Shown piece after piece: positions 1 through 44,236 of a stretch of DNA of 44,236 nt; positions within the stretch are counted from its first letter, which is position 1; each line of letters opens with the position of its first letter. Source of the stretch: Silvanigrellaceae bacterium. GTDB taxonomy: Bacteria; Bdellovibrionota_B; Oligoflexia; Silvanigrellales; CANGWC01. Where the stretch lies: positions 1-44,236 of the forward strand of contig CANGWC010000004.1 in the NCBI GenBank assembly GCA_947457515.1, read 5' to 3'. Under the pieces are notes generated by a model that was not told where the DNA came from, ran no database searches, and saw only the letters and a list, made by a program, of their open reading frames with translations. A program made the translations under genes and the position numbers.

Positions 1-2
1 AT

Positions 3-107
3 CCTGAAAGGTTCTCTCAAGGCAGGCCCTTAGCTCAAAAGATTCCGCCTGCGGTTTACATCAATAAGCCACCAACCACGGAGGGCTCAAATGTAGAATT
101 ACGTTAA
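3..107 (+). CDS. C-terminal tail of an upstream gene (partial)
   Basis: An open frame enters from the left edge and ends with TAA at 105-107. It encodes about 34 residues that start PERFSQGRPL and finish with SNVELR. The segment is richer in G+C and proline than its surroundings and reads like an ordinary protein tail. The family cannot be recognised from this piece. Its stop codon overlaps the stop of the convergent gene on the other strand (104-106), a pattern seen at most convergent junctions in this window. The call rests only on the open frame and composition. Confidence 0.45.
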   Translation, partial: PERFSQGRPLAQKIPPAVYINKPPTTEGSNVELR

Positions 108-925
108 TTTCTAAAAAGACTTGTACCAAAACTATTGACACATTCCGTTAAGATGAGATCATTTGTTTTTTTTGCAATTTTTTTAAGATGATCTGTATCA
201 TAAATTTCTGATTGAAAAAGCCATATTAAAGGTTGAAGATCTAAAACATTTACATAACTGACTTTATAGGGAAGGACTTCTGAAGAGGGGAGTAACTCAG
301 GAAGAGAATCAATAAAGGTTGCATTACGTTGATAGACTAAGATGATATCTCTATAAATCTTAAAAAGATTTTCAATATTTATGTCATGAGTTGATAAGTA
401 GTTTTCTAAAAAAAGAGAAGATTCACATACGGAATCCATGAAGTTAAAGATCTTATTGATTAGGGTGGTAAAAAATTTTTGTGCTTGAGCTTCATTAAGG
501 GAATTAAGATATTCTACTAATGAATATCTTAAAGTTTCACTTAAGGGCTTGTTGTCTTCAATGAAAAGATTTGTTTTGAAACAAATGTCATTTAATTGAT
601 CAGAGATCTTTTCAAGATCGGATTCATAAGAACTAGAAGAAGATAAGGATTTTAAAAAATAAGTTAGGTGATCATAAGTTACCTTATATATGACAGGATG
701 ATCATAAGACTCTTTGGATTTTTTGAGAAACCCCAAAAAAGAATCTGTTGTTTTAACTCCTAATAGTTTACTTATTATTTGAGTATGAATGGGAGATCTT
801 TTTATTTTCAGTTTATAACTTTTTGTATGGGTATTTTCTGCATTTAAAGAAAGAAAAGATAATACAAAAATAAGATGAGAGATTATCAGAATTTTTTTTA
901 ATAAAAATAATTTTTTGAAAGACAT
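104..925 (-). CDS. Secreted helical-repeat protein of unknown function
   Basis: A 273-residue protein with a clear export signal (Lys-rich start, then a hydrophobic stretch ending near SLNAEN). I do not recognise a family. The mature part is predicted all-helical and holds a unit of the form 'Y-x-(V/I)-(T/S)...L..L' followed by 'KISDQLNDICFKTNLF...SL-x2-YLNSLN-x2-Q'. The unit starts again near the C-terminus (PYKVSYVNVLDLQPL...KIAKKTNDLI). The same unit occurs about three times in the larger protein at 1547-2998, on the same strand just beyond the response-regulator gene, so the two are probably diverged paralogues. Likely periplasmic or outer-surface; no catalytic motif is visible. Confidence 0.8.
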   Translation of the reverse strand: MSFKKLFLLKKILIISHLIFVLSFLSLNAENTHTKSYKLKIKRSPIHTQIISKLLGVKTTDSFLGFLKKSKESYDHPVIYKVTYDHLTYFLKSLSSSSSYESDLEKISDQLNDICFKTNLFIEDNKPLSETLRYSLVEYLNSLNEAQAQKFFTTLINKIFNFMDSVCESSLFLENYLSTHDINIENLFKIYRDIILVYQRNATFIDSLPELLPSSEVLPYKVSYVNVLDLQPLIWLFQSEIYDTDHLKKIAKKTNDLILTECVNSFGTSLFRN

Positions 926-1080
926 AAAACATGAAAGATTAAAAAGATCTTTTATGAAAAGATCTCAGGGGTTTAAAAATATAGTCGAGTTATCGGAGTT
1001 ATTTTTGGATACCTCATTATAGTATGCAGACTGAGGCTAGAGTTTGACGGTAGAGTTTTGAGGCTCTTAAAGTATTGATT

Positions 1081-1103
1081 TTAAATAATATTATATTATT
1101 TAA
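1081..1103. promoter_or_regulatory. 23-bp AT-only interrupted palindrome
   Basis: Two 11-base arms (TTAAATAATAT and its exact complement) flank a single central T, 59 bases before the receiver-domain gene and within the divergent promoter region. It could be an operator. In a segment this AT-rich it could also arise by chance. Confidence 0.3.
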
Positions 1104-1161
1104 TTAATTTTTTTAAAAATAGTGATTGAAGTTTAAATATGTTAATTAATATTCTCAAATA

Positions 1162-1563
1162 TTGGACGATACCTTAGATATGGACAAACAGCATACCGTA
1201 CTTATTGTGGATGATAGTCTACCCTATAGACAGAAAATAGAGTCTCTTTATAAAAGTCTAGGGTGGGAATGTGTAGCCTTATGTGCAAGTGCTATAGAGT
1301 GTTTAGAGTACTTGGATAAAAACCCAGCACCAGATCTGATATCCCTTGATATTATCATGCCAGAAATGCATGGATTTGAACTTTTAGAAATCCTTAAAAA
1401 AAATGAATATAAAAGCAAAATCGTGATGGTTTCAGGATTACCTCAACAAGCTGTAGAAGATCAAATCAATCGCCTCACTTTAAAACCAGATGGCCATATC
1501 TCAAAAAAAGAAAGCAAAGAAGCTTTTGAAGCTCATATTGAGAAAATTATGGAGGCGGGCTAG
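1162..1563 (+). CDS. Single-domain response regulator (CheY-like receiver)
   Basis: About 133 residues consisting only of a receiver domain with no output domain. The acidic pair (VDDS, D17-D18), the phospho-acceptor D63 in SLDIIMPE, S91 in VMVSG and K115 in ISKKE are all present, so phosphorylation chemistry should be intact. It probably passes a signal by protein-protein contact, as CheY, SpoXX-like or polarity-type receivers do; the partner kinase is not in the window. The start is uncertain: TTG at 1162 or ATG at 1180, and neither has a good ribosome-binding site. The last 17 bases overlap the end of the convergent gene at 1547. Confidence 0.9.
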   Translation: MDDTLDMDKQHTVLIVDDSLPYRQKIESLYKSLGWECVALCASAIECLEYLDKNPAPDLISLDIIMPEMHGFELLEILKKNEYKSKIVMVSGLPQQAVEDQINRLTLKPDGHISKKESKEAFEAHIEKIMEAG

Positions 1564-2998
1564 TTTCTGCTTTCTGACAATTGATAAATAACTCAACGTA
1601 TTTCATAATTTTAAGTTTAGTAAGATTAGGATCTATATTTTCTAAATCCATAAAAGGAATAAAATCAGGATTTAGCTTAACCATGCTTAAAATAAAAAAT
1701 TTATTAAACAGAATTTTTTGTATTGGAGAGAGATCGTTTAAATAGCGGTTTAGAGAATGCTTGAGGCGACTAAAGTCTCCATGGATAGGAAAATCAGTAT
1801 AGAATATAAGACTGTAAAGATCTGAAACAATAAATTCAATGGGGTCTGATTTTTTAGAATGTTCATTAAGAGACTCTAAGTACTCATCTAAAGTTAAATC
1901 TATCAAAGAAGGTGATTCCTGAGTTGATGTTAAAAAAGAATAGGAATAATGCTGTCTTAAATCTTCATAGATTGATAAAAAATTATCTATAGTTAAAGGA
2001 ATAACTTGAATTTTATTTTCAAATAAAGTGATGTAGTTTTTTTCGTCGCTTAAGAGAACTCTATAGTTTTCGCAAAGTAACTCTGAATTCAAAAGCTCTT
2101 GAGATAAAGAAATTTTTAATTCATCTTGTTCTTCAAGAGAGAGAGCTGTAGAGAGATACTTTTTTAAAGTAGTCATGACAAGGTTATATAGAAGTGGATT
2201 TTGGGAGAAATCAGTTTTCAATAACAAATTATGTGTAAAATGGGTAATAAACTTTCTTGAATCTTTGTTTTTAGGCTTTATGAGTAACAGCCCTAAAAAA
2301 GGGATGAGTTCTTCATAAGTCGCATGAGTGATTTGTATGGGACCTAATATAGGTTTTGAACCTAATAAATAATCGACAGATGAATCTTCAGGATAAAGAA
2401 ACTCCATAATTTTAACAGAGAGATCAATACAATCAGAACAAGATAATTTTGAAAATAAAGAATTTATTTCTAAAAATTCTTGAACACTTTGAGAAAGATC
2501 TTCCGCAAAAAGAGAGTTTAAAATGCCTTTTACAAATACGTTACGCAGTTGAATTTTATTTGGGGTAGTTAATAATTTTGCATAGGCTAGAAAAGATTTC
2601 TTAAAGACGTCAAAGTATTCCGGAGAATGTATGAGATTTGTTTGAAATAGAAAAAATAGAGCTTTTTGGGCGATTTCTTCTAGCTGAGGATCTGAAGGAG
2701 GAGTATTTTTAGAGTCATGAGCAATTTGACTTTTTAGAATCAAGATATCGGGAAGGGTGATTTGATAAAGGGAGGGCTTTTTTACTAAAAATTTAAAGGA
2801 TTCTATGAGTTTGAGTAATCCTGTAGAGAAGACACCTTCTTTAAAAAAGGATTTTAAATCATTGGGATGGAATGTGTTTTTTAGAGTTCCCGAGGGTAAT
2901 GTTCTAAGAGACCCACGTAGCGTAATCGCAACGGGAATCGCTAATCCCTCAGTTGGGCTCATGAGAAGAAGAGTACTAAAACTGAGTAGAAACAACAT
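1547..2998 (-). CDS. Large secreted helical-repeat protein of unknown function
   Basis: A 483-residue protein with an N-terminal hydrophobic export signal (LFLLSFSTLLLMSPTEGLA). The mature part has about three copies of a roughly 130-150-residue helical unit. Its hallmark is 'L-x4-(T/Q)-(N/D)-x6-9-F/L-x2-SL-x-(A/R)Y-x2-L': FQTNLIHSPEYFDVFKKSFL, LKTDFSQNP followed by KKYLSTALSLEEQ, and FYTDFPIHGD followed by SLNRYLNDLSPIQ. The same unit is in the protein at 104-925. No known family or active site is recognised. A second possible start is Met13. The gene is convergent with the receiver gene and overlaps it by 17 bases. Confidence 0.8.
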   Translation of the reverse strand: MLFLLSFSTLLLMSPTEGLAIPVAITLRGSLRTLPSGTLKNTFHPNDLKSFFKEGVFSTGLLKLIESFKFLVKKPSLYQITLPDILILKSQIAHDSKNTPPSDPQLEEIAQKALFFLFQTNLIHSPEYFDVFKKSFLAYAKLLTTPNKIQLRNVFVKGILNSLFAEDLSQSVQEFLEINSLFSKLSCSDCIDLSVKIMEFLYPEDSSVDYLLGSKPILGPIQITHATYEELIPFLGLLLIKPKNKDSRKFITHFTHNLLLKTDFSQNPLLYNLVMTTLKKYLSTALSLEEQDELKISLSQELLNSELLCENYRVLLSDEKNYITLFENKIQVIPLTIDNFLSIYEDLRQHYSYSFLTSTQESPSLIDLTLDEYLESLNEHSKKSDPIEFIVSDLYSLIFYTDFPIHGDFSRLKHSLNRYLNDLSPIQKILFNKFFILSMVKLNPDFIPFMDLENIDPNLTKLKIMKYVELFINCQKAETSPPP

Positions 2999-3047
2999 AA
3001 AAAATGACTATATCCTTAGGAAGGCAAAAATTAGGAACTCTAGGGGG

Positions 3048-3069
3048 TTTTGTAAAATATTTTACAAAA
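3048..3069. promoter_or_regulatory. Perfect 22-bp palindrome, candidate operator
   Basis: An uninterrupted palindrome whose half-site is TTTTGTAAAAT. It lies about 50 bases upstream of the start at 2998 and 255 bases upstream of cdnL. It has no U-run and sits at a gene start rather than a gene end, so a dimeric repressor site is a better guess than a terminator. Confidence 0.4.
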
Positions 3070-3223
3070 TAATTCAATCAGCTTTTATCGATTTGAAATC
3101 AAAGTGATTTAAAAAATATTTTAAATTTTAAAAAAAAATTGTAAATAGCTGAAAATTTAAAGAAAAAATTTGATTTGTCAGTGGACTCAATAGCTTTAAA
3201 TAGACCCAACCTAGAAATTTACA

Positions 3224-3252
3224 TTGACTTGTGGTAACGAGTGGCATAAAAA
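3224..3252 (+). promoter_or_regulatory. Candidate sigma70-type promoter of cdnL
   Basis: TTGACT (3224-3229), a 17-base spacer, then TAAAAA (3247-3252), placed about 70 bases before the GTG start. The -35 is good and the -10 only fair. Confidence 0.35.
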
Positions 3253-3323
3253 TATTAATAAATAAAAGAAAAGTTTAAATAATTTTTAATTTATTGTCTT
3301 AATATCAAGGAAGAGGTTGTTTT

Positions 3324-3869
3324 GTGGATAATCAGAATCTTATTAATCCCCTAAAACTTCAGTTTAGTGTTGGGGAAAAGGCTGTTTATCCTACTCATGG
3401 AGTAGGAACTGTAGAAACAATAGAAATTAAAGATATTGAAGGAACTCGACAAGAGTTTTATGTCATTAAAATAGATGCTACCGGCGTAAGGGTGATGATC
3501 CCTACCCATTCTGCAAGTACTGTAGGTTTAAGATCTTTAATAGACCCTAAAGACGTAGAAAAAATCTTTGAAATTCTCCGTAATCCTACGATCAGAAGAT
3601 CGAGTATGGTTTGGAATCGTAGATTCCGAGCATTAACTGAAAGATTGAATACAGGTAATATTTTTGAAGTGTCAGAGGTATTAAGAGACCTTTACTGTAT
3701 TCAAAGTAATAAAGAATTGTCTTTTAGTGAAAAGAAAATGATGAAAAAAGCTTTAGCGCTCATAGTCTTTGAAGTGTGCACAGCTTGTCATGAAGAATCA
3801 GAAAAAATTGAGAAGAAAATCTTACAAACTCTAGAATTGACTTTCCCTAGCACAACTCCTAAACATTAA
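3324..3869 (+). CDS. cdnL: CdnL/CarD-family RNA polymerase-binding transcription factor
   Basis: 181 residues. The N-terminal RNA-polymerase-interacting (CarD/CdnL/TRCF) domain covers about residues 10-75, with the typical FSVGEKAVYPTHGVGTVE opening and VMIPTHSASTVGLR. The helical C-terminal domain (about 85-175) carries the basic RRSSMVWNRRFRALTERLNTG segment. Members bind the RNAP beta subunit and stabilise the open complex at growth-related promoters; CdnL is essential in myxobacteria. The length fits CdnL rather than full-length CarD, which carries an extra HMGA-like tail. The GTG start is supported by AAGGAAGAGG seven bases upstream. The last 11 bases overlap convergent ychF. Confidence 0.93.
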   Translation: MDNQNLINPLKLQFSVGEKAVYPTHGVGTVETIEIKDIEGTRQEFYVIKIDATGVRVMIPTHSASTVGLRSLIDPKDVEKIFEILRNPTIRRSSMVWNRRFRALTERLNTGNIFEVSEVLRDLYCIQSNKELSFSEKKMMKKALALIVFEVCTACHEESEKIEKKILQTLELTFPSTTPKH

Positions 3870-4941
3870 ATAAGAAATGAATAATATCGCCATCTTGGCA
3901 GATATATTCTCTACCCTCTTTTCGCATTAACCCTAATTCTTTGAGTTTCGCTTCTGTTTTATGTTCTATGATAGAAGGATAACTATAAACTTCTGCGCAT
4001 ATAAAACCTTTTTCAAAGTCTGAGTGGATCACCCCAGCGGCTCCAGGAGCTTTTGTATCTACAAGAATGGGCCATGCATGAATTTCTTGTTTACCCGCTG
4101 TAAAGAAAGTGATGTATTTAAGAAGCTTATAACTTGCGGTGATCAGTCTGTGAAGGCTATTTTCTTTAATACCAAGATCTTGTAAATAAAATTCTCTTTC
4201 CTCAGGATCAAGACTTAAAAGTTCATGTTCTATTTTAGCTGAGAAATTTACAGTGGGAATATTCTTAGCATTGGCCATTTTGAGAACTTCTGCTGTAGAA
4301 GGAGGATTCTCTAGATTGAGTTCATTTTCGTCAATGTTAAGAGCAAGAAGTTGCGGCTTTCTGCTGAGAAGACATAAGGATTTAAGGAAAAGTTCTTGTT
4401 CTTCTGTTTGTGGATGAAAAGAAGAAGCTGGTTGAAGCGATTGAAGATGAATTTGTAAACTTTGTAACCAAGCATAAAGTTCATCTTTTTTGGCTTTTTT
4501 AAGTTTATCAAGAGATTTAGCTACAGTATCACTGTCTGCAAAAATCAATTCCGTTTGAATGATGTCATAATCTCTTAAGGGATCAACACCGCCTTCGACA
4601 TGAGTCACGTCTTTATCTTTAAAGCATCTTAAGACATGAATGATAGCATCCACAGCACGGATATGACCAAGAAATTGGTTGCCTAATCCTTGGCCTTCAT
4701 GAGCACCTTTGACGAGTCCTGCAATATCCGTAAACTCTACGGAAGCGGGTACAATTTTCTTTGAATCAAAGATTTTTTGAAGATTCTCTGATCTGGAATC
4801 CGGGACATTGACTTTCCCTACATTGGGTTCAATAGTACAGAATGGATAATTTTCTGCAGGGATAGAGAGTTCTGTTAAAGCATTAAAAAGAGTGGACTTT
4901 CCTACATTAGGAAGTCCTACGATTCCACATTGAAGAGACAT
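3859..4941 (-). CDS. ychF: YchF/Obg-like ribosome-binding ATPase/GTPase
   Basis: 360 residues, full length for YchF. The P-loop GLPNVGKST is at residues 9-17. The DxxG motif lies in DIAGLVKGAHEGQGLGNQFL. The specificity motif is NIDE in place of the NKxD of true GTPases, which is the reason this family prefers ATP. A coiled insert follows, and the TGS domain is at the C-terminus (TFFTAGKQEIHAWPI, ending in DGDIIHFLFNV). YchF binds ribosomes and is a universally conserved housekeeping protein. It is convergent with cdnL (11-bp overlap) and divergent from the Fis-dnaB pair. Confidence 0.97.
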   Translation of the reverse strand: MSLQCGIVGLPNVGKSTLFNALTELSIPAENYPFCTIEPNVGKVNVPDSRSENLQKIFDSKKIVPASVEFTDIAGLVKGAHEGQGLGNQFLGHIRAVDAIIHVLRCFKDKDVTHVEGGVDPLRDYDIIQTELIFADSDTVAKSLDKLKKAKKDELYAWLQSLQIHLQSLQPASSFHPQTEEQELFLKSLCLLSRKPQLLALNIDENELNLENPPSTAEVLKMANAKNIPTVNFSAKIEHELLSLDPEEREFYLQDLGIKENSLHRLITASYKLLKYITFFTAGKQEIHAWPILVDTKAPGAAGVIHSDFEKGFICAEVYSYPSIIEHKTEAKLKELGLMRKEGREYICQDGDIIHFLFNV

Positions 4942-5101
4942 AGTTGTCTACAATGGCATACTACTGAATTAGGGTAAAGTCCTGATAACTTTCTTTGAGA
5001 AAGGAAATGTTCAAATTACGGTATCAAAAGAAAAGAATTCTACAACGGTTCATTTATATGGTTGTAGTTCAGAACAACAAGAGTTATTAGAAAAGCTTAG
5101 C

Positions 5102-5371
5102 TTGGAATCCATAGTGTATTGGAAACTATCGTCTATGCTAGATAAAATTGATGTTAAAGAAGATCAACCAACACATTTACTTAAACTCATTATAGAACAT
5201 ATAGAGAAGCCTGTGTACAAACTTATTTTAGAAAAAACTCATGGGAACCAATCCACAGCTTCAAGGATTTTAGGGATTACCCGGAATACACTTAACCGAA
5301 AGTTAAAACAGTGGATGTTAGAACCAAAGCTTTTTAAAAAAGATCAATCCACTAAAAATTTCACATCATGA
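5102..5371 (+). CDS. Fis-family DNA-binding protein (start uncertain)
   Basis: The C-terminal half is a clear Fis-type helix-turn-helix: KTHGNQSTASRILGITRN followed by TLNRKLKQW, equivalent to the DNA-binding end of Fis and NtrC-type activators. The TTG at 5102 (89 residues) has no ribosome-binding site. The same frame stays open back to 4973 and reads like protein (for example NVQITVSKEKNSTTVHLYG), but it contains no ATG, GTG or TTG there. The only strong Shine-Dalgarno-like site, AAGGAA at 5001-5006, lies eight bases before an ATT codon (5015). The protein is therefore probably longer than the conservative boundary given. It overlaps dnaB in an ATGA arrangement, which implies translational coupling. 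Confidence 0.8.
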   Translation: MESIVYWKLSSMLDKIDVKEDQPTHLLKLIIEHIEKPVYKLILEKTHGNQSTASRILGITRNTLNRKLKQWMLEPKLFKKDQSTKNFTS

Positions 5372-6717
5372 GTTCTGGAGATAAAAGGCAAAAACCTTTG
5401 CCTCATTCTCTCGAAGCAGAGTTTGCTGTTTTAGGATCTGTATTCGTTGATCCATCGTATGCTCAAGAGCATTCCGATCTTCTCAATCCTAAATATTTCT
5501 TTCTGCAGAGACATCAAATCTTAGTTGAGATGATGATCGAATTAGTGGGAGAAGGAATTCCTCCTGATCTTATTAACGTTCTAGAAAGATTAAGATTCAA
5601 AAATAAGGATGATATTTTTGAGAGTCCTGATCAAATTCAGGTCTTTCTGAATTATGCGACACATCCCGAGAATGTTAAGTTTTATTTGCAAGAAATTAAA
5701 AAATATTGGGAACTCAGAGAAGTTGTTAAAACCTGTAGTGATCTTGTTTTTAAAGGAAGACAGGTTGCTGGAGCTAACGTAGATTCTTTCCTTCAAGAGG
5801 CAGAAAAAGTTTTTATTGAGTTGTCTCAATCGAGAACTATCAGTGGTTTAATACCTTCTTCCACAATCATTAAAGAAACAATAGAAGGTCTAGAAGAACT
5901 TTTTCAAAATCCCGGAGGAGTCACAGGAGTCTCTAGTGGATTTGTAGATTTAGATAAAGTCACAGCAGGTTTTCAGGCATCGGATTTAATCATTCTCGCA
6001 GCTAGACCTGCTATGGGAAAAACTTCACTTGTTCTAAATTTTGGAATACACGCTGCAATTCATATGAAAAGACAGGTGGCTATTTTTAGTTTAGAGATGA
6101 GTCGAGTCCAACTGATGCAAAGATTCTTAGCGATGGCATCACGTATTCAAGCTATAAGATTTAGAGATGGGAAGTTATCTGCAGAAGAATTAGAAAGACT
6201 TTATCCTGAAGCGTTACAGTTTCAAACAGACAAACTTATGATCGATGATACTCCCAGTTTAAGCTTATTTGATCTGAGTAGTCGGTGTCGAAAAATGATG
6301 CGAGAGAAAGGTAACTGTGATCTGATTATCATTGATTATCTTCAACTTATGACGGTGAGTGCAAATTTTAACAGTAAGGGCAATAGAGAAAGAGAGATCA
6401 GTCTTATCAGTATGGGGTTAAAAGCTTTGGCAAAAGAGTTACAATGTCCCGTGATTGCGTGTGCGCAGCTGAATAGAAGTGTGGAAACAAGGCCAGATAA
6501 AAGACCTAGACCAAGTGATCTTCGGGAGTCGGGTTCTATAGAACAAGATGCTGATCTTGTTTGTTTTATTTATAGAGATGAAGTTTATAATAAAGATACT
6601 TTAGATAAAGGTATTGCTGAGATAATTATCGGTAAAAACAGGCATGGACCAACGGATACCGTCAAACTTGCTTTCCAAAGTGAATATACTTCCTTCCATA
6701 ATTTAGCAAAGATTTAA
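5368..6717 (+). CDS. dnaB: Replicative DNA helicase DnaB
   Basis: 449 residues. The N-terminal DnaB domain opens with PLPHSLEAEFAVLGSVFVDP, followed by the linker and the RecA-like helicase domain from about residue 180. Walker A is ARPAMGKTS (212-220, K218). The downstream catalytic segment is FSLEMSRVQLMQR. Walker B is LIIIDYLQLM (D323). The C-terminal DLRESGSIEQDAD and IIIGKNRHGPTDTVKL motifs complete the family signature. It is the hexameric 5'-3' helicase at the replication fork. The ATG overlaps the TGA of the Fis-like gene (ATGA), so the two are probably made from one transcript. No dnaA or oriC gene context is next to it. Confidence 0.98.
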   Translation: MSSGDKRQKPLPHSLEAEFAVLGSVFVDPSYAQEHSDLLNPKYFFLQRHQILVEMMIELVGEGIPPDLINVLERLRFKNKDDIFESPDQIQVFLNYATHPENVKFYLQEIKKYWELREVVKTCSDLVFKGRQVAGANVDSFLQEAEKVFIELSQSRTISGLIPSSTIIKETIEGLEELFQNPGGVTGVSSGFVDLDKVTAGFQASDLIILAARPAMGKTSLVLNFGIHAAIHMKRQVAIFSLEMSRVQLMQRFLAMASRIQAIRFRDGKLSAEELERLYPEALQFQTDKLMIDDTPSLSLFDLSSRCRKMMREKGNCDLIIIDYLQLMTVSANFNSKGNREREISLISMGLKALAKELQCPVIACAQLNRSVETRPDKRPRPSDLRESGSIEQDADLVCFIYRDEVYNKDTLDKGIAEIIIGKNRHGPTDTVKLAFQSEYTSFHNLAKI

Positions 6718-6746
6718 AAATCCTTGAAAGATCCGATAAGAAGTAT

Positions 6747-8720
6747 GTGAATCACGTATATTCTTTTTTATCATTGCCGAATTTTGAGAAGAACTCCCTA
6801 AGTTTGAATGGTCAAGATTATGAATTTACTCATAAAAATATTTACCAACTCAAACAGGTTTTAAGAGATATTGAAAAAAACACATTATTATTTTTAAGCC
6901 CACAAGATTATCTTCATTCGTATGAGAGTCTTAAAGAAAACCCATATACACATGTCTATATTATTGAAAATATTGTAGATAAATCTACAATTGTTCAACA
7001 GAAGAAAGTTTTAAGAAATAAATATGAAAGATTCTTAGGCATGTCTATGGAGTCATCGTTACCTTTATTGAAACAGCAGATGATCCAAGCATTAGAAAAA
7101 TTCTATGATATTTCTGGGTTTCATAAACTCTCCTTATTAAGGCAACAAGAGTCAGATATTTTCAAAGAAATCAGTGAAGTTCTTGTTCAAGAAGCAGGAA
7201 ATACAGATGTTTTTCAAAATGTTCTCAGTCGTCTTTTAAAGATATGTCCTTCAGATGCAGGATTTATGTTTATTTTAGATAAATCTGAACCTGGACCTGG
7301 ACTTCGGCTAGTTTCTCAAAGATTTTCTTTAAGTGCTAAAACATGCTCCAGTCAGGATATTAGCCCTAAACCACAATTCTTATCATCTCCTTTAATAGCA
7401 ACTCTTTCACATTCTCTTTCTTTTATTCACTGGGCAGAAGGAGAAACACTCATTCAAGATGCTTATCCTGAATTAGACTTTAATACTTTTTCTTATAAAA
7501 TAAGATCTTTTTGTGCTATTCCCATTACAACTCCATCAGATCAAGTCATTGGATATGTTCTTCTTGTGAATAAACTTAAGGGGGAAGTGAGTCCCCTTAA
7601 AAGCCATAAAGATATAGAAGAACAAGTCCTCCCTTATCAAGGTCAAGACCTCAAAGTTCTTCATTCTGTTTGTCAATTTATAGGTGTTTCTTTAGATCAT
7701 GGTAGACTCATTAAAGAATTACATCATGTTTTTGAAAGTTTTATTCAAGCGAGTATTACAGCCATAGAATCTAGAGATCCTACGACTAAGGGTCATAGTG
7801 ATAGAGTTGCTTCTTTAACTGTAGGTTTAGCCGAGGCTGTTAATAGAGGAACAACAGGAGTTTATGGAAACATTACATTTACAGCAAATCAGATCCATGA
7901 ATTAAGATATGCTGCCTTACTCCATGATTTTGGTAAAATTGGTGTCAGAGAAGATGTTTTGAGAAAAGAAAAGAAACTCATGCGTTACGAAATGCAATGT
8001 ATATGTGATCGTATGGGACGAATGGAAAAACAACTGCATGTCCAAAAATTAGAACAATATATTATGGAACTTATGGCACAGGGAAGAAGTCCTCAACCTA
8101 TAGAGGTCAAAAGAATTCAAAAAGAGCTTGAGAAAGTCTCCTTAGAACTTGAAAAAATCTATGCAACTATTGGGGAATTGAATGAGCCAACAGTTCTTCA
8201 TGAAGATCAGATCTTAAAACTTCAAGAGATTGCTAAAATCAGGATTCAGATTAAAGAAGGACAATACATTCCTATATTACTTCCTGAAGAAATCGAAAAA
8301 TTAAGCATACAAAAAGGTTCATTGTCTCCATCAGAAAGATTAGAGATCGAAAGTCATGTGGTTCATTCTTATAGATTTTTGATACAGATCCCTTGGAGTT
8401 CAGAATATTCTAACATTCCTGATATTGTTCATGCGCATCACGAGAAGTTAGATGGTTCAGGTTATCCTAGAAGGCTATCTTCAGAAGAAATTCCTATACA
8501 AGCTAAAATGATGGCTATAACAGATATTTACGATGCATTAGTTGCGATGGATCGACCATATAAGCGTTCTATGACCCATGAACAGGCATTAAACATATTA
8601 GAATCAGAAGTGAAAGCAAATAAACTAGATAAAACTTTATTTCAAATCTTTACAGAAGCTAAAATCGCAGAAGTTTCCTTTGAAGAACAAGAGAATGAGA
8701 ATACTCGCCAAGCCGCTTAA
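6747..8720 (+). CDS. GAF/HD-GYP cyclic-di-GMP phosphodiesterase with long coiled-coil insert
   Basis: 657 residues, starting at GTG 29 bases after dnaB. An N-terminal region of about 130 residues is unassigned. A GAF-like sensor follows (about 150-325, SDAGFMFILD through IPITTPSDQVIGYVLLVNK). The HD-GYP domain begins at about 335 (SRDPTTKGHSDRVASL) with the HD pair H393-D394 in LLHDFGKIG and a canonical HHEKLDGSGYP at 564-574. These imply an active metal-dependent phosphodiesterase that turns c-di-GMP over to pGpG/GMP. The two halves of the catalytic domain are separated by about 170 residues, roughly 110 more than in standard members. The extra piece is charged and heptad-like (MRYEMQCICDRMGRMEKQL; EVKRIQKELEKVSLELEKI). 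It is probably soluble, as no membrane segment is visible. Confidence 0.93.
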   Translation: MNHVYSFLSLPNFEKNSLSLNGQDYEFTHKNIYQLKQVLRDIEKNTLLFLSPQDYLHSYESLKENPYTHVYIIENIVDKSTIVQQKKVLRNKYERFLGMSMESSLPLLKQQMIQALEKFYDISGFHKLSLLRQQESDIFKEISEVLVQEAGNTDVFQNVLSRLLKICPSDAGFMFILDKSEPGPGLRLVSQRFSLSAKTCSSQDISPKPQFLSSPLIATLSHSLSFIHWAEGETLIQDAYPELDFNTFSYKIRSFCAIPITTPSDQVIGYVLLVNKLKGEVSPLKSHKDIEEQVLPYQGQDLKVLHSVCQFIGVSLDHGRLIKELHHVFESFIQASITAIESRDPTTKGHSDRVASLTVGLAEAVNRGTTGVYGNITFTANQIHELRYAALLHDFGKIGVREDVLRKEKKLMRYEMQCICDRMGRMEKQLHVQKLEQYIMELMAQGRSPQPIEVKRIQKELEKVSLELEKIYATIGELNEPTVLHEDQILKLQEIAKIRIQIKEGQYIPILLPEEIEKLSIQKGSLSPSERLEIESHVVHSYRFLIQIPWSSEYSNIPDIVHAHHEKLDGSGYPRRLSSEEIPIQAKMMAITDIYDALVAMDRPYKRSMTHEQALNILESEVKANKLDKTLFQIFTEAKIAEVSFEEQENENTRQAA

Positions 8721-8752
8721 AATTGATTTTATTGAATTATTAACCCAAATAC

Positions 8753-8766
8753 TTGATCCAGATCAA
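8753..8766. promoter_or_regulatory. Perfect FNR/CRP-superfamily binding-site motif
   Basis: TTGATCCAGATCAA matches the FNR consensus TTGAT-N4-ATCAA exactly. Its centre is about 59 bases before the ATG at 8819. A start of transcription near 8801 would put it at the -41.5 class II position, with a weak -10 (TACTCT, 8789-8794). A regulator of the FNR/ANR/CRP superfamily could bind here. The regulator itself is not in the window. Confidence 0.5.
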
Positions 8767-8818
8767 TGTTTAGGGTGTCCTGATCTGTTACTCTAAGAGG
8801 CTATGCAAAGGAATCTCC

Positions 8819-9091
8819 ATGAAATCATCCATCCTTGAAGACGAAGTCGTTACACCTACACCCATCATTACACCTAGCACTGAACCAGTTCAGTGGAAAA
8901 CACTCCCTCCCAGCGTAGTTAAAGATATCGAACAAAAAAATATTGCTCGTAGACTCGCAGGTTTATCCCGTATTGAAATCAAAATTAGACGATGTATCCT
9001 ATGCTCCTCAATGTTTGAATCTGCAGGAAACCGAACCTGTGGATGTTCTAGCCGAAGTGCTGGAACGATTGCTGGCAGAGAAATCATTTAG
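8819..9091 (+). CDS. Small zinc-ribbon-like protein
   Basis: 90 residues. The N-terminal 30 are Pro/Thr-rich and probably disordered. The C-terminal third has four cysteines in the pattern C59-x2-C62-x11-C74-x-C76 (CILCSSMFESAGNRTCGC), typical of small treble-clef or zinc-ribbon proteins with 'CxxC-x-F-x-S' knuckles. This suggests zinc binding and contact with nucleic acid or another protein; the exact role is unknown. AAGGA lies eight bases before the ATG. The perfect FNR-like box just upstream suggests oxygen or redox control. It is flanked by the HD-GYP gene and the initiator tRNA. Confidence 0.75.
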   Translation: MKSSILEDEVVTPTPIITPSTEPVQWKTLPPSVVKDIEQKNIARRLAGLSRIEIKIRRCILCSSMFESAGNRTCGCSSRSAGTIAGREII

Positions 9092-9138
9092 ATAAAAGGT
9101 TGACATTAACTCCAGTCTTTAATAGATCTAATAATCTT

Positions 9139-9214
9139 CGCGGGGTGGAGAAGTTGGTATCTCGTCGGGCTCATAACCCGAAGACCGCAGGTTCAAGTCC
9201 TGTCCCCGCCACCA
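9139..9214 (+). tRNA. Initiator tRNA-fMet (anticodon CAT)
   Basis: A 76-base cloverleaf with encoded CCA. The anticodon loop is CTCATAA, flanked by the three G:C pairs (GGG/CCC) diagnostic of initiators. The T arm contains GGTTCAAGTCC. The 5' base is an unpaired C, as in bacterial initiators. Here position 72 is C, giving a C1-C72 mismatch where E. coli has C1-A72. The D arm is GAGA/TCTC. It lies alone, between the zinc-ribbon gene and the three secreted paralogues. Confidence 0.96.
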
Positions 9215-9311
9215 AAATTCCCTTTATTTAAAATCATCAATTTCATAAAAAACTTTAAACCCACATAAAAATTTTACTGTAAAATTGTAATTTTTTAAGA
9301 TAGTTTGCTGC

Positions 9312-10193
9312 ATGTTTTTTAAGTTACTTGTTTTGACTCAACTGTTTAAAGTTGCTGCTCTCTCAACTCCTTTTTCTAAAGCTCTCAGTTCTTTAAAGAG
9401 CAATGAAGCTCCTCAGATCTATCAAAAGTTTAGAGGAATATTATCTTTTTTAGAGAATGAAGAAGAAACAATACGGAAGACTTTAAAGCACATTCAAGAA
9501 AATGGCCATGAAGTCATCGTGGTTTCCCATAAAAAAGAAGCATCAGCCATTGCTTTAGAAGACAATCGAGCTACTAGTTTTTCTATACCTTTAAAGATAG
9601 CGATGGAGTTGTGTAGGGAATTAGGAATTCCTTATTATTATCATGTATTAGATGCTTTTGTAAACGTTCCTTTAAAATATCAATATGTTTTAAAATTATC
9701 CCTTAAACATGATGATGACTTAATGATGGGCTTGAAAAGATTGCTGGCCGAATCAGAGATCGTTGTTGATCAGTTTGTAGAATACGATAAAGAGAAAGAT
9801 AAACTACCTAAGATTTCAGGTTGGCAAGCGTTGGCTCATTTCTTCTATTTACTCTCAACATGGGAGAATGAGTATTTTCTTATGGAAGGCAGTCATGGAA
9901 ATTATGCATTATTTTGGAAATCAAATTTGTACCGTAACTTAGATAAATCTGAAAAAATTCTTGAATATGTCTATTTTCCTAAGAGTATGTATAGCCATTT
10001 AATTTATGATTTAGCTGTCAGTATGCCAGGAATCATAGACTTAAGTCCATTGAGGATGAAGGCAACGGAAAACAGAGATGTTTATCTTAATATTTCTAAA
10101 CATATAGATACGACAATAAATGAACTGAGACAGGCGTATGGCCCTGACATCAAACCTATCTATTTTATTAGGTCATATCCAAACGATTCTTGA
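9312..10193 (+). CDS. Secreted protein, paralogue 1 of a three-gene tandem family
   Basis: 293 residues with a short export signal (FFKLLVLTQLFKVAALS). No known family is recognised. It aligns along its length with the next two genes. The N-terminal half shares 'I-x3-L-K-x-I/S-x-x-(N/S)G-(H/Y)...' (KTLKHIQENGHEVIVVS). A middle segment has 'L-x3-(L/V)-(G/S)-I/V-P'. The C-terminal half carries the aromatic hallmark HFFYLLSTWENEYF, then a hydrophobic YVYFPKSMYSHLIYDLAVSM. All three end in a short strand, here KPIYFIRSYPNDS. Probably periplasmic or surface-located. No catalytic residues stand out. Confidence 0.8.
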   Translation: MFFKLLVLTQLFKVAALSTPFSKALSSLKSNEAPQIYQKFRGILSFLENEEETIRKTLKHIQENGHEVIVVSHKKEASAIALEDNRATSFSIPLKIAMELCRELGIPYYYHVLDAFVNVPLKYQYVLKLSLKHDDDLMMGLKRLLAESEIVVDQFVEYDKEKDKLPKISGWQALAHFFYLLSTWENEYFLMEGSHGNYALFWKSNLYRNLDKSEKILEYVYFPKSMYSHLIYDLAVSMPGIIDLSPLRMKATENRDVYLNISKHIDTTINELRQAYGPDIKPIYFIRSYPNDS

Positions 10194-10236
10194 AAAACTC
10201 AAATTCCTTTACATCACTTTAGGAATACTCGACGCA

Positions 10237-10264
10237 TTGACACATACAGATATGAGCCTATAGC
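10237..10264 (+). promoter_or_regulatory. Candidate promoter for paralogues 2 and 3
   Basis: TTGACA (10237-10242), a 16-base spacer, then TATAGC (10259-10264), in the 247-base gap between paralogues 1 and 2. The -35 is perfect and the -10 matches at four positions. The long leader (about 170 bases) contains a small hairpin (GCATTG-CTA-CAATGC, 10313-10327). Confidence 0.4.
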
Positions 10265-10440
10265 TTCAGCACTTTAGGCCAAGATTTTCTAGTCGATAAT
10301 AATGTTACACGAGCATTGCTACAATGCATCAGATCTATTACGATCAAAAGTTAAAACCAAAAAATATATACCTTTTAAAGGAACTTAAATTAACTTGATG
10401 AGTTTTCGATTCTCAAAAGAGTTTGATCAGGAGTTTGACT

Positions 10441-11274
10441 ATGAATAGAATCGTATTGTTTTTTATACTTTGTTTTGTTCCAGGTTACGCCATAACATTT
10501 CCTCCTGAGAGTATATCTTCGTTATATGCTCATGATTCCTATAGATGGAACAAAATACAGATTGTTAAATTCATCGCAAAGCTTAAAGAATCTGGTTACT
10601 TTTTATCTGCATTAGAACTTCCTAGGAATAAAGGACTACTCTACATAAGACGAGATCAAGAAGGTTTAGAAAGTGCTATTGATATTACTGATTTTAACGG
10701 TTTTCTAAATCACGATGTATTGACTTATTTACGTGCGGTTTCAATTCCTGTTGCTCGTAATATTTTAGATTTTATAGCTGAAACTCATATTTCTTTTCCT
10801 TATATTTATTCTGAAATTTTAAAGACCCAATCAAGAATTTTTGAGGATGCGGAGAAGCAGCTTCTTTTGCCACTTCAAGAAAAAAACCTCATCGCTCAAA
10901 ATTGGCTATGGGATAAGAGATATCCTTATTCTCAAATTATCCTTAATTTTTTTAAGATCCTTGTAGATTGGGAAAAAAACTATGCCATGATTAATCTCGA
11001 TAAAGGTAAATTAATCATGAAGTTAGATCATGAAAAAGAGCAAGAAAATCAAGTATTAGGAATCTTTTTTCCTTATAATCAATACTCTCAAACCATTCAT
11101 GTTCTAGTGGACTCTCTTTTAGAACCAAGAGATCCGCCATTATTTTTCGATAAATATTATTCTTAAGAAACTATGGATGGAGTTCATAAGGCTTTAGATA
11201 AAGTCACTCAAATGAAAGGTTATAGGAACACTCCATTCTATATACTTTATAATTTAAAAGATCCTAATCCATGA
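10441..11274 (+). pseudogene. Secreted protein, paralogue 2, interrupted by an in-frame TAA
   Basis: The start is ATG 10441, with AGGAG seven bases upstream; an in-frame TTG at 10423 precedes that site and is less likely. The signal peptide is IVLFFILCFVPGYA. The frame runs 241 codons to TAA at 11164-11166, then continues without a break for 35 codons to a TGA at 11272-11274. The part after the TAA (ETMDGVHKALDKV through NTPFYILYNLKDPNP) matches the C-terminal ends of both paralogues in length and pattern (compare KPIYFIRSYPNDS). The final TGA overlaps the ATG of paralogue 3 in an ATGA coupling arrangement. The gene is therefore most simply read as a full-length family member split by one nonsense codon, or a read-through gene. 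The truncated product lacks the conserved C-terminal segment. The hallmark NFFKILVDWEKNYA is present upstream. Confidence 0.7.
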
Positions 11275-12131
11275 AAAAACTTCTTACTTTAATAGGTACT
11301 TTGTTTTTCTATTTCCCTTTATATTCTGAAGATAATGATGATTTTTATCATATTTTGACTTTAAGCGATAAGCTGTACCCGACAGCTCATTGGGATATAG
11401 AAAAATTCAGATATATAACTAAAGTACTCAAAGAAAGTGGATATTTTCTTATTAATATTCGTTGTCCTGGTAAAAAAATGATTTTTTTTACATCAAGAGG
11501 AGATGCTGATGGTAAAATTTCCATGAGACCTTTAGACCTTGATAATGTTTTCACAGAAGAAATGATTCCTAAACTGCATGCATTAACAGGCGTACCTTTG
11601 GTGAAGCATCTATTAACTTTTTTAGAGTACAGTGAAGATCTCTCCTATCAAGATATACACCGTACAAGGGTTATTGGATTATCCGATGATTTGAGTTATA
11701 AATCTCAAATTCTTCTTGAAAAAGCACATGACCTAGATCCTGAAATTAAAGGCTGGTTAAGTCAAGGAGATATCCTAGCAAAACAACAAATCATAGATTT
11801 TTTCTATCTTATATCCACTTGGGATAAAAAATTTCATTTTATAAATTATGATGGAATTTATTATCTTTTTTTACAAGATCAAGAAGAATATGATTATCCT
11901 AAAGACCAGCCTTTGTTTATTCAAAGCGTTGTGTTTTCAGATCAAGAGTATCATCTTCCGATATATTCTCTGGTTTTAAGCATGTTAAATAAAATAGAAA
12001 TACTTTCAAGTGATCAGTTTAGAAAATATAAAAAATATATTGATATAGATCAGCATCTTTTTATAAAAGACAGTTACCTTAGAGGAGAAAAGCATTTACC
12101 TATAAATATTTTATATGGAAGGTTGCATTAA
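11271..12131 (+). CDS. Secreted protein, paralogue 3 of the tandem family
   Basis: 286 residues with an export signal (KKLLTLIGTLFFYFPLYS). It aligns with the two upstream genes: ITKVLKESGYFLINIRCPG (compare IAKLKESGYFLSALELP in paralogue 2), HALTGVPLVKHLLTFLE, and the hallmark DFFYLISTWDKKFHFINYDG. It ends LPINILYGRLH. Its ATG overlaps the TGA that closes the read-through frame of paralogue 2, so the two were probably translated in a coupled way originally. The last 21 bases overlap the convergent gene at 12111. Function unknown; probably periplasmic or surface-associated. Confidence 0.82.
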   Translation: MKKLLTLIGTLFFYFPLYSEDNDDFYHILTLSDKLYPTAHWDIEKFRYITKVLKESGYFLINIRCPGKKMIFFTSRGDADGKISMRPLDLDNVFTEEMIPKLHALTGVPLVKHLLTFLEYSEDLSYQDIHRTRVIGLSDDLSYKSQILLEKAHDLDPEIKGWLSQGDILAKQQIIDFFYLISTWDKKFHFINYDGIYYLFLQDQEEYDYPKDQPLFIQSVVFSDQEYHLPIYSLVLSMLNKIEILSSDQFRKYKKYIDIDQHLFIKDSYLRGEKHLPINILYGRLH

Positions 12132-12773
12132 TCTAATGATATTTTGAATGCTGTACAAGGCTTCAACGTATGACTCAAGATCTTTTCTGACTTCCTTTAT
12201 ACTTCCATTATGTAACGTTGCAGCATGTTCTAAGGTCAGATTATCCCATATATTTTGAGCATCTTTTTTAAGAGTTTCTACACAAAATTTCCAGAAATCT
12301 TTATTATCTCGAAAACTTTCACTGAATTCCTTTAAGAAAAATTCTAGATGATTTGCATAATAGAAAGCGGCTAAAGTAAATCTTTTATGATGCGGAAGAT
12401 TTTTAAAATTTTTAATAAGACCTTTCAGAGCCAAATCCAAATCCAAATCTAAACCCGGTAGATCTGGTGTATAAATTTTAGAGTGTAAGCTATCTTCTTT
12501 GAAAAGATAAAGAAGATAAAGTTCTAAAAATCCTTGATAACTATAATCTATGGGGTTATTAGACGTGGGTATATTTAATAAATCAATTCTTTGGGATGCA
12601 ATGCTTAAAATTTTAAAATGAGTTTCAAACTCTAAGGGCATCTTAGGAGGGATTTTGAGATGTGTAGGGAAAAGATGAATGAGTTCTGTGTCTATTAAAG
12701 CAGCATATAAAGGATTAACTAAAAATAAAGAGAAACAAAGAACTTTTGAAAGAGGTTTAGTAAGCATGTTCAT
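12111..12773 (-). CDS. Secreted helical protein, last gene of the glycosyltransferase operon
   Basis: 220 residues with a signal peptide (LSKVLCFSLFLVNPLYAAL). The mature part is helical and carries a short acidic Leu-Asp run (LDLDLDLAL). I do not recognise it. There is weak resemblance in style to the helical secreted proteins at the left of the window, not enough to claim homology. The ATG at 12771-12773 lies inside the end of the sugar-transferase gene (17-base overlap), so it is coupled to that operon. Its own end overlaps convergent paralogue 3. A role in exopolysaccharide or surface assembly is inferred from position only. Confidence 0.75.
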   Translation of the reverse strand: MNMLTKPLSKVLCFSLFLVNPLYAALIDTELIHLFPTHLKIPPKMPLEFETHFKILSIASQRIDLLNIPTSNNPIDYSYQGFLELYLLYLFKEDSLHSKIYTPDLPGLDLDLDLALKGLIKNFKNLPHHKRFTLAAFYYANHLEFFLKEFSESFRDNKDFWKFCVETLKKDAQNIWDNLTLEHAATLHNGSIKEVRKDLESYVEALYSIQNIIRLMQPSI

Positions 12774-14094
12774 TAATCAGTCCTTTAAAAGGTGTGAGAA
12801 CGCAGATTTTAAGGTCTAACCACAAGCTCCAATTTTGGATATACCAAAGATCATATTCTATTCTTTTCTCAAGGCTTGTATTGCCTCGCCATCCATGAAT
12901 TTGAGCCCAACCTGTAATTCCTGATTTTACTTTATGACGTAACATATAACCTGGAATTTGATGTCTAAAATGATCCACAAAATAAGGTCTTTCCGGGCGA
13001 GGTCCGACAACACTCATGTCTCCTTTGAGAACATTTATAAATTGAGGAATTTCATCAAGACTTGTTTTTCTGAGCCATTTACCTAATTTTGTGGTGCGAT
13101 CGTCTTGAGCTTTGGCCCATACAGGACCAGTCTCTGTTTCTGCATTGATATGCATGCCTCTAAACTTAAGACATTCAAATGTTTTGCCATCTAAGCCCAT
13201 TCTTTCTTGCCGATAAAAGATAGGTCCAGGACTTGTGATAAGGATCAGAATAGAGATGATTAAATAAACTGGTGAAAATAAAATAATAAACGTTAATGAA
13301 AAGATAATATCAAAAATGCGTTTGAAGATATGATATATGCCACTGAGACCGGAAGCATTAATGAGAAGTAACGGTTCATTTTGAAGATGAAAGACTTTAG
13401 GAGAAAGAGAAGAGGGTAATTCTTGAAAATAGGGAACAATAAAAATATCTCCAAGAGTATTGGAAAGAAGAGTCGGAATCCGGGAAAGAAGAGAAGTGTC
13501 TTTTGAATTTAAGCAAAAAATAACCATATTTGAAGATTGAAGATCCTTGGTTTGAAGATCTTCTGGATGGTAGATATTTGTTATTTTGAGAAACCATAAC
13601 TTTCGGAGTAGGTATTCTATTTTTTTGAATTTTTCTAAAGCTTCTGTGGATACAACAGCAATAGCTTTAAAATTAAGTAAATTCTTAAAAGCTTTTTTAA
13701 GAACGATATACGAAATAGGAAGAATTAAGGAGCTTAAAAAAACATAGATAAATAGGGTGACTCTACTGTAACGATGTTCAAATAAGAAAAATACACTGGT
13801 AATAAATAATAAAAAAGAAATTCCATGAGCTTTAATAATACGTCCTACATGTGTCCAACTAGAGGAATGATTGTTTTGATAAATACCTAAAAGAAAGAAA
13901 ATAAAGTAGTGGATAATGATCAGAGGAACGCCTAATATAAGGTAACGATCTAGAGAATCAGGGCCTCTGGGGAGATCAATCAGACCAGATTCAAATCTGA
14001 TTTGAAAAGAAGAAGTCCAAATCAGAGCTAGAATAATACCATCACTTACGATGTGAATTAAACGAAGAGTATCTAAAGAACGATGAATTTTCAT
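12757..14094 (-). CDS. Polyprenyl-phosphate sugar-1-phosphate transferase (WcaJ-like)
   Basis: 445 residues. The N-terminal part has four to five membrane segments and a degenerate CoA-binding-like domain. A further membrane hairpin (RIFDIIFSLTFIILFSPVYLI) leads into the cytoplasmic catalytic domain. The family motifs are all present: ITSPGPIFYRQERMGLDGK, KFRGMH, TTKLGKWLRKTSLDEIPQF, NVLKGDMSVVGPRPERP and the C-terminal GITGWAQIHGWRG. It would transfer a sugar phosphate from a nucleotide sugar to undecaprenyl phosphate, the first step of exopolysaccharide, capsule or O-antigen synthesis. It sits between a GT4 enzyme (20-base gap) and a secreted protein. The sugar cannot be told from sequence. 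Confidence 0.95.
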   Translation of the reverse strand: MKIHRSLDTLRLIHIVSDGIILALIWTSSFQIRFESGLIDLPRGPDSLDRYLILGVPLIIIHYFIFFLLGIYQNNHSSSWTHVGRIIKAHGISFLLFITSVFFLFEHRYSRVTLFIYVFLSSLILPISYIVLKKAFKNLLNFKAIAVVSTEALEKFKKIEYLLRKLWFLKITNIYHPEDLQTKDLQSSNMVIFCLNSKDTSLLSRIPTLLSNTLGDIFIVPYFQELPSSLSPKVFHLQNEPLLLINASGLSGIYHIFKRIFDIIFSLTFIILFSPVYLIISILILITSPGPIFYRQERMGLDGKTFECLKFRGMHINAETETGPVWAKAQDDRTTKLGKWLRKTSLDEIPQFINVLKGDMSVVGPRPERPYFVDHFRHQIPGYMLRHKVKSGITGWAQIHGWRGNTSLEKRIEYDLWYIQNWSLWLDLKICVLTPFKGLINEHAY

Positions 14095-14113
14095 AAACAG
14101 TTATAACAAAATT

Positions 14114-15247
14114 CTAAGTTTTTAGTGAGAGGTTATCAATGTATTGTCTGATGGATATTGTAAAAGAATCTCCAGAAAATTTTTGAGCATGTTGATAAAG
14201 AGCTTGTTTCTGTAAGGCTTTATCTAAAGCTAAGTGTAAAGCAGCTAACATGCTATCCCTTGACCCAAAAGGGAAAGTCCAACCTGTTTCTCCAGGGATC
14301 ACTGTATCTTTAGTTCCTCCTTCTTCTGGACAAACGATATAAAGACCTGCAGCCATAGCTTCGACAGGAATGATTCCAAAGTCTTCAATACCGGGATGCA
14401 AAAGGACATGAGACTGACGGTAAAGAGCTGAAAGCTGAGCATCTGTAGGTGAATCTACAAACTCTATATTTTTATGATCTTTAAAAAGTTTACGAGCAGT
14501 ATCAAATTCTTTTCCATGTCCCGCCGCAATCACAGAAATATTTTCTTTTGATAAAATCTGGAGAGCCCAGAGGTTCTTTTTATAAGGAACCCATGAGCCA
14601 AAAAGGAGAACTTTTTTATGAGGGGATAGTATAGATTGAGGATCATAAAATTTATTAATTTGGACAGGAGGGTGGATCACTACAGAAGGTTTTCCATAAT
14701 AGAGTTCACAACGTTTTTTTACAAAATGACTATTGGAAATAATATGATGACATCGAAGAGTACTTGTTACATCCCATATTCTTAAATGATGAAGAAAGTA
14801 GAAACGGATTCCAAAAAGAATATATTTGAATATCTTAAAAAGAGAGAAATTTTTAGGAACTTCTAAATAAGCATACATCTGATCCCAGGCATAACGCATA
14901 GGACTATGAAGATAGGTGATATGAGTAGCATCGGGACGAATGATAATGCCTTTTGCCACACAGTGGCTACTGCTAATCACAAGATCATAATCTAAAACAT
15001 TTAGGGACTCTATAGCTAAAGGAAATAGAGGAAGAAACCATTGATAAAATTTTTGGATAAAAGGAATTTTCTGAAGAAAAGAAAAGTGAAAATTTCTATT
15101 CAGATATTTTTTATCGAGAGCAAGATGAGGTTCTCCAAATAAAGAAAAAACATCTGCTTGAGGATAAATATCTAAAAGAGCTTCTAAAACTTTTTCTCCA
15201 CCCCTTCTAGAGACTAGCCAATCATGGACGAACGCGACACGCTGCAT
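14114..15247 (-). CDS. GT4-family (GT-B fold) glycosyltransferase
   Basis: 377 residues starting MQRVAFVHDWLVSRRGGEKV, the usual N-terminus of this group. That ATG (15245-15247) has AAGGA seven bases upstream (15255-15259 on the complementary strand), which favours it over the in-frame ATG six codons earlier. The C-terminal nucleotide-sugar-binding half shows SWVPYKKN, a conserved AGHGKE loop, and the E-x7-E motif in HPGIEDFGIIPVEAMAAG, then GETGWTF. It is probably a retaining sugar transferase acting on a lipid-linked intermediate made by the neighbouring WcaJ-like enzyme. It overlaps the end of the NFACT gene by 26 bases. Confidence 0.94.
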   Translation of the reverse strand: MQRVAFVHDWLVSRRGGEKVLEALLDIYPQADVFSLFGEPHLALDKKYLNRNFHFSFLQKIPFIQKFYQWFLPLFPLAIESLNVLDYDLVISSSHCVAKGIIIRPDATHITYLHSPMRYAWDQMYAYLEVPKNFSLFKIFKYILFGIRFYFLHHLRIWDVTSTLRCHHIISNSHFVKKRCELYYGKPSVVIHPPVQINKFYDPQSILSPHKKVLLFGSWVPYKKNLWALQILSKENISVIAAGHGKEFDTARKLFKDHKNIEFVDSPTDAQLSALYRQSHVLLHPGIEDFGIIPVEAMAAGLYIVCPEEGGTKDTVIPGETGWTFPFGSRDSMLAALHLALDKALQKQALYQHAQKFSGDSFTISIRQYIDNLSLKT

Positions 15248-16463
15248 AAGTTTTTCCTTCTTCACTACTATAACGTATCCAGATCTTTTTGGCTCTGAGG
15301 ACTCTGACTTTACCTAACTGTTGAGTTTTTTTAACATGAGATCTGGGTGTTACATAAACCTCTCCTTCATAACCTAAAGGTTTATGACAAGCTAAAACAG
15401 AGGCCATTTTTAATGTTTCATCAGAAATGATTTTATTTTTAATAGGAACGATCCAAACAAAAGGACCTCCTTGGCCTACAATATGTAACCAAAGATGATT
15501 TCCGGGCATGAGGCTTAGCATTTCAAAATTAGATTTTTTATTTTTACTCACTCGAATTCTTTCTCCTGTAGGAGAAAGGTATTCTTTATAACAAAATTCT
15601 TTAAAGGATTTATTTGAAGCTAAAATGATATGTTCATTAAAGAATAAATCTAAGGAAAGAGTCTCAAACTTTTCAGTGATCAACTTTAATTTTTGATCAT
15701 ATAAAGCAATTTCTTTTAAAGTTTGAGTTTCTTTAGCCTCAATAGAAGTTCTTTTTAATTGGGCTTTTTTACGGGTTTCATAGAGGTTAGATAGAATTTT
15801 ATAATCTCTAGGAGTTTTGTTTTCTTCCTCAGAGATACTTTCTTGTAAAGAGAGATATTCCTCAGATGAGGGAGCATCTCCTCTTTGATTTTTCAGTTTT
15901 TTGAGAAGTTTTTTATGATGGTCGTTATGTTTTTTAAGAATATGGTTAAGGTTTGGTTTAAATGCCTCGTAAAACGAATCTTTGACAGAAAGATCAAGGT
16001 TTTGATGATAGATACAAGAAAAACTCTGTGGAGAAGAAAAGAAAGGCCGTGGGTGAGTTTTAAGAGATCCTAGCGTCCACTGACATTGTAAATTCCCCTG
16101 CACTCCATTAAATGTGCCTATACAAATTCTAGGAGTTTTGTCCCAAAGCAAAGCATACCCTGATGAGAATAAAAGTCCTTGAGATTTAGGATGTTCTAGA
16201 ACTGTTTCTAGTTTTTTGCCGATGAGGTATTTCTTAGCTAACATACTGAAATGATTGATTTTAGGTTTTTTAGGGAAGAGAGGGGTATCTAGGAAATAAA
16301 AGCATCCGGGTAAAATGGGTTGGCAGCTTATCAGCAAATGGATCACTTTTTTGTTACGATAAATTTGAATGTATAAATAACCTTCATCAGGAAAAGATTG
16401 GATTTTTTGAAGAATCCCATTTTGAACGAAAAAAGATAACCCATAGGATGAAAGTTGTTTCAT
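15222..16463 (-). CDS. NFACT-domain protein (RqcH/Tae2/FbpA-like)
   Basis: 413 residues from the ATG at 16461-16463. The frame is open further upstream, but that part lies antisense to the LysR gene and does not look like the family. The C-terminal third is a clear NFACT-R (DUF814) domain: GERIRVSKNKKSNFEMLSL, MPGNHLWLHIVGQGGPFVW, then LACHKPLGYEGEVYVTP and VLRAKKIWIR. A charged coiled-coil (about 205-285) precedes it and a degenerate NFACT-N occupies the start. The family includes RqcH, which adds C-terminal alanine tails on stalled 50S subunits. This one is shorter than typical RqcH (about 570 residues). It is first in the leftward operon with the glycosyltransferases, although its function is likely unrelated to sugars. 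Confidence 0.87.
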   Translation of the reverse strand: MKQLSSYGLSFFVQNGILQKIQSFPDEGYLYIQIYRNKKVIHLLISCQPILPGCFYFLDTPLFPKKPKINHFSMLAKKYLIGKKLETVLEHPKSQGLLFSSGYALLWDKTPRICIGTFNGVQGNLQCQWTLGSLKTHPRPFFSSPQSFSCIYHQNLDLSVKDSFYEAFKPNLNHILKKHNDHHKKLLKKLKNQRGDAPSSEEYLSLQESISEEENKTPRDYKILSNLYETRKKAQLKRTSIEAKETQTLKEIALYDQKLKLITEKFETLSLDLFFNEHIILASNKSFKEFCYKEYLSPTGERIRVSKNKKSNFEMLSLMPGNHLWLHIVGQGGPFVWIVPIKNKIISDETLKMASVLACHKPLGYEGEVYVTPRSHVKKTQQLGKVRVLRAKKIWIRYSSEEGKTYAACRVRP

Positions 16464-17385
16464 GAAGCAAGAAATTAACAATATTTTTAAACTTAAAGTA
16501 TTTGTAACCGTTGTGGATGAAGGAAGTCTTTCCGCAGCAGTCAAAAAGTTACATATTAGCCAACCTGCGCTGTCTCTACAACTCAAAAAATTAGAAGAGA
16601 AATTAGGGTGTGAAGTTTTAGAACGTACAGCAAGAGGTGTTCGTCCCACAGCCATTGGTAAACTTGTTTATGAAATGAGTTTAGATATTCTTGCAAGAGC
16701 AAATAAACTGCAAGTTCTGGTACAAAAACATTTAGAACTAGGAGAAGGTAGAATCGATTGTCATGGAGAGGTAGGAACTTTTGAAAAAATTATTTTGCCT
16801 ATCATGAAAGATTTTTCTTTTTCCTATCCTAAGATTGATGTTTTCTTAAAAGAAGAATCCCGGGAAGCAATCCTGAATAACTTAGAAAAAGGAAAAGCAG
16901 ATATCGCTATTTTTATAGATGATGATCAAAGTATTCGAAATCTCAATGGAATATCGGAAAAAATATTCACTGTTTCTCAAACTCTGTATTTGATTGCAAG
17001 TCCTAATCACTCATTAAGTCGGTTAGCGAGAGCTTTAGAAAAAGTTAATAAAAAACTTCTTCCATTTCATTTAAATGGATTTCCTTTGATTATGTGGGCT
17101 GATGGGAAACGTAACTTTATTTTAAAATCATTAGAAAAAAAATCCATTACACCTACCATTGTGTCTGAGGTTATTTCAGAAGAGGTGATGCTGTCTCTTG
17201 TTGCCCAAGAACAGGGACTAGCTTTTGTGGAGAAAGTCCCACCTCAAATGGAGGTGCTTTCCATAGAGGAATGGAGTTTAGAGTGTCAATATACAATCAC
17301 TTTAACTCAAAGGATCTTAGCTCCAGCTGCGCATAAATTTCTCTCCTACATTTATGCCCATTACGGCAGTGTTTACGTAGAGTAG
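16462..17385 (+). CDS. LysR-family transcriptional regulator
   Basis: 307 residues. The winged helix-turn-helix covers about residues 8-66 (FVTVVDEGSLSAAVKKLHIS, QPALSLQLKKLEEKLG, LERTARGVRPTAIG), followed by a periplasmic-binding-protein-like effector domain (DIAIFIDDDQS, SEEVMLSLVAQEQGLAFVE). The ATG at 16462 is at the usual distance from the helix-turn-helix. It shares its CATG with the start of the divergent NFACT gene, so each promoter must lie inside the other's coding region. LysR regulators commonly control a divergent neighbour and themselves. The effector is unknown. Confidence 0.94.
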   Translation: MKQEINNIFKLKVFVTVVDEGSLSAAVKKLHISQPALSLQLKKLEEKLGCEVLERTARGVRPTAIGKLVYEMSLDILARANKLQVLVQKHLELGEGRIDCHGEVGTFEKIILPIMKDFSFSYPKIDVFLKEESREAILNNLEKGKADIAIFIDDDQSIRNLNGISEKIFTVSQTLYLIASPNHSLSRLARALEKVNKKLLPFHLNGFPLIMWADGKRNFILKSLEKKSITPTIVSEVISEEVMLSLVAQEQGLAFVEKVPPQMEVLSIEEWSLECQYTITLTQRILAPAAHKFLSYIYAHYGSVYVE

Positions 17386-17394
17386 ATTAGTAAG

Positions 17395-17598
17395 ATGACA
17401 TCTATTTTACACAAAGTAACTTATCACGCTATTACAGACATTCTAGAAAGATATGGATTTGAAGGAAAGTATGGTCGAATCTTAACAGATAAAGATCTAT
17501 CTGAAATAGCCCATGATATAGCAGAACTTTTTGAGAAAGCTCTTGAATTAAGGCAAATGCCTAAATTTAACAATTTGGTAGAACAAAACGAAAGTTAA
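17395..17598 (+). CDS. Small hypothetical protein downstream of lysR
   Basis: 67 residues, starting nine bases after the LysR stop. It is soluble and helical (HAITDILERYGFEGKYGRILTDKDLSEIAHDIAELFEKALEL). No family is recognised. The organised charge pattern and tight spacing suggest a real gene co-transcribed with lysR. Its final 32 bases overlap, tail to tail, the end of the kinase gene. Confidence 0.6.
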   Translation: MTSILHKVTYHAITDILERYGFEGKYGRILTDKDLSEIAHDIAELFEKALELRQMPKFNNLVEQNES

Positions 17599-19378
17599 GT
17601 GTTTTCTTATTTGATTTTTGAGGAACAAAAATCTTTGTTCTAAAAGTTTTGCATTTACCAGATTTGATTTCGAGATTATAATTTTGATTTGTAGGTATAG
17701 GTCCAAAAATAGTTCCTCCGGTACCTAAAAGCCTCCCATTCTCCCAAGATATTTTAGAATTCGTAGGAACTGTATTAATACGAATAGAACTGGAATTAGA
17801 GACGGGCTCAAAAATAACCGTTTCCTTAAGGTCTTTTTTGAAAAATCCTGTTTTAATATTAAGATCAACGGGTTTATAGCCTAATTTTTCAAGGTGAATA
17901 TGAGTCGTTTTAGAAGCCTTTAAAGTTAAAATGGGAGGAGCTGTGTATAGAATAGGTTCTTTACCCTGTAGAGTTACCTCTACAGGCCCTAAAGGGTTCA
18001 TAATAATACTCATATTAGATGTTTGATAGAAGCCTTTAATTTTAAGTATCCATAGAAATATAGCTCCCAGCAATAAAGATACAAAAACTACGCTGCTGTT
18101 AGAGGAAGAAGTAGGACGCCCTTTGCTTCGAGCATAGTTAACATTAAGGGTGCTTTTTTGAAGAGGACGGTGATTTGTTGTTTTATGAACTTGTAAAGAA
18201 CTTTTAGGTTCATTATTCCTCACGATACTGAGATGAGAAATATTTTCTCTTTCTTTAGGAAGAGAGAGAGATGAGGGGATAGGTTTTCCTGATTCAGATT
18301 TATTCTTTGGCTTTTGCTCCATACGTTTATCTTGAAAAAGTTCAGGAGAGTTACGAGCGTTATGAAAAGAGTTGCTTTCATTTAAAGGATCAAGTTGAGA
18401 AATCAAATAACTTTCATCGGAAGAAGAAGAAAGAACACTGGAGATGAGAGCTTGATTTGTCTTGATTTTTTGTTCAAATAGAGAACTTAAATATTCAGAG
18501 ACCTCTGCTGAGTAGAAATCTTTTTTAAATGAATAAAGGAATTTAGTAATATCTTTAGCGGCATCTTGGGCTTTTAGGTAACGTTTTTTAGTTTCTTTAG
18601 CGAGCATTTTTAAAACAATAGCATCTAATTCCGGAGGAATTTCATGGGGAGAGAGTTCGCTAGGAGGATTGATCTTACAGTTTCTGACATTTTCTAGAAC
18701 GGTGAGATCATCTCCTTTAAATAAACGAGTCATGGTGAGCATTTCAAAAAGAAGAATACCTGTTGCAAAGATATCACTTCTACCATCAAGAGGATCTCCA
18801 GAAGCTTGTTCCGGGCTCATATATCGAAACTTCCCTTTAATGACTCCTGCCTGTGTCGATGATGTTTGGTTTTGAGCTTTAGCAATACCAAAGTCTGTGA
18901 TTTTAACATCTCCTTCAAAGCTAATCAGAATATTTTGAGGAGAGATATCCCGGTGTACGATGTTTTGGCTCACACCCTCAATATCTTTTGCTTGATGAGC
19001 ATAATTTAATCCAGATAAGATCTCTGCTGCGATAAAAGCTGCGACTTCTACAGGTATTGGCTTATTCAGTTTCTCTGCTTGCATCAAAATAGATCTGAGA
19101 TCGACTCCATTTACAAATTCCATTACAAGCATGTAAGTGTCTTGTGAACTGACAAAATCATAGACTTGAACGATATTCTTATTTTGAAATTGTTTGACGA
19201 TCATGGCTTCTTGTCGAAACATGTTTATAAAGTCATCATCTTTTGCATGATGAGGAAGAATTCTTTTAAAGGCACAAAGTCGAATAAAATTATCCGCACC
19301 AATTGCTTTTCCTAGAAAAATTTCTGCCATTCCACCTTGTGCGATAGCAGTGATAGGAAGGTATCGAGATCGTTCCAA
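17567..19378 (-). CDS. Membrane-anchored eukaryotic-like Ser/Thr protein kinase
   Basis: 603 residues. The N-terminal kinase domain (about 7-275) is complete: glycine loop AQGGMAEIFLGK, K38 in AFKRI, E57, the catalytic HRDISPQN (142-149), DFG (162-164) and the MSPEQASGDPLDGRSDIF activation/P+1 segment. A low-complexity Ser/Lys linker (about 320-420) follows, then one membrane segment (SVVFVSLLLGAIFLWIL). A periplasmic part of about 150 residues is rich in beta strands and resembles PEGA-type repeats (IHLEKLGYKPVDLNI; RINTVPTNSKISW). It should phosphorylate Ser/Thr on cytoplasmic targets in response to an envelope signal. The FHA-GGDEF protein two genes upstream on the same strand is an attractive substrate. 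Confidence 0.95.
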   Translation of the reverse strand: MERSRYLPITAIAQGGMAEIFLGKAIGADNFIRLCAFKRILPHHAKDDDFINMFRQEAMIVKQFQNKNIVQVYDFVSSQDTYMLVMEFVNGVDLRSILMQAEKLNKPIPVEVAAFIAAEILSGLNYAHQAKDIEGVSQNIVHRDISPQNILISFEGDVKITDFGIAKAQNQTSSTQAGVIKGKFRYMSPEQASGDPLDGRSDIFATGILLFEMLTMTRLFKGDDLTVLENVRNCKINPPSELSPHEIPPELDAIVLKMLAKETKKRYLKAQDAAKDITKFLYSFKKDFYSAEVSEYLSSLFEQKIKTNQALISSVLSSSSDESYLISQLDPLNESNSFHNARNSPELFQDKRMEQKPKNKSESGKPIPSSLSLPKERENISHLSIVRNNEPKSSLQVHKTTNHRPLQKSTLNVNYARSKGRPTSSSNSSVVFVSLLLGAIFLWILKIKGFYQTSNMSIIMNPLGPVEVTLQGKEPILYTAPPILTLKASKTTHIHLEKLGYKPVDLNIKTGFFKKDLKETVIFEPVSNSSSIRINTVPTNSKISWENGRLLGTGGTIFGPIPTNQNYNLEIKSGKCKTFRTKIFVPQKSNKKTLNFRFVLPNC

Positions 19379-19447
19379 AAGTAAGCCCTGACTTAAGAAA
19401 ATTAGGAAAATATTCTTATACTAGGTTATCGGAAGAAAGAATGAAAA

Positions 19448-19960
19448 TTAAATTTTCCAGTCAAGTTGTGCAGTTACAAATGGAGAAGTCAAAATAAGTG
19501 TAAAAGGTAAGTGTATTGAATCTTTAGGAAATTTTATAAAGTATTCTGCTGTCCAATGATTATTATATGGGAAATAAAGATCTAACCAAATTTTGTCTTT
19601 AAAAGAGGTGATGGAAGAGGGAAATATTTTTTGCCCAGCTTGTTCGATATAGATCTTCCAAAGATGTTTATCTGTGAGATCAGATCTTTGAGGTTCTGGT
19701 GTGAAAACACTCACTAAAAATCCATTTTCTGGAAGATCTAGAGAACTTTTAGGAGGGTTCCATTTTTTTTGTAAGGCTTCTATAAATTCTGAAGACAGAT
19801 AGGTTGCGTTGACATCAACGAGTTTCCTAAATGCATCAACTTTATGAAATTCTCTAGAATACTTTTGGAAGACAGGGTAATAAGGTTCAGTTTCTAAAGA
19901 AGAAAGAACACAAGATACACTCAGTAAAAGTAAAATGGTTTTATGAAAGATGGATTTCAT
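19448..19960 (-). CDS. Small secreted protein between FHA-GGDEF and kinase genes
   Basis: 170 residues with an N-terminal export signal (FHKTILLLLSVSCVLSSLE). The cysteine in LSVSC is a poor lipobox, so a soluble periplasmic product is as likely as a lipoprotein. The mature part looks like a beta-rich domain (LWKIYIEQAGQKIFPSSITSF; AEYFIKFPKDSIHLPFTLIL). No family is recognised. Its ATG overlaps the TGA of the FHA-GGDEF gene (ATGA), and the kinase gene follows 69 bases later, so it may be an envelope input to that kinase/c-di-GMP module. That role is inferred from context only. Confidence 0.78.
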   Translation of the reverse strand: MKSIFHKTILLLLSVSCVLSSLETEPYYPVFQKYSREFHKVDAFRKLVDVNATYLSSEFIEALQKKWNPPKSSLDLPENGFLVSVFTPEPQRSDLTDKHLWKIYIEQAGQKIFPSSITSFKDKIWLDLYFPYNNHWTAEYFIKFPKDSIHLPFTLILTSPFVTAQLDWKI

Positions 19961-20862
19961 GCAGTTGAAGGACTTGCTGGGGAAGAAACTTTATTTCTGC
20001 CTGTTCGTTTAGATTGGTACACATAATTATCTGCTGATTTAATAAGATCAAGGGAGCTTAACATAGTTTTATCTGAATAGGATACACCAATGCTTATAGT
20101 AACGGGAATCACAGTGTCTTGGTATTGGTAAACTTCTGTTTCAATGGAGTGACGAATCAGTTCACAGAATTCATGTGCTACCTGTATATTTGTCTTAGGC
20201 ATAAGGATCAAAAGCTCTTCACCTCCATACCTTCCAAAAAGGTAGTGAGCTGGGGTGACTTTACGGATCACGGAACAGGTTTGTTTAAGAACAAAATCTC
20301 CCGCATCATGGCCGTAGGTATCATTGACACTTTTAAATTTATCTAAGTCTAAAAAAGCCAATGAAAAGTCGGATTCTTGACTCTTAGAATTAGAAAACTC
20401 TTCTTCAAGTTTTTCTAAAAGATATTCTTTTCTGAATATATTCAACATTCTGTCCATAACAGCAATGCGATAAATCCTATCAACAAGTAACTGATCTGCA
20501 TTTCCATGGGCAAAGTATCTTAAACGGACATTACCCACTCGAAGCATATCTGAATGAACAAGTTTAGTTGTCGATTCAATAATTCTATCATTAATATAAG
20601 TATGATTGAGACTACCCAGATCCATGGCAGTGACATCTTTATCTACAATTTCAATACGACAATGCTCTCTAGAAACACTTGCGTCATCGATCCATATTTG
20701 AGATTTTTCTGCTTTCCTCCCTATAATAATAGGATTTTGATTGAGGAGAAATCGTTTACCGGCACCTCCTCCATCATATTGTAGAAGTACGGGGGAAGAT
20801 TTGATATCAGTTACCTGAGATTCTGTATTAACGGAAGCAATGATAGTTTTGTCGTCGGTCAT
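19957..20862 (-). CDS. FHA-GGDEF diguanylate cyclase (DgcB-like)
   Basis: 301 residues from ATG 20860-20862; an in-frame TTG 16 codons earlier is less likely. A short N-terminal tail, MTDDKTIIASV, resembles the phospho-threonine tails bound by their own FHA domains. The FHA domain (about 25-120) has FLLNQNPIIIGR, SVSREHC and LNHTYIND. The GGDEF domain (about 155-290) has FLDLDKFKSVNDTYGHDAGD and the active-site GGEEL in FGRYGGEELLILMP, so c-di-GMP synthesis is expected. The architecture equals that of Bdellovibrio DgcB, known for its role in prey invasion. The kinase downstream on the same strand makes phospho-control plausible. Confidence 0.93.
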   Translation of the reverse strand: MTDDKTIIASVNTESQVTDIKSSPVLLQYDGGGAGKRFLLNQNPIIIGRKAEKSQIWIDDASVSREHCRIEIVDKDVTAMDLGSLNHTYINDRIIESTTKLVHSDMLRVGNVRLRYFAHGNADQLLVDRIYRIAVMDRMLNIFRKEYLLEKLEEEFSNSKSQESDFSLAFLDLDKFKSVNDTYGHDAGDFVLKQTCSVIRKVTPAHYLFGRYGGEELLILMPKTNIQVAHEFCELIRHSIETEVYQYQDTVIPVTISIGVSYSDKTMLSSLDLIKSADNYVYQSKRTGRNKVSSPASPSTA

Positions 20863-20992
20863 AGAATTTAAGATCGCCAAAATGTATAGTTTTCTTGAAG
20901 GTTGAGTCAAAATTTTGCTTTCAAAAACCTTCAGCCAGTCGATAACGATTTACAATTAAACAGAAAATTTTTTAACAAAGGACGATTTTAAG

Positions 20993-22645
20993 ATGAAGAG
21001 ACTTTTTCGCGTATGGGCTTTGGTTACAGTATGTTTGTTGGGCAGGGTATTAGGAGATCATTCATTGATTAAAGTTTCGGAACCCGTTATCACAGCACAT
21101 ACTTGGGGCACGTCACCTTGGAGTCGAGTGACTGGAACAAGTTTTTATCAAAGATTTTACAAATATCTTCAAGAAAACCCCAGTTTTTTAGATACATTTG
21201 GTGCAATTATCATGCCTCCTGCCCATCCTTTCCTTAATCAAGATATGTCCGTTGTTGTACCGGGTTACCCCGAAGGAGTTATCCCCGACTCTAGAGGTTA
21301 CGTCCTCACTGCAGCTCAGGTTGGTAACAACGGGTATGGAACTCGAGAAGAACTTAAACTACTTTTGGATTATCTCAACTCGCAAGGCAAAACCTGTATA
21401 GCGGATTTTACTGTAAGAATGATGTTTGGAGAGCAAGACCCTAAAGATCCTTCAAAGTTTTTTGGTAATATCCATGGATTTACAACAGATGATTTCCATC
21501 AAGAAACAAATGCCCAAGGTGAGGTAGTGAATACAGGAGCTACGGGTCCTTTTGAAGAGTATTTCAGACTACTTCCGGGGTTTCCTAATTTAGTACATAA
21601 TTCACCAAGGGTTTTTGAAGTGCTTCTAAACTATGCTCGGGAACTTTCAGAATTTGGTTTTAAAGGTTTACGTATTGATTACGCAAAAGGTGTCGCGCCT
21701 AAATTTATTGCTAAAATTTTAAACCGTTTGTACGAGGAAGATCCTAAACAGCTATTTTCTTTTATTCTTCCAGAATATTGGACGGATCTCACTTATAAAA
21801 ATCACAAAAGAGCACACCATGATGTGGAGTACCCACCAGTGCATGATCAACATCATGCTATTAAGGCAATTATTGGATGGATGAAAGCTTTCAAAAAGAA
21901 TTTAGGAGAAGAATTAAGTCAAAAAATATTTATTTCGGCATATGATAAGCCACAATTTGGGATGGTAAGAGAGAGTATTCAAACCGGTGAATATTCACAT
22001 TATTTTGATTGCCCACAATGTGGAGATCTTGATTATAGGTTTGGGGTTAATGGCCTTGCTGGAGTTATCGGTACAGCAATGACAGGATTAGGAAATCATG
22101 ACACAGAGAAACCTTCTTTCATTCCTGAAAGAGAAAGGGACTCTGACTTAGGTCAGAGATTTGCACAAGAGACCTGGCCTATTGTGGGAAGAAAAGGTGG
22201 ACAGAATAGTCTAGTTCATTATCCACTAATAGATAACCAAGCTCTAAAAATTATCCAAGGTTACGCCATTAACCTCTTAACTGCACCAGGAGTGACTCAT
22301 ATTTTCTCCCAACATCTTTATGATGAAGCTATGGAAGTGGGCACAGACATACATCAACTTATGGGATTAGTGAGTCCACAGATTCAAAAGCTCATTGAAA
22401 TTAGGAAAGCATATAATATTACGCATCTCAACAAACCAGAGAGAAAAATCGTTCAAAAGGGATATCTAGAAGTGCAACCGTCGGATGCACCTATTCTTGT
22501 GAGAATGTGGGCAGATTATAAAGAGATGGATATACATGAGGCTAAAGATAGATATGATAAACTAGGATTTATATTAAAAGGTATTTATGCAAACACAAGA
22601 GCTCAGTTATTGGTGGATGAAATTATTCCTAAGAACAAGCCTTAA
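20993..22645 (+). CDS. Secreted GH13 alpha-amylase-like glycosidase
   Basis: 550 residues with a signal peptide (RLFRVWALVTVCLLGRVLG). The TIM-barrel of family GH13 is recognisable. The nucleophile is D229 in GFKGLRIDYAKG, the probable acid/base is E261 in LPEYW, and the transition-state Asp is D370 in GLGNHDTE. Sequence before these (GAIIMPPAHPF; GYGTREELKLLLDYLNSQG) follows the plant-type amylase pattern. The usual region I (DxVxNH) is replaced by IADFTVRMMF, without the Asn-His, so calcium binding or substrate shape may differ. AAAGGA lies upstream of the ATG. It likely degrades alpha-glucans in the periplasm or outside the cell. Confidence 0.88.
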   Translation: MKRLFRVWALVTVCLLGRVLGDHSLIKVSEPVITAHTWGTSPWSRVTGTSFYQRFYKYLQENPSFLDTFGAIIMPPAHPFLNQDMSVVVPGYPEGVIPDSRGYVLTAAQVGNNGYGTREELKLLLDYLNSQGKTCIADFTVRMMFGEQDPKDPSKFFGNIHGFTTDDFHQETNAQGEVVNTGATGPFEEYFRLLPGFPNLVHNSPRVFEVLLNYARELSEFGFKGLRIDYAKGVAPKFIAKILNRLYEEDPKQLFSFILPEYWTDLTYKNHKRAHHDVEYPPVHDQHHAIKAIIGWMKAFKKNLGEELSQKIFISAYDKPQFGMVRESIQTGEYSHYFDCPQCGDLDYRFGVNGLAGVIGTAMTGLGNHDTEKPSFIPERERDSDLGQRFAQETWPIVGRKGGQNSLVHYPLIDNQALKIIQGYAINLLTAPGVTHIFSQHLYDEAMEVGTDIHQLMGLVSPQIQKLIEIRKAYNITHLNKPERKIVQKGYLEVQPSDAPILVRMWADYKEMDIHEAKDRYDKLGFILKGIYANTRAQLLVDEIIPKNKP

Positions 22646-23093
22646 AACACTGTTTCTTTTTTCTTTTTATGGTTTTGCAGCTCCAGAACCAAGTTCATCC
22701 GGGATAAAATACCCTCGGAAAATCACTTTAGATGAAAAATGGTTTAAGGATGATTCAAAATATACGTTCTTAGGAGTGGTTGCTTCCTGGGATAAGCTAT
22801 CTGAAAATCTTGTTAAAACTCTTATTTCAAAAGAAGAACTTCTTCATAAAAAGAAGATTAATATTCGTTTAGAATTCTTGCATGACACTCAAGATACAAT
22901 GGATCATGCTAAAAAAGAATGGAAGATTCCCTTCGATGTATACTTAATTTCTAAAAGTACAGAGAAATTAAAGCCTGATGTGCCAACGCTTTGGCTATTA
23001 GAGAAACAAAAGATTATTCATGAGATCCGATATCCTACGTCCATACAAATACAGAGTATTCTTCTAAAAATGACTTCCTGGGTGGAATTTTGA
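22587..23093 (+). CDS. Exported thioredoxin-fold protein lacking redox cysteines
   Basis: 168 residues, overlapping the end of the amylase gene by 59 bases. Two starts are possible: ATG 22587 (AAAAGG five bases upstream) or ATG 22617, which gives a cleaner signal peptide (KLFLRTSLKTLFLFSFYGFAA). The mature domain reads like a TlpA/thioredoxin fold: a strand leading to VVASWDKLSENLV where WCxxC would be, then a helix, INIRLEFLHD, and VPTLWLLEKQKIIHEIRYP with the cis-Pro position kept. No cysteine remains, so it would be a binding or structural domain rather than an oxidoreductase. The fold call is tentative. Confidence 0.7.
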   Translation: MQTQELSYWWMKLFLRTSLKTLFLFSFYGFAAPEPSSSGIKYPRKITLDEKWFKDDSKYTFLGVVASWDKLSENLVKTLISKEELLHKKKINIRLEFLHDTQDTMDHAKKEWKIPFDVYLISKSTEKLKPDVPTLWLLEKQKIIHEIRYPTSIQIQSILLKMTSWVEF

Positions 23094-23106
23094 CGGCACT
23101 CGTTCA

Positions 23107-23136
23107 TTGACTCCTGATTTCGTGCTTCCTTAATAT
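23107..23136 (+). promoter_or_regulatory. Candidate promoter of the agl/glt operon
   Basis: TTGACT (23107-23112), an 18-base spacer and TAATAT (23131-23136), 28 bases before the first ATG of the cluster. A strong GGAGG ribosome-binding site follows. All genes to 34927 are co-directional with gaps of 0-16 bases, so this may serve the whole cluster. Confidence 0.45.
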
Positions 23137-23164
23137 AAACATAGAAGACAGTTGGAGGATTTTT

Positions 23165-23824
23165 ATGGAATTTATTAATGTCGCCTTTTCTAATGGCGGT
23201 TTTGTTATGTTTATTATTTTAGCGTTTTTAATAACGGCGGTAGCACTGTTTATATGGAGATCCAGTCTCCTTTATTTTACATGGGATACACCTAATCCTA
23301 GAGGCTTATGGTCAGAAATCTATAAGTTAATTACCAGTAACCAATTGGAATCAGCTATTAGACTTTGTGAAAAAGCTCCTGTGAAACAGATTCTTCCTAG
23401 AATTTGGAAAAAAGGTCTTCAAAGTGCTAGTCGAAGTGCAGAAGAAACTCAAAATGCTATCGATTCTGCTTCATTAGAAAGATTGCCTTTATGCAATCGT
23501 TACCTTGTTTGGTTTGGAATCATTGCTAACGTAACAACTTTGTTGGGTCTTCTTGGTACAATTTCAGGTCTTATTATTTCCTTTGAAGCTGTGGCGACTC
23601 TAACAGGAGCTGCTAAAGCAGCAAAACTTGCACAAGGGATTTCACACTCTCTTTATGCAACAGGTTTTGGATTAGGAACAGCACTTGTTTGTATGGTTCT
23701 TCATGGATTACTGACTTCTAAATCTAATAAACTTGTAGAACAAACAGATGAGTTTGCAGCTAAACTTATTGAGCTTTTACAGATGAGAAGAGCTAACTTT
23801 GCTGCGAAAAGTGATAAAGGCTAA
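23165..23824 (+). CDS. aglR: TolQ/ExbB/MotA-type motor subunit AglR
   Basis: 219 residues with three membrane segments: one near the N-terminus (GGFVMFIILAFLITAVALFI) and two in the C-terminal half (VWFGIIANVTTLLGLLGTIS and LYATGFGLGTALVCMVLHGL). The segment LLGLLGTISGLIISFEAVA is the signature of the TolQ/ExbB proton-channel family. Together with two TolR-like proteins it should form the inner-membrane stator that converts proton flow into force. As the first gene of a cluster with GltG and TPR proteins, it corresponds to AglR of the myxobacterial gliding motor rather than to general TolQ. TTGGAGG lies at the usual distance. Confidence 0.9.
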   Translation: MEFINVAFSNGGFVMFIILAFLITAVALFIWRSSLLYFTWDTPNPRGLWSEIYKLITSNQLESAIRLCEKAPVKQILPRIWKKGLQSASRSAEETQNAIDSASLERLPLCNRYLVWFGIIANVTTLLGLLGTISGLIISFEAVATLTGAAKAAKLAQGISHSLYATGFGLGTALVCMVLHGLLTSKSNKLVEQTDEFAAKLIELLQMRRANFAAKSDKG

Positions 23825-23828
23825 TTAG

Positions 23829-24392
23829 ATGTCATTTCGTATTAAGAAAAGAAGTAAAGGAGAATCAAATCCTTTAGAGATTAATGTCACTCCCATGATT
23901 GATATGTTCTCAGTTCTTGTTTCTTTCTTACTTGTTACCGCTGTATTTTCTAGTGTTGGACAACATACTGTTCAAATTCCTTTCTTATCCAGTGCGCCTC
24001 CTCCCTCACAAGCAGTGGTGGATAAAGATCCTAAGAAAGTTTTGACTCTAATTATAGATAATCAGAAAGCTAAATTAGAAGTGACTATGAGTAATGTTTC
24101 TAAGATTGTGGAGTCTGCAGAGTTTAATATAGATCCTAATGGTTTGGATTCTTTACAAGCAAAAATTTACAGCATTAAAAGTGCTGATCCTAAAGTAGAT
24201 ACTGTAACGATAATGCAGGATACTCAAACAGAATATGAAAAATTCATATCTGTGTTGGATGCTTTAAGAGAACTTAAAGCAAACCGTCCGCCATTACCTG
24301 TCATTCCTGATCCTAAAGCAGATCCTAAGGATGTTCCTGTGGATGGTTCCATTTTAATACCTAAAATTATTTTAGGTAATGTTATTTTATAA
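23829..24392 (+). CDS. TolR/ExbD-type motor subunit 1 (AglQ/AglS-like)
   Basis: 187 residues: a short basic cytoplasmic tail, one membrane helix (MIDMFSVLVSFLLVTAVFSS) and a periplasmic domain. D25 in VTPMIDMFSVL is the proton-carrying aspartate conserved in TolR/ExbD. The periplasmic part ends in a Pro/Asp-rich linker (PVIPDPKADPKDVPVDG). Two TolR-like proteins next to one TolQ-like protein match the AglR-AglQ-AglS composition; which of the two is AglQ and which is AglS cannot be decided here. It follows aglR by four bases. Confidence 0.88.
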   Translation: MSFRIKKRSKGESNPLEINVTPMIDMFSVLVSFLLVTAVFSSVGQHTVQIPFLSSAPPPSQAVVDKDPKKVLTLIIDNQKAKLEVTMSNVSKIVESAEFNIDPNGLDSLQAKIYSIKSADPKVDTVTIMQDTQTEYEKFISVLDALRELKANRPPLPVIPDPKADPKDVPVDGSILIPKIILGNVIL

Positions 24393-24401
24393 GGAAAATA
24401 T

Positions 24402-24914
24402 ATGTCTGGAGTTTCATTAGATGGTAACAGCGAAACCTTATCTCTTAATTTATACCCAATACTAGATATTTTTAGTATTTTAATTTGTTTCTTACTCATG
24501 AATTTCTCCACACAAAGTCAAAGTGTAGAAACAGGTGGAAATTTAGAACTTCCTATTTCAGAAGTTAAAATGTCATTAGATGAAGCAGCGAGTGTTTCTG
24601 TCTCTCAAAAAGATGTAACAATTCAAGGGGGAGTGAGTATTCCTCTGATGGCTAACGGTGATGTGAGTCCTGATCAAGTCGATCAAGGAGCTCTTAAACT
24701 TGCTTATCAAGAATTTAAGAAACTTAAAACAAGTCAAGAAACATTAAAAAATAGAGATAAATCTTTAAGTTTAAATAACCTTGCTTTCCATACTTTAACT
24801 TTAGAAGCAGATAAAAAAGCTAAGTTTCAAATTTTAAAACGGATTATGTTGAGTGGACAACAAGCAGAATTTATTTCTTGGAAACTCGCTGTTGCTCGGG
24901 CTGAAGTGAATTAA
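24402..24914 (+). CDS. TolR/ExbD-type motor subunit 2 (AglQ/AglS-like)
   Basis: 170 residues with a single N-terminal membrane helix (YPILDIFSILICFLLMNFS). D22 is at the proton-site position, as in subunit 1. The cytoplasmic tail is uncharged and Ser-rich rather than basic, and the periplasmic domain differs clearly from subunit 1, so this is a distinct paralogue and not a recent copy. AAGGAA precedes the ATG. It overlaps the next gene by one base (TAATG), which supports coupled translation of motor and outer-membrane parts. Confidence 0.85.
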   Translation: MSGVSLDGNSETLSLNLYPILDIFSILICFLLMNFSTQSQSVETGGNLELPISEVKMSLDEAASVSVSQKDVTIQGGVSIPLMANGDVSPDQVDQGALKLAYQEFKKLKTSQETLKNRDKSLSLNNLAFHTLTLEADKKAKFQILKRIMLSGQQAEFISWKLAVARAEVN

Positions 24915-25603
24915 TGAAAAAACTTTTAACTATCTTACTTATGCTCAGTGGAGTCAGCCTAGCTGAGGAAGATTTTAAGAAGGTAGAAATACGAGTCGTT
25001 AGAGATCGATATTTTCAAAAGTCTTTAAGACCTGAATTAGGTTTGGGAGTTTATGCTTCTTTAAATAAACCTTATTTACAAACAGTTATGGCTCAAGCTG
25101 GGTTAGCTTTCTATCCATTCGAAATCTTAGGAATTGGAGTTGATGGAGGTCTTTCTGGCTCATTTAACAAAGAAGTTTGTTACACATTAGGCCGTGAATT
25201 TAGTATCGAACCTGTCATAACACCTCTTCAGTGGGTAGCTGGTGGAAAATTAGAACTTGCTCCTATTTATGGCAAGTATCAATTACCCAGTGGAGATGTT
25301 CTATACTTTGACTGGTTATTTAAAGTGGGTGCTGGTCGAGGCGGAATATACACTCGAAAACAGGGATGTCGACCTGCTCAGTATGTTGCTGCAACGGATA
25401 ATACAAATACTGCTCAAGTCTCTGTCATGGAATACAATGCATCCACAGGACAAAGACTTTTCTTAAATAAAAATATAGCCCTTCAATGGAATATTCTATT
25501 TTATCTTGTGGAACCTTATCCTGTGGATGGTTATAAACCAGGATTTGACGATTACGATCAGATTCTTTTTTTAAGTCTAGGTGCAAGCTACTTTTTTAGG
25601 TGA
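24914..25603 (+). CDS. Outer-membrane beta-barrel protein of the gliding cluster (GltA/GltB-like)
   Basis: 229 residues with a signal peptide (KKLLTILLMLSGVSLAEE) and alternating, aromatic-rich strands (LRPELGLGVYASLNKP; GLAFYPFEILGIGVDGGLSG). It ends in the C-terminal signature of outer-membrane barrels (ILFLSLGASYFFR, terminal aromatic followed by Arg). Cysteines in KEVCYTLG and KQGCRPA could form a loop disulphide. In myxobacteria, small porin-like GltA and GltB join the gliding machine to the outer membrane. The position between the motor genes and the TPR genes supports that role. The exact orthologue is not determined. Confidence 0.78.
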   Translation: MKKLLTILLMLSGVSLAEEDFKKVEIRVVRDRYFQKSLRPELGLGVYASLNKPYLQTVMAQAGLAFYPFEILGIGVDGGLSGSFNKEVCYTLGREFSIEPVITPLQWVAGGKLELAPIYGKYQLPSGDVLYFDWLFKVGAGRGGIYTRKQGCRPAQYVAATDNTNTAQVSVMEYNASTGQRLFLNKNIALQWNILFYLVEPYPVDGYKPGFDDYDQILFLSLGASYFFR

Positions 25604-25606
25604 ATT

Positions 25607-27151
25607 ATGAAGCATTTCTATAAACTCTCTTTACTTACCTTGATTGTGGTTTCTTTAACGACTCCTTCGGTAGGATTTGGAAAAAAATCAAGGAGAGTTT
25701 CTGGAACTTTGGGTCAAGCAAAATTTATGTTTGATCGTAAAAACTATGCTGAAGCAGCAAGGCTTTATTATTCTGCAACCACAGCTCTTACAGGTGCAGC
25801 TAAACAGAAAGCAGAATTTGCATTAGCAGAATCTTTAAGAAGAATGGATCTTCTTTATGCTTCTACATTTGTCTATTCTAGAATTATTGTTCAGGGTCAG
25901 AAGCACAGGTACTATGGACCAGCTTTAGAAAGATTAGCTTATATTAATTCCCAAGTTTCTATAGGGAAAGCAAGTATTTCTATGCTTCTTAATGATAGGA
26001 ATATTAACCCACTCAGTGTTCCAAATAAGGCAAGAGGATTCTATTTCTTCTATAAAGGTTTAAGTGCTTTTGAAGATAATAAAATTCCTTTAGCAAAGTC
26101 TAGTCTCACAAGAGTTCCTACAGATGGTTATTACTTTCCTCTAGCTCAATATTATTTAGGAACTATGGCAATTATTGGTAAAGACCAAGATGAAGCTATT
26201 AACTCTTTTAATAGAACTTTAAAGTCAGCTCAAAGTGATGACGTTAAAGAACTTGCTGTGATGAATTTAGGGCATGTTTACTTTGAGAAAAAAGACTATA
26301 GAAGAGCTTTAGAATATTACAGTAGAATTCCTAGAAATTCAGATAATTGGTTAGATGCATTATTTGCTGGTGGATACGCCTTTTTCCATAGACAACAGCA
26401 TAATGAATCTTTAGGGAACATACATACCATACATTCTCCTTTCTTTTATCAAAGATTTTATCCAGAAACATATATTCTTAATGCATTTACGTATCTTAGA
26501 TTATGTAGATATCCTAGAGTTCAAAAAGAATTAGAAGATTTTAGAACAAGATACAAGCCTACTTTTGATGATCTGAAAAAAATGCTCCAAGAGTATAAAG
26601 GTAATTATAAAGAATTCTTTAATCTTGTTTATGATTATAAAGACAAAAGTAAGATGTCTAAATTCGCTAATGCTGTAGAAGTTGTTGATAGTGTTAGTCG
26701 TACCCAAGCTTTTAAAGAAACAAAAGTGATTATTCAACAGATCGATGAAGAGAAAAGTAGACTTCAAAAATACAGCACTCAATGGGCAGAAAATGGATTA
26801 AATGAAATTCTGAGTAAGTTTTTAGAAGCAAAACAAGGTGTGAGTAAAGAAAGATCTGGAAAAGATGTTTATTTTCAAACAGCTGATAATTACAATTATC
26901 TACTCAGATTATCTAATGAGACAAGGTTAATTAATCTAGAAGTTCTCAGTGGAAATACAGATAAAATCAGATCAGATTATTTATCTGAACCTGTTGCCGG
27001 AGATGGACTTGTATGGGGTGAAGGAATGCGACCTTTAAACTTAAAACAGTCTATGGAATATTGGCCATTTCAAGGTGAATATTGGGAAAATGAATTGGGT
27101 TTTTATAGATATAATATTGATTCTCAATGTAAAACAAAGGGGTCTTCATGA
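25607..27151 (+). CDS. gltC: Periplasmic TPR protein of the gliding cluster (GltC-like)
   Basis: 514 residues with an export signal (KLSLLTLIVVSLTTPSVGFG). Several TPR-like helical pairs are visible (AKFMFDRKNYAEAARLYYSA; AVMNLGHVYFEKKDYRRALE followed by YYSRIP). The C-terminal half is helical and coiled-coil-like (FKETKVIIQQIDEEKSRLQK). It probably acts as a periplasmic scaffold between the inner-membrane motor and the outer-membrane barrel. The gltC name rests on order and architecture, not on a full alignment. The stop overlaps the next ATG (ATGA). Confidence 0.75.
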   Translation: MKHFYKLSLLTLIVVSLTTPSVGFGKKSRRVSGTLGQAKFMFDRKNYAEAARLYYSATTALTGAAKQKAEFALAESLRRMDLLYASTFVYSRIIVQGQKHRYYGPALERLAYINSQVSIGKASISMLLNDRNINPLSVPNKARGFYFFYKGLSAFEDNKIPLAKSSLTRVPTDGYYFPLAQYYLGTMAIIGKDQDEAINSFNRTLKSAQSDDVKELAVMNLGHVYFEKKDYRRALEYYSRIPRNSDNWLDALFAGGYAFFHRQQHNESLGNIHTIHSPFFYQRFYPETYILNAFTYLRLCRYPRVQKELEDFRTRYKPTFDDLKKMLQEYKGNYKEFFNLVYDYKDKSKMSKFANAVEVVDSVSRTQAFKETKVIIQQIDEEKSRLQKYSTQWAENGLNEILSKFLEAKQGVSKERSGKDVYFQTADNYNYLLRLSNETRLINLEVLSGNTDKIRSDYLSEPVAGDGLVWGEGMRPLNLKQSMEYWPFQGEYWENELGFYRYNIDSQCKTKGSS

Positions 27152-30100
27152 GTATCTTCAAAAGCACTCTTATTATATGTCTAGCCACATCAACAACACT
27201 CTCTGCTGCGGATATTAATTCTTTAGGAATTGGTCAAGATAGAAAAAAACTCTCTTCAGACCCTCAAAAAATTTCGACTCAAAAAGATCCTAATGCACAA
27301 GAAAACCTTCCGGTTTCTCAAAAAGAAAAAAAAGAAGCCAAACAAGGAAGAATTCATTTAGAAGATATTGAACATCTTAAAACAGAGAAAAAACTGGGTA
27401 AAGCATTAGATCAAGAAATTAATTATATGGAATCTTTTCTTAAGAAAATTCCAGCTAAATCTAAAAATCCACAAAGACCTTTAGTCTTACAAAGACTCAT
27501 CGAAAATTATCATCAAAGAGCATTGATTATTTCTTTTGAAGAATCTCGTTACTATGAATCACAATGGGATAAGTGGAATCAAGGAAAAAGACAAGGAACA
27601 GAACCAAAGATGCCAGCATCCAGGGGAGTTCGTTATCTCGATAAAATAGTTTATTCTGGGAATGAATTTATTAAGACTTATCCTAAGCAAAAAGGCATTG
27701 ATAGGGTCTACTTTCAATTGGCGTATGCTCTCGATCAACAAAATAAAAAACCTTTAGCGATTTCTTATTATCAAGCACTTATCAAAAAGTTTCCCAACAG
27801 TGAATTTGTTCCTGAAGCTTATTTTGCTTTAGGAGAATATGATTTTGATAAAGCTGATTATCGAAAAGCTATTGCTTGGTATCAACAAGTTACTCGTTTT
27901 AATCGATCTCCTATTTACCCATGGGCTATCTATAAAACGGGTTGGGCATATTTTAATATTCAACAATACGAAAAATCTCTTAGGGCTTTCCAACAAGTTG
28001 TAGAGATATCTCAATATAGCCAAGCAGCAACTCAATCAGCTCGACTTCGAATGAAAGAAGAAGCTTTGAGAGATATGGTGAATGTGTGGGCTGAGTTAGG
28101 TCGTATTGATGAAGCAGAACAGTATTTTGCTCGAGTGGGTGGTTCTAAATATTACGGTGATCTTCTTATGAGATTTGCTTCTATTTTAAGGGAACGTGGC
28201 CAATATGATCAAAGCATAGCTCTTCTTAAAAAGTTTAATGTACATAATAAAGATGACAAAGATAAATCTTTAGAAATACAATTTTTGATTATTGATACGG
28301 CATATATGAAAGCAGATAAAGCTGTTTTATGGAGAGAACTCACTTATCTTTTTGATAATTTTGGTCCCGCAACAGAATGGTTTAAAAACTCTAAAGATAA
28401 AGAGTCTAAAGATAAAGAGTCTAAAGATAAAATTAAAAAAGTCGCCCTTTACTATCCTAAAAAGATCCATTCAGAAGCTCAGCTTAAGAAAAGTAAATAT
28501 CAATATGCTCAAGCAGAGATAGGATATAAAATCTATTTAAGGTATTTTGCAGATGCTCCTGAAGCGGCACAAGTCAGATTTCATTTAGGAGAGCTTGAGT
28601 ATACTAACGAAAAATATTTACAGGCTTCTCAGACTTTCTTAGCATTATGCCAATTAGGAACAAAGACACCGTATTTCCAAAAATCCAGTGATTATCTTTT
28701 ATCTTCAGCGTATTTGCCTATTCAAAACGGCATGAAAGTCTTAAGTAAAAAACCTGTTTCTTTAACTAAAGCTCCTGAACCTATTGCAGCTCCTTACCAA
28801 AATTATATGAAGGTCTGTGATCAATACACTCAGTGGTTTCCTAATTCACCTTATGTTTTTGATTGTTTAAGAGACAGTACTGAAATTTATTTAAAACATT
28901 CTCAATTCACAGAAGCTGAAAAAAGACTCAGAATAATTTCTACAAAGTACGTCACTAAACCTCAAGGTAAAAGTGCTGCAGAACTTCTATTACTTTTAAA
29001 TTCTAAAGATAAGAAAAAACTTTACCAAGAGGCATTAGCTCTTTCTAAGATTCCTGAATATAGAACAGGAACTTTGGGTCAAAGAATCCTGGCTATTTTA
29101 GAATCTAAAAAGTTTGAAGATACTCAAGATCTTGAGAAAAATGGTAAATACTTAGAAGCTGCTAAAGGTTTTGAAAGTATTGCGACTACAAATCCTAAAG
29201 GTCCTGATGCTGATAAAGCTTGGTATAATGCTGGACTCAATTATAAGAAAGCAGGAGAAGCTGACAAATCTTTATTCTGTTTAAGTCAACTGATTTCACA
29301 GTATCCTAAAAGTACACTTTTAGGAGAGGGGCTCCTTCAAACTATTCAAATTTATGAAGATTCACTTCAATTTCAAGGTGCAATGCAAGCATCTGCTACT
29401 TTTGTAAATAAATATCCTAAAGATAGCCGTTCTGCTGTACTCACTAAAGGAACATGTTTCTTAGCCAGTGCTGCAAAAGATCCTGTGAATTTAGAAAAAG
29501 CATGTCGTCCGCTTCTTAAGAATAAAGCAACGGCTCCTGCAGCAGCAGATGCAATGGTTTCTACCTATCTTCAAATGGGTAGATATCAAAATTTAGGAAC
29601 ATTTCTTGAACGAGATATGGGTCTATTACCCCCATCAGATCAACTGATCTATTTTAGTAAAACTGCGAAATTAGAAAATAAGTTGGGCTTATCTAGTAAA
29701 GCTAGATATCATGAAAATTCCGTTTTAAGGATATATAAAGATAATCCTAAGAGACTTTCTGCTTTAGCTATATCGGAAGTTGCTCGGATTGAGGTTTCTC
29801 GTTTGAAACCTCAAGTGGATAAAATTCAATCTACTCGTCTGACTGCCATGAGAAAAGATGGATCTGATCTTCAATCAAGTATAGAAAACAAACAAAGACT
29901 GATTAAAGGTTTAGAAAGCAAATGTAATGAAATTATCTCTTTAGGAGATCCTCAATGGACCATTGCCTCTTTAAGTTATCTTGGAAATGCTTATGAGCAA
30001 TTATCTACAGATCTCAAGACAGCTCCTCTTCCTCCTAATACGCCTCCTGCAACAGCAACTCAGCTGAAAGCCAGTTTTGATAAGCTATCTCAAGGTCCCG

Positions 30101-30321
30101 CATCTAAGGCAACAGGGCTTTATGATCAAGGAATGAAGATCATGGAAAAAAACGCTGTCTTCACAGATGTGTCACGTAAACTCAGTGATTCTTATTACCG
30201 CATTAAAAACCAACCCGGTGCTATTGATTGGTCTCCTAATTCTCTTTATGTCTCAACCCCTTGGATAGAGATCCCTGAAACACAAGGTGCTCTTAAATCT
30301 CTTCAAGGAGGAGCACAATGA
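27148..30321 (+). CDS. gltD: Very large periplasmic TPR protein (GltD/AgmU-like)
   Basis: 1057 residues with a signal peptide (FKSTLIICLATSTTLSAAD), a charged linker (about 25-85) and more than ten TPR-like repeats, for example VYFQLAYALDQQNKKPLAIS, AYFALGEYDFDKADYRKAIA, WAIYKTGWAYFNIQQYEKSL and AWYNAGLNYKKAGEADKSLF. Size and repeat content match AgmU/GltD of the gliding apparatus, a periplasmic protein that forms part of the moving complexes. An in-frame 15-base tandem repeat sits at 28390-28431. It overlaps both neighbours by ATGA, so dosage is tightly coupled. Confidence 0.82.
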   Translation: MSIFKSTLIICLATSTTLSAADINSLGIGQDRKKLSSDPQKISTQKDPNAQENLPVSQKEKKEAKQGRIHLEDIEHLKTEKKLGKALDQEINYMESFLKKIPAKSKNPQRPLVLQRLIENYHQRALIISFEESRYYESQWDKWNQGKRQGTEPKMPASRGVRYLDKIVYSGNEFIKTYPKQKGIDRVYFQLAYALDQQNKKPLAISYYQALIKKFPNSEFVPEAYFALGEYDFDKADYRKAIAWYQQVTRFNRSPIYPWAIYKTGWAYFNIQQYEKSLRAFQQVVEISQYSQAATQSARLRMKEEALRDMVNVWAELGRIDEAEQYFARVGGSKYYGDLLMRFASILRERGQYDQSIALLKKFNVHNKDDKDKSLEIQFLIIDTAYMKADKAVLWRELTYLFDNFGPATEWFKNSKDKESKDKESKDKIKKVALYYPKKIHSEAQLKKSKYQYAQAEIGYKIYLRYFADAPEAAQVRFHLGELEYTNEKYLQASQTFLALCQLGTKTPYFQKSSDYLLSSAYLPIQNGMKVLSKKPVSLTKAPEPIAAPYQNYMKVCDQYTQWFPNSPYVFDCLRDSTEIYLKHSQFTEAEKRLRIISTKYVTKPQGKSAAELLLLLNSKDKKKLYQEALALSKIPEYRTGTLGQRILAILESKKFEDTQDLEKNGKYLEAAKGFESIATTNPKGPDADKAWYNAGLNYKKAGEADKSLFCLSQLISQYPKSTLLGEGLLQTIQIYEDSLQFQGAMQASATFVNKYPKDSRSAVLTKGTCFLASAAKDPVNLEKACRPLLKNKATAPAAADAMVSTYLQMGRYQNLGTFLERDMGLLPPSDQLIYFSKTAKLENKLGLSSKARYHENSVLRIYKDNPKRLSALAISEVARIEVSRLKPQVDKIQSTRLTAMRKDGSDLQSSIENKQRLIKGLESKCNEIISLGDPQWTIASLSYLGNAYEQLSTDLKTAPLPPNTPPATATQLKASFDKLSQGPASKATGLYDQGMKIMEKNAVFTDVSRKLSDSYYRIKNQPGAIDWSPNSLYVSTPWIEIPETQGALKSLQGGAQ
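28390..28431 (+). repeat. Short in-frame tandem repeat in the large TPR gene
   Basis: The 15-base unit TCTAAAGATAAAGAG occurs two full times and a third time for 12 bases, encoding SKDKE-SKDKE-SKDK. A change in copy number would add or remove five residues without shifting the frame, so length variation between strains is possible. Confidence 0.85.
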
Positions 30322-31613
30322 ATCCAAGACTCTTATGTATATCTCAGTCTTTCTTTTTAGCGATTATGATCAGTTGTGCGTCTCAGCCTAATGATTCTAA
30401 AAAAGAAGAAAAAGATACAGTTGCTTCTAAAGACTCATCCGATCCTAAAAAGAAACAACTCACAACAGGACCTTCTCGAACGGTCACCACAACGTTACAA
30501 AATGATTTAACGTTTATGTTCTTTTTGCCACCAGATATTGCTGCTAAGACTCAAGATTCTATAGGTCTCAAAAAAGAAACAGAAAATATTCCTCTTTCTA
30601 TTACATATCTTTCCGCTTCAAGATTAAGTCGTCAGCCTCTTGATCAAAAAGTCTTTCAAAAAATAGCCTTAGCCGGAGGATCCCAATCTCCATGGTTTCT
30701 ACTGGAATACGCTTATATTGCTATTCTCAAAAAAGATTATCTTTTAGCAGACTATATCATTGGTAAAGCCAAAAAAAACTCCAAGGATGAAAGTAGCCTA
30801 AATGCATGTTCTCATGCTCTAGGATTAAAACTCATTTCTGAAGGAGAGACTTATTTAGGAATCTTGGAACTTCAAAGAGCTAAATCTTATTATCCATCTT
30901 TACTCACTTTAGGTTTTATGGCGGTACGTTCCGGTGATGGAGCCTCAGGAGAACGTTATTTAAGAACAGCTTTAGGTCAAGGTGAAAATCCTCTTGTCAG
31001 AGTTGGTCTTGCCTCTGCTTTAAGACTACAAGGCAAGAATACAGAAGCTCAAGAAGCTCTCACTCCTGTTTATAAATCAAAAGAAAAAGATAAACGTATT
31101 GTCTGGAATTATGGCCTCATTCTTTCTCAAAATCCTGCATCGGTAGCAGAAGCTAAAACAACTTTAGAAAAATATTACTCTTTATCAGGAAGTACTCCAG
31201 AGTTAGATGGTTCAGTTCAAAAAACTTTAAATCAACTTAAAACACCTCCTCCTAAACCTGTAGATCCTAAAGATTCTGCAACTTCAGGTAAAGAAGTAAC
31301 TCCAGCAACAGGCAAAACAGATAAAGGTACAGGGAAATCTGATGCTACAGATGCAGGAGTCAAAGACACTCCTATAAAAGATCCTAAAAAAACTGATCAA
31401 CCTCCAGCTAAAGCATCAACAGATCCTAAAGCTAATAATCCCGTTAAGCCTGATTCCGGGACAAATCCAGCATCATCAACTCCTGCAAAAGCAGATAATA
31501 AAGAAAGTAACAAAAATCCTACATCGTCCCCTGGGACAAAACCAGATACTCTCAAAACAGAGTCAAAATCTGATAAACCCGCTCCCGTTAAAGAAGCGGA
31601 TAGCGAATCGTGA
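30318..31613 (+). CDS. gltE: TPR lipoprotein of the gliding cluster (GltE/AglT-like)
   Basis: 431 residues. The N-terminus has a hydrophobic signal ending in IMISC, with C20 as the likely lipidated cysteine, followed by a charged linker. The central part has TPR-like units (WFLLEYAYIAILKKDYLLAD; VRVGLASALRLQGKNTEAQE). The last 120 residues are low-complexity, rich in Lys, Pro, Thr and Asp, and probably disordered. This matches AglT/GltE, the TPR lipoprotein of the gliding machine. The start overlaps the previous stop (ATGA), and gltG follows after eight bases with its own GAGG site. Confidence 0.8.
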   Translation: MNPRLLCISQSFFLAIMISCASQPNDSKKEEKDTVASKDSSDPKKKQLTTGPSRTVTTTLQNDLTFMFFLPPDIAAKTQDSIGLKKETENIPLSITYLSASRLSRQPLDQKVFQKIALAGGSQSPWFLLEYAYIAILKKDYLLADYIIGKAKKNSKDESSLNACSHALGLKLISEGETYLGILELQRAKSYYPSLLTLGFMAVRSGDGASGERYLRTALGQGENPLVRVGLASALRLQGKNTEAQEALTPVYKSKEKDKRIVWNYGLILSQNPASVAEAKTTLEKYYSLSGSTPELDGSVQKTLNQLKTPPPKPVDPKDSATSGKEVTPATGKTDKGTGKSDATDAGVKDTPIKDPKKTDQPPAKASTDPKANNPVKPDSGTNPASSTPAKADNKESNKNPTSSPGTKPDTLKTESKSDKPAPVKEADSES

Positions 31614-31621
31614 GGTAAACC

Positions 31622-33577
31622 ATGGCACTGCTTTTACGCTCTAGCCGAGTCACATCGGGGAGCCCTAAAGAAATTGTTCTTGAATCAGGACAAATTATTA
31701 TAGGACAACTCACTTCTAACCAACTTGTGCTTCCTGGTGTGGATATTGATCCTATTCATGCGGTTGTAGAAGTTGATGAACAAACTAAAGAAACCAATAT
31801 CATTGATATGGGTAGTGAGAAGGGTGTCATTTTAAATGGCACCAAAATAGATGTTGTTGCTACCTTAAAAAAAGGCGATGTCATTTATATAGGCTCTATT
31901 AAAATAGATGTTTTAGATGCTTCAGAACAAGAAGTTCCAGGTGCCATTCAAGAACAACAAAAACAAAAAAGAATTGTTCATCAAAGTATTTTTTCACCTC
32001 AGAAATTACAAGCCTCAGGTTCTACCTTAGAAGTGGTAGCTTATTGGGAACAAAGTATTCTGGATGTAAGACATTACGGCAAATCATCAGAAAAGAAACT
32101 TGAAAAAGTGGTTATGATTGGTAATGAGGAAGATGGTCATATCATCGGCGTGGGTCCTCGAGCTGATGTTCGTAATTATAAAATAGGACAGGTTGATTCT
32201 ACGGGAGTTACCTTAAGTCTTAATGAAGACATGAAAGCTAAGATCCGACAAGGCAAAAACTTTCAAAGTGTTCAGGGGCCTACAGTAGTCCCTCTTAATA
32301 GAACTGACGCTGCTCTAGTTAAACATGGTCCTCTTTCTTACTTTTTTTACCATGTTGCTTTACCTAAACTGAATCTTCCCCACTTCCCGGATCTTGATGG
32401 TAAACCCATTATTTTTCTTTATGCGATGATTCTTTATATAGGTGCAGTTGCTTCCATTGTTTCTATGGGACCTGTGAAACCAAAAGAACAAGAATTAGAT
32501 GCATGGTCTACTTACTTAAATATGAGTAAGGTAGAACCTAAACCTATTCCCCAAGTTAAACCTCCCGTTAAGGTAGAACCTCCTAAACTTGTTGAACTTC
32601 CTAAAGCAAAGCCTGTACCACCACCTCCACCTCCTAAACCAAAGCCTACTCCTCCTTCTGTAGATCCAGCTAAGCTCACTCCTAAAGCTGCTCAAAAGCC
32701 TTCAACTCAAGCTATTACCTCTTTGAAACCTCCACAGGTCAAACCTCCTACTCCCGTTGCAAAACTCGGTGGAACAAAAGGTGAGACAAAGTCTACAGAT
32801 AAAGCTTTAGGACCACAGTCTAAAGCTCCTGCAGGAAATAGTGGTGGACCTAAAGGCGGAACTTCTGGAGCATTTGCTTCTGCAAGACAAGGTAACCAAA
32901 AAACCAGTGCTATGGGTGTAGAAAATAAACCTACAGGCCCAGCATCAGGGATCAACTTAGATAAGTTAGCTGCTGGTCTCGGCAAAACAATGGATATTGA
33001 TGCCGTAGGTAAAGTCTCTACCGGCTTAAGCAGTCAAGGTGGAGGACTTTCCGGAGGTTCAGGATCTTCTAAAGATAAGTCCTATGGATTAGGTGGTCTG
33101 GGTAAAGGTAACACAGTCAGCACTGGTGGACCTGGAAGAGCAGTTGCTGGTATTGGTGGCGGAGCCGGAGGCTTAGGTGCCGGAGGATCTGGAGGTCCAG
33201 GTGGAGCTTCCAGTGATGGATCCCGTAAAGCTCTTAAAGCTGAAGCCATTGTTGTCCCTGAAGGTGATCCTGTAGTAGAAGGAAGTCTCACAAGAGAAGA
33301 AATCGAATCTGTGATCAAGGCTCATTTAAGTGAAATTAAAATTTGTTACGAAAGAAGTCTTCAAGGTAACAAAGGCCTTTCTGGTAGAATCATGACTCAA
33401 TTTGTCATTGGATCAGCAGGAAGAGTGACCTCAGCTTCTATTTCTCAATCAGGAATTAATAATTCTGGATTAGAAAGTTGTATTGTATCCGCTGTGAAAC
33501 GTTGGAAATTCCCTAACCCTAGAGGGGGTGGATCTGTGAATGTTTCTTATCCATTCATGTTCTCTCCTTTGAATTAA
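31622..33577 (+). CDS. gltG: FHA-transmembrane-TonB-like protein GltG (PglI)
   Basis: 651 residues. It has an N-terminal FHA domain (about 1-105; IIIGQLTSNQLVLPG, IDPIHAVVEV, KGVILNGTKI), a second cytoplasmic beta-rich domain (about 130-215), a single membrane helix (about 261-283), a Pro/Lys-rich periplasmic stretch, and a Gly/Ser/Ala-rich region (about 380-530). The C-terminal AgmX/PglI TonB-like domain (555-651) opens with LTREEIESVIKAHLSEIKIC and ends SVNVSYPFMFSPLN. This is the layout of GltG, an inner-membrane component thought to reach across the periplasm. The FHA domain implies binding to a phospho-threonine partner. Confidence 0.9.
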   Translation: MALLLRSSRVTSGSPKEIVLESGQIIIGQLTSNQLVLPGVDIDPIHAVVEVDEQTKETNIIDMGSEKGVILNGTKIDVVATLKKGDVIYIGSIKIDVLDASEQEVPGAIQEQQKQKRIVHQSIFSPQKLQASGSTLEVVAYWEQSILDVRHYGKSSEKKLEKVVMIGNEEDGHIIGVGPRADVRNYKIGQVDSTGVTLSLNEDMKAKIRQGKNFQSVQGPTVVPLNRTDAALVKHGPLSYFFYHVALPKLNLPHFPDLDGKPIIFLYAMILYIGAVASIVSMGPVKPKEQELDAWSTYLNMSKVEPKPIPQVKPPVKVEPPKLVELPKAKPVPPPPPPKPKPTPPSVDPAKLTPKAAQKPSTQAITSLKPPQVKPPTPVAKLGGTKGETKSTDKALGPQSKAPAGNSGGPKGGTSGAFASARQGNQKTSAMGVENKPTGPASGINLDKLAAGLGKTMDIDAVGKVSTGLSSQGGGLSGGSGSSKDKSYGLGGLGKGNTVSTGGPGRAVAGIGGGAGGLGAGGSGGPGGASSDGSRKALKAEAIVVPEGDPVVEGSLTREEIESVIKAHLSEIKICYERSLQGNKGLSGRIMTQFVIGSAGRVTSASISQSGINNSGLESCIVSAVKRWKFPNPRGGGSVNVSYPFMFSPLN

Positions 33578-33588
33578 ACTAAATTAAT

Positions 33589-34332
33589 ATGAGGAGGTAT
33601 ATTCATAAACTTTCTTCTTTACACAGTACACCCAACGATCTTTGGAAGTTTTCTACTTTTTCGTTAGTTTTAATTTTAATTATATATTATGATAATGTTA
33701 AAAAACAGGAAGTAGAAACTCGCACAAGAGAAGAAGTAGAATTTGTGATTAAAACTCATACAGGTGAAATTGAAATGTGTTACCAAAAAAAATTTCAAGG
33801 TAACAAAGATATTGAGGGTAAATTCAAGGTTAAATTTATCATTGATTCAACAGGGAGAGCAGCTTCTCTTTCTATTTCAGAATCAGATTTTAATGATTAT
33901 GGATTAGAAAATTGTGTTTCATCTGCTTTGCAAAGTTGGCAATTCCTGAAGCCTAGGGGGAAGAACGGTTCTGCTAATATTTCTTATGTATTTAAATTCA
34001 GTCCCGTAAAAGAATCCATTCTTAAAAAAGAAGAAGGAGTTCTCACAAAACAAGAAATCGAATCTGTGATCAAGGCTCATTTGAGTGAAATTAAAATTTG
34101 TTACGAAAGAAGTCTTCAAGGTAACAAAGGACTTTCTGGTAAGATCGTGACTCAATTTGTCATTGGATCAGATGGAAGAGTAACTTCCGCCTCTATTTCA
34201 GAGTCAGGAGTTCATCTTTCTGAATTAGAAAATTGTGTGATATCTAATTTAAAACTTTGGGAATTTCCTAAACCTAGAGGGAATGGATCTGTAAATGTTT
34301 ATTATCCATTCACGTTCTCTCCTCCAAATTAA
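33589..34332 (+). CDS. Membrane-anchored protein with two AgmX/TonB-like C-terminal domains
   Basis: 247 residues: a short cytoplasmic tail, one membrane helix (FSTFSLVLILIIYY) and two copies of the domain that ends GltG. The first (about 48-140) is diverged (EEVEFVIKTHTGEIEMCYQK). The second (about 150-247) is almost identical to GltG, including at the DNA level (34057-34190 against 33299-33432), so it is a recent duplication. There is no FHA domain and no long linker, so it is a short-reach variant that could compete with GltG for the same partner. The start is odd: AGGAGG forms codons 2-3 of this frame and no ribosome-binding site precedes the ATG. Confidence 0.82.
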   Translation: MRRYIHKLSSLHSTPNDLWKFSTFSLVLILIIYYDNVKKQEVETRTREEVEFVIKTHTGEIEMCYQKKFQGNKDIEGKFKVKFIIDSTGRAASLSISESDFNDYGLENCVSSALQSWQFLKPRGKNGSANISYVFKFSPVKESILKKEEGVLTKQEIESVIKAHLSEIKICYERSLQGNKGLSGKIVTQFVIGSDGRVTSASISESGVHLSELENCVISNLKLWEFPKPRGNGSVNVYYPFTFSPPN

Positions 34333-34333
34333 T

Positions 34334-34927
34334 ATGATCTCAAAAACTTTAATTTTAATGGCTCTTCTCAGTCACTGCGTATTCCTAAGTCCCCATGAAA
34401 AATCTTCCGAGCCTTTTACCAACGAAGGTTTTATTGATGATCTTCCTCTAGAAGAAGAATCACTTCAGCCTCCTAAAGAAACCTATCAAGAACCTCTTAA
34501 AATCAGTCCCCATAAACAAAGACTTTTATGGCCATTACCTAAGGGAGTTGTCACAAGTCACTTCGGAGTGAGAGGTCCTAGAATTCATGGAGGTACAGAT
34601 ATTTCTGCTCCTAAAGGAACTCCAGTTTTTGCATCGTGGGATGGAGAAGTGATTTTCTCTGGTCGTAAAGGATCTTATGGTAAGGCTATGGTTATTAAAC
34701 ATCGCTTTGGATATACCCTTTATGGTCATTTACACCGCACTCTAAAACGTAAAGGTACCAAAGTTAAAGTAGGTGATCTGATCGCTGAAGTGGGTGCAAC
34801 GGGAAGAGCAACAGGACCCCATCTTCATTTTGAAGTCAGAAGTCTTACTGGGAAACCCTATAACCCTTTAGCACTTCTTCCCCAGGGAGATGGATTAGAT
34901 ATTGGGGATAAGATCCCCGGGAGATAG
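34334..34927 (+). CDS. M23-family (LytM) peptidoglycan endopeptidase, secreted
   Basis: 197 residues from ATG 34334; an in-frame upstream start lies inside the previous gene and before the signal peptide. The signal is ISKTLILMALLSHCVFLS. After an acidic linker the LytM domain (about 60-185) has all zinc ligands: H85 and D89 in RIHGGTD, and H163-L-H165 in GPHLHFEVR; GHLHR is also present. It should cut peptide cross-bridges, perhaps opening the wall for the envelope machine encoded upstream. The last 13 codons (QGDGLDIGDKIPGR end) are repeated in near-identical form 488 bases downstream, beyond the XRE gene. Confidence 0.92.
   Translation: MISKTLILMALLSHCVFLSPHEKSSEPFTNEGFIDDLPLEEESLQPPKETYQEPLKISPHKQRLLWPLPKGVVTSHFGVRGPRIHGGTDISAPKGTPVFASWDGEVIFSGRKGSYGKAMVIKHRFGYTLYGHLHRTLKRKGTKVKVGDLIAEVGATGRATGPHLHFEVRSLTGKPYNPLALLPQGDGLDIGDKIPGR
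34882..34920. repeat. Direct repeat, left copy (3' end of the M23 gene)
   Basis: 39 bases beginning CCAGGGAGATGGATTAGATA. The same sequence, with one substitution and one missing base, recurs at 35370-35407. The two copies bracket the XRE gene, like attL/attR of a small integrated segment. The repeat contains a small hairpin, GGGGAT-AAG-ATCCCC. Confidence 0.85.
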
Positions 34928-35042
34928 ATTAGCAGTCAAATAGAATAATTCAATAAAGTTAGATATTTAAATAAAGATAAAAAATAAACAATACCGATTG
35001 ATTTGGTTAATGCTTATAGAGATCAAAGAAAGGGTAAAATAT

Positions 35043-35345
35043 ATGGTATTTCCTAACGAAAACGATCTTAAACTCATTCGAGAAAAATTAGAGAAAGCAG
35101 AGCCCTCACATGTGCTTTCCGATGATGCATCTAAATCAGATATTTTGAAGTACAAACTTTGTAAGAAATTTGTTGTGTATATAAAGAAAAACAATATCAC
35201 TCAGGCGCAATTAGCTGAGAAATTAAAAATAGATCCAGCTCGAATTAATGAAATTATAAAGTACCGCATTCATCTTTTTACTGTTGATAGACTGATGAAT
35301 CTTGTAGAAAAAATTGATCCAGAATTGAAGATAGAGGTTGCATAG
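35043..35345 (+). CDS. XRE/HTH_37-type helix-turn-helix protein (antitoxin-like)
   Basis: 100 residues from ATG 35043, which has AAAGGG about nine bases upstream; an in-frame upstream ATG at 35010 and earlier starts lack this. The helix-turn-helix is ITQAQLAEKLKIDPARINEI, followed by LFTVDRLMNLVEKIDPELKIEV, the usual end of HigA/MqsA-like and HTH_37 proteins. These are commonly antitoxins of type II modules. No toxin gene is present beside it. Only a 22-codon open stretch (TIPIDLVNAYRDQRKGKIYG...) ends just past its ATG in another frame. The gene lies between two copies of the M23 3' end, suggesting arrival as a small cassette. Confidence 0.85.
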   Translation: MVFPNENDLKLIREKLEKAEPSHVLSDDASKSDILKYKLCKKFVVYIKKNNITQAQLAEKLKIDPARINEIIKYRIHLFTVDRLMNLVEKIDPELKIEVA

Positions 35346-35369
35346 ATAACAAAGTAGCATGCAATTGAT

Positions 35370-35407
35370 CCAGGGAGATGGATTAGATATTGGGAATAAG
35401 ATCCCGG
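35370..35407. repeat. Direct repeat, right copy (displaced M23 3' end)
   Basis: 38 bases that match 34882-34920 at about 37 positions. Read in the M23 frame it encodes QGDGLDIGNKIPAL and then TAA (35413-35415), an intact alternative C-terminus. That is the pattern expected when an element inserts at a gene's 3' end and carries a replacement end. Confidence 0.85.
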
Positions 35408-35415
35408 CTCTTTAA

Positions 35416-35433
35416 GCAATCGCTAAAATAAGA
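35416..35433. repeat. Short direct repeat (copy 1 of 2)
   Basis: GCAATCGCTAAAATAAGA. It recurs with one difference at 35482-35499, just before the end of the convergent AAA_4-type gene. A weaker relative follows the left M23 repeat (GCAGTCAAATAGAATAA, from 34931). Confidence 0.6.
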
Positions 35434-35481
35434 AAACTTAATAATTACGATAATTTAATAAAATACTGGGCTGAAATAAAG

Positions 35482-35499
35482 GCAATCACTAAAATAAGA
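35482..35499. repeat. Short direct repeat (copy 2 of 2)
   Basis: GCAATCACTAAAATAAGA, 66 bases from its partner and directly abutting the stop codon of the gene at 35500. It may mark another junction of the same insertion history. Confidence 0.6.
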
Positions 35500-36525
35500 T
35501 TAGGCCCAAAAAGGAATGTATCTTGCAAATTTTCGAGTAGATCCTGAGGACTCATCGGCTTTGATCAAACCTTTTTCAAGAGCCATGGTGATAATACGAG
35601 ATATAGAAGCACTTTGAGTTTCGGATACTCCAAATCGATCTCTTAAAGTTTGATTTGTCATAGCTTTTGCTGAAAGCCATGACAAGCAACAGTGTTGATA
35701 ACAAGATCGAACTCTTTCACTCCGATCCATAGATTCAAAAGGTTTATGTCCAAAGACCACAACTAGGGTTCTTCTAAAGATCGTTCGAAAATCAAGGGGA
35801 GGTAACTGATGACTCTCTGCAGATTGAATGATCTTATTGATTCCGCTTCCTATTTTTTCACAGATGCCCATTCTCCGAAGAAGAGAAGCTATTTTCTCAT
35901 TTCGAGATTCGTACCCATCGATGAGTCGCTCTGTAGGGACAGTGGATTCTCCAGGATTAGAAATTTCTACTCGATGGGAGTAAATTTCGATCATGACAGA
36001 CGCTCCAGTAATATTGAAGTCTTGATGAATTAAAGCATTAGCAATGAGTTCTCTGATGATGATTTCAGGAATCAAAATCAATCCTTTTCTTAAACCACTT
36101 ACAATGACTTCACTTTGAGGAAGTTGAGCCATGGTAGATTTGATAAGGTTTTCAAATCCACAGGCATACCCGGTTAAAGAAATCTCTTCGCGTTTTGTAT
36201 GGGTTTTTGAATCTCCAGTATAGACAATAATACGAGGAGCTTTTCTGGCAATATCTTTAAAGTCTGAAAGGTTCTTAGCAAAGAGTAACGCTCCAAATCT
36301 TGTAATATTATAATCATCTTCACTGCGTGTAATCATGTCTTCAGAGATGAGTTTTTCAAGCACTGCTTCCTGTGTTTTAGGATAAGGCAATTTCAGAAGT
36401 GTGAAAAAAGACTGAGTGTCTAATAGCTCAATAACTTCATCAGAAGTGATCCCTGTTTTCGATACTTCCTCTAACCAGCTTAAAGTTCCCTTTTCAAAGA
36501 TCGAGTTCACTCTATTTTCACTCAT
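35500..36525 (-). CDS. RecG-like/AlbA_2-family regulator lacking the AlbA_2 domain (HATPase_c_4 + winged helix)
   Basis: 341 residues from ATG 36523-36525 (MSENRVNSIFEKG); an in-frame ATG 23 codons earlier is possible. The core is the HATPase_c_4 module: IIIRELIANALIHQDFNITG, then EIYSHRVEISNPGESTVP, and ERLIDGYESRNEKIASLLRR followed by MGICEKIGSGI. A C-terminal winged-helix segment follows (RDRFGVSETQSASISRIITM). Relatives normally begin with an AlbA_2/Schlafen-like domain of about 110 residues; here the protein starts just upstream of the 'EVIELLDTQSFFTLLKLPYP' segment and that domain is not seen. It is probably a transcriptional regulator, often found on mobile DNA. It lies beside the repeat-flanked XRE gene. 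Confidence 0.82.
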   Translation of the reverse strand: MSENRVNSIFEKGTLSWLEEVSKTGITSDEVIELLDTQSFFTLLKLPYPKTQEAVLEKLISEDMITRSEDDYNITRFGALLFAKNLSDFKDIARKAPRIIVYTGDSKTHTKREEISLTGYACGFENLIKSTMAQLPQSEVIVSGLRKGLILIPEIIIRELIANALIHQDFNITGASVMIEIYSHRVEISNPGESTVPTERLIDGYESRNEKIASLLRRMGICEKIGSGINKIIQSAESHQLPPLDFRTIFRRTLVVVFGHKPFESMDRSERVRSCYQHCCLSWLSAKAMTNQTLRDRFGVSETQSASISRIITMALEKGLIKADESSGSTRKFARYIPFWA

Positions 36526-36703
36526 CTTATTTCTTGCTCCACAGGAATTTTTACATAAAGAATCAAAATTTGGCATTTGAACTGAGTGAATCAACTTACC
36601 ATGCTGAAAGTTGATATATTTTAGAGATTATAGTAAATTAAATAATAAATTTCAATGGGTTATAATGTATTTTAGGGATGTGAATGAACCAAAATATGAA
36701 TCA

Positions 36704-36728
36704 TTTGAGTGATTTTCAATCACTCAAA
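36704..36728. promoter_or_regulatory. Perfect 11-bp inverted repeat with 3-base loop
   Basis: The arms are TTTGAGTGATT and its exact complement around TTC. No U-run follows on either strand in the right place, so it is more likely a protein-binding site or RNA hairpin in a leader than an intrinsic terminator. Confidence 0.5.
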
Positions 36729-36808
36729 AAGAGACATGTTGCTTCATCTTGAAGCAGTCATATTCATCTTCTTGTGAACGTTGAAAAAACGTCAAAAAAT
36801 AGAGAATC

Positions 36809-36831
36809 TTATCCACAAAATTCGTGGATAA
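36809..36831. promoter_or_regulatory. Facing pair of DnaA-box-like sites
   Basis: TTATCCACA (36809-36817) is a perfect consensus DnaA box. CGTGGATAA (36823-36831) is its inverted partner with one mismatch (TTATCCACG). Five bases separate them. They could bind DnaA for gene regulation or titration. No other boxes, AT-rich unwinding element or dnaA gene were seen here, so this is not called an origin. Confidence 0.5.
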
Positions 36832-36904
36832 CCATTCCTCTTCCACTTGATATAGTGGGTATCGATAAATTGAAGCACTAGATTTCCTATGCTACCTTCT
36901 AATC

Positions 36905-38026
36905 ATGAAAAATTCTTCTCTTATTCTTATGACCCTAGGTTGTATTACCTTAGGATCTATTATTGGGGCATCAGCTACCTTAACTCTTGTCAAAGCTTCT
37001 CCTGTGGAAAGTAAACAGGAGGTCATAGCGGAACCTCAAGGATCTTGTTCTGCTAAAACAGTTTCTGAAGATATCCTCAGCATCAAAAACGTACCTTTAA
37101 AAGAAAATGATCTACCTTTAGATACTCAAGATGCATTGCATCAAGTGCGTAGTCAGTCTTTAGAAAGTGAAGAACAAATCTTAAAAGAACTGGCACTGAG
37201 AATTGTTCTTAGCAAGACATCTGTTAAGCCTTCAACTCCTTTGAGTAACATTCCTTCTTTAAAGTCACTGTTACCTGTTCCTAAAATCAGTTCCGATGAA
37301 CTTCGTGCTTTCTACGAAAAAAACAAAGCATCTCTTCCTCCTAATGTCTCTTTTGATCAAGTCAAAGGTCAGATGGAAAATTACATCGCTCAACAAAAAA
37401 CGATCCAAGTCGCTCAACAAAAAATTCAAGAGTTAGAAGATCAAAAAGCATTTAAAGTAAATCTTAAAACTCCCGTAGCCCCACTCATTGAAATAGATAC
37501 CTCTTCTTATCCTTTTAAAGGACCTAAGGATGCTCCTCATACTCTCATAGGAGTATCAGACTATATGTGTCCGCATTGTCGGAGTGTAAAGCCTCAAATA
37601 GAGGAGCTTTTGAAGAAACATCCTGATAAAATCAAATACGTTCAGATTAATTTTCCATTAGATATTAAAGGACTTAGCGGAATCTTAATTCAAGGTTCTA
37701 TCTGTGCTCAAAAAGAAAGCATGGAAGCTTTCTGGAAATATCATGCTAAAGCTTATGAAATCTCCTTTGAAGCTTTAAAACCAGTCTCTCCTAATCAGCG
37801 TAAAGAATTTATCAATCAAGCGATGACTATTGCTCAAAATGTAGGCTTAGATCTTCCTAAATTTAAAGCTTGTATTGATAAACCAGAAGTTCAAAAACAA
37901 GTTCAAAAAACACTAGAAAGTCTTACAGATATTGGGATTTCTGCAACACCTACATTCTACTTAGATAACCGTAAGCTCATTCCTTCTCAACAAGGCCTTA
38001 TTACTTCCGTTGAGCAAAAACTCTAG
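36905..38026 (+). CDS. DsbA-family disulphide oxidoreductase with SurA-like N-terminal region
   Basis: 373 residues with an N-terminal membrane or signal segment (LMTLGCITLGSIIGASATLTL). The middle (about 75-190) is helical and resembles the chaperone part of SurA/PpiC proteins (ISSDELRAFYEKNKASLPPN, then QVKGQMENYIAQQ). The C-terminal domain (about 200-373) is a DsbA-like thioredoxin fold with active-site C222-P-H-C225 and the cis-Pro loop SATPTFYLDN. It should form or shuffle disulphides in secreted proteins. The next genes encode very cysteine-rich surface proteins, which are plausible clients. The promoter region carries the DnaA-box pair. Confidence 0.9.
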   Translation: MKNSSLILMTLGCITLGSIIGASATLTLVKASPVESKQEVIAEPQGSCSAKTVSEDILSIKNVPLKENDLPLDTQDALHQVRSQSLESEEQILKELALRIVLSKTSVKPSTPLSNIPSLKSLLPVPKISSDELRAFYEKNKASLPPNVSFDQVKGQMENYIAQQKTIQVAQQKIQELEDQKAFKVNLKTPVAPLIEIDTSSYPFKGPKDAPHTLIGVSDYMCPHCRSVKPQIEELLKKHPDKIKYVQINFPLDIKGLSGILIQGSICAQKESMEAFWKYHAKAYEISFEALKPVSPNQRKEFINQAMTIAQNVGLDLPKFKACIDKPEVQKQVQKTLESLTDIGISATPTFYLDNRKLIPSQQGLITSVEQKL

Positions 38027-38115
38027 GAATTATTTTCCTCTCATTGTCATATTTTACATCAATTAGGCATCCCATTCTTCTTTAAAAAAATTCTTTAATT
38101 TTCGATAAGAATAAG

Positions 38116-40761
38116 ATGCTTCTGATTCTTTTTGGTCTTATTTTTTGCACAGATAATCCCCCTGCAATCAGGATTCCTGTCTTAAAAAATAAACAGTCTA
38201 TCAGTTCTAACGTTCCTTTTAGACAAACACATACTGATGAAATCGCAATTAATGATAGCAGATGTTTGCAAGGTGGACTTCGTATTAGCACTTGGATTGA
38301 TCAACAAATCAATGATGATATTTACACTGAAGGAGTGGATTCAGACTATGCCGAGAAAGTGATTTGTTTTAAAAATCTTGCCACATCAACACCTATTTTA
38401 ACGAAACCAGGAGATTTTAAAATCATCGCAACAGATATCGCAACAAATGATACCGATTGTCCTCAAGGCGGAAAGAGATATGAGTCTTTTATAGATGTTG
38501 ATGGTAATAGTCTTTATGATTCTACTATAGATACTCAATATAATTATAAGAAAATCTGTACAGGTTTGAGTGGAACAGCCTCATTATCAGGTTCTAATGG
38601 AGGTATTGTAGCCACAGTTTTAACGACGGGAGATGCACAATGTCCTACAGGAGGATTTAAAGTCGATCTCTTCACTGATGTGAATGGAAATGGAACTTAT
38701 GAATCCACCATAGATACTTTCCACAGTGTAAGATACATATGTCATGGATCTCCTAGCGTCACTATTAACTCTACAGTTCCACTCAATGATAGTACGTGCC
38801 TTAATGGAGGCACTCAGATCAATACTTTTACGGATATGAATAATAATGGAACCTATGAATCCACAATAGATACAAACAGTCGTATTTATAAGATCTGTCA
38901 TGGACAAAAAGCTTTAGCTTTAACAACAACTCTCACTTCAGGAGATACAACTTGTGCCGCTGGAGGAACTCAACTGACGACTTGTGTTGATAGTAATGGA
39001 GATAATACCTGTACATCAGGAACAGATCTCAATTACGCCACTCAAAAAATCTGCAATGGACCAGGAGCTGGTTTTATACTCACTTATGAGAACCCTGGAG
39101 CTAATTGTAAAGCAGGAGGATACAGGTCAGAACGATTCCAAGATAATAATAACAATGCTATTTATGATTTAGGAACTGATACAGGATATAGCAGTACTTA
39201 TATTTGTAATGGTTTGAACTGGCTATCCCGGAGCACTTCTTTCACATCGGGTAATGGAACAGCTGCAGATAATACGGCTTGTTTAACAGGAGGTGTGCGT
39301 TTTGAATTTGGATACGATCATGTGAATTCCAGTAATGGAGCTTATTTTGTAGGAACAGACGGAGTCTTAGATACGATAGAGATTGTATCAACAGCTACAG
39401 CGTATTCTTGTAATGGATCCAATGGTGTTGCGGGACCTTTCATCTCTAAATTTCAAAATGATAGTGAAGGAACAAACGCAAGATTCTATTGGGAAATGAT
39501 CTCTGCTGATGGAGCACAACCTAATGTAAAACTTGCTTATGCTTCTACGAAAGCAGCCATTCAAGCATGGAACTGTGAAAGTTCCTTAGCTGGAGTGACT
39601 GTAGTCACAGACTTTTCTAGTTGTACAGATACGACTTATAGAACAGCAGCAAGTGGATCTTTGAATTCTTTTTCTAAGTGTGGATTTGATCTGACATCAG
39701 CACCTTTTAGTACTGCACCATGGGACTATCGTTACTTTAAAGTTTGTGCTCAAAATTCAACTTCTCCCAATACTCAAACTTTGAGTAGTTTTAGGGTGGC
39801 AGGCAATGTTCCCAGTGGAATGGTCATGGTGCATTTAGATGATTGGCCAGTGCATGAGTTTTCTAATACAAGCATCAATCCTTATACTTACGCTATTGAT
39901 AAATGGGAGCCTTACTTAAGTGGTGGAGCTATCACCAATGGGGTACCTGGAGGTTGTACCAATACCAGTTGTGTTTCTGCATCCACAGGAATTCTAGACA
40001 GTTCTTCAGGACAAACCCCCAGTGTCAGTATGGATTGGTATGCCAGTCGTCAGGGTTGTGCAAACAGGATAAACGCAGCTTATACAGGAGTATCAACTTC
40101 CCGCACTATTCATATGCAAACAGAGCTAGAACAATTTGTAGCTAATTATGGAACACCAGATGAATACATATCAGCCTATGGTAACCAAATCACTGGAAAT
40201 ACAGTTAATGTTATAACTTCTGGATACCAAGGGTGTAATATCGATCTTAAACATAATAGTTTAGACAATACATATAATGGGAATGAATTTTACTTAACGG
40301 GAGATATCAGTACTCAAAATTGTATTTCTCGTTATGGAGCTAGAGATCTCATCGGTAATTTCTCTGAATATAATGATGGTTATTATGATAATCTTAATAA
40401 TAATACCACAAGAATAAAATCTATTTACTGGGGTACTTCAGATATAGTTTCCACAAATATTGATGATACTACTTTAGGATATTTATTTCCCATAACAGGA
40501 GGTCTTCAAAGATATCTTATTAGAGATTGGGATTATCAAAATCTTCTTCCTCAAACCTATACATTAGGAGGGATCCCCTCTCTTAAATTCTTTGGAGATG
40601 AATTTGTATTAGACAGTTCCACAGCTACTAAAGTGGCTATCAATGGCTATGGTTCCTGGAGTTATGGATCTTATCTAGGTCGTTTTGAAAAAGATCTTTC
40701 TCGTGATGCGACAACCTCAGATGTTTCTTTAAGTACGCGGTGTGCCATTCTTTCACCTTAA
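38116..40761 (+). CDS. Cys-rich repeat surface protein, array unit 1 (DUF7151-like repeats + FGE/C-type-lectin-like domain)
   Basis: 881 residues. A short hydrophobic start ends in a cysteine (LLILFGLIFC), perhaps lipidated, though the lipobox is poor. Seven repeats of about 50-65 residues follow, each with 'D-x2-C-x2-GG...D-x-(N/D)-x-(N/D)-G-x-Y...D-T-x-Y...(I/V)C-x-G' (for example CPTGGFKVDLFTDVNGNGTY). The acidic loop looks like a calcium site and the cysteine pair like a disulphide. After a fibronectin-like spacer (about 440-565), the C-terminal 310 residues resemble a degenerate formylglycine-generating-enzyme/C-type-lectin fold: GMVMVHLDDWPVHEF, YTYAIDKWEPYLS, MDWYASRQGCANR, ISRYGARDLIGNFSEYNDGY. 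It is likely an adhesin or other binding protein on the cell surface. Confidence 0.8.
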   Translation: MLLILFGLIFCTDNPPAIRIPVLKNKQSISSNVPFRQTHTDEIAINDSRCLQGGLRISTWIDQQINDDIYTEGVDSDYAEKVICFKNLATSTPILTKPGDFKIIATDIATNDTDCPQGGKRYESFIDVDGNSLYDSTIDTQYNYKKICTGLSGTASLSGSNGGIVATVLTTGDAQCPTGGFKVDLFTDVNGNGTYESTIDTFHSVRYICHGSPSVTINSTVPLNDSTCLNGGTQINTFTDMNNNGTYESTIDTNSRIYKICHGQKALALTTTLTSGDTTCAAGGTQLTTCVDSNGDNTCTSGTDLNYATQKICNGPGAGFILTYENPGANCKAGGYRSERFQDNNNNAIYDLGTDTGYSSTYICNGLNWLSRSTSFTSGNGTAADNTACLTGGVRFEFGYDHVNSSNGAYFVGTDGVLDTIEIVSTATAYSCNGSNGVAGPFISKFQNDSEGTNARFYWEMISADGAQPNVKLAYASTKAAIQAWNCESSLAGVTVVTDFSSCTDTTYRTAASGSLNSFSKCGFDLTSAPFSTAPWDYRYFKVCAQNSTSPNTQTLSSFRVAGNVPSGMVMVHLDDWPVHEFSNTSINPYTYAIDKWEPYLSGGAITNGVPGGCTNTSCVSASTGILDSSSGQTPSVSMDWYASRQGCANRINAAYTGVSTSRTIHMQTELEQFVANYGTPDEYISAYGNQITGNTVNVITSGYQGCNIDLKHNSLDNTYNGNEFYLTGDISTQNCISRYGARDLIGNFSEYNDGYYDNLNNNTTRIKSIYWGTSDIVSTNIDDTTLGYLFPITGGLQRYLIRDWDYQNLLPQTYTLGGIPSLKFFGDEFVLDSSTATKVAINGYGSWSYGSYLGRFEKDLSRDATTSDVSLSTRCAILSP

Positions 40762-40866
40762 TCACTAGGAATAAAATTCCCGATATCATTAAAAATCGTC
40801 ATTAAAAATTTAAGGGAAGAATAAAGTAACTATCATAAACTCTTATTAAAATATCGATATAGAGAT
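40762..40866. repeat. Duplicated intergenic segment between array units 1 and 2
   Basis: 105 bases, matched by 105 bases at 43507-43611 with roughly 80% identity by eye. Both hold the small hairpin at the gene end (GGAAT-AAA-ATTCC, 40768-40780), the shared box AATCGTCATTAAAAA, and the block AATATCGATATAGA before the start codon. The promoter therefore duplicated with the gene. Confidence 0.7.
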
Positions 40867-43506
40867 GTGTTATTTATTTTATTTATTCTGAGTTTTTGTA
40901 TAAAGCTTGCTCCAGTAAAGCTTCCAGCGTTAGATGACGCAGAATCTTTAAAAAAAGCCGTTCCATTTAGACAGGTTCATACTGAAGAAATCCCTTTAAG
41001 TGATAGCAGATGTTTACAAGGTGGATTTCTCACAACCACATGGATAGATCAAAAAATCAATGATGATGTTTATACAGAAGGAATAGACACTGGATATACA
41101 GAAACAGTCATTTGTTTTAAAAATCTAGCGACAACAACAGCCACTATCACCAAACCTGGAGATCTCAAGATCGTGGCTACAGATCTTCCCATCAATGATC
41201 CCGACTGCCCTCAAGGAGGAAAGAAATACGAATCATTTGTCGATGTGGATGGAGACAGTATTTATAAGTCTACAGTGGATACAAATTACAATTCTAAGAA
41301 GATTTGTAATGGGCTCAATGGAACAGCATCCTTATCGGGAGCTAATGCTGTGATTGTGACAAGTGTTTTAGCTAGCGGAAGCACTCAATGTCCTGCGGGA
41401 GGGAACAAATCAGAATCTTTTACAGATATGAATGGAAATGGAACGTATGAGTCAGCAGTGGATACTTTCTATAGTGTTCGTTATACATGTAATGGATCTA
41501 ATAGTGTAACCTTAACATCCACCATAGCTTCCGGAGATAGCACTTGTACCAGTGGAGGGACTCAAGTCACCACATTTACAGATATCAATAATAACGGAAC
41601 CTATGAAGCGACCATAGACAAAAACAGTAACACTTATAAAGTCTGTAACGGACAGAAAGCTCTCGTACTTTCCACAACTCTAGCTTCCGGAGACACCACT
41701 TGCCCTGCAGGTGGGACTCAACTCACAACGTGTATTGATAGCAATGGAGATTCTAATTGCACATCGGGCCCAGATCTCAATTATGCCGTAAAGAAGATCT
41801 GTAATGGACCAGGAGCAGGATTCCTCGTTACTACAGAAAATGCAGGATCTAATTGTAGAGCCGGAGGTTACAGATTAGATCGGTTTCAAGATAATAATAG
41901 TAACGCAGTCTATGATGTGGGAACGGATACAGGTTACACAAGCACCTATATTTGTAATGGACTCAATTGGCTCTCTAAAAGTACATCCTTTACCTCTGGC
42001 AATGGGACAGCAGGAGATAATACAGCGTGTCCTGTAGGGGGAGTCAGATTTGAATTTGGATACGATCATGTGAATTCCAGTAATGGGGCTTATTTTGTAG
42101 GGACAGATGGAGTCTTAGATACGACAGAAGTCGTCGCCACAGCTACAGCTTATTCTTGTAATGGCTCCAATGGAGAAACAGCCGGGCCTTTAATCTCTAA
42201 ATTTCAAAATGACAGTGAAGGAACCAAAGCAAGGTTTTATTGGGAGATTATCAGTGCAGATGGAGCAGCACCTACGATTAAACTGGCGTACAGTTCCACA
42301 AAAGCAGGAATTCAAGCATGGAACTGTGAAAGCTCTTTAGCAGGAGTCACAGTGGTGACAGACTTTGCCAGTTGTACAGATACCACTTACAGAACAGCAG
42401 CTAGTGGAGCATTTAACTCAGACTCTAAGTGTGGCTTTGATCTCACTGCAGCGCCTTTTAGTACGGCAGCATGGGATTATCGATACTTTAAACTCTGTGT
42501 CCAAAACTCAACCAGTCCTTACAGCCAGAATCTGAGTACCTTTAGAGTTGCAGGGAATGTTCCCAATGGAATGGTCATGGTGCATTTAGATGATTGGCCA
42601 GTGCATGAGTTTGCTAATACAACAGTCGTTCCTTATACGTATGCGATTGATAAATATGAACCTTATATGAGTAGTGGCTCCATTACTAACGGAACACCAG
42701 GAACATGCACAGCTACAAATTGTATTTCTAGCAGTACAGCAACTTTAAGCAGTGCAACAACACAAACTCCTGTAACAAGCATTGATTGGTATGCCAGTCG
42801 TAAAGGATGTGCCAATAGAACGGCTGCAGGGTACACAGCAGCAGGTACACCAAGATCGATGCATCTTCAAACAGAAATGGAAGAGTTTGTAGCGAACTAT
42901 GGAACTCCAGATACAATAATTTCCAATGTAGGTGGTAATTTAAGTTATGCCTCAGTTCCCTATGCAGGTTATATGTCTTGTAATGTGGATCTTTTACATA
43001 ATTATCAAGATGTAACTTATAATGCCAATGAGTTTTTTCAAACAGGGAATGTGGCTACAAAATATTGTATTTCAAGATACGGAGCAAGAGATCTCATTGG
43101 TAACTATGGAGAATTTCTTGATGGATATTATGAAAATTTAATCAATAATACCACAAGGCAAAAATCAGTTTATTGGGGTACTTCAGACAGAGTGACGACT
43201 GTGATTAGTGATGCTAATTTGGGTTATGCTTTCCCTGTAGCAACAACTACGTTTTATGTTGCAGATTGGGATTATCAGAATCTTCTTCCCAAACCTTCCT
43301 ATGCTTTTACTTTAGGTCCAAATCAAAAGTATTTTAGTGATTATTTTTCACTGAATTTTACAGTTGCGACAAGAGTGGCAACAACCATGCAATATGGGTT
43401 AACTGGTTTTGGTTCTTTATCTGGTAGATTTTATAAGGATCTTTATTATAACGCAACAGATAATTATAATTATGGAACACCTCGATGTGCCATTGTTTCT
43501 CCTTAA
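40867..43506 (+). CDS. Cys-rich repeat surface protein, array unit 2
   Basis: 879 residues, a paralogue of unit 1 along its whole length and closest in repeats 6-7, the spacer and the beginning of the C-terminal domain. The start is GTG 40867 (LFILFILSFC...). The frame is open 14 codons further upstream and there encodes a basic stretch (KLLLKYRYRD) that would suit a signal peptide, but no standard start codon is present in it. Seven Cys/Asp-Gly repeats, then the FGE/C-type-lectin-like domain with MVMVHLDDWPVHEF, YTYAIDKYEPYMS, SIDWYASRKGCANR and ISRYGARDLIGNYGEFLDGY. The two copies differ most in the last 200 residues, as expected for a variable binding face. Confidence 0.8.
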   Translation: MLFILFILSFCIKLAPVKLPALDDAESLKKAVPFRQVHTEEIPLSDSRCLQGGFLTTTWIDQKINDDVYTEGIDTGYTETVICFKNLATTTATITKPGDLKIVATDLPINDPDCPQGGKKYESFVDVDGDSIYKSTVDTNYNSKKICNGLNGTASLSGANAVIVTSVLASGSTQCPAGGNKSESFTDMNGNGTYESAVDTFYSVRYTCNGSNSVTLTSTIASGDSTCTSGGTQVTTFTDINNNGTYEATIDKNSNTYKVCNGQKALVLSTTLASGDTTCPAGGTQLTTCIDSNGDSNCTSGPDLNYAVKKICNGPGAGFLVTTENAGSNCRAGGYRLDRFQDNNSNAVYDVGTDTGYTSTYICNGLNWLSKSTSFTSGNGTAGDNTACPVGGVRFEFGYDHVNSSNGAYFVGTDGVLDTTEVVATATAYSCNGSNGETAGPLISKFQNDSEGTKARFYWEIISADGAAPTIKLAYSSTKAGIQAWNCESSLAGVTVVTDFASCTDTTYRTAASGAFNSDSKCGFDLTAAPFSTAAWDYRYFKLCVQNSTSPYSQNLSTFRVAGNVPNGMVMVHLDDWPVHEFANTTVVPYTYAIDKYEPYMSSGSITNGTPGTCTATNCISSSTATLSSATTQTPVTSIDWYASRKGCANRTAAGYTAAGTPRSMHLQTEMEEFVANYGTPDTIISNVGGNLSYASVPYAGYMSCNVDLLHNYQDVTYNANEFFQTGNVATKYCISRYGARDLIGNYGEFLDGYYENLINNTTRQKSVYWGTSDRVTTVISDANLGYAFPVATTTFYVADWDYQNLLPKPSYAFTLGPNQKYFSDYFSLNFTVATRVATTMQYGLTGFGSLSGRFYKDLYYNATDNYNYGTPRCAIVSP

Positions 43507-43611
43507 TAACTGGGAATAAACTTCCTCATAAAAGATAAAATCGTCATTAAAAAGTTTCACTCAGAATAAAGTAACCATTATAAACTCTTACTAAAATATC
43601 GATATAGAAAT
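43507..43611. repeat. Duplicated intergenic segment between array units 2 and 3
   Basis: Counterpart of 40762-40866 and of identical length. The block AAACTCTTACTAAAATATCG is nearly unchanged. The end-of-gene hairpin is weaker (GGAA-N5-TTCC). Confidence 0.7.
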
Positions 43612-44187
43612 GTGTTACTTATTTTATTTATTCTGAGTTTTTGTATAAAGCCTGCTGCAGTAAGACTTCCTGCTATAGGTGATTCAAATATTGGATTTAA
43701 ACAGGTACATGTTGAAGAAATCCCTTTAAGTGATATCAGATGTTTACAAGGTGGATTTCTCACCACCACATGGATAGACCAAAAAATTAAAGATGATGTG
43801 TATCAAGAAGGAGTAGATACAGACTATAAAGAAACAGTAATTTGTTTTAAAAATCTAGCGACAACAACAGCCACCATCACCAAACCCGGAGATCTCAAGA
43901 TTGTGGCTACAGATCTTCCCATCAATGATCCCGACTGCCCTCAAGGAGGAAAGAAATACGAATCATTTGTCGATGTGGATGGAGACAGTATTTATAAATC
44001 CACAGTGGATACAAATTACAATTCTAAAAAGATCTGTAATGGACTGAATGGAACAGCATCCTTATCTGGAGCTAATGCAGGAGTGGTAGCCACAGCACTC
44101 AATACTGGAGATACCCAATGTCCTACAGGTGGATTTAAGCAGGGCCACCTCATGAAAATTTTTTTTGACTTAAAGCAAATATTGTGA
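43612..44187 (+). pseudogene. Array unit 3, truncated and mosaic
   Basis: It begins like unit 2 (LLILFILSFCIKPAAVRLP, GTG start) and keeps the first two repeats and the beginning of a third. Up to about 44070 it is nearly identical to unit 2. From about 44075 to 44138 it follows unit 1 instead (VVATALNTGDTQCPTGGFK against IVATVLTTGDAQCPTGGFK). After A44138 the similarity stops abruptly and the frame runs 16 unrelated codons to TGA. The product would lack five repeats and the whole C-terminal domain, so it is a broken copy, or a recombination donor. Confidence 0.75.
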
Positions 44188-44236
44188 TCGCAAATTCTAT
44201 TGTTTTTTAGTTACTTAAAATCTAAAATCAAATAGA
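44139..44236. mobile_element. Possible end of an insertion element (unidentified)
   Basis: The sequence starts GCAGGGCCACCTCATGAAAA and is unrelated to the array that it interrupts. It is AT-rich and without an open frame in the 98 bases visible, which would suit the non-coding margin of an insertion sequence. The partner end lies outside the window, so this rests on the abrupt junction alone. Confidence 0.3.

Follow-up and report, generated by a model that had tools for sequence, protein, structure and literature searches.

Three articles (PMC3874152, PMC3031569, PMC1643837) report insertion with long target duplication for restriction-modification genes, the duplicated stretches being long, of variable length and of the order of 100 bp. 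The same articles attribute this type of insertion to Nobusato et al. (2000, Gene 259:99) and Furuta et al. (2010, NAR 38:2428), first in Helicobacter.

How small toxin-antitoxin and defense genes move when no mobile element is visible is not settled; the locus described here, from a Silvanigrellaceae bacterium, bears on this question. The whole stretch of DNA analyzed, hereafter named the window, comprises 44,236 nucleotides. It contains an M23 peptidase gene whose 3' end is found again on the other side of a small insert. We consider it probable that a toxin-antitoxin module inserted at the 3' end of this gene and duplicated its target, and that the same process took place at least seven times in the genome.

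The repeated end of the M23 peptidase gene

The order of a GltG-like gene followed by the M23 gene is conserved among genomes of the order. An earlier note on this DNA stated that the last 39 bases of the M23 gene recur beyond the XRE gene. The repeat is real, but it comprises 36 nt, and the identity ends 10 nt short of the gene end. The two copies are identical at 35 of 36 positions (the sole mismatch is G/A at 34907/35395), with a spacing of 488 and 452 bp between them (Table 1). Their ends diverge, the left one reading ...DKIPGR-TAG and the right one ...NKIPAL-TAA. The right copy does encode an in-frame C-terminus with its own stop, as the note had described. The resulting 18-codon ORF is probably not a gene; displaced gene ends are easily mistaken for small genes.

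The idea that the same repeat might bracket other genes elsewhere was not borne out. Just two copies are present in the 1.17-Mb assembly (74% complete), which ruled out a dispersed repeat family. None of 95 other genomes contains the repeat at up to three mismatches, the exact sequence is absent from the viral contigs searched, and it was not found beside the homologous antitoxins of other genomes. No repeat pair of such quality was obtained in 100 shuffles of the window. A chance origin of the pair is excluded because of this result, the two copies in the assembly and the absence of the repeat from the 95 genomes and the viral contigs. The M23 tails of relatives are unrelated and give no pointer to the ancestral copy. 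The 17-mer of a partial third copy has three matches in the window, against 0.1 expected; this copy may be a slippage scar or the trace of an older tandem repeat. No inverted pair bounds the insert (34918-35369) as would be expected for a transposon or MITE, and a search for structured RNA in 34000-37000 gave no Rfam match.

Table 1. Features of the window locus and loci of the genome with a displaced gene end
Feature	Position	Strand	Evidence or cargo
M23 peptidase gene, host whose 3' end is duplicated	34334..34927	+	PF01551, E 1.4e-29
Left copy of 36-nt direct repeat, within M23 gene 3' end	34882..34917	+	
Partial third copy (15/17, CCCGGGAGATAGATTAG), in tandem with left copy, spanning TAG stop of M23 gene	34916..34932	+	
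3'-end remnant of putative toxin gene, in two frames (IKNKQYRLIWLM / IDLVNAYR), internal deletion	34977..35020	+	
Intact HTH_37 (XRE) antitoxin gene, 100 aa	35043..35345	+	PF13744, E 2.6e-12
18-codon ORF MQLIQGDGLDIGNKIPAL, in-frame ATG at 35359, formed by displaced M23 end	35359..35415	+	Read from sequence
Right, displaced copy of 36-nt direct repeat	35370..35405	+	
Locus C4 (window), M23 peptidase gene end			HTH_37 antitoxin and putative toxin remnant
Locus C7, 288-aa gene end			HigA/HipB-like antitoxin and lipoprotein-like gene
Locus C11, first insert, sigma-54 regulator gene end			Phd-like antitoxin; BrnA/CopG-like antitoxin with BrnT pseudogene
Locus C11, second insert, RsmB-like methyltransferase gene end	7100/10520		APH-like protein and lipoprotein-like gene
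Locus C23, TerC family gene end			418-aa protein without match
Locus C27, tatC end			Lipoprotein-like gene
Locus C42, photolyase gene end			364-aa protein, weak HTH match

In relatives of the order, a SpoU-type methyltransferase gene, a 170-aa gene and a DUF2058-like gene are located between the M23 gene and a DsbA-like gene. In the window, the corresponding stretch (34927-36905) is taken up by the antitoxin insert together with a HATPase_c_4 gene (35500-36594). Given this difference in gene content, the whole stretch has been replaced.

Several other repeats were observed in the window. An 18-nt repeat (GCAATCRCTAAAATAAGA) is located at 35416-35433 and 35482-35499, just to the right of the displaced copy; the genome contains one further occurrence, on C23, with one mismatch. 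Between 33274 and 34332, the GltG-like gene is followed directly by two more copies of its C-terminal AgmX/TonB-like domain; they make up a gene of their own (33589-34332) with two domains, and an identical 12-nt junction, AAATTAATATGA, is found at each of its ends. The region 38116-44187 is occupied by tandem paralogues of a repeat-rich protein of 881 aa, two of full length and, at the contig end, a third that is shorter; a related gene is present on contig C7.

Cargo of the window insert and its relatives

The presence of an antitoxin-like gene and the lack of an integrase in the insert, both stated in the earlier note, were confirmed, the gene product belonging to the HTH_37 family. In other genomes of the class, HTH_37 homologues are often encoded by the second gene of a two-gene module, with the toxin first and the antitoxin second. 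The upstream partner of these homologues is a protein of about 98 aa ending in YRLIWLL..YIGVVNAYRR, for which no convincing match was found in Pfam, NCBIfam, PADLOC or PDB. This putative toxin family paired with HTH_37 was observed at L130:1163-1456 and L135:268-564, as well as in L129, L127, L128 and L134. The antitoxin gene of the window has no intact toxin gene beside it, only a 3' remnant, which matches the C-terminal end of the homologous toxins (combined score of 73; 3,000 shuffles averaged 28.9 and peaked at 52, none being as high). Since the last codons of the toxin are legible directly upstream of the antitoxin, the 452-bp insert is, judging from its sequence, a decayed putative toxin-antitoxin module. 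The reading of the earlier note, a mini-element or cassette whose size is unusual, is not supported, nor does the insert look purpose-built: decay accounts at least partly for its shortness, as only the last codons of the toxin are left.

A HTH_37 paralogue on contig C11 (6794-7087) likewise has a broken toxin partner, with several stops. Stop-codon recoding as the cause of broken toxins was not favored, as both TGA and TAG stops are present. Orphan antitoxins are a known idea, and the loss of a toxin with retention of its antitoxin fits it. Phage or plasmid cargo was also considered and rejected: the window antitoxin had no match in the phages or viral contigs searched, and the toxin of a relative had none in the plasmids searched. 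The intact module in L127, from another genome, has 120-nt direct repeats (93% identity) on both sides, at 1119-1238 and 2200-2319, which are bounded by GGGGTCGGGCAC-type inverted ends and thereby resemble a MITE or REP-type element. This suggests another route by which the same module can travel.

Displaced gene ends at seven loci

The genome is a MAG (assembly of 1.17 Mb, 74% complete, 26% missing), of which 1.07 Mb was scanned for direct repeats. Gene ends were compared with 4 kb on each side, and paralogues were removed partly automatically and partly by eye. Seven non-paralogous loci, the window and six others, carry a gene 3' end that recurs downstream of the same gene, beyond an insert. 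In the six further loci, 55-180 nt were aligned with 76-95% identity, and the second copy is displaced 1.0-3.4 kb downstream; over all seven, the gapped alignments cover 36 to about 180 columns and are 76-97% identical. The repeats of the seven loci are mutually unrelated in sequence. Another candidate (C1 66855/68564) was set aside, the genes beside its two copies being paralogous and a tandem duplication being possible.

The cargo at C23, C27 and C42 is not clearly of toxin-antitoxin type. The Phd-like and HigA-like antitoxins are solitary, and the BrnT pseudogene in the first C11 insert contains one TAG nonsense stop. At the second C11 insert, the HTH_37 paralogue is located 9 bp outside the displaced end and not between the copies. 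In total, three toxin-antitoxin loci located within or next to such inserts have a broken toxin, which shows that toxins were lost repeatedly while the antitoxins were kept. The lipoprotein-like genes of C11 (L177:9575-10411) and C27 (L197:11988-12773) are alike by eye at both ends (MN-FK-SMLII..GC; ..PKWL), which suggests that related cargo may be present at two sites.

The same search detected no inverted pairs in this genome, and no non-paralogous displaced gene end in four other genomes (200 kb each, 800 kb in total). The comparison of seven loci in 1.07 Mb with zero in 0.8 Mb rests on a small sample and reaches only moderate significance. One displaced gene end of about 113 nt (roughly 98% identity) was found in 400 kb of G005, a genome from the same order, the cargo being a DUF4365 protein that matches the candidate defense family PDC-M02A. 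This insert is common to the sister genome G004, while five genomes of the same genus have no second copy of the gene end and a different neighbor there. G005 also contains an 84-nt direct repeat (C1:216715-216798 and 217457-217540, 88%) that spans the start of a transposase-like gene and is possibly an insertion of another kind. For gene 5' ends, the genome under study (G000) gave a single match, which is the opposite edge of the C7 insert. Part of the bias toward 3' ends may reflect survival, because an insert at a gene end is the least harmful.

Proposed course of events and comparison with known systems

Both repeat copies at C27 hold the end of tatC together with the end of a convergent type ISP gene, the stop codons overlapping. 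As each copy contains both convergent gene ends, each represents the old gene junction, the cargo having been inserted later. C27 therefore records its own empty site, about 61 bp of target having been duplicated when the cargo was inserted. In the far copy of C7, the stop of gene A is still 17 bp from the start of gene B. Decay falls on the displaced copies, with a frameshift at C11 and stops and lost family residues at C42. The earlier proposal that foreign DNA had entered at a gene 3' end, duplicating this end and leaving the gene whole, is strengthened by the same build at six further loci and by the empty site at C27. Taken alone, the window could also be explained by an insertion between tandem units that already existed; it is the recurrence that makes target duplication the preferred account.

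In the proposed course of events, a toxin-antitoxin module would have entered the M23 gene at its 3' end and duplicated at least 36 bp of the target, so that the M23 gene remained whole to the left of the module and the displaced copy of its end came to lie to the right. Later, the toxin gene would have been eroded to its last codons, with the antitoxin retained. Insertions of this kind, each located at a gene 3' end and duplicating a long target stretch of variable length, would have occurred at least seven times in the genome. A staggered break that was filled in, or template switching in repair or replication, could have provided the joining step, and we infer that repair- or replication-based joining is more likely than a dedicated integrase. 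We also infer that the window insert originated by the same process as the other loci, and that the events followed this order. Gene-end duplication looks like a recurrent route of gene gain in this genome. It is doubtful that it represents a so far undescribed process, in this lineage, that prefers the 3' ends of genes, duplicates between tens of bp and almost 200 bp of the end, lets the host gene survive, has no integrase in the element and preferentially brings toxin-antitoxin or defense genes whose toxins die.

The earlier note had proposed site-specific integration. A tyrosine-integrase element could have entered an att site in the M23 3' end and restored this end, its integrase and most of its cargo being lost later; the placement at a gene 3' end that is restored, the identity block of typical att length and the visible decay of the cargo would all be consistent with such an event. 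No integrase was found in the window insert or in the other six inserts, however, and seven loci with seven unrelated repeats offer no common att sequence. The repeats also differ in length, between 36 and about 180 nt. A single tyrosine recombinase was found in the assembly (74% complete, 26% of the genome missing); it is XerC/D-like and lies beside a ribD-like gene, in a housekeeping setting. Because the repeats are unrelated, the inserts lack an integrase and the sole recombinase is XerC/D-like, site-specific integration is unlikely as a common cause, and the remnant of an integrative element is also an unlikely source of the window insert.

Alternatively, a single crossover could have joined the resident gene end to a diverged donor copy on incoming circular DNA carrying the module. 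This would account for the C7 repeat, in which flanks that have diverged (85% over 68 columns) surround a perfect core of 36 nt, and for the weak similarity outside the 36-nt core in the window (local p about 0.01, global p 0.23). Most differences nevertheless look like decay of the displaced copy, as at C11 and C42, and duplication followed by drift explains them equally well. As the incoming DNA would already have had to bear each of seven different gene ends, we regard this explanation as quite improbable. The gene end could also have been present beforehand as a short tandem repeat or duplication, with the module inserted between units or a unit lost later, the insertion itself having duplicated nothing. 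The partial third copy adjoining the left copy, and the frequency of local duplications nearby (as in the GltG C-terminal domain), point in this direction. Yet two events would be required per locus, at seven loci, and a tandem duplication of gene and cargo cannot yield the C27 repeat, which spans two convergent gene ends; such an origin is very improbable. Against insertion with target duplication, our preferred explanation, stand the MAG source of the genome, the failure to find an empty-site allele of the window locus among relatives of the order (in which other genes follow the M23 gene), the cargo that is not always toxin-antitoxin, the C11 antitoxin located outside the copies and the tandem third copy, which would allow a pre-existing short repeat.

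As in tyrosine-integrase elements at the 3' ends of tRNA or protein genes, the gene end is restored on one side and a displaced copy is found on the other, but here there is no integrase, no common att sequence and a very small size. The antitoxin domain, the gene order and the toxin C-terminal motif (in the remnant) are shared with type II toxin-antitoxin systems with HTH_37, whereas the toxin of the window is destroyed and the partner family of the relatives has no confident match in Pfam, NCBIfam, PADLOC or PDB. Insertion with long target duplication fits the build best, the inserts of this genome lying at gene 3' ends and often carrying antitoxin genes. Variable long direct repeats flank the cargo in both cases (here 36 to about 180 nt), without a visible integrase or transposase, and selfish or defense-type genes are found in the cargo. 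The differences are that the loci described here carry mostly antitoxin or other cargo, belong to another lineage and lie consistently at gene 3' ends, and that the window insert is just 452 bp. Instead of restriction-modification genes, the window insert carries an HTH_37 antitoxin, and a type ISP gene is present only at C27, as a neighbor. With at least seven inserts in one genome, one of them recording its empty site, insertion with long target duplication becomes testable outside Helicobacter and restriction-modification genes.

Follow-up and report, generated by a model that had tools for sequence, protein, structure and literature searches.

A dispersed family of cysteine-rich proteins with a predicted FGE/C-type-lectin-like head and variable C-terminal segments in a Silvanigrellaceae bacterium

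Tandem genes at the contig end and their relatives

The window is the whole stretch of DNA analysed here, 44,236 bases ending where the contig itself ends, and its right end carries two complete genes and the beginning of a third, all on the forward strand. Unit 1 (38116..40761) encodes a protein of 881 residues consisting of a short leader with a terminal cysteine, seven DUF7151 repeats, a spacer domain of about 116 residues and a C-terminal domain predicted to adopt an FGE/C-type-lectin-like (FGE/CLec) fold. Unit 2 (40867..43506, 879 aa) has the same architecture and is 69% identical to unit 1. Unit 3 (43612..44142) is confined to the first 177 codons and is interrupted by the terminal part of a repeat, probably a mobile element (44143..44236), that runs to the contig terminus and occurs with 94 of 94 bases identical at three other contigs (C27:15383, C33:11570 and C36:11365). 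The open frame of unit 3 extends to 191 aa (43612-44187); since homology to the family ends at 44142 and the repeat takes over, the remainder of this frame is not family sequence. At the DNA level the units repeat in register, with start-to-start spacings of 2751 and 2745 bp, and long blocks are 70-84% identical, which greatly exceeds chance. A preliminary description had proposed three units with a period of about 2.75 kb, of which the period and two full tandem genes stand while the third is a fragment, and it had assigned shared 105-bp promoters to all of them. The latter proposal fails: the 105-bp spacers before unit 2 (40762..40866) and unit 3 (43507..43611) resemble only each other, and since neither the 89 bp preceding unit 1 nor the sequence upstream of five other copies is like them, the family has no shared promoter. 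The neighbouring gene (36905..38026, forward strand) encodes a DsbA/thioredoxin-like exported oxidoreductase; in a named Silvanigrellales genome, too, a related gene adjoins the CLec homologue.

The repeat regions of unit 1 (38263..39438, residues 50-441) and unit 2 (41011..42192) match Pfam DUF7151 (PF23657) with E-values of 4.5e-22 and 1.2e-21 (78.2 and 76.8 bits, cut-off 27.2), and the fragment of unit 3 scores 17.8 bits, under the cut-off. The repeats bear the motifs C-x-x-GG and D-x-N-x-N-G, the second of which is a plausible calcium loop. Seven repeats had been counted in each full unit, and this count extends to the whole family: all six intact full-length copies in the genome hold exactly seven C-x-x-G-G motifs and 27 cysteines each. 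The function of DUF7151 proteins is unknown, and a literature search found no publication on the domain. The conserved spacer domain that follows (39442..39789 in unit 1, residues 443-558; 42193..42540 in unit 2) is shared with further genomes of the order (G008, G010 and G011). Other genomes of the order differ in having DUF7151-like repeats without a CLec head, some of them with collagen-like stretches (G012). A hydrophobic leader with an aligned terminal cysteine is present in all eight copies that reach this region; the residue preceding the cysteine is F, F, F, A, S, Y, G or T, which makes a weak lipobox, and the start codons are uncertain. Judged from these leaders, the proteins are probably lipid-anchored at the surface.

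Further units had been expected beyond the right edge. Because the window stops at the contig end, they were sought by a genome-wide protein search of the assembly, which is 74% complete, and the family was found as 14 match rows at 13 places, six of them holding intact full-length copies. It is thus a family of dispersed paralogues with about a dozen scattered copies. Searches of PHROGs with the family gave no match and those of NCBIfam only sub-threshold chance rows; likewise, a profile scan of genome contigs with an alignment of ten paralogues (A1) and scans of viral contigs with profiles A2, A5 and A4 found no match.

Homology and predicted fold of the head

The C-terminal domain occupies 39790..40758 in unit 1 (residues 559-881) and 42541..43503 in unit 2. 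In Pfam searches at E up to 1 the window proteins return no row for the FGE-sulfatase family (PF03781, gathering cut-off 23.3 bits) and none for Lectin_C, and the best paralogue, on contig C31, reaches 17.9-18.6 bits against PF03781, below the cut-off. The connection is made through relatives. Alignment A1 matches A5, an alignment of seven proteins of genomes G053 and G054, with a probability of 98.5% (hhalign, E 1.5e-15, 274 columns), and all six of these seven that were scanned match PF03781 (E 8e-7 to 6e-19); a named Silvanigrellales MAG holds a homologue that scores exactly 23.3 bits, which is the cut-off. A PDB search with A1 alone gave no credible match. With A4 it retrieved SUMF2 (E 0.0026), but two antibody chains rank among the FGE entries, so these E-values are weak evidence when taken alone.

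AlphaFold was of no use with the two window sequences alone (pLDDT 28.7). With an alignment containing 43 viral CLec/FGE proteins (set A7) it produced a moderate model of the head, with a mean pLDDT of 58.8 and insert 2 below 50, which leans to the CLec/FGE fold because these viral proteins were in the alignment. The best PDB match of the model is TaqVP of Thermus aquaticus (5vf4), a variable protein of a diversity-generating retroelement (DGR); the two align structurally over 258 residues that are 16% identical (Foldseek E 9.7e-5; Z 15.0, rmsd 4.1 Å). Next come FGE enzymes and Mtd with Z 8-9 (FGE structures Z 8.3-9.2); PorK/PorN complexes are also among the matches (Z 9.9), and the similarity to lectin domains is one of fold only (Z 6.5-7.8). 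The preliminary description had suggested a C-terminal domain of FGE/C-type-lectin-like fold, and no other fold emerged from the prediction. Profile-profile homology and the AlphaFold model together support this fold for the last 323 residues, and by profile and predicted fold the head is homologous to the FGE-sulfatase domain. A literature search found no publications on FGE-sulfatase lipoprotein paralogues.

Distribution and origin of the variation

Among the six intact copies (15 pairs), to which the dN/dS table is confined, dN is 0.08-0.21 in repeats 2-7 and 0.12 in the spacer domain, and it peaks at 0.63 in residues 681-722 and 0.59 in residues 797-881, with a conserved stretch between these two segments. 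The leader and first repeat (residues 1-96) are variable as well. The earlier picture of well-conserved repeats and spacer with divergence over the last 200 residues therefore holds for repeats 2-7 and the spacer, but has to be redrawn as two separate segments in the head and a variable N-terminus; variability is in any case unevenly spread along the protein. Conservation of the repeats through homogenisation by gene conversion is rejected, because dS is about level and near saturation throughout (1.0-1.5 in repeats 2-7 and 1.3-1.6 in the head). Segment 1 (40156..40281 in unit 1) falls between alpha2 and beta2, where the CLec fold has its insert 2, and carries indels. The core of segment 2 (40654..40749 in unit 1, residues 847-878; 43399..43494 in unit 2) is the equivalent of the DGR variable region.

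Variability was placed by alignment to TaqVP, a prophage gene product with a template and an accessory gene, whose variable region is at the very C-terminus and whose variable residues were taken from its published description (PMC6328139). In the last 32 residues of the family the mean entropy is 0.72 at the eight TaqVP-variable columns versus 0.38 at the other 24 (permutation p 0.003), and the TaqVP register gives the highest contrast among all 32 register shifts; these and the codon analyses comprise 11 rows, the fragment on C42 being left out. The entropy profile of 12 family rows, this fragment included, also follows that of 44 of the 50 viral CLec proteins used as controls (rho 0.64, permutation p 2e-4), and the agreement is closest at zero shift. 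Together with the concentration of dN, this agrees with the proposal that the family is diversifying a putative binding face.

An unlikely alternative, and the one that survives best, is relaxed constraint: the FGE/CLec fold of the head would have a structural or scaffolding role, comparable to that in PorK-like lipoproteins, and the two segments would be loops that drift freely and form no binding repertoire. The structural matches to PorK/PorN and the indels in segment 1 are in its favour, as is a pN/pS of 0.98 at the TaqVP-variable columns, about 1 and not above it, a value that, with synonymous sites near saturation, allows both relaxed constraint and selection. Free drift would however not be expected to spare the framework positions G, G, R, F, K, R and C between the variable columns, nor does it sit well with the 27 cysteines and intact frame kept in six full copies or with variation that tracks positions which are solvent-exposed in TaqVP (PMC6328139).

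Recombination between copies is indicated by the PHI test (p 0.002-0.012 in four of four sets). Such a signal would also be produced by antigenic variation from silent cassettes, in which expressed genes would receive variable ends by gene conversion from other copies, among them those on C50 and C42. These two retain just their 3' part, roughly the final 90-100 codons, and exact runs of up to 95 bp are common to otherwise different copies. This alternative appears distinctly improbable: PHI gives a stronger signal in the N-terminal half than in the C-terminal domain, the variable ends of the copies have no exact run of at least 45 bp in common, and the 3' fragments may be assembly breaks since all five copies without the 5' part sit 116-145 bp from a contig end.

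The copies might instead be DGR targets whose reverse transcriptase and template are hidden in the 26% of the genome missing from the assembly or were lately lost, comparable to the remote and orphan targets of Treponema denticola. There, TvpA and its paralogues are predicted lipoproteins with the FGE/CLec fold, a C-terminal variable segment and several dispersed genes per genome (PMC4891356), and the family described here is comparable in its predicted fold, variable end, dispersal and lipoprotein-like leaders. In T. denticola the copies differ from the template at adenines in a process driven by the reverse transcriptase. In the window family, by contrast, neither enzyme nor template was found: PF00078 has no match in the assembly, the 74% completeness of which leaves room for an unseen reverse transcriptase, and for neither window gene does the contig hold a template copy, other contigs having been searched by protein only. 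The NNY codon pattern is missing too. A third-base pyrimidine (NNY) is slightly commoner in the TaqVP columns (59/85 vs 148/264, p 0.03), but falls far short of the 343/352 in the viral controls (p 2e-13), and the variable columns contain the codons TGG, CAG, ATG, AAA and CCG, which are unreachable from AAY. On these codons and the synonymous divergence a current DGR target is rejected, and a DGR that is hidden or recently lost is very doubtful.

The viral controls derive from 80 loci listed of 120 stretches, which yielded 76 closed motif-bearing frames of which 50 were kept; 43 of these form alignment A7 (L108, L120, L133, L135, L141, L143 and one of two L076 were left out). A second copy was found for 29 of the 50 and none for the other 21. 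At least 80% of the mismatches fall at A in 22 cases, three are mixed (L114, L129 and L133) and four are not A-biased (L076 twice, L143 and L145). A retroelement beside the G054 homologue was considered and rejected: the RT-like frame (L055:6013-6357) is a fragment of 115 codons, and was not counted because its sequence resembles that of a group II intron RT. The only second copy of the end of the G054 gene in this locus is 51 bp long, and three of its 11 mismatches fall at A.

An active FGE-type or EgtB-type enzyme family, to which the predicted fold and the alignment of the GARDLIGN motif of the head with the FGE motif GLYDMxGNVWEW might point, is rejected. The FGE catalytic pair (human C336/C341) lies in the C-terminal segment, but the 45 residues that precede the final RC contain no cysteine in any of the ten copies complete in frame, or in the C50 fragment as an eleventh; moreover, the active-site segment is usually invariant between enzyme paralogues. 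The heads share with the FGE-sulfatase family (SUMF1/SUMF2, PvdO and EgtB) a homologous domain, the GN-motif and the C-terminal RC/GFRC end, and differ from it in scoring under the Pfam cut-off, in the absence of catalytic cysteines and in their hypervariable end.

A putative DGR-free surface repertoire

The reading that is preferred, with a probability of about 0.7, is a repertoire of ligand-binding surface lipoproteins that arose by duplication, divergence and recombination of paralogues, with no DGR acting now or recently. The family would be exported and lipid-anchored at the cell surface, where a cysteine-rich stalk of seven DUF7151 repeats would carry the conserved spacer domain and the FGE/CLec head. 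Having lost the FGE catalytic cysteines, the head may serve as a platform for ligand binding with a preserved framework; its two variable elements, the alpha2-beta2 insert and the counterpart of the DGR variable region, are different in each copy. These elements would be exposed and selected for diversity. The repertoire would have arisen as genes duplicated, diverged by point changes and recombined with one another, and its partner might be a host cell, prey or neighbouring bacteria. A more specific version has perhaps an even chance of being correct, namely that this is a repertoire of CLec surface receptors in which duplication and recombination, acting on a dozen scattered copies, diversify the very face that DGRs hypermutate.

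Like DGR variable proteins in general, the family combines a predicted CLec fold with a variable segment at the C-terminus, and the window heads vary at the same columns as TaqVP. To our knowledge, TvpA lacks a DUF7151 stalk, TaqVP has neither a repeat stalk nor the spacer domain, and CLec variable proteins are known almost solely through DGRs. Intragenomic duplication of CLec modules has been described for paralogues of cyanobacterial variable proteins, which are associated with DGRs and with kinase or caspase-like domains and not with a surface stalk (PMC7517822).

If this more specific version is true, a route exists to the same diversity of the binding face that is free of DGRs, and G053, with its large FGE-headed proteins, may offer a parallel case in another family of the class. 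Fixed paralogues whose variation falls on identical positions of this face raise the question of whether it is the fold and not the retroelement that favours diversity there, and whether DGRs were recruited onto existing repertoires or lost from them. Described members of the order Silvanigrellales include a parasite of Daphnia and isolates from human samples, and the family would represent a probable recognition system in this almost unstudied lineage.

Paralogue family and architecture

The window is a whole contig, one of 68 in a 1.17 Mb assembly that is 74% complete, and ends on the right with two complete genes (unit 1, 38116-40761; unit 2, 40867-43506) whose proteins are 69% identical. 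The preliminary description had counted three tandem units, but the third (43612-44142) holds only the first 177 codons. It is cut by a repeat at 44143-44236, so that the open frame to 44187 enters foreign sequence. Contigs C27, C33 and C36 each hold a copy of this repeat that shares its left boundary and matches it in 94 of 94 bases; the stretch probably belongs to the terminus of a mobile element that has inserted at several sites, once within unit 3. A 105-bp upstream stretch, ascribed to all three units, is common to units 2 and 3 but absent before unit 1 and five other copies. As the contig stops at the right edge, the search for further units was made across the whole genome at protein level and gives 14 rows at 13 places. 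Six copies are intact and full-length (a pair on C4, the window, another pair on C7, and single copies on C31 and C54), three have a complete head, the C-terminal domain, with the 5' side cut (C59, the start of C33, C15), and C50 and C42 carry 3' fragments, the unit 3 fragment being counted besides. Each of the five copies that lack the 5' part is 116-145 bp away from the end of its contig, and so may be an assembly break instead of a pseudogene. One C33 copy (locus L007), next to a gene that we take to be MreB-like, has a frame break mid-gene at about 10508-10515 with both halves well conserved, and is either a pseudogene or an assembly error. A full-length relative was found in none of 55 other genomes searched, and of 57 other genomes in the class, 6 match a profile of ten paralogue heads, all of them distantly. 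Genome G011, of the same order, has a homologue whose protein is the same as in Silvanigrellales bacterium M112S1SP1A16QC.

The proteins start with a short, hydrophobic leader terminated by a Cys that is aligned in all eight copies reaching that far. The preceding residue (F, F, F, A, S, Y, G and T across the copies) makes a weak lipobox, and the leader sequence suggests a lipoprotein. As first described, seven Cys-rich repeats follow, identified by Pfam as DUF7151; every intact copy has seven C-x-x-GG repeats and 27 Cys in total. A domain of about 116 residues (443-558 of unit 1), with relatives in G008, G010 and G011, precedes the head, which comprises the last 323 residues. Two loci of G012 in the same order (L015, L029) intersperse DUF7151-like repeats with collagen-like G-x-x and have no C-type lectin (CLec) head in the part read. 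Directly upstream of unit 1 lies a DsbA/thioredoxin-like gene (36905-38026), a relative of which (23% identity, E 2e-22) adjoins a CLec-head homologue in a named Silvanigrellales MAG (L061, 7477-8670), the two not being mutual closest relatives within the order; an exported neighbour of this kind is fitting for a Cys-rich product. Elsewhere in the window, 20993-34927 encodes an ExbB/TolQ-type channel, TPR proteins, an FHA-TonB protein, a second TonB_C protein and an overlapping M23 peptidase, presumably resembling gliding/Agl-Glt type machinery as in myxobacteria and their relatives.

Fold and variable positions of the head

A Pfam scan finds no match to FGE-sulfatase (PF03781) in the window proteins, and even the highest-scoring paralogue falls short of the cut-off. 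The head is tied to PF03781 because the ten paralogue heads match seven heads from G053 and G054 (profile-profile probability 98.5, E 1.5e-15, 274 columns), of whose proteins the six scanned all match PF03781 (E 8e-7 to 6e-19), and because the G011 homologue hits the cut-off exactly. In the alignments GARDLIGN is the counterpart of the GLYDMxGNVWEW-type motif of FGE, and the closing RCAI falls on the end of FGE. The ten complete-head copies and the C50 fragment have no Cys among the 45 residues that precede the closing RC, the stretch in which FGE has its catalytic pair, and the sequence speaks against an active FGE enzyme. The large proteins of G053 and G054 (L021, L022, L026, L032, L034, L036, L037) and of G057, with open frames up to about 2300 codons, form another family of the class, in which an FGE/CLec head closes the protein and the C-terminus is hypervariable in the same pattern (14 matches come from G053); a 2152-codon frame in the own genome (C15:2743-5028) resembles them, with weak matches to the head profile and FGE-sulfatase.

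The proposed FGE/C-type lectin-like fold is upheld by this homology and by an AlphaFold model of moderate quality. The two window sequences alone give no usable model (pLDDT 28.7), and a 46-sequence alignment (the two, one related locus and 43 viral proteins) gives mean pLDDT 58.8, pTM 0.66; block means reach 67-85 in the final 23 residues and drop below 50 in loop 123-185 of the model. The best PDB match is TaqVP, the variable protein of a Thermus aquaticus diversity-generating retroelement (DGR) (Foldseek E 9.7e-5; VIA-align Z 15.0, rmsd 4.1 Å, 258 residues), followed by PorKN, Mtd, FGE, PvdO, TvpA and EgtB at Z 8-10. Because the alignment holds many CLec proteins, model and homology claim do not count as independent evidence, and what is informative is the gap between TaqVP and the remaining matches.

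Pairwise comparison of the six intact copies (15 pairs) gives dN values of 0.08-0.21 for repeats 2-7 and the spacer domain and of 0.17-0.20 for the head core. The reported conservation of repeats and spacer is retained to this extent, but divergence, placed originally over the last 200 residues, peaks at 681-722 (0.63) and 797-881 (0.59), with further variation in the leader (0.87) and in repeat 1 (0.43). Segment 681-722 sits in the model between the second helix and the GN-motif strand, the place of CLec insert 2, which interacts with the variable region in characterised DGR proteins except TaqVP (PMC6328139). The C-terminal residues can be aligned to TaqVP without a gap, and the family end matches the DGR variable region in position. 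With the TaqVP variable residues taken from that paper, mean normalised entropy across 11 paralogues is 0.72 at the eight TaqVP-variable columns and 0.38 at the remaining 24 (permutation test, p 0.003), the true register giving the highest value of all 32 shifts, and the entropy profile follows that of 44 viral CLec proteins (rho 0.64, p 2e-4, best at zero shift). Variability is not even along the protein. The main rival to a role in binding is that relaxed constraint explains the variable segments; pN/pS is 0.98 at the eight columns and 0.54 in the rest of the C-terminal segment, 0.79 at the tip of segment 681-722 and 0.25 in the head core. Recent homogenisation of the repeats is ruled out, since dS is near saturation throughout and low dN there reflects constraint.

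Origin of the variation

A variable codon of a DGR protein has C or T in third position. This holds for 59 of 85 variable codons in the family versus 343 of 352 in viral controls (p 2e-13), and TGG, CAG, ATG and AAA, unreachable from AAY, occur among them. No RVT_1 match is found in the own genome (assembly 74% complete) and no template-like copy on the contig for either window gene. By contrast, 22 of the 50 viral controls possess a second copy in which A positions account for at least 80% of the mismatches. The PHI test indicates recombination between copies in four of four sets (p 0.002 to 0.012), with the N-terminal half giving the strongest signal. Together these results make the variation look like duplication, divergence and recombination, while a slight excess of third-base pyrimidines at TaqVP columns (59/85 versus 148/264 at other columns, p 0.03) would be compatible with a very old DGR relic. 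The large proteins, at 46/56 for the same columns, fall between the family and viral DGR proteins. Locus L058 (G053:C60; 4437-4570, 4596-5984, 6064-7764) looks like a DGR, having an RT gene and, in inverted orientation, a 134-bp sequence that is 86% identical to the end of the neighbouring gene, whose C-terminus carries a different variable region-like sequence.

Comparison with known systems and proposed role

CLec paralogue repertoires are already known. PMC4891356 describes Treponema denticola CLec lipoproteins with two to seven DGR targets per isolate, orphan targets in RT-less isolates still being changed at template adenines, and PMC7517822 describes cyanobacterial CLec paralogues. The window family shares such a repertoire but differs in having no DGR signature while varying the same positions on a DUF7151 stalk. 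For this combination, the open-licence literature yielded no paper on DUF7151 or on FGE-sulfatase lipoprotein paralogues, and the further titles concern DGRs, conflict systems and unrelated lipoproteins or antigens. We infer location, binding and partner as follows: the paralogues would be exported through Sec and disulphide-bonded, for which the upstream DsbA-like gene may be cited, a lipid anchor and the repeat stalk would keep the head off the membrane, and the head would bind partners via its two variable elements, each paralogue possibly with its own specificity.
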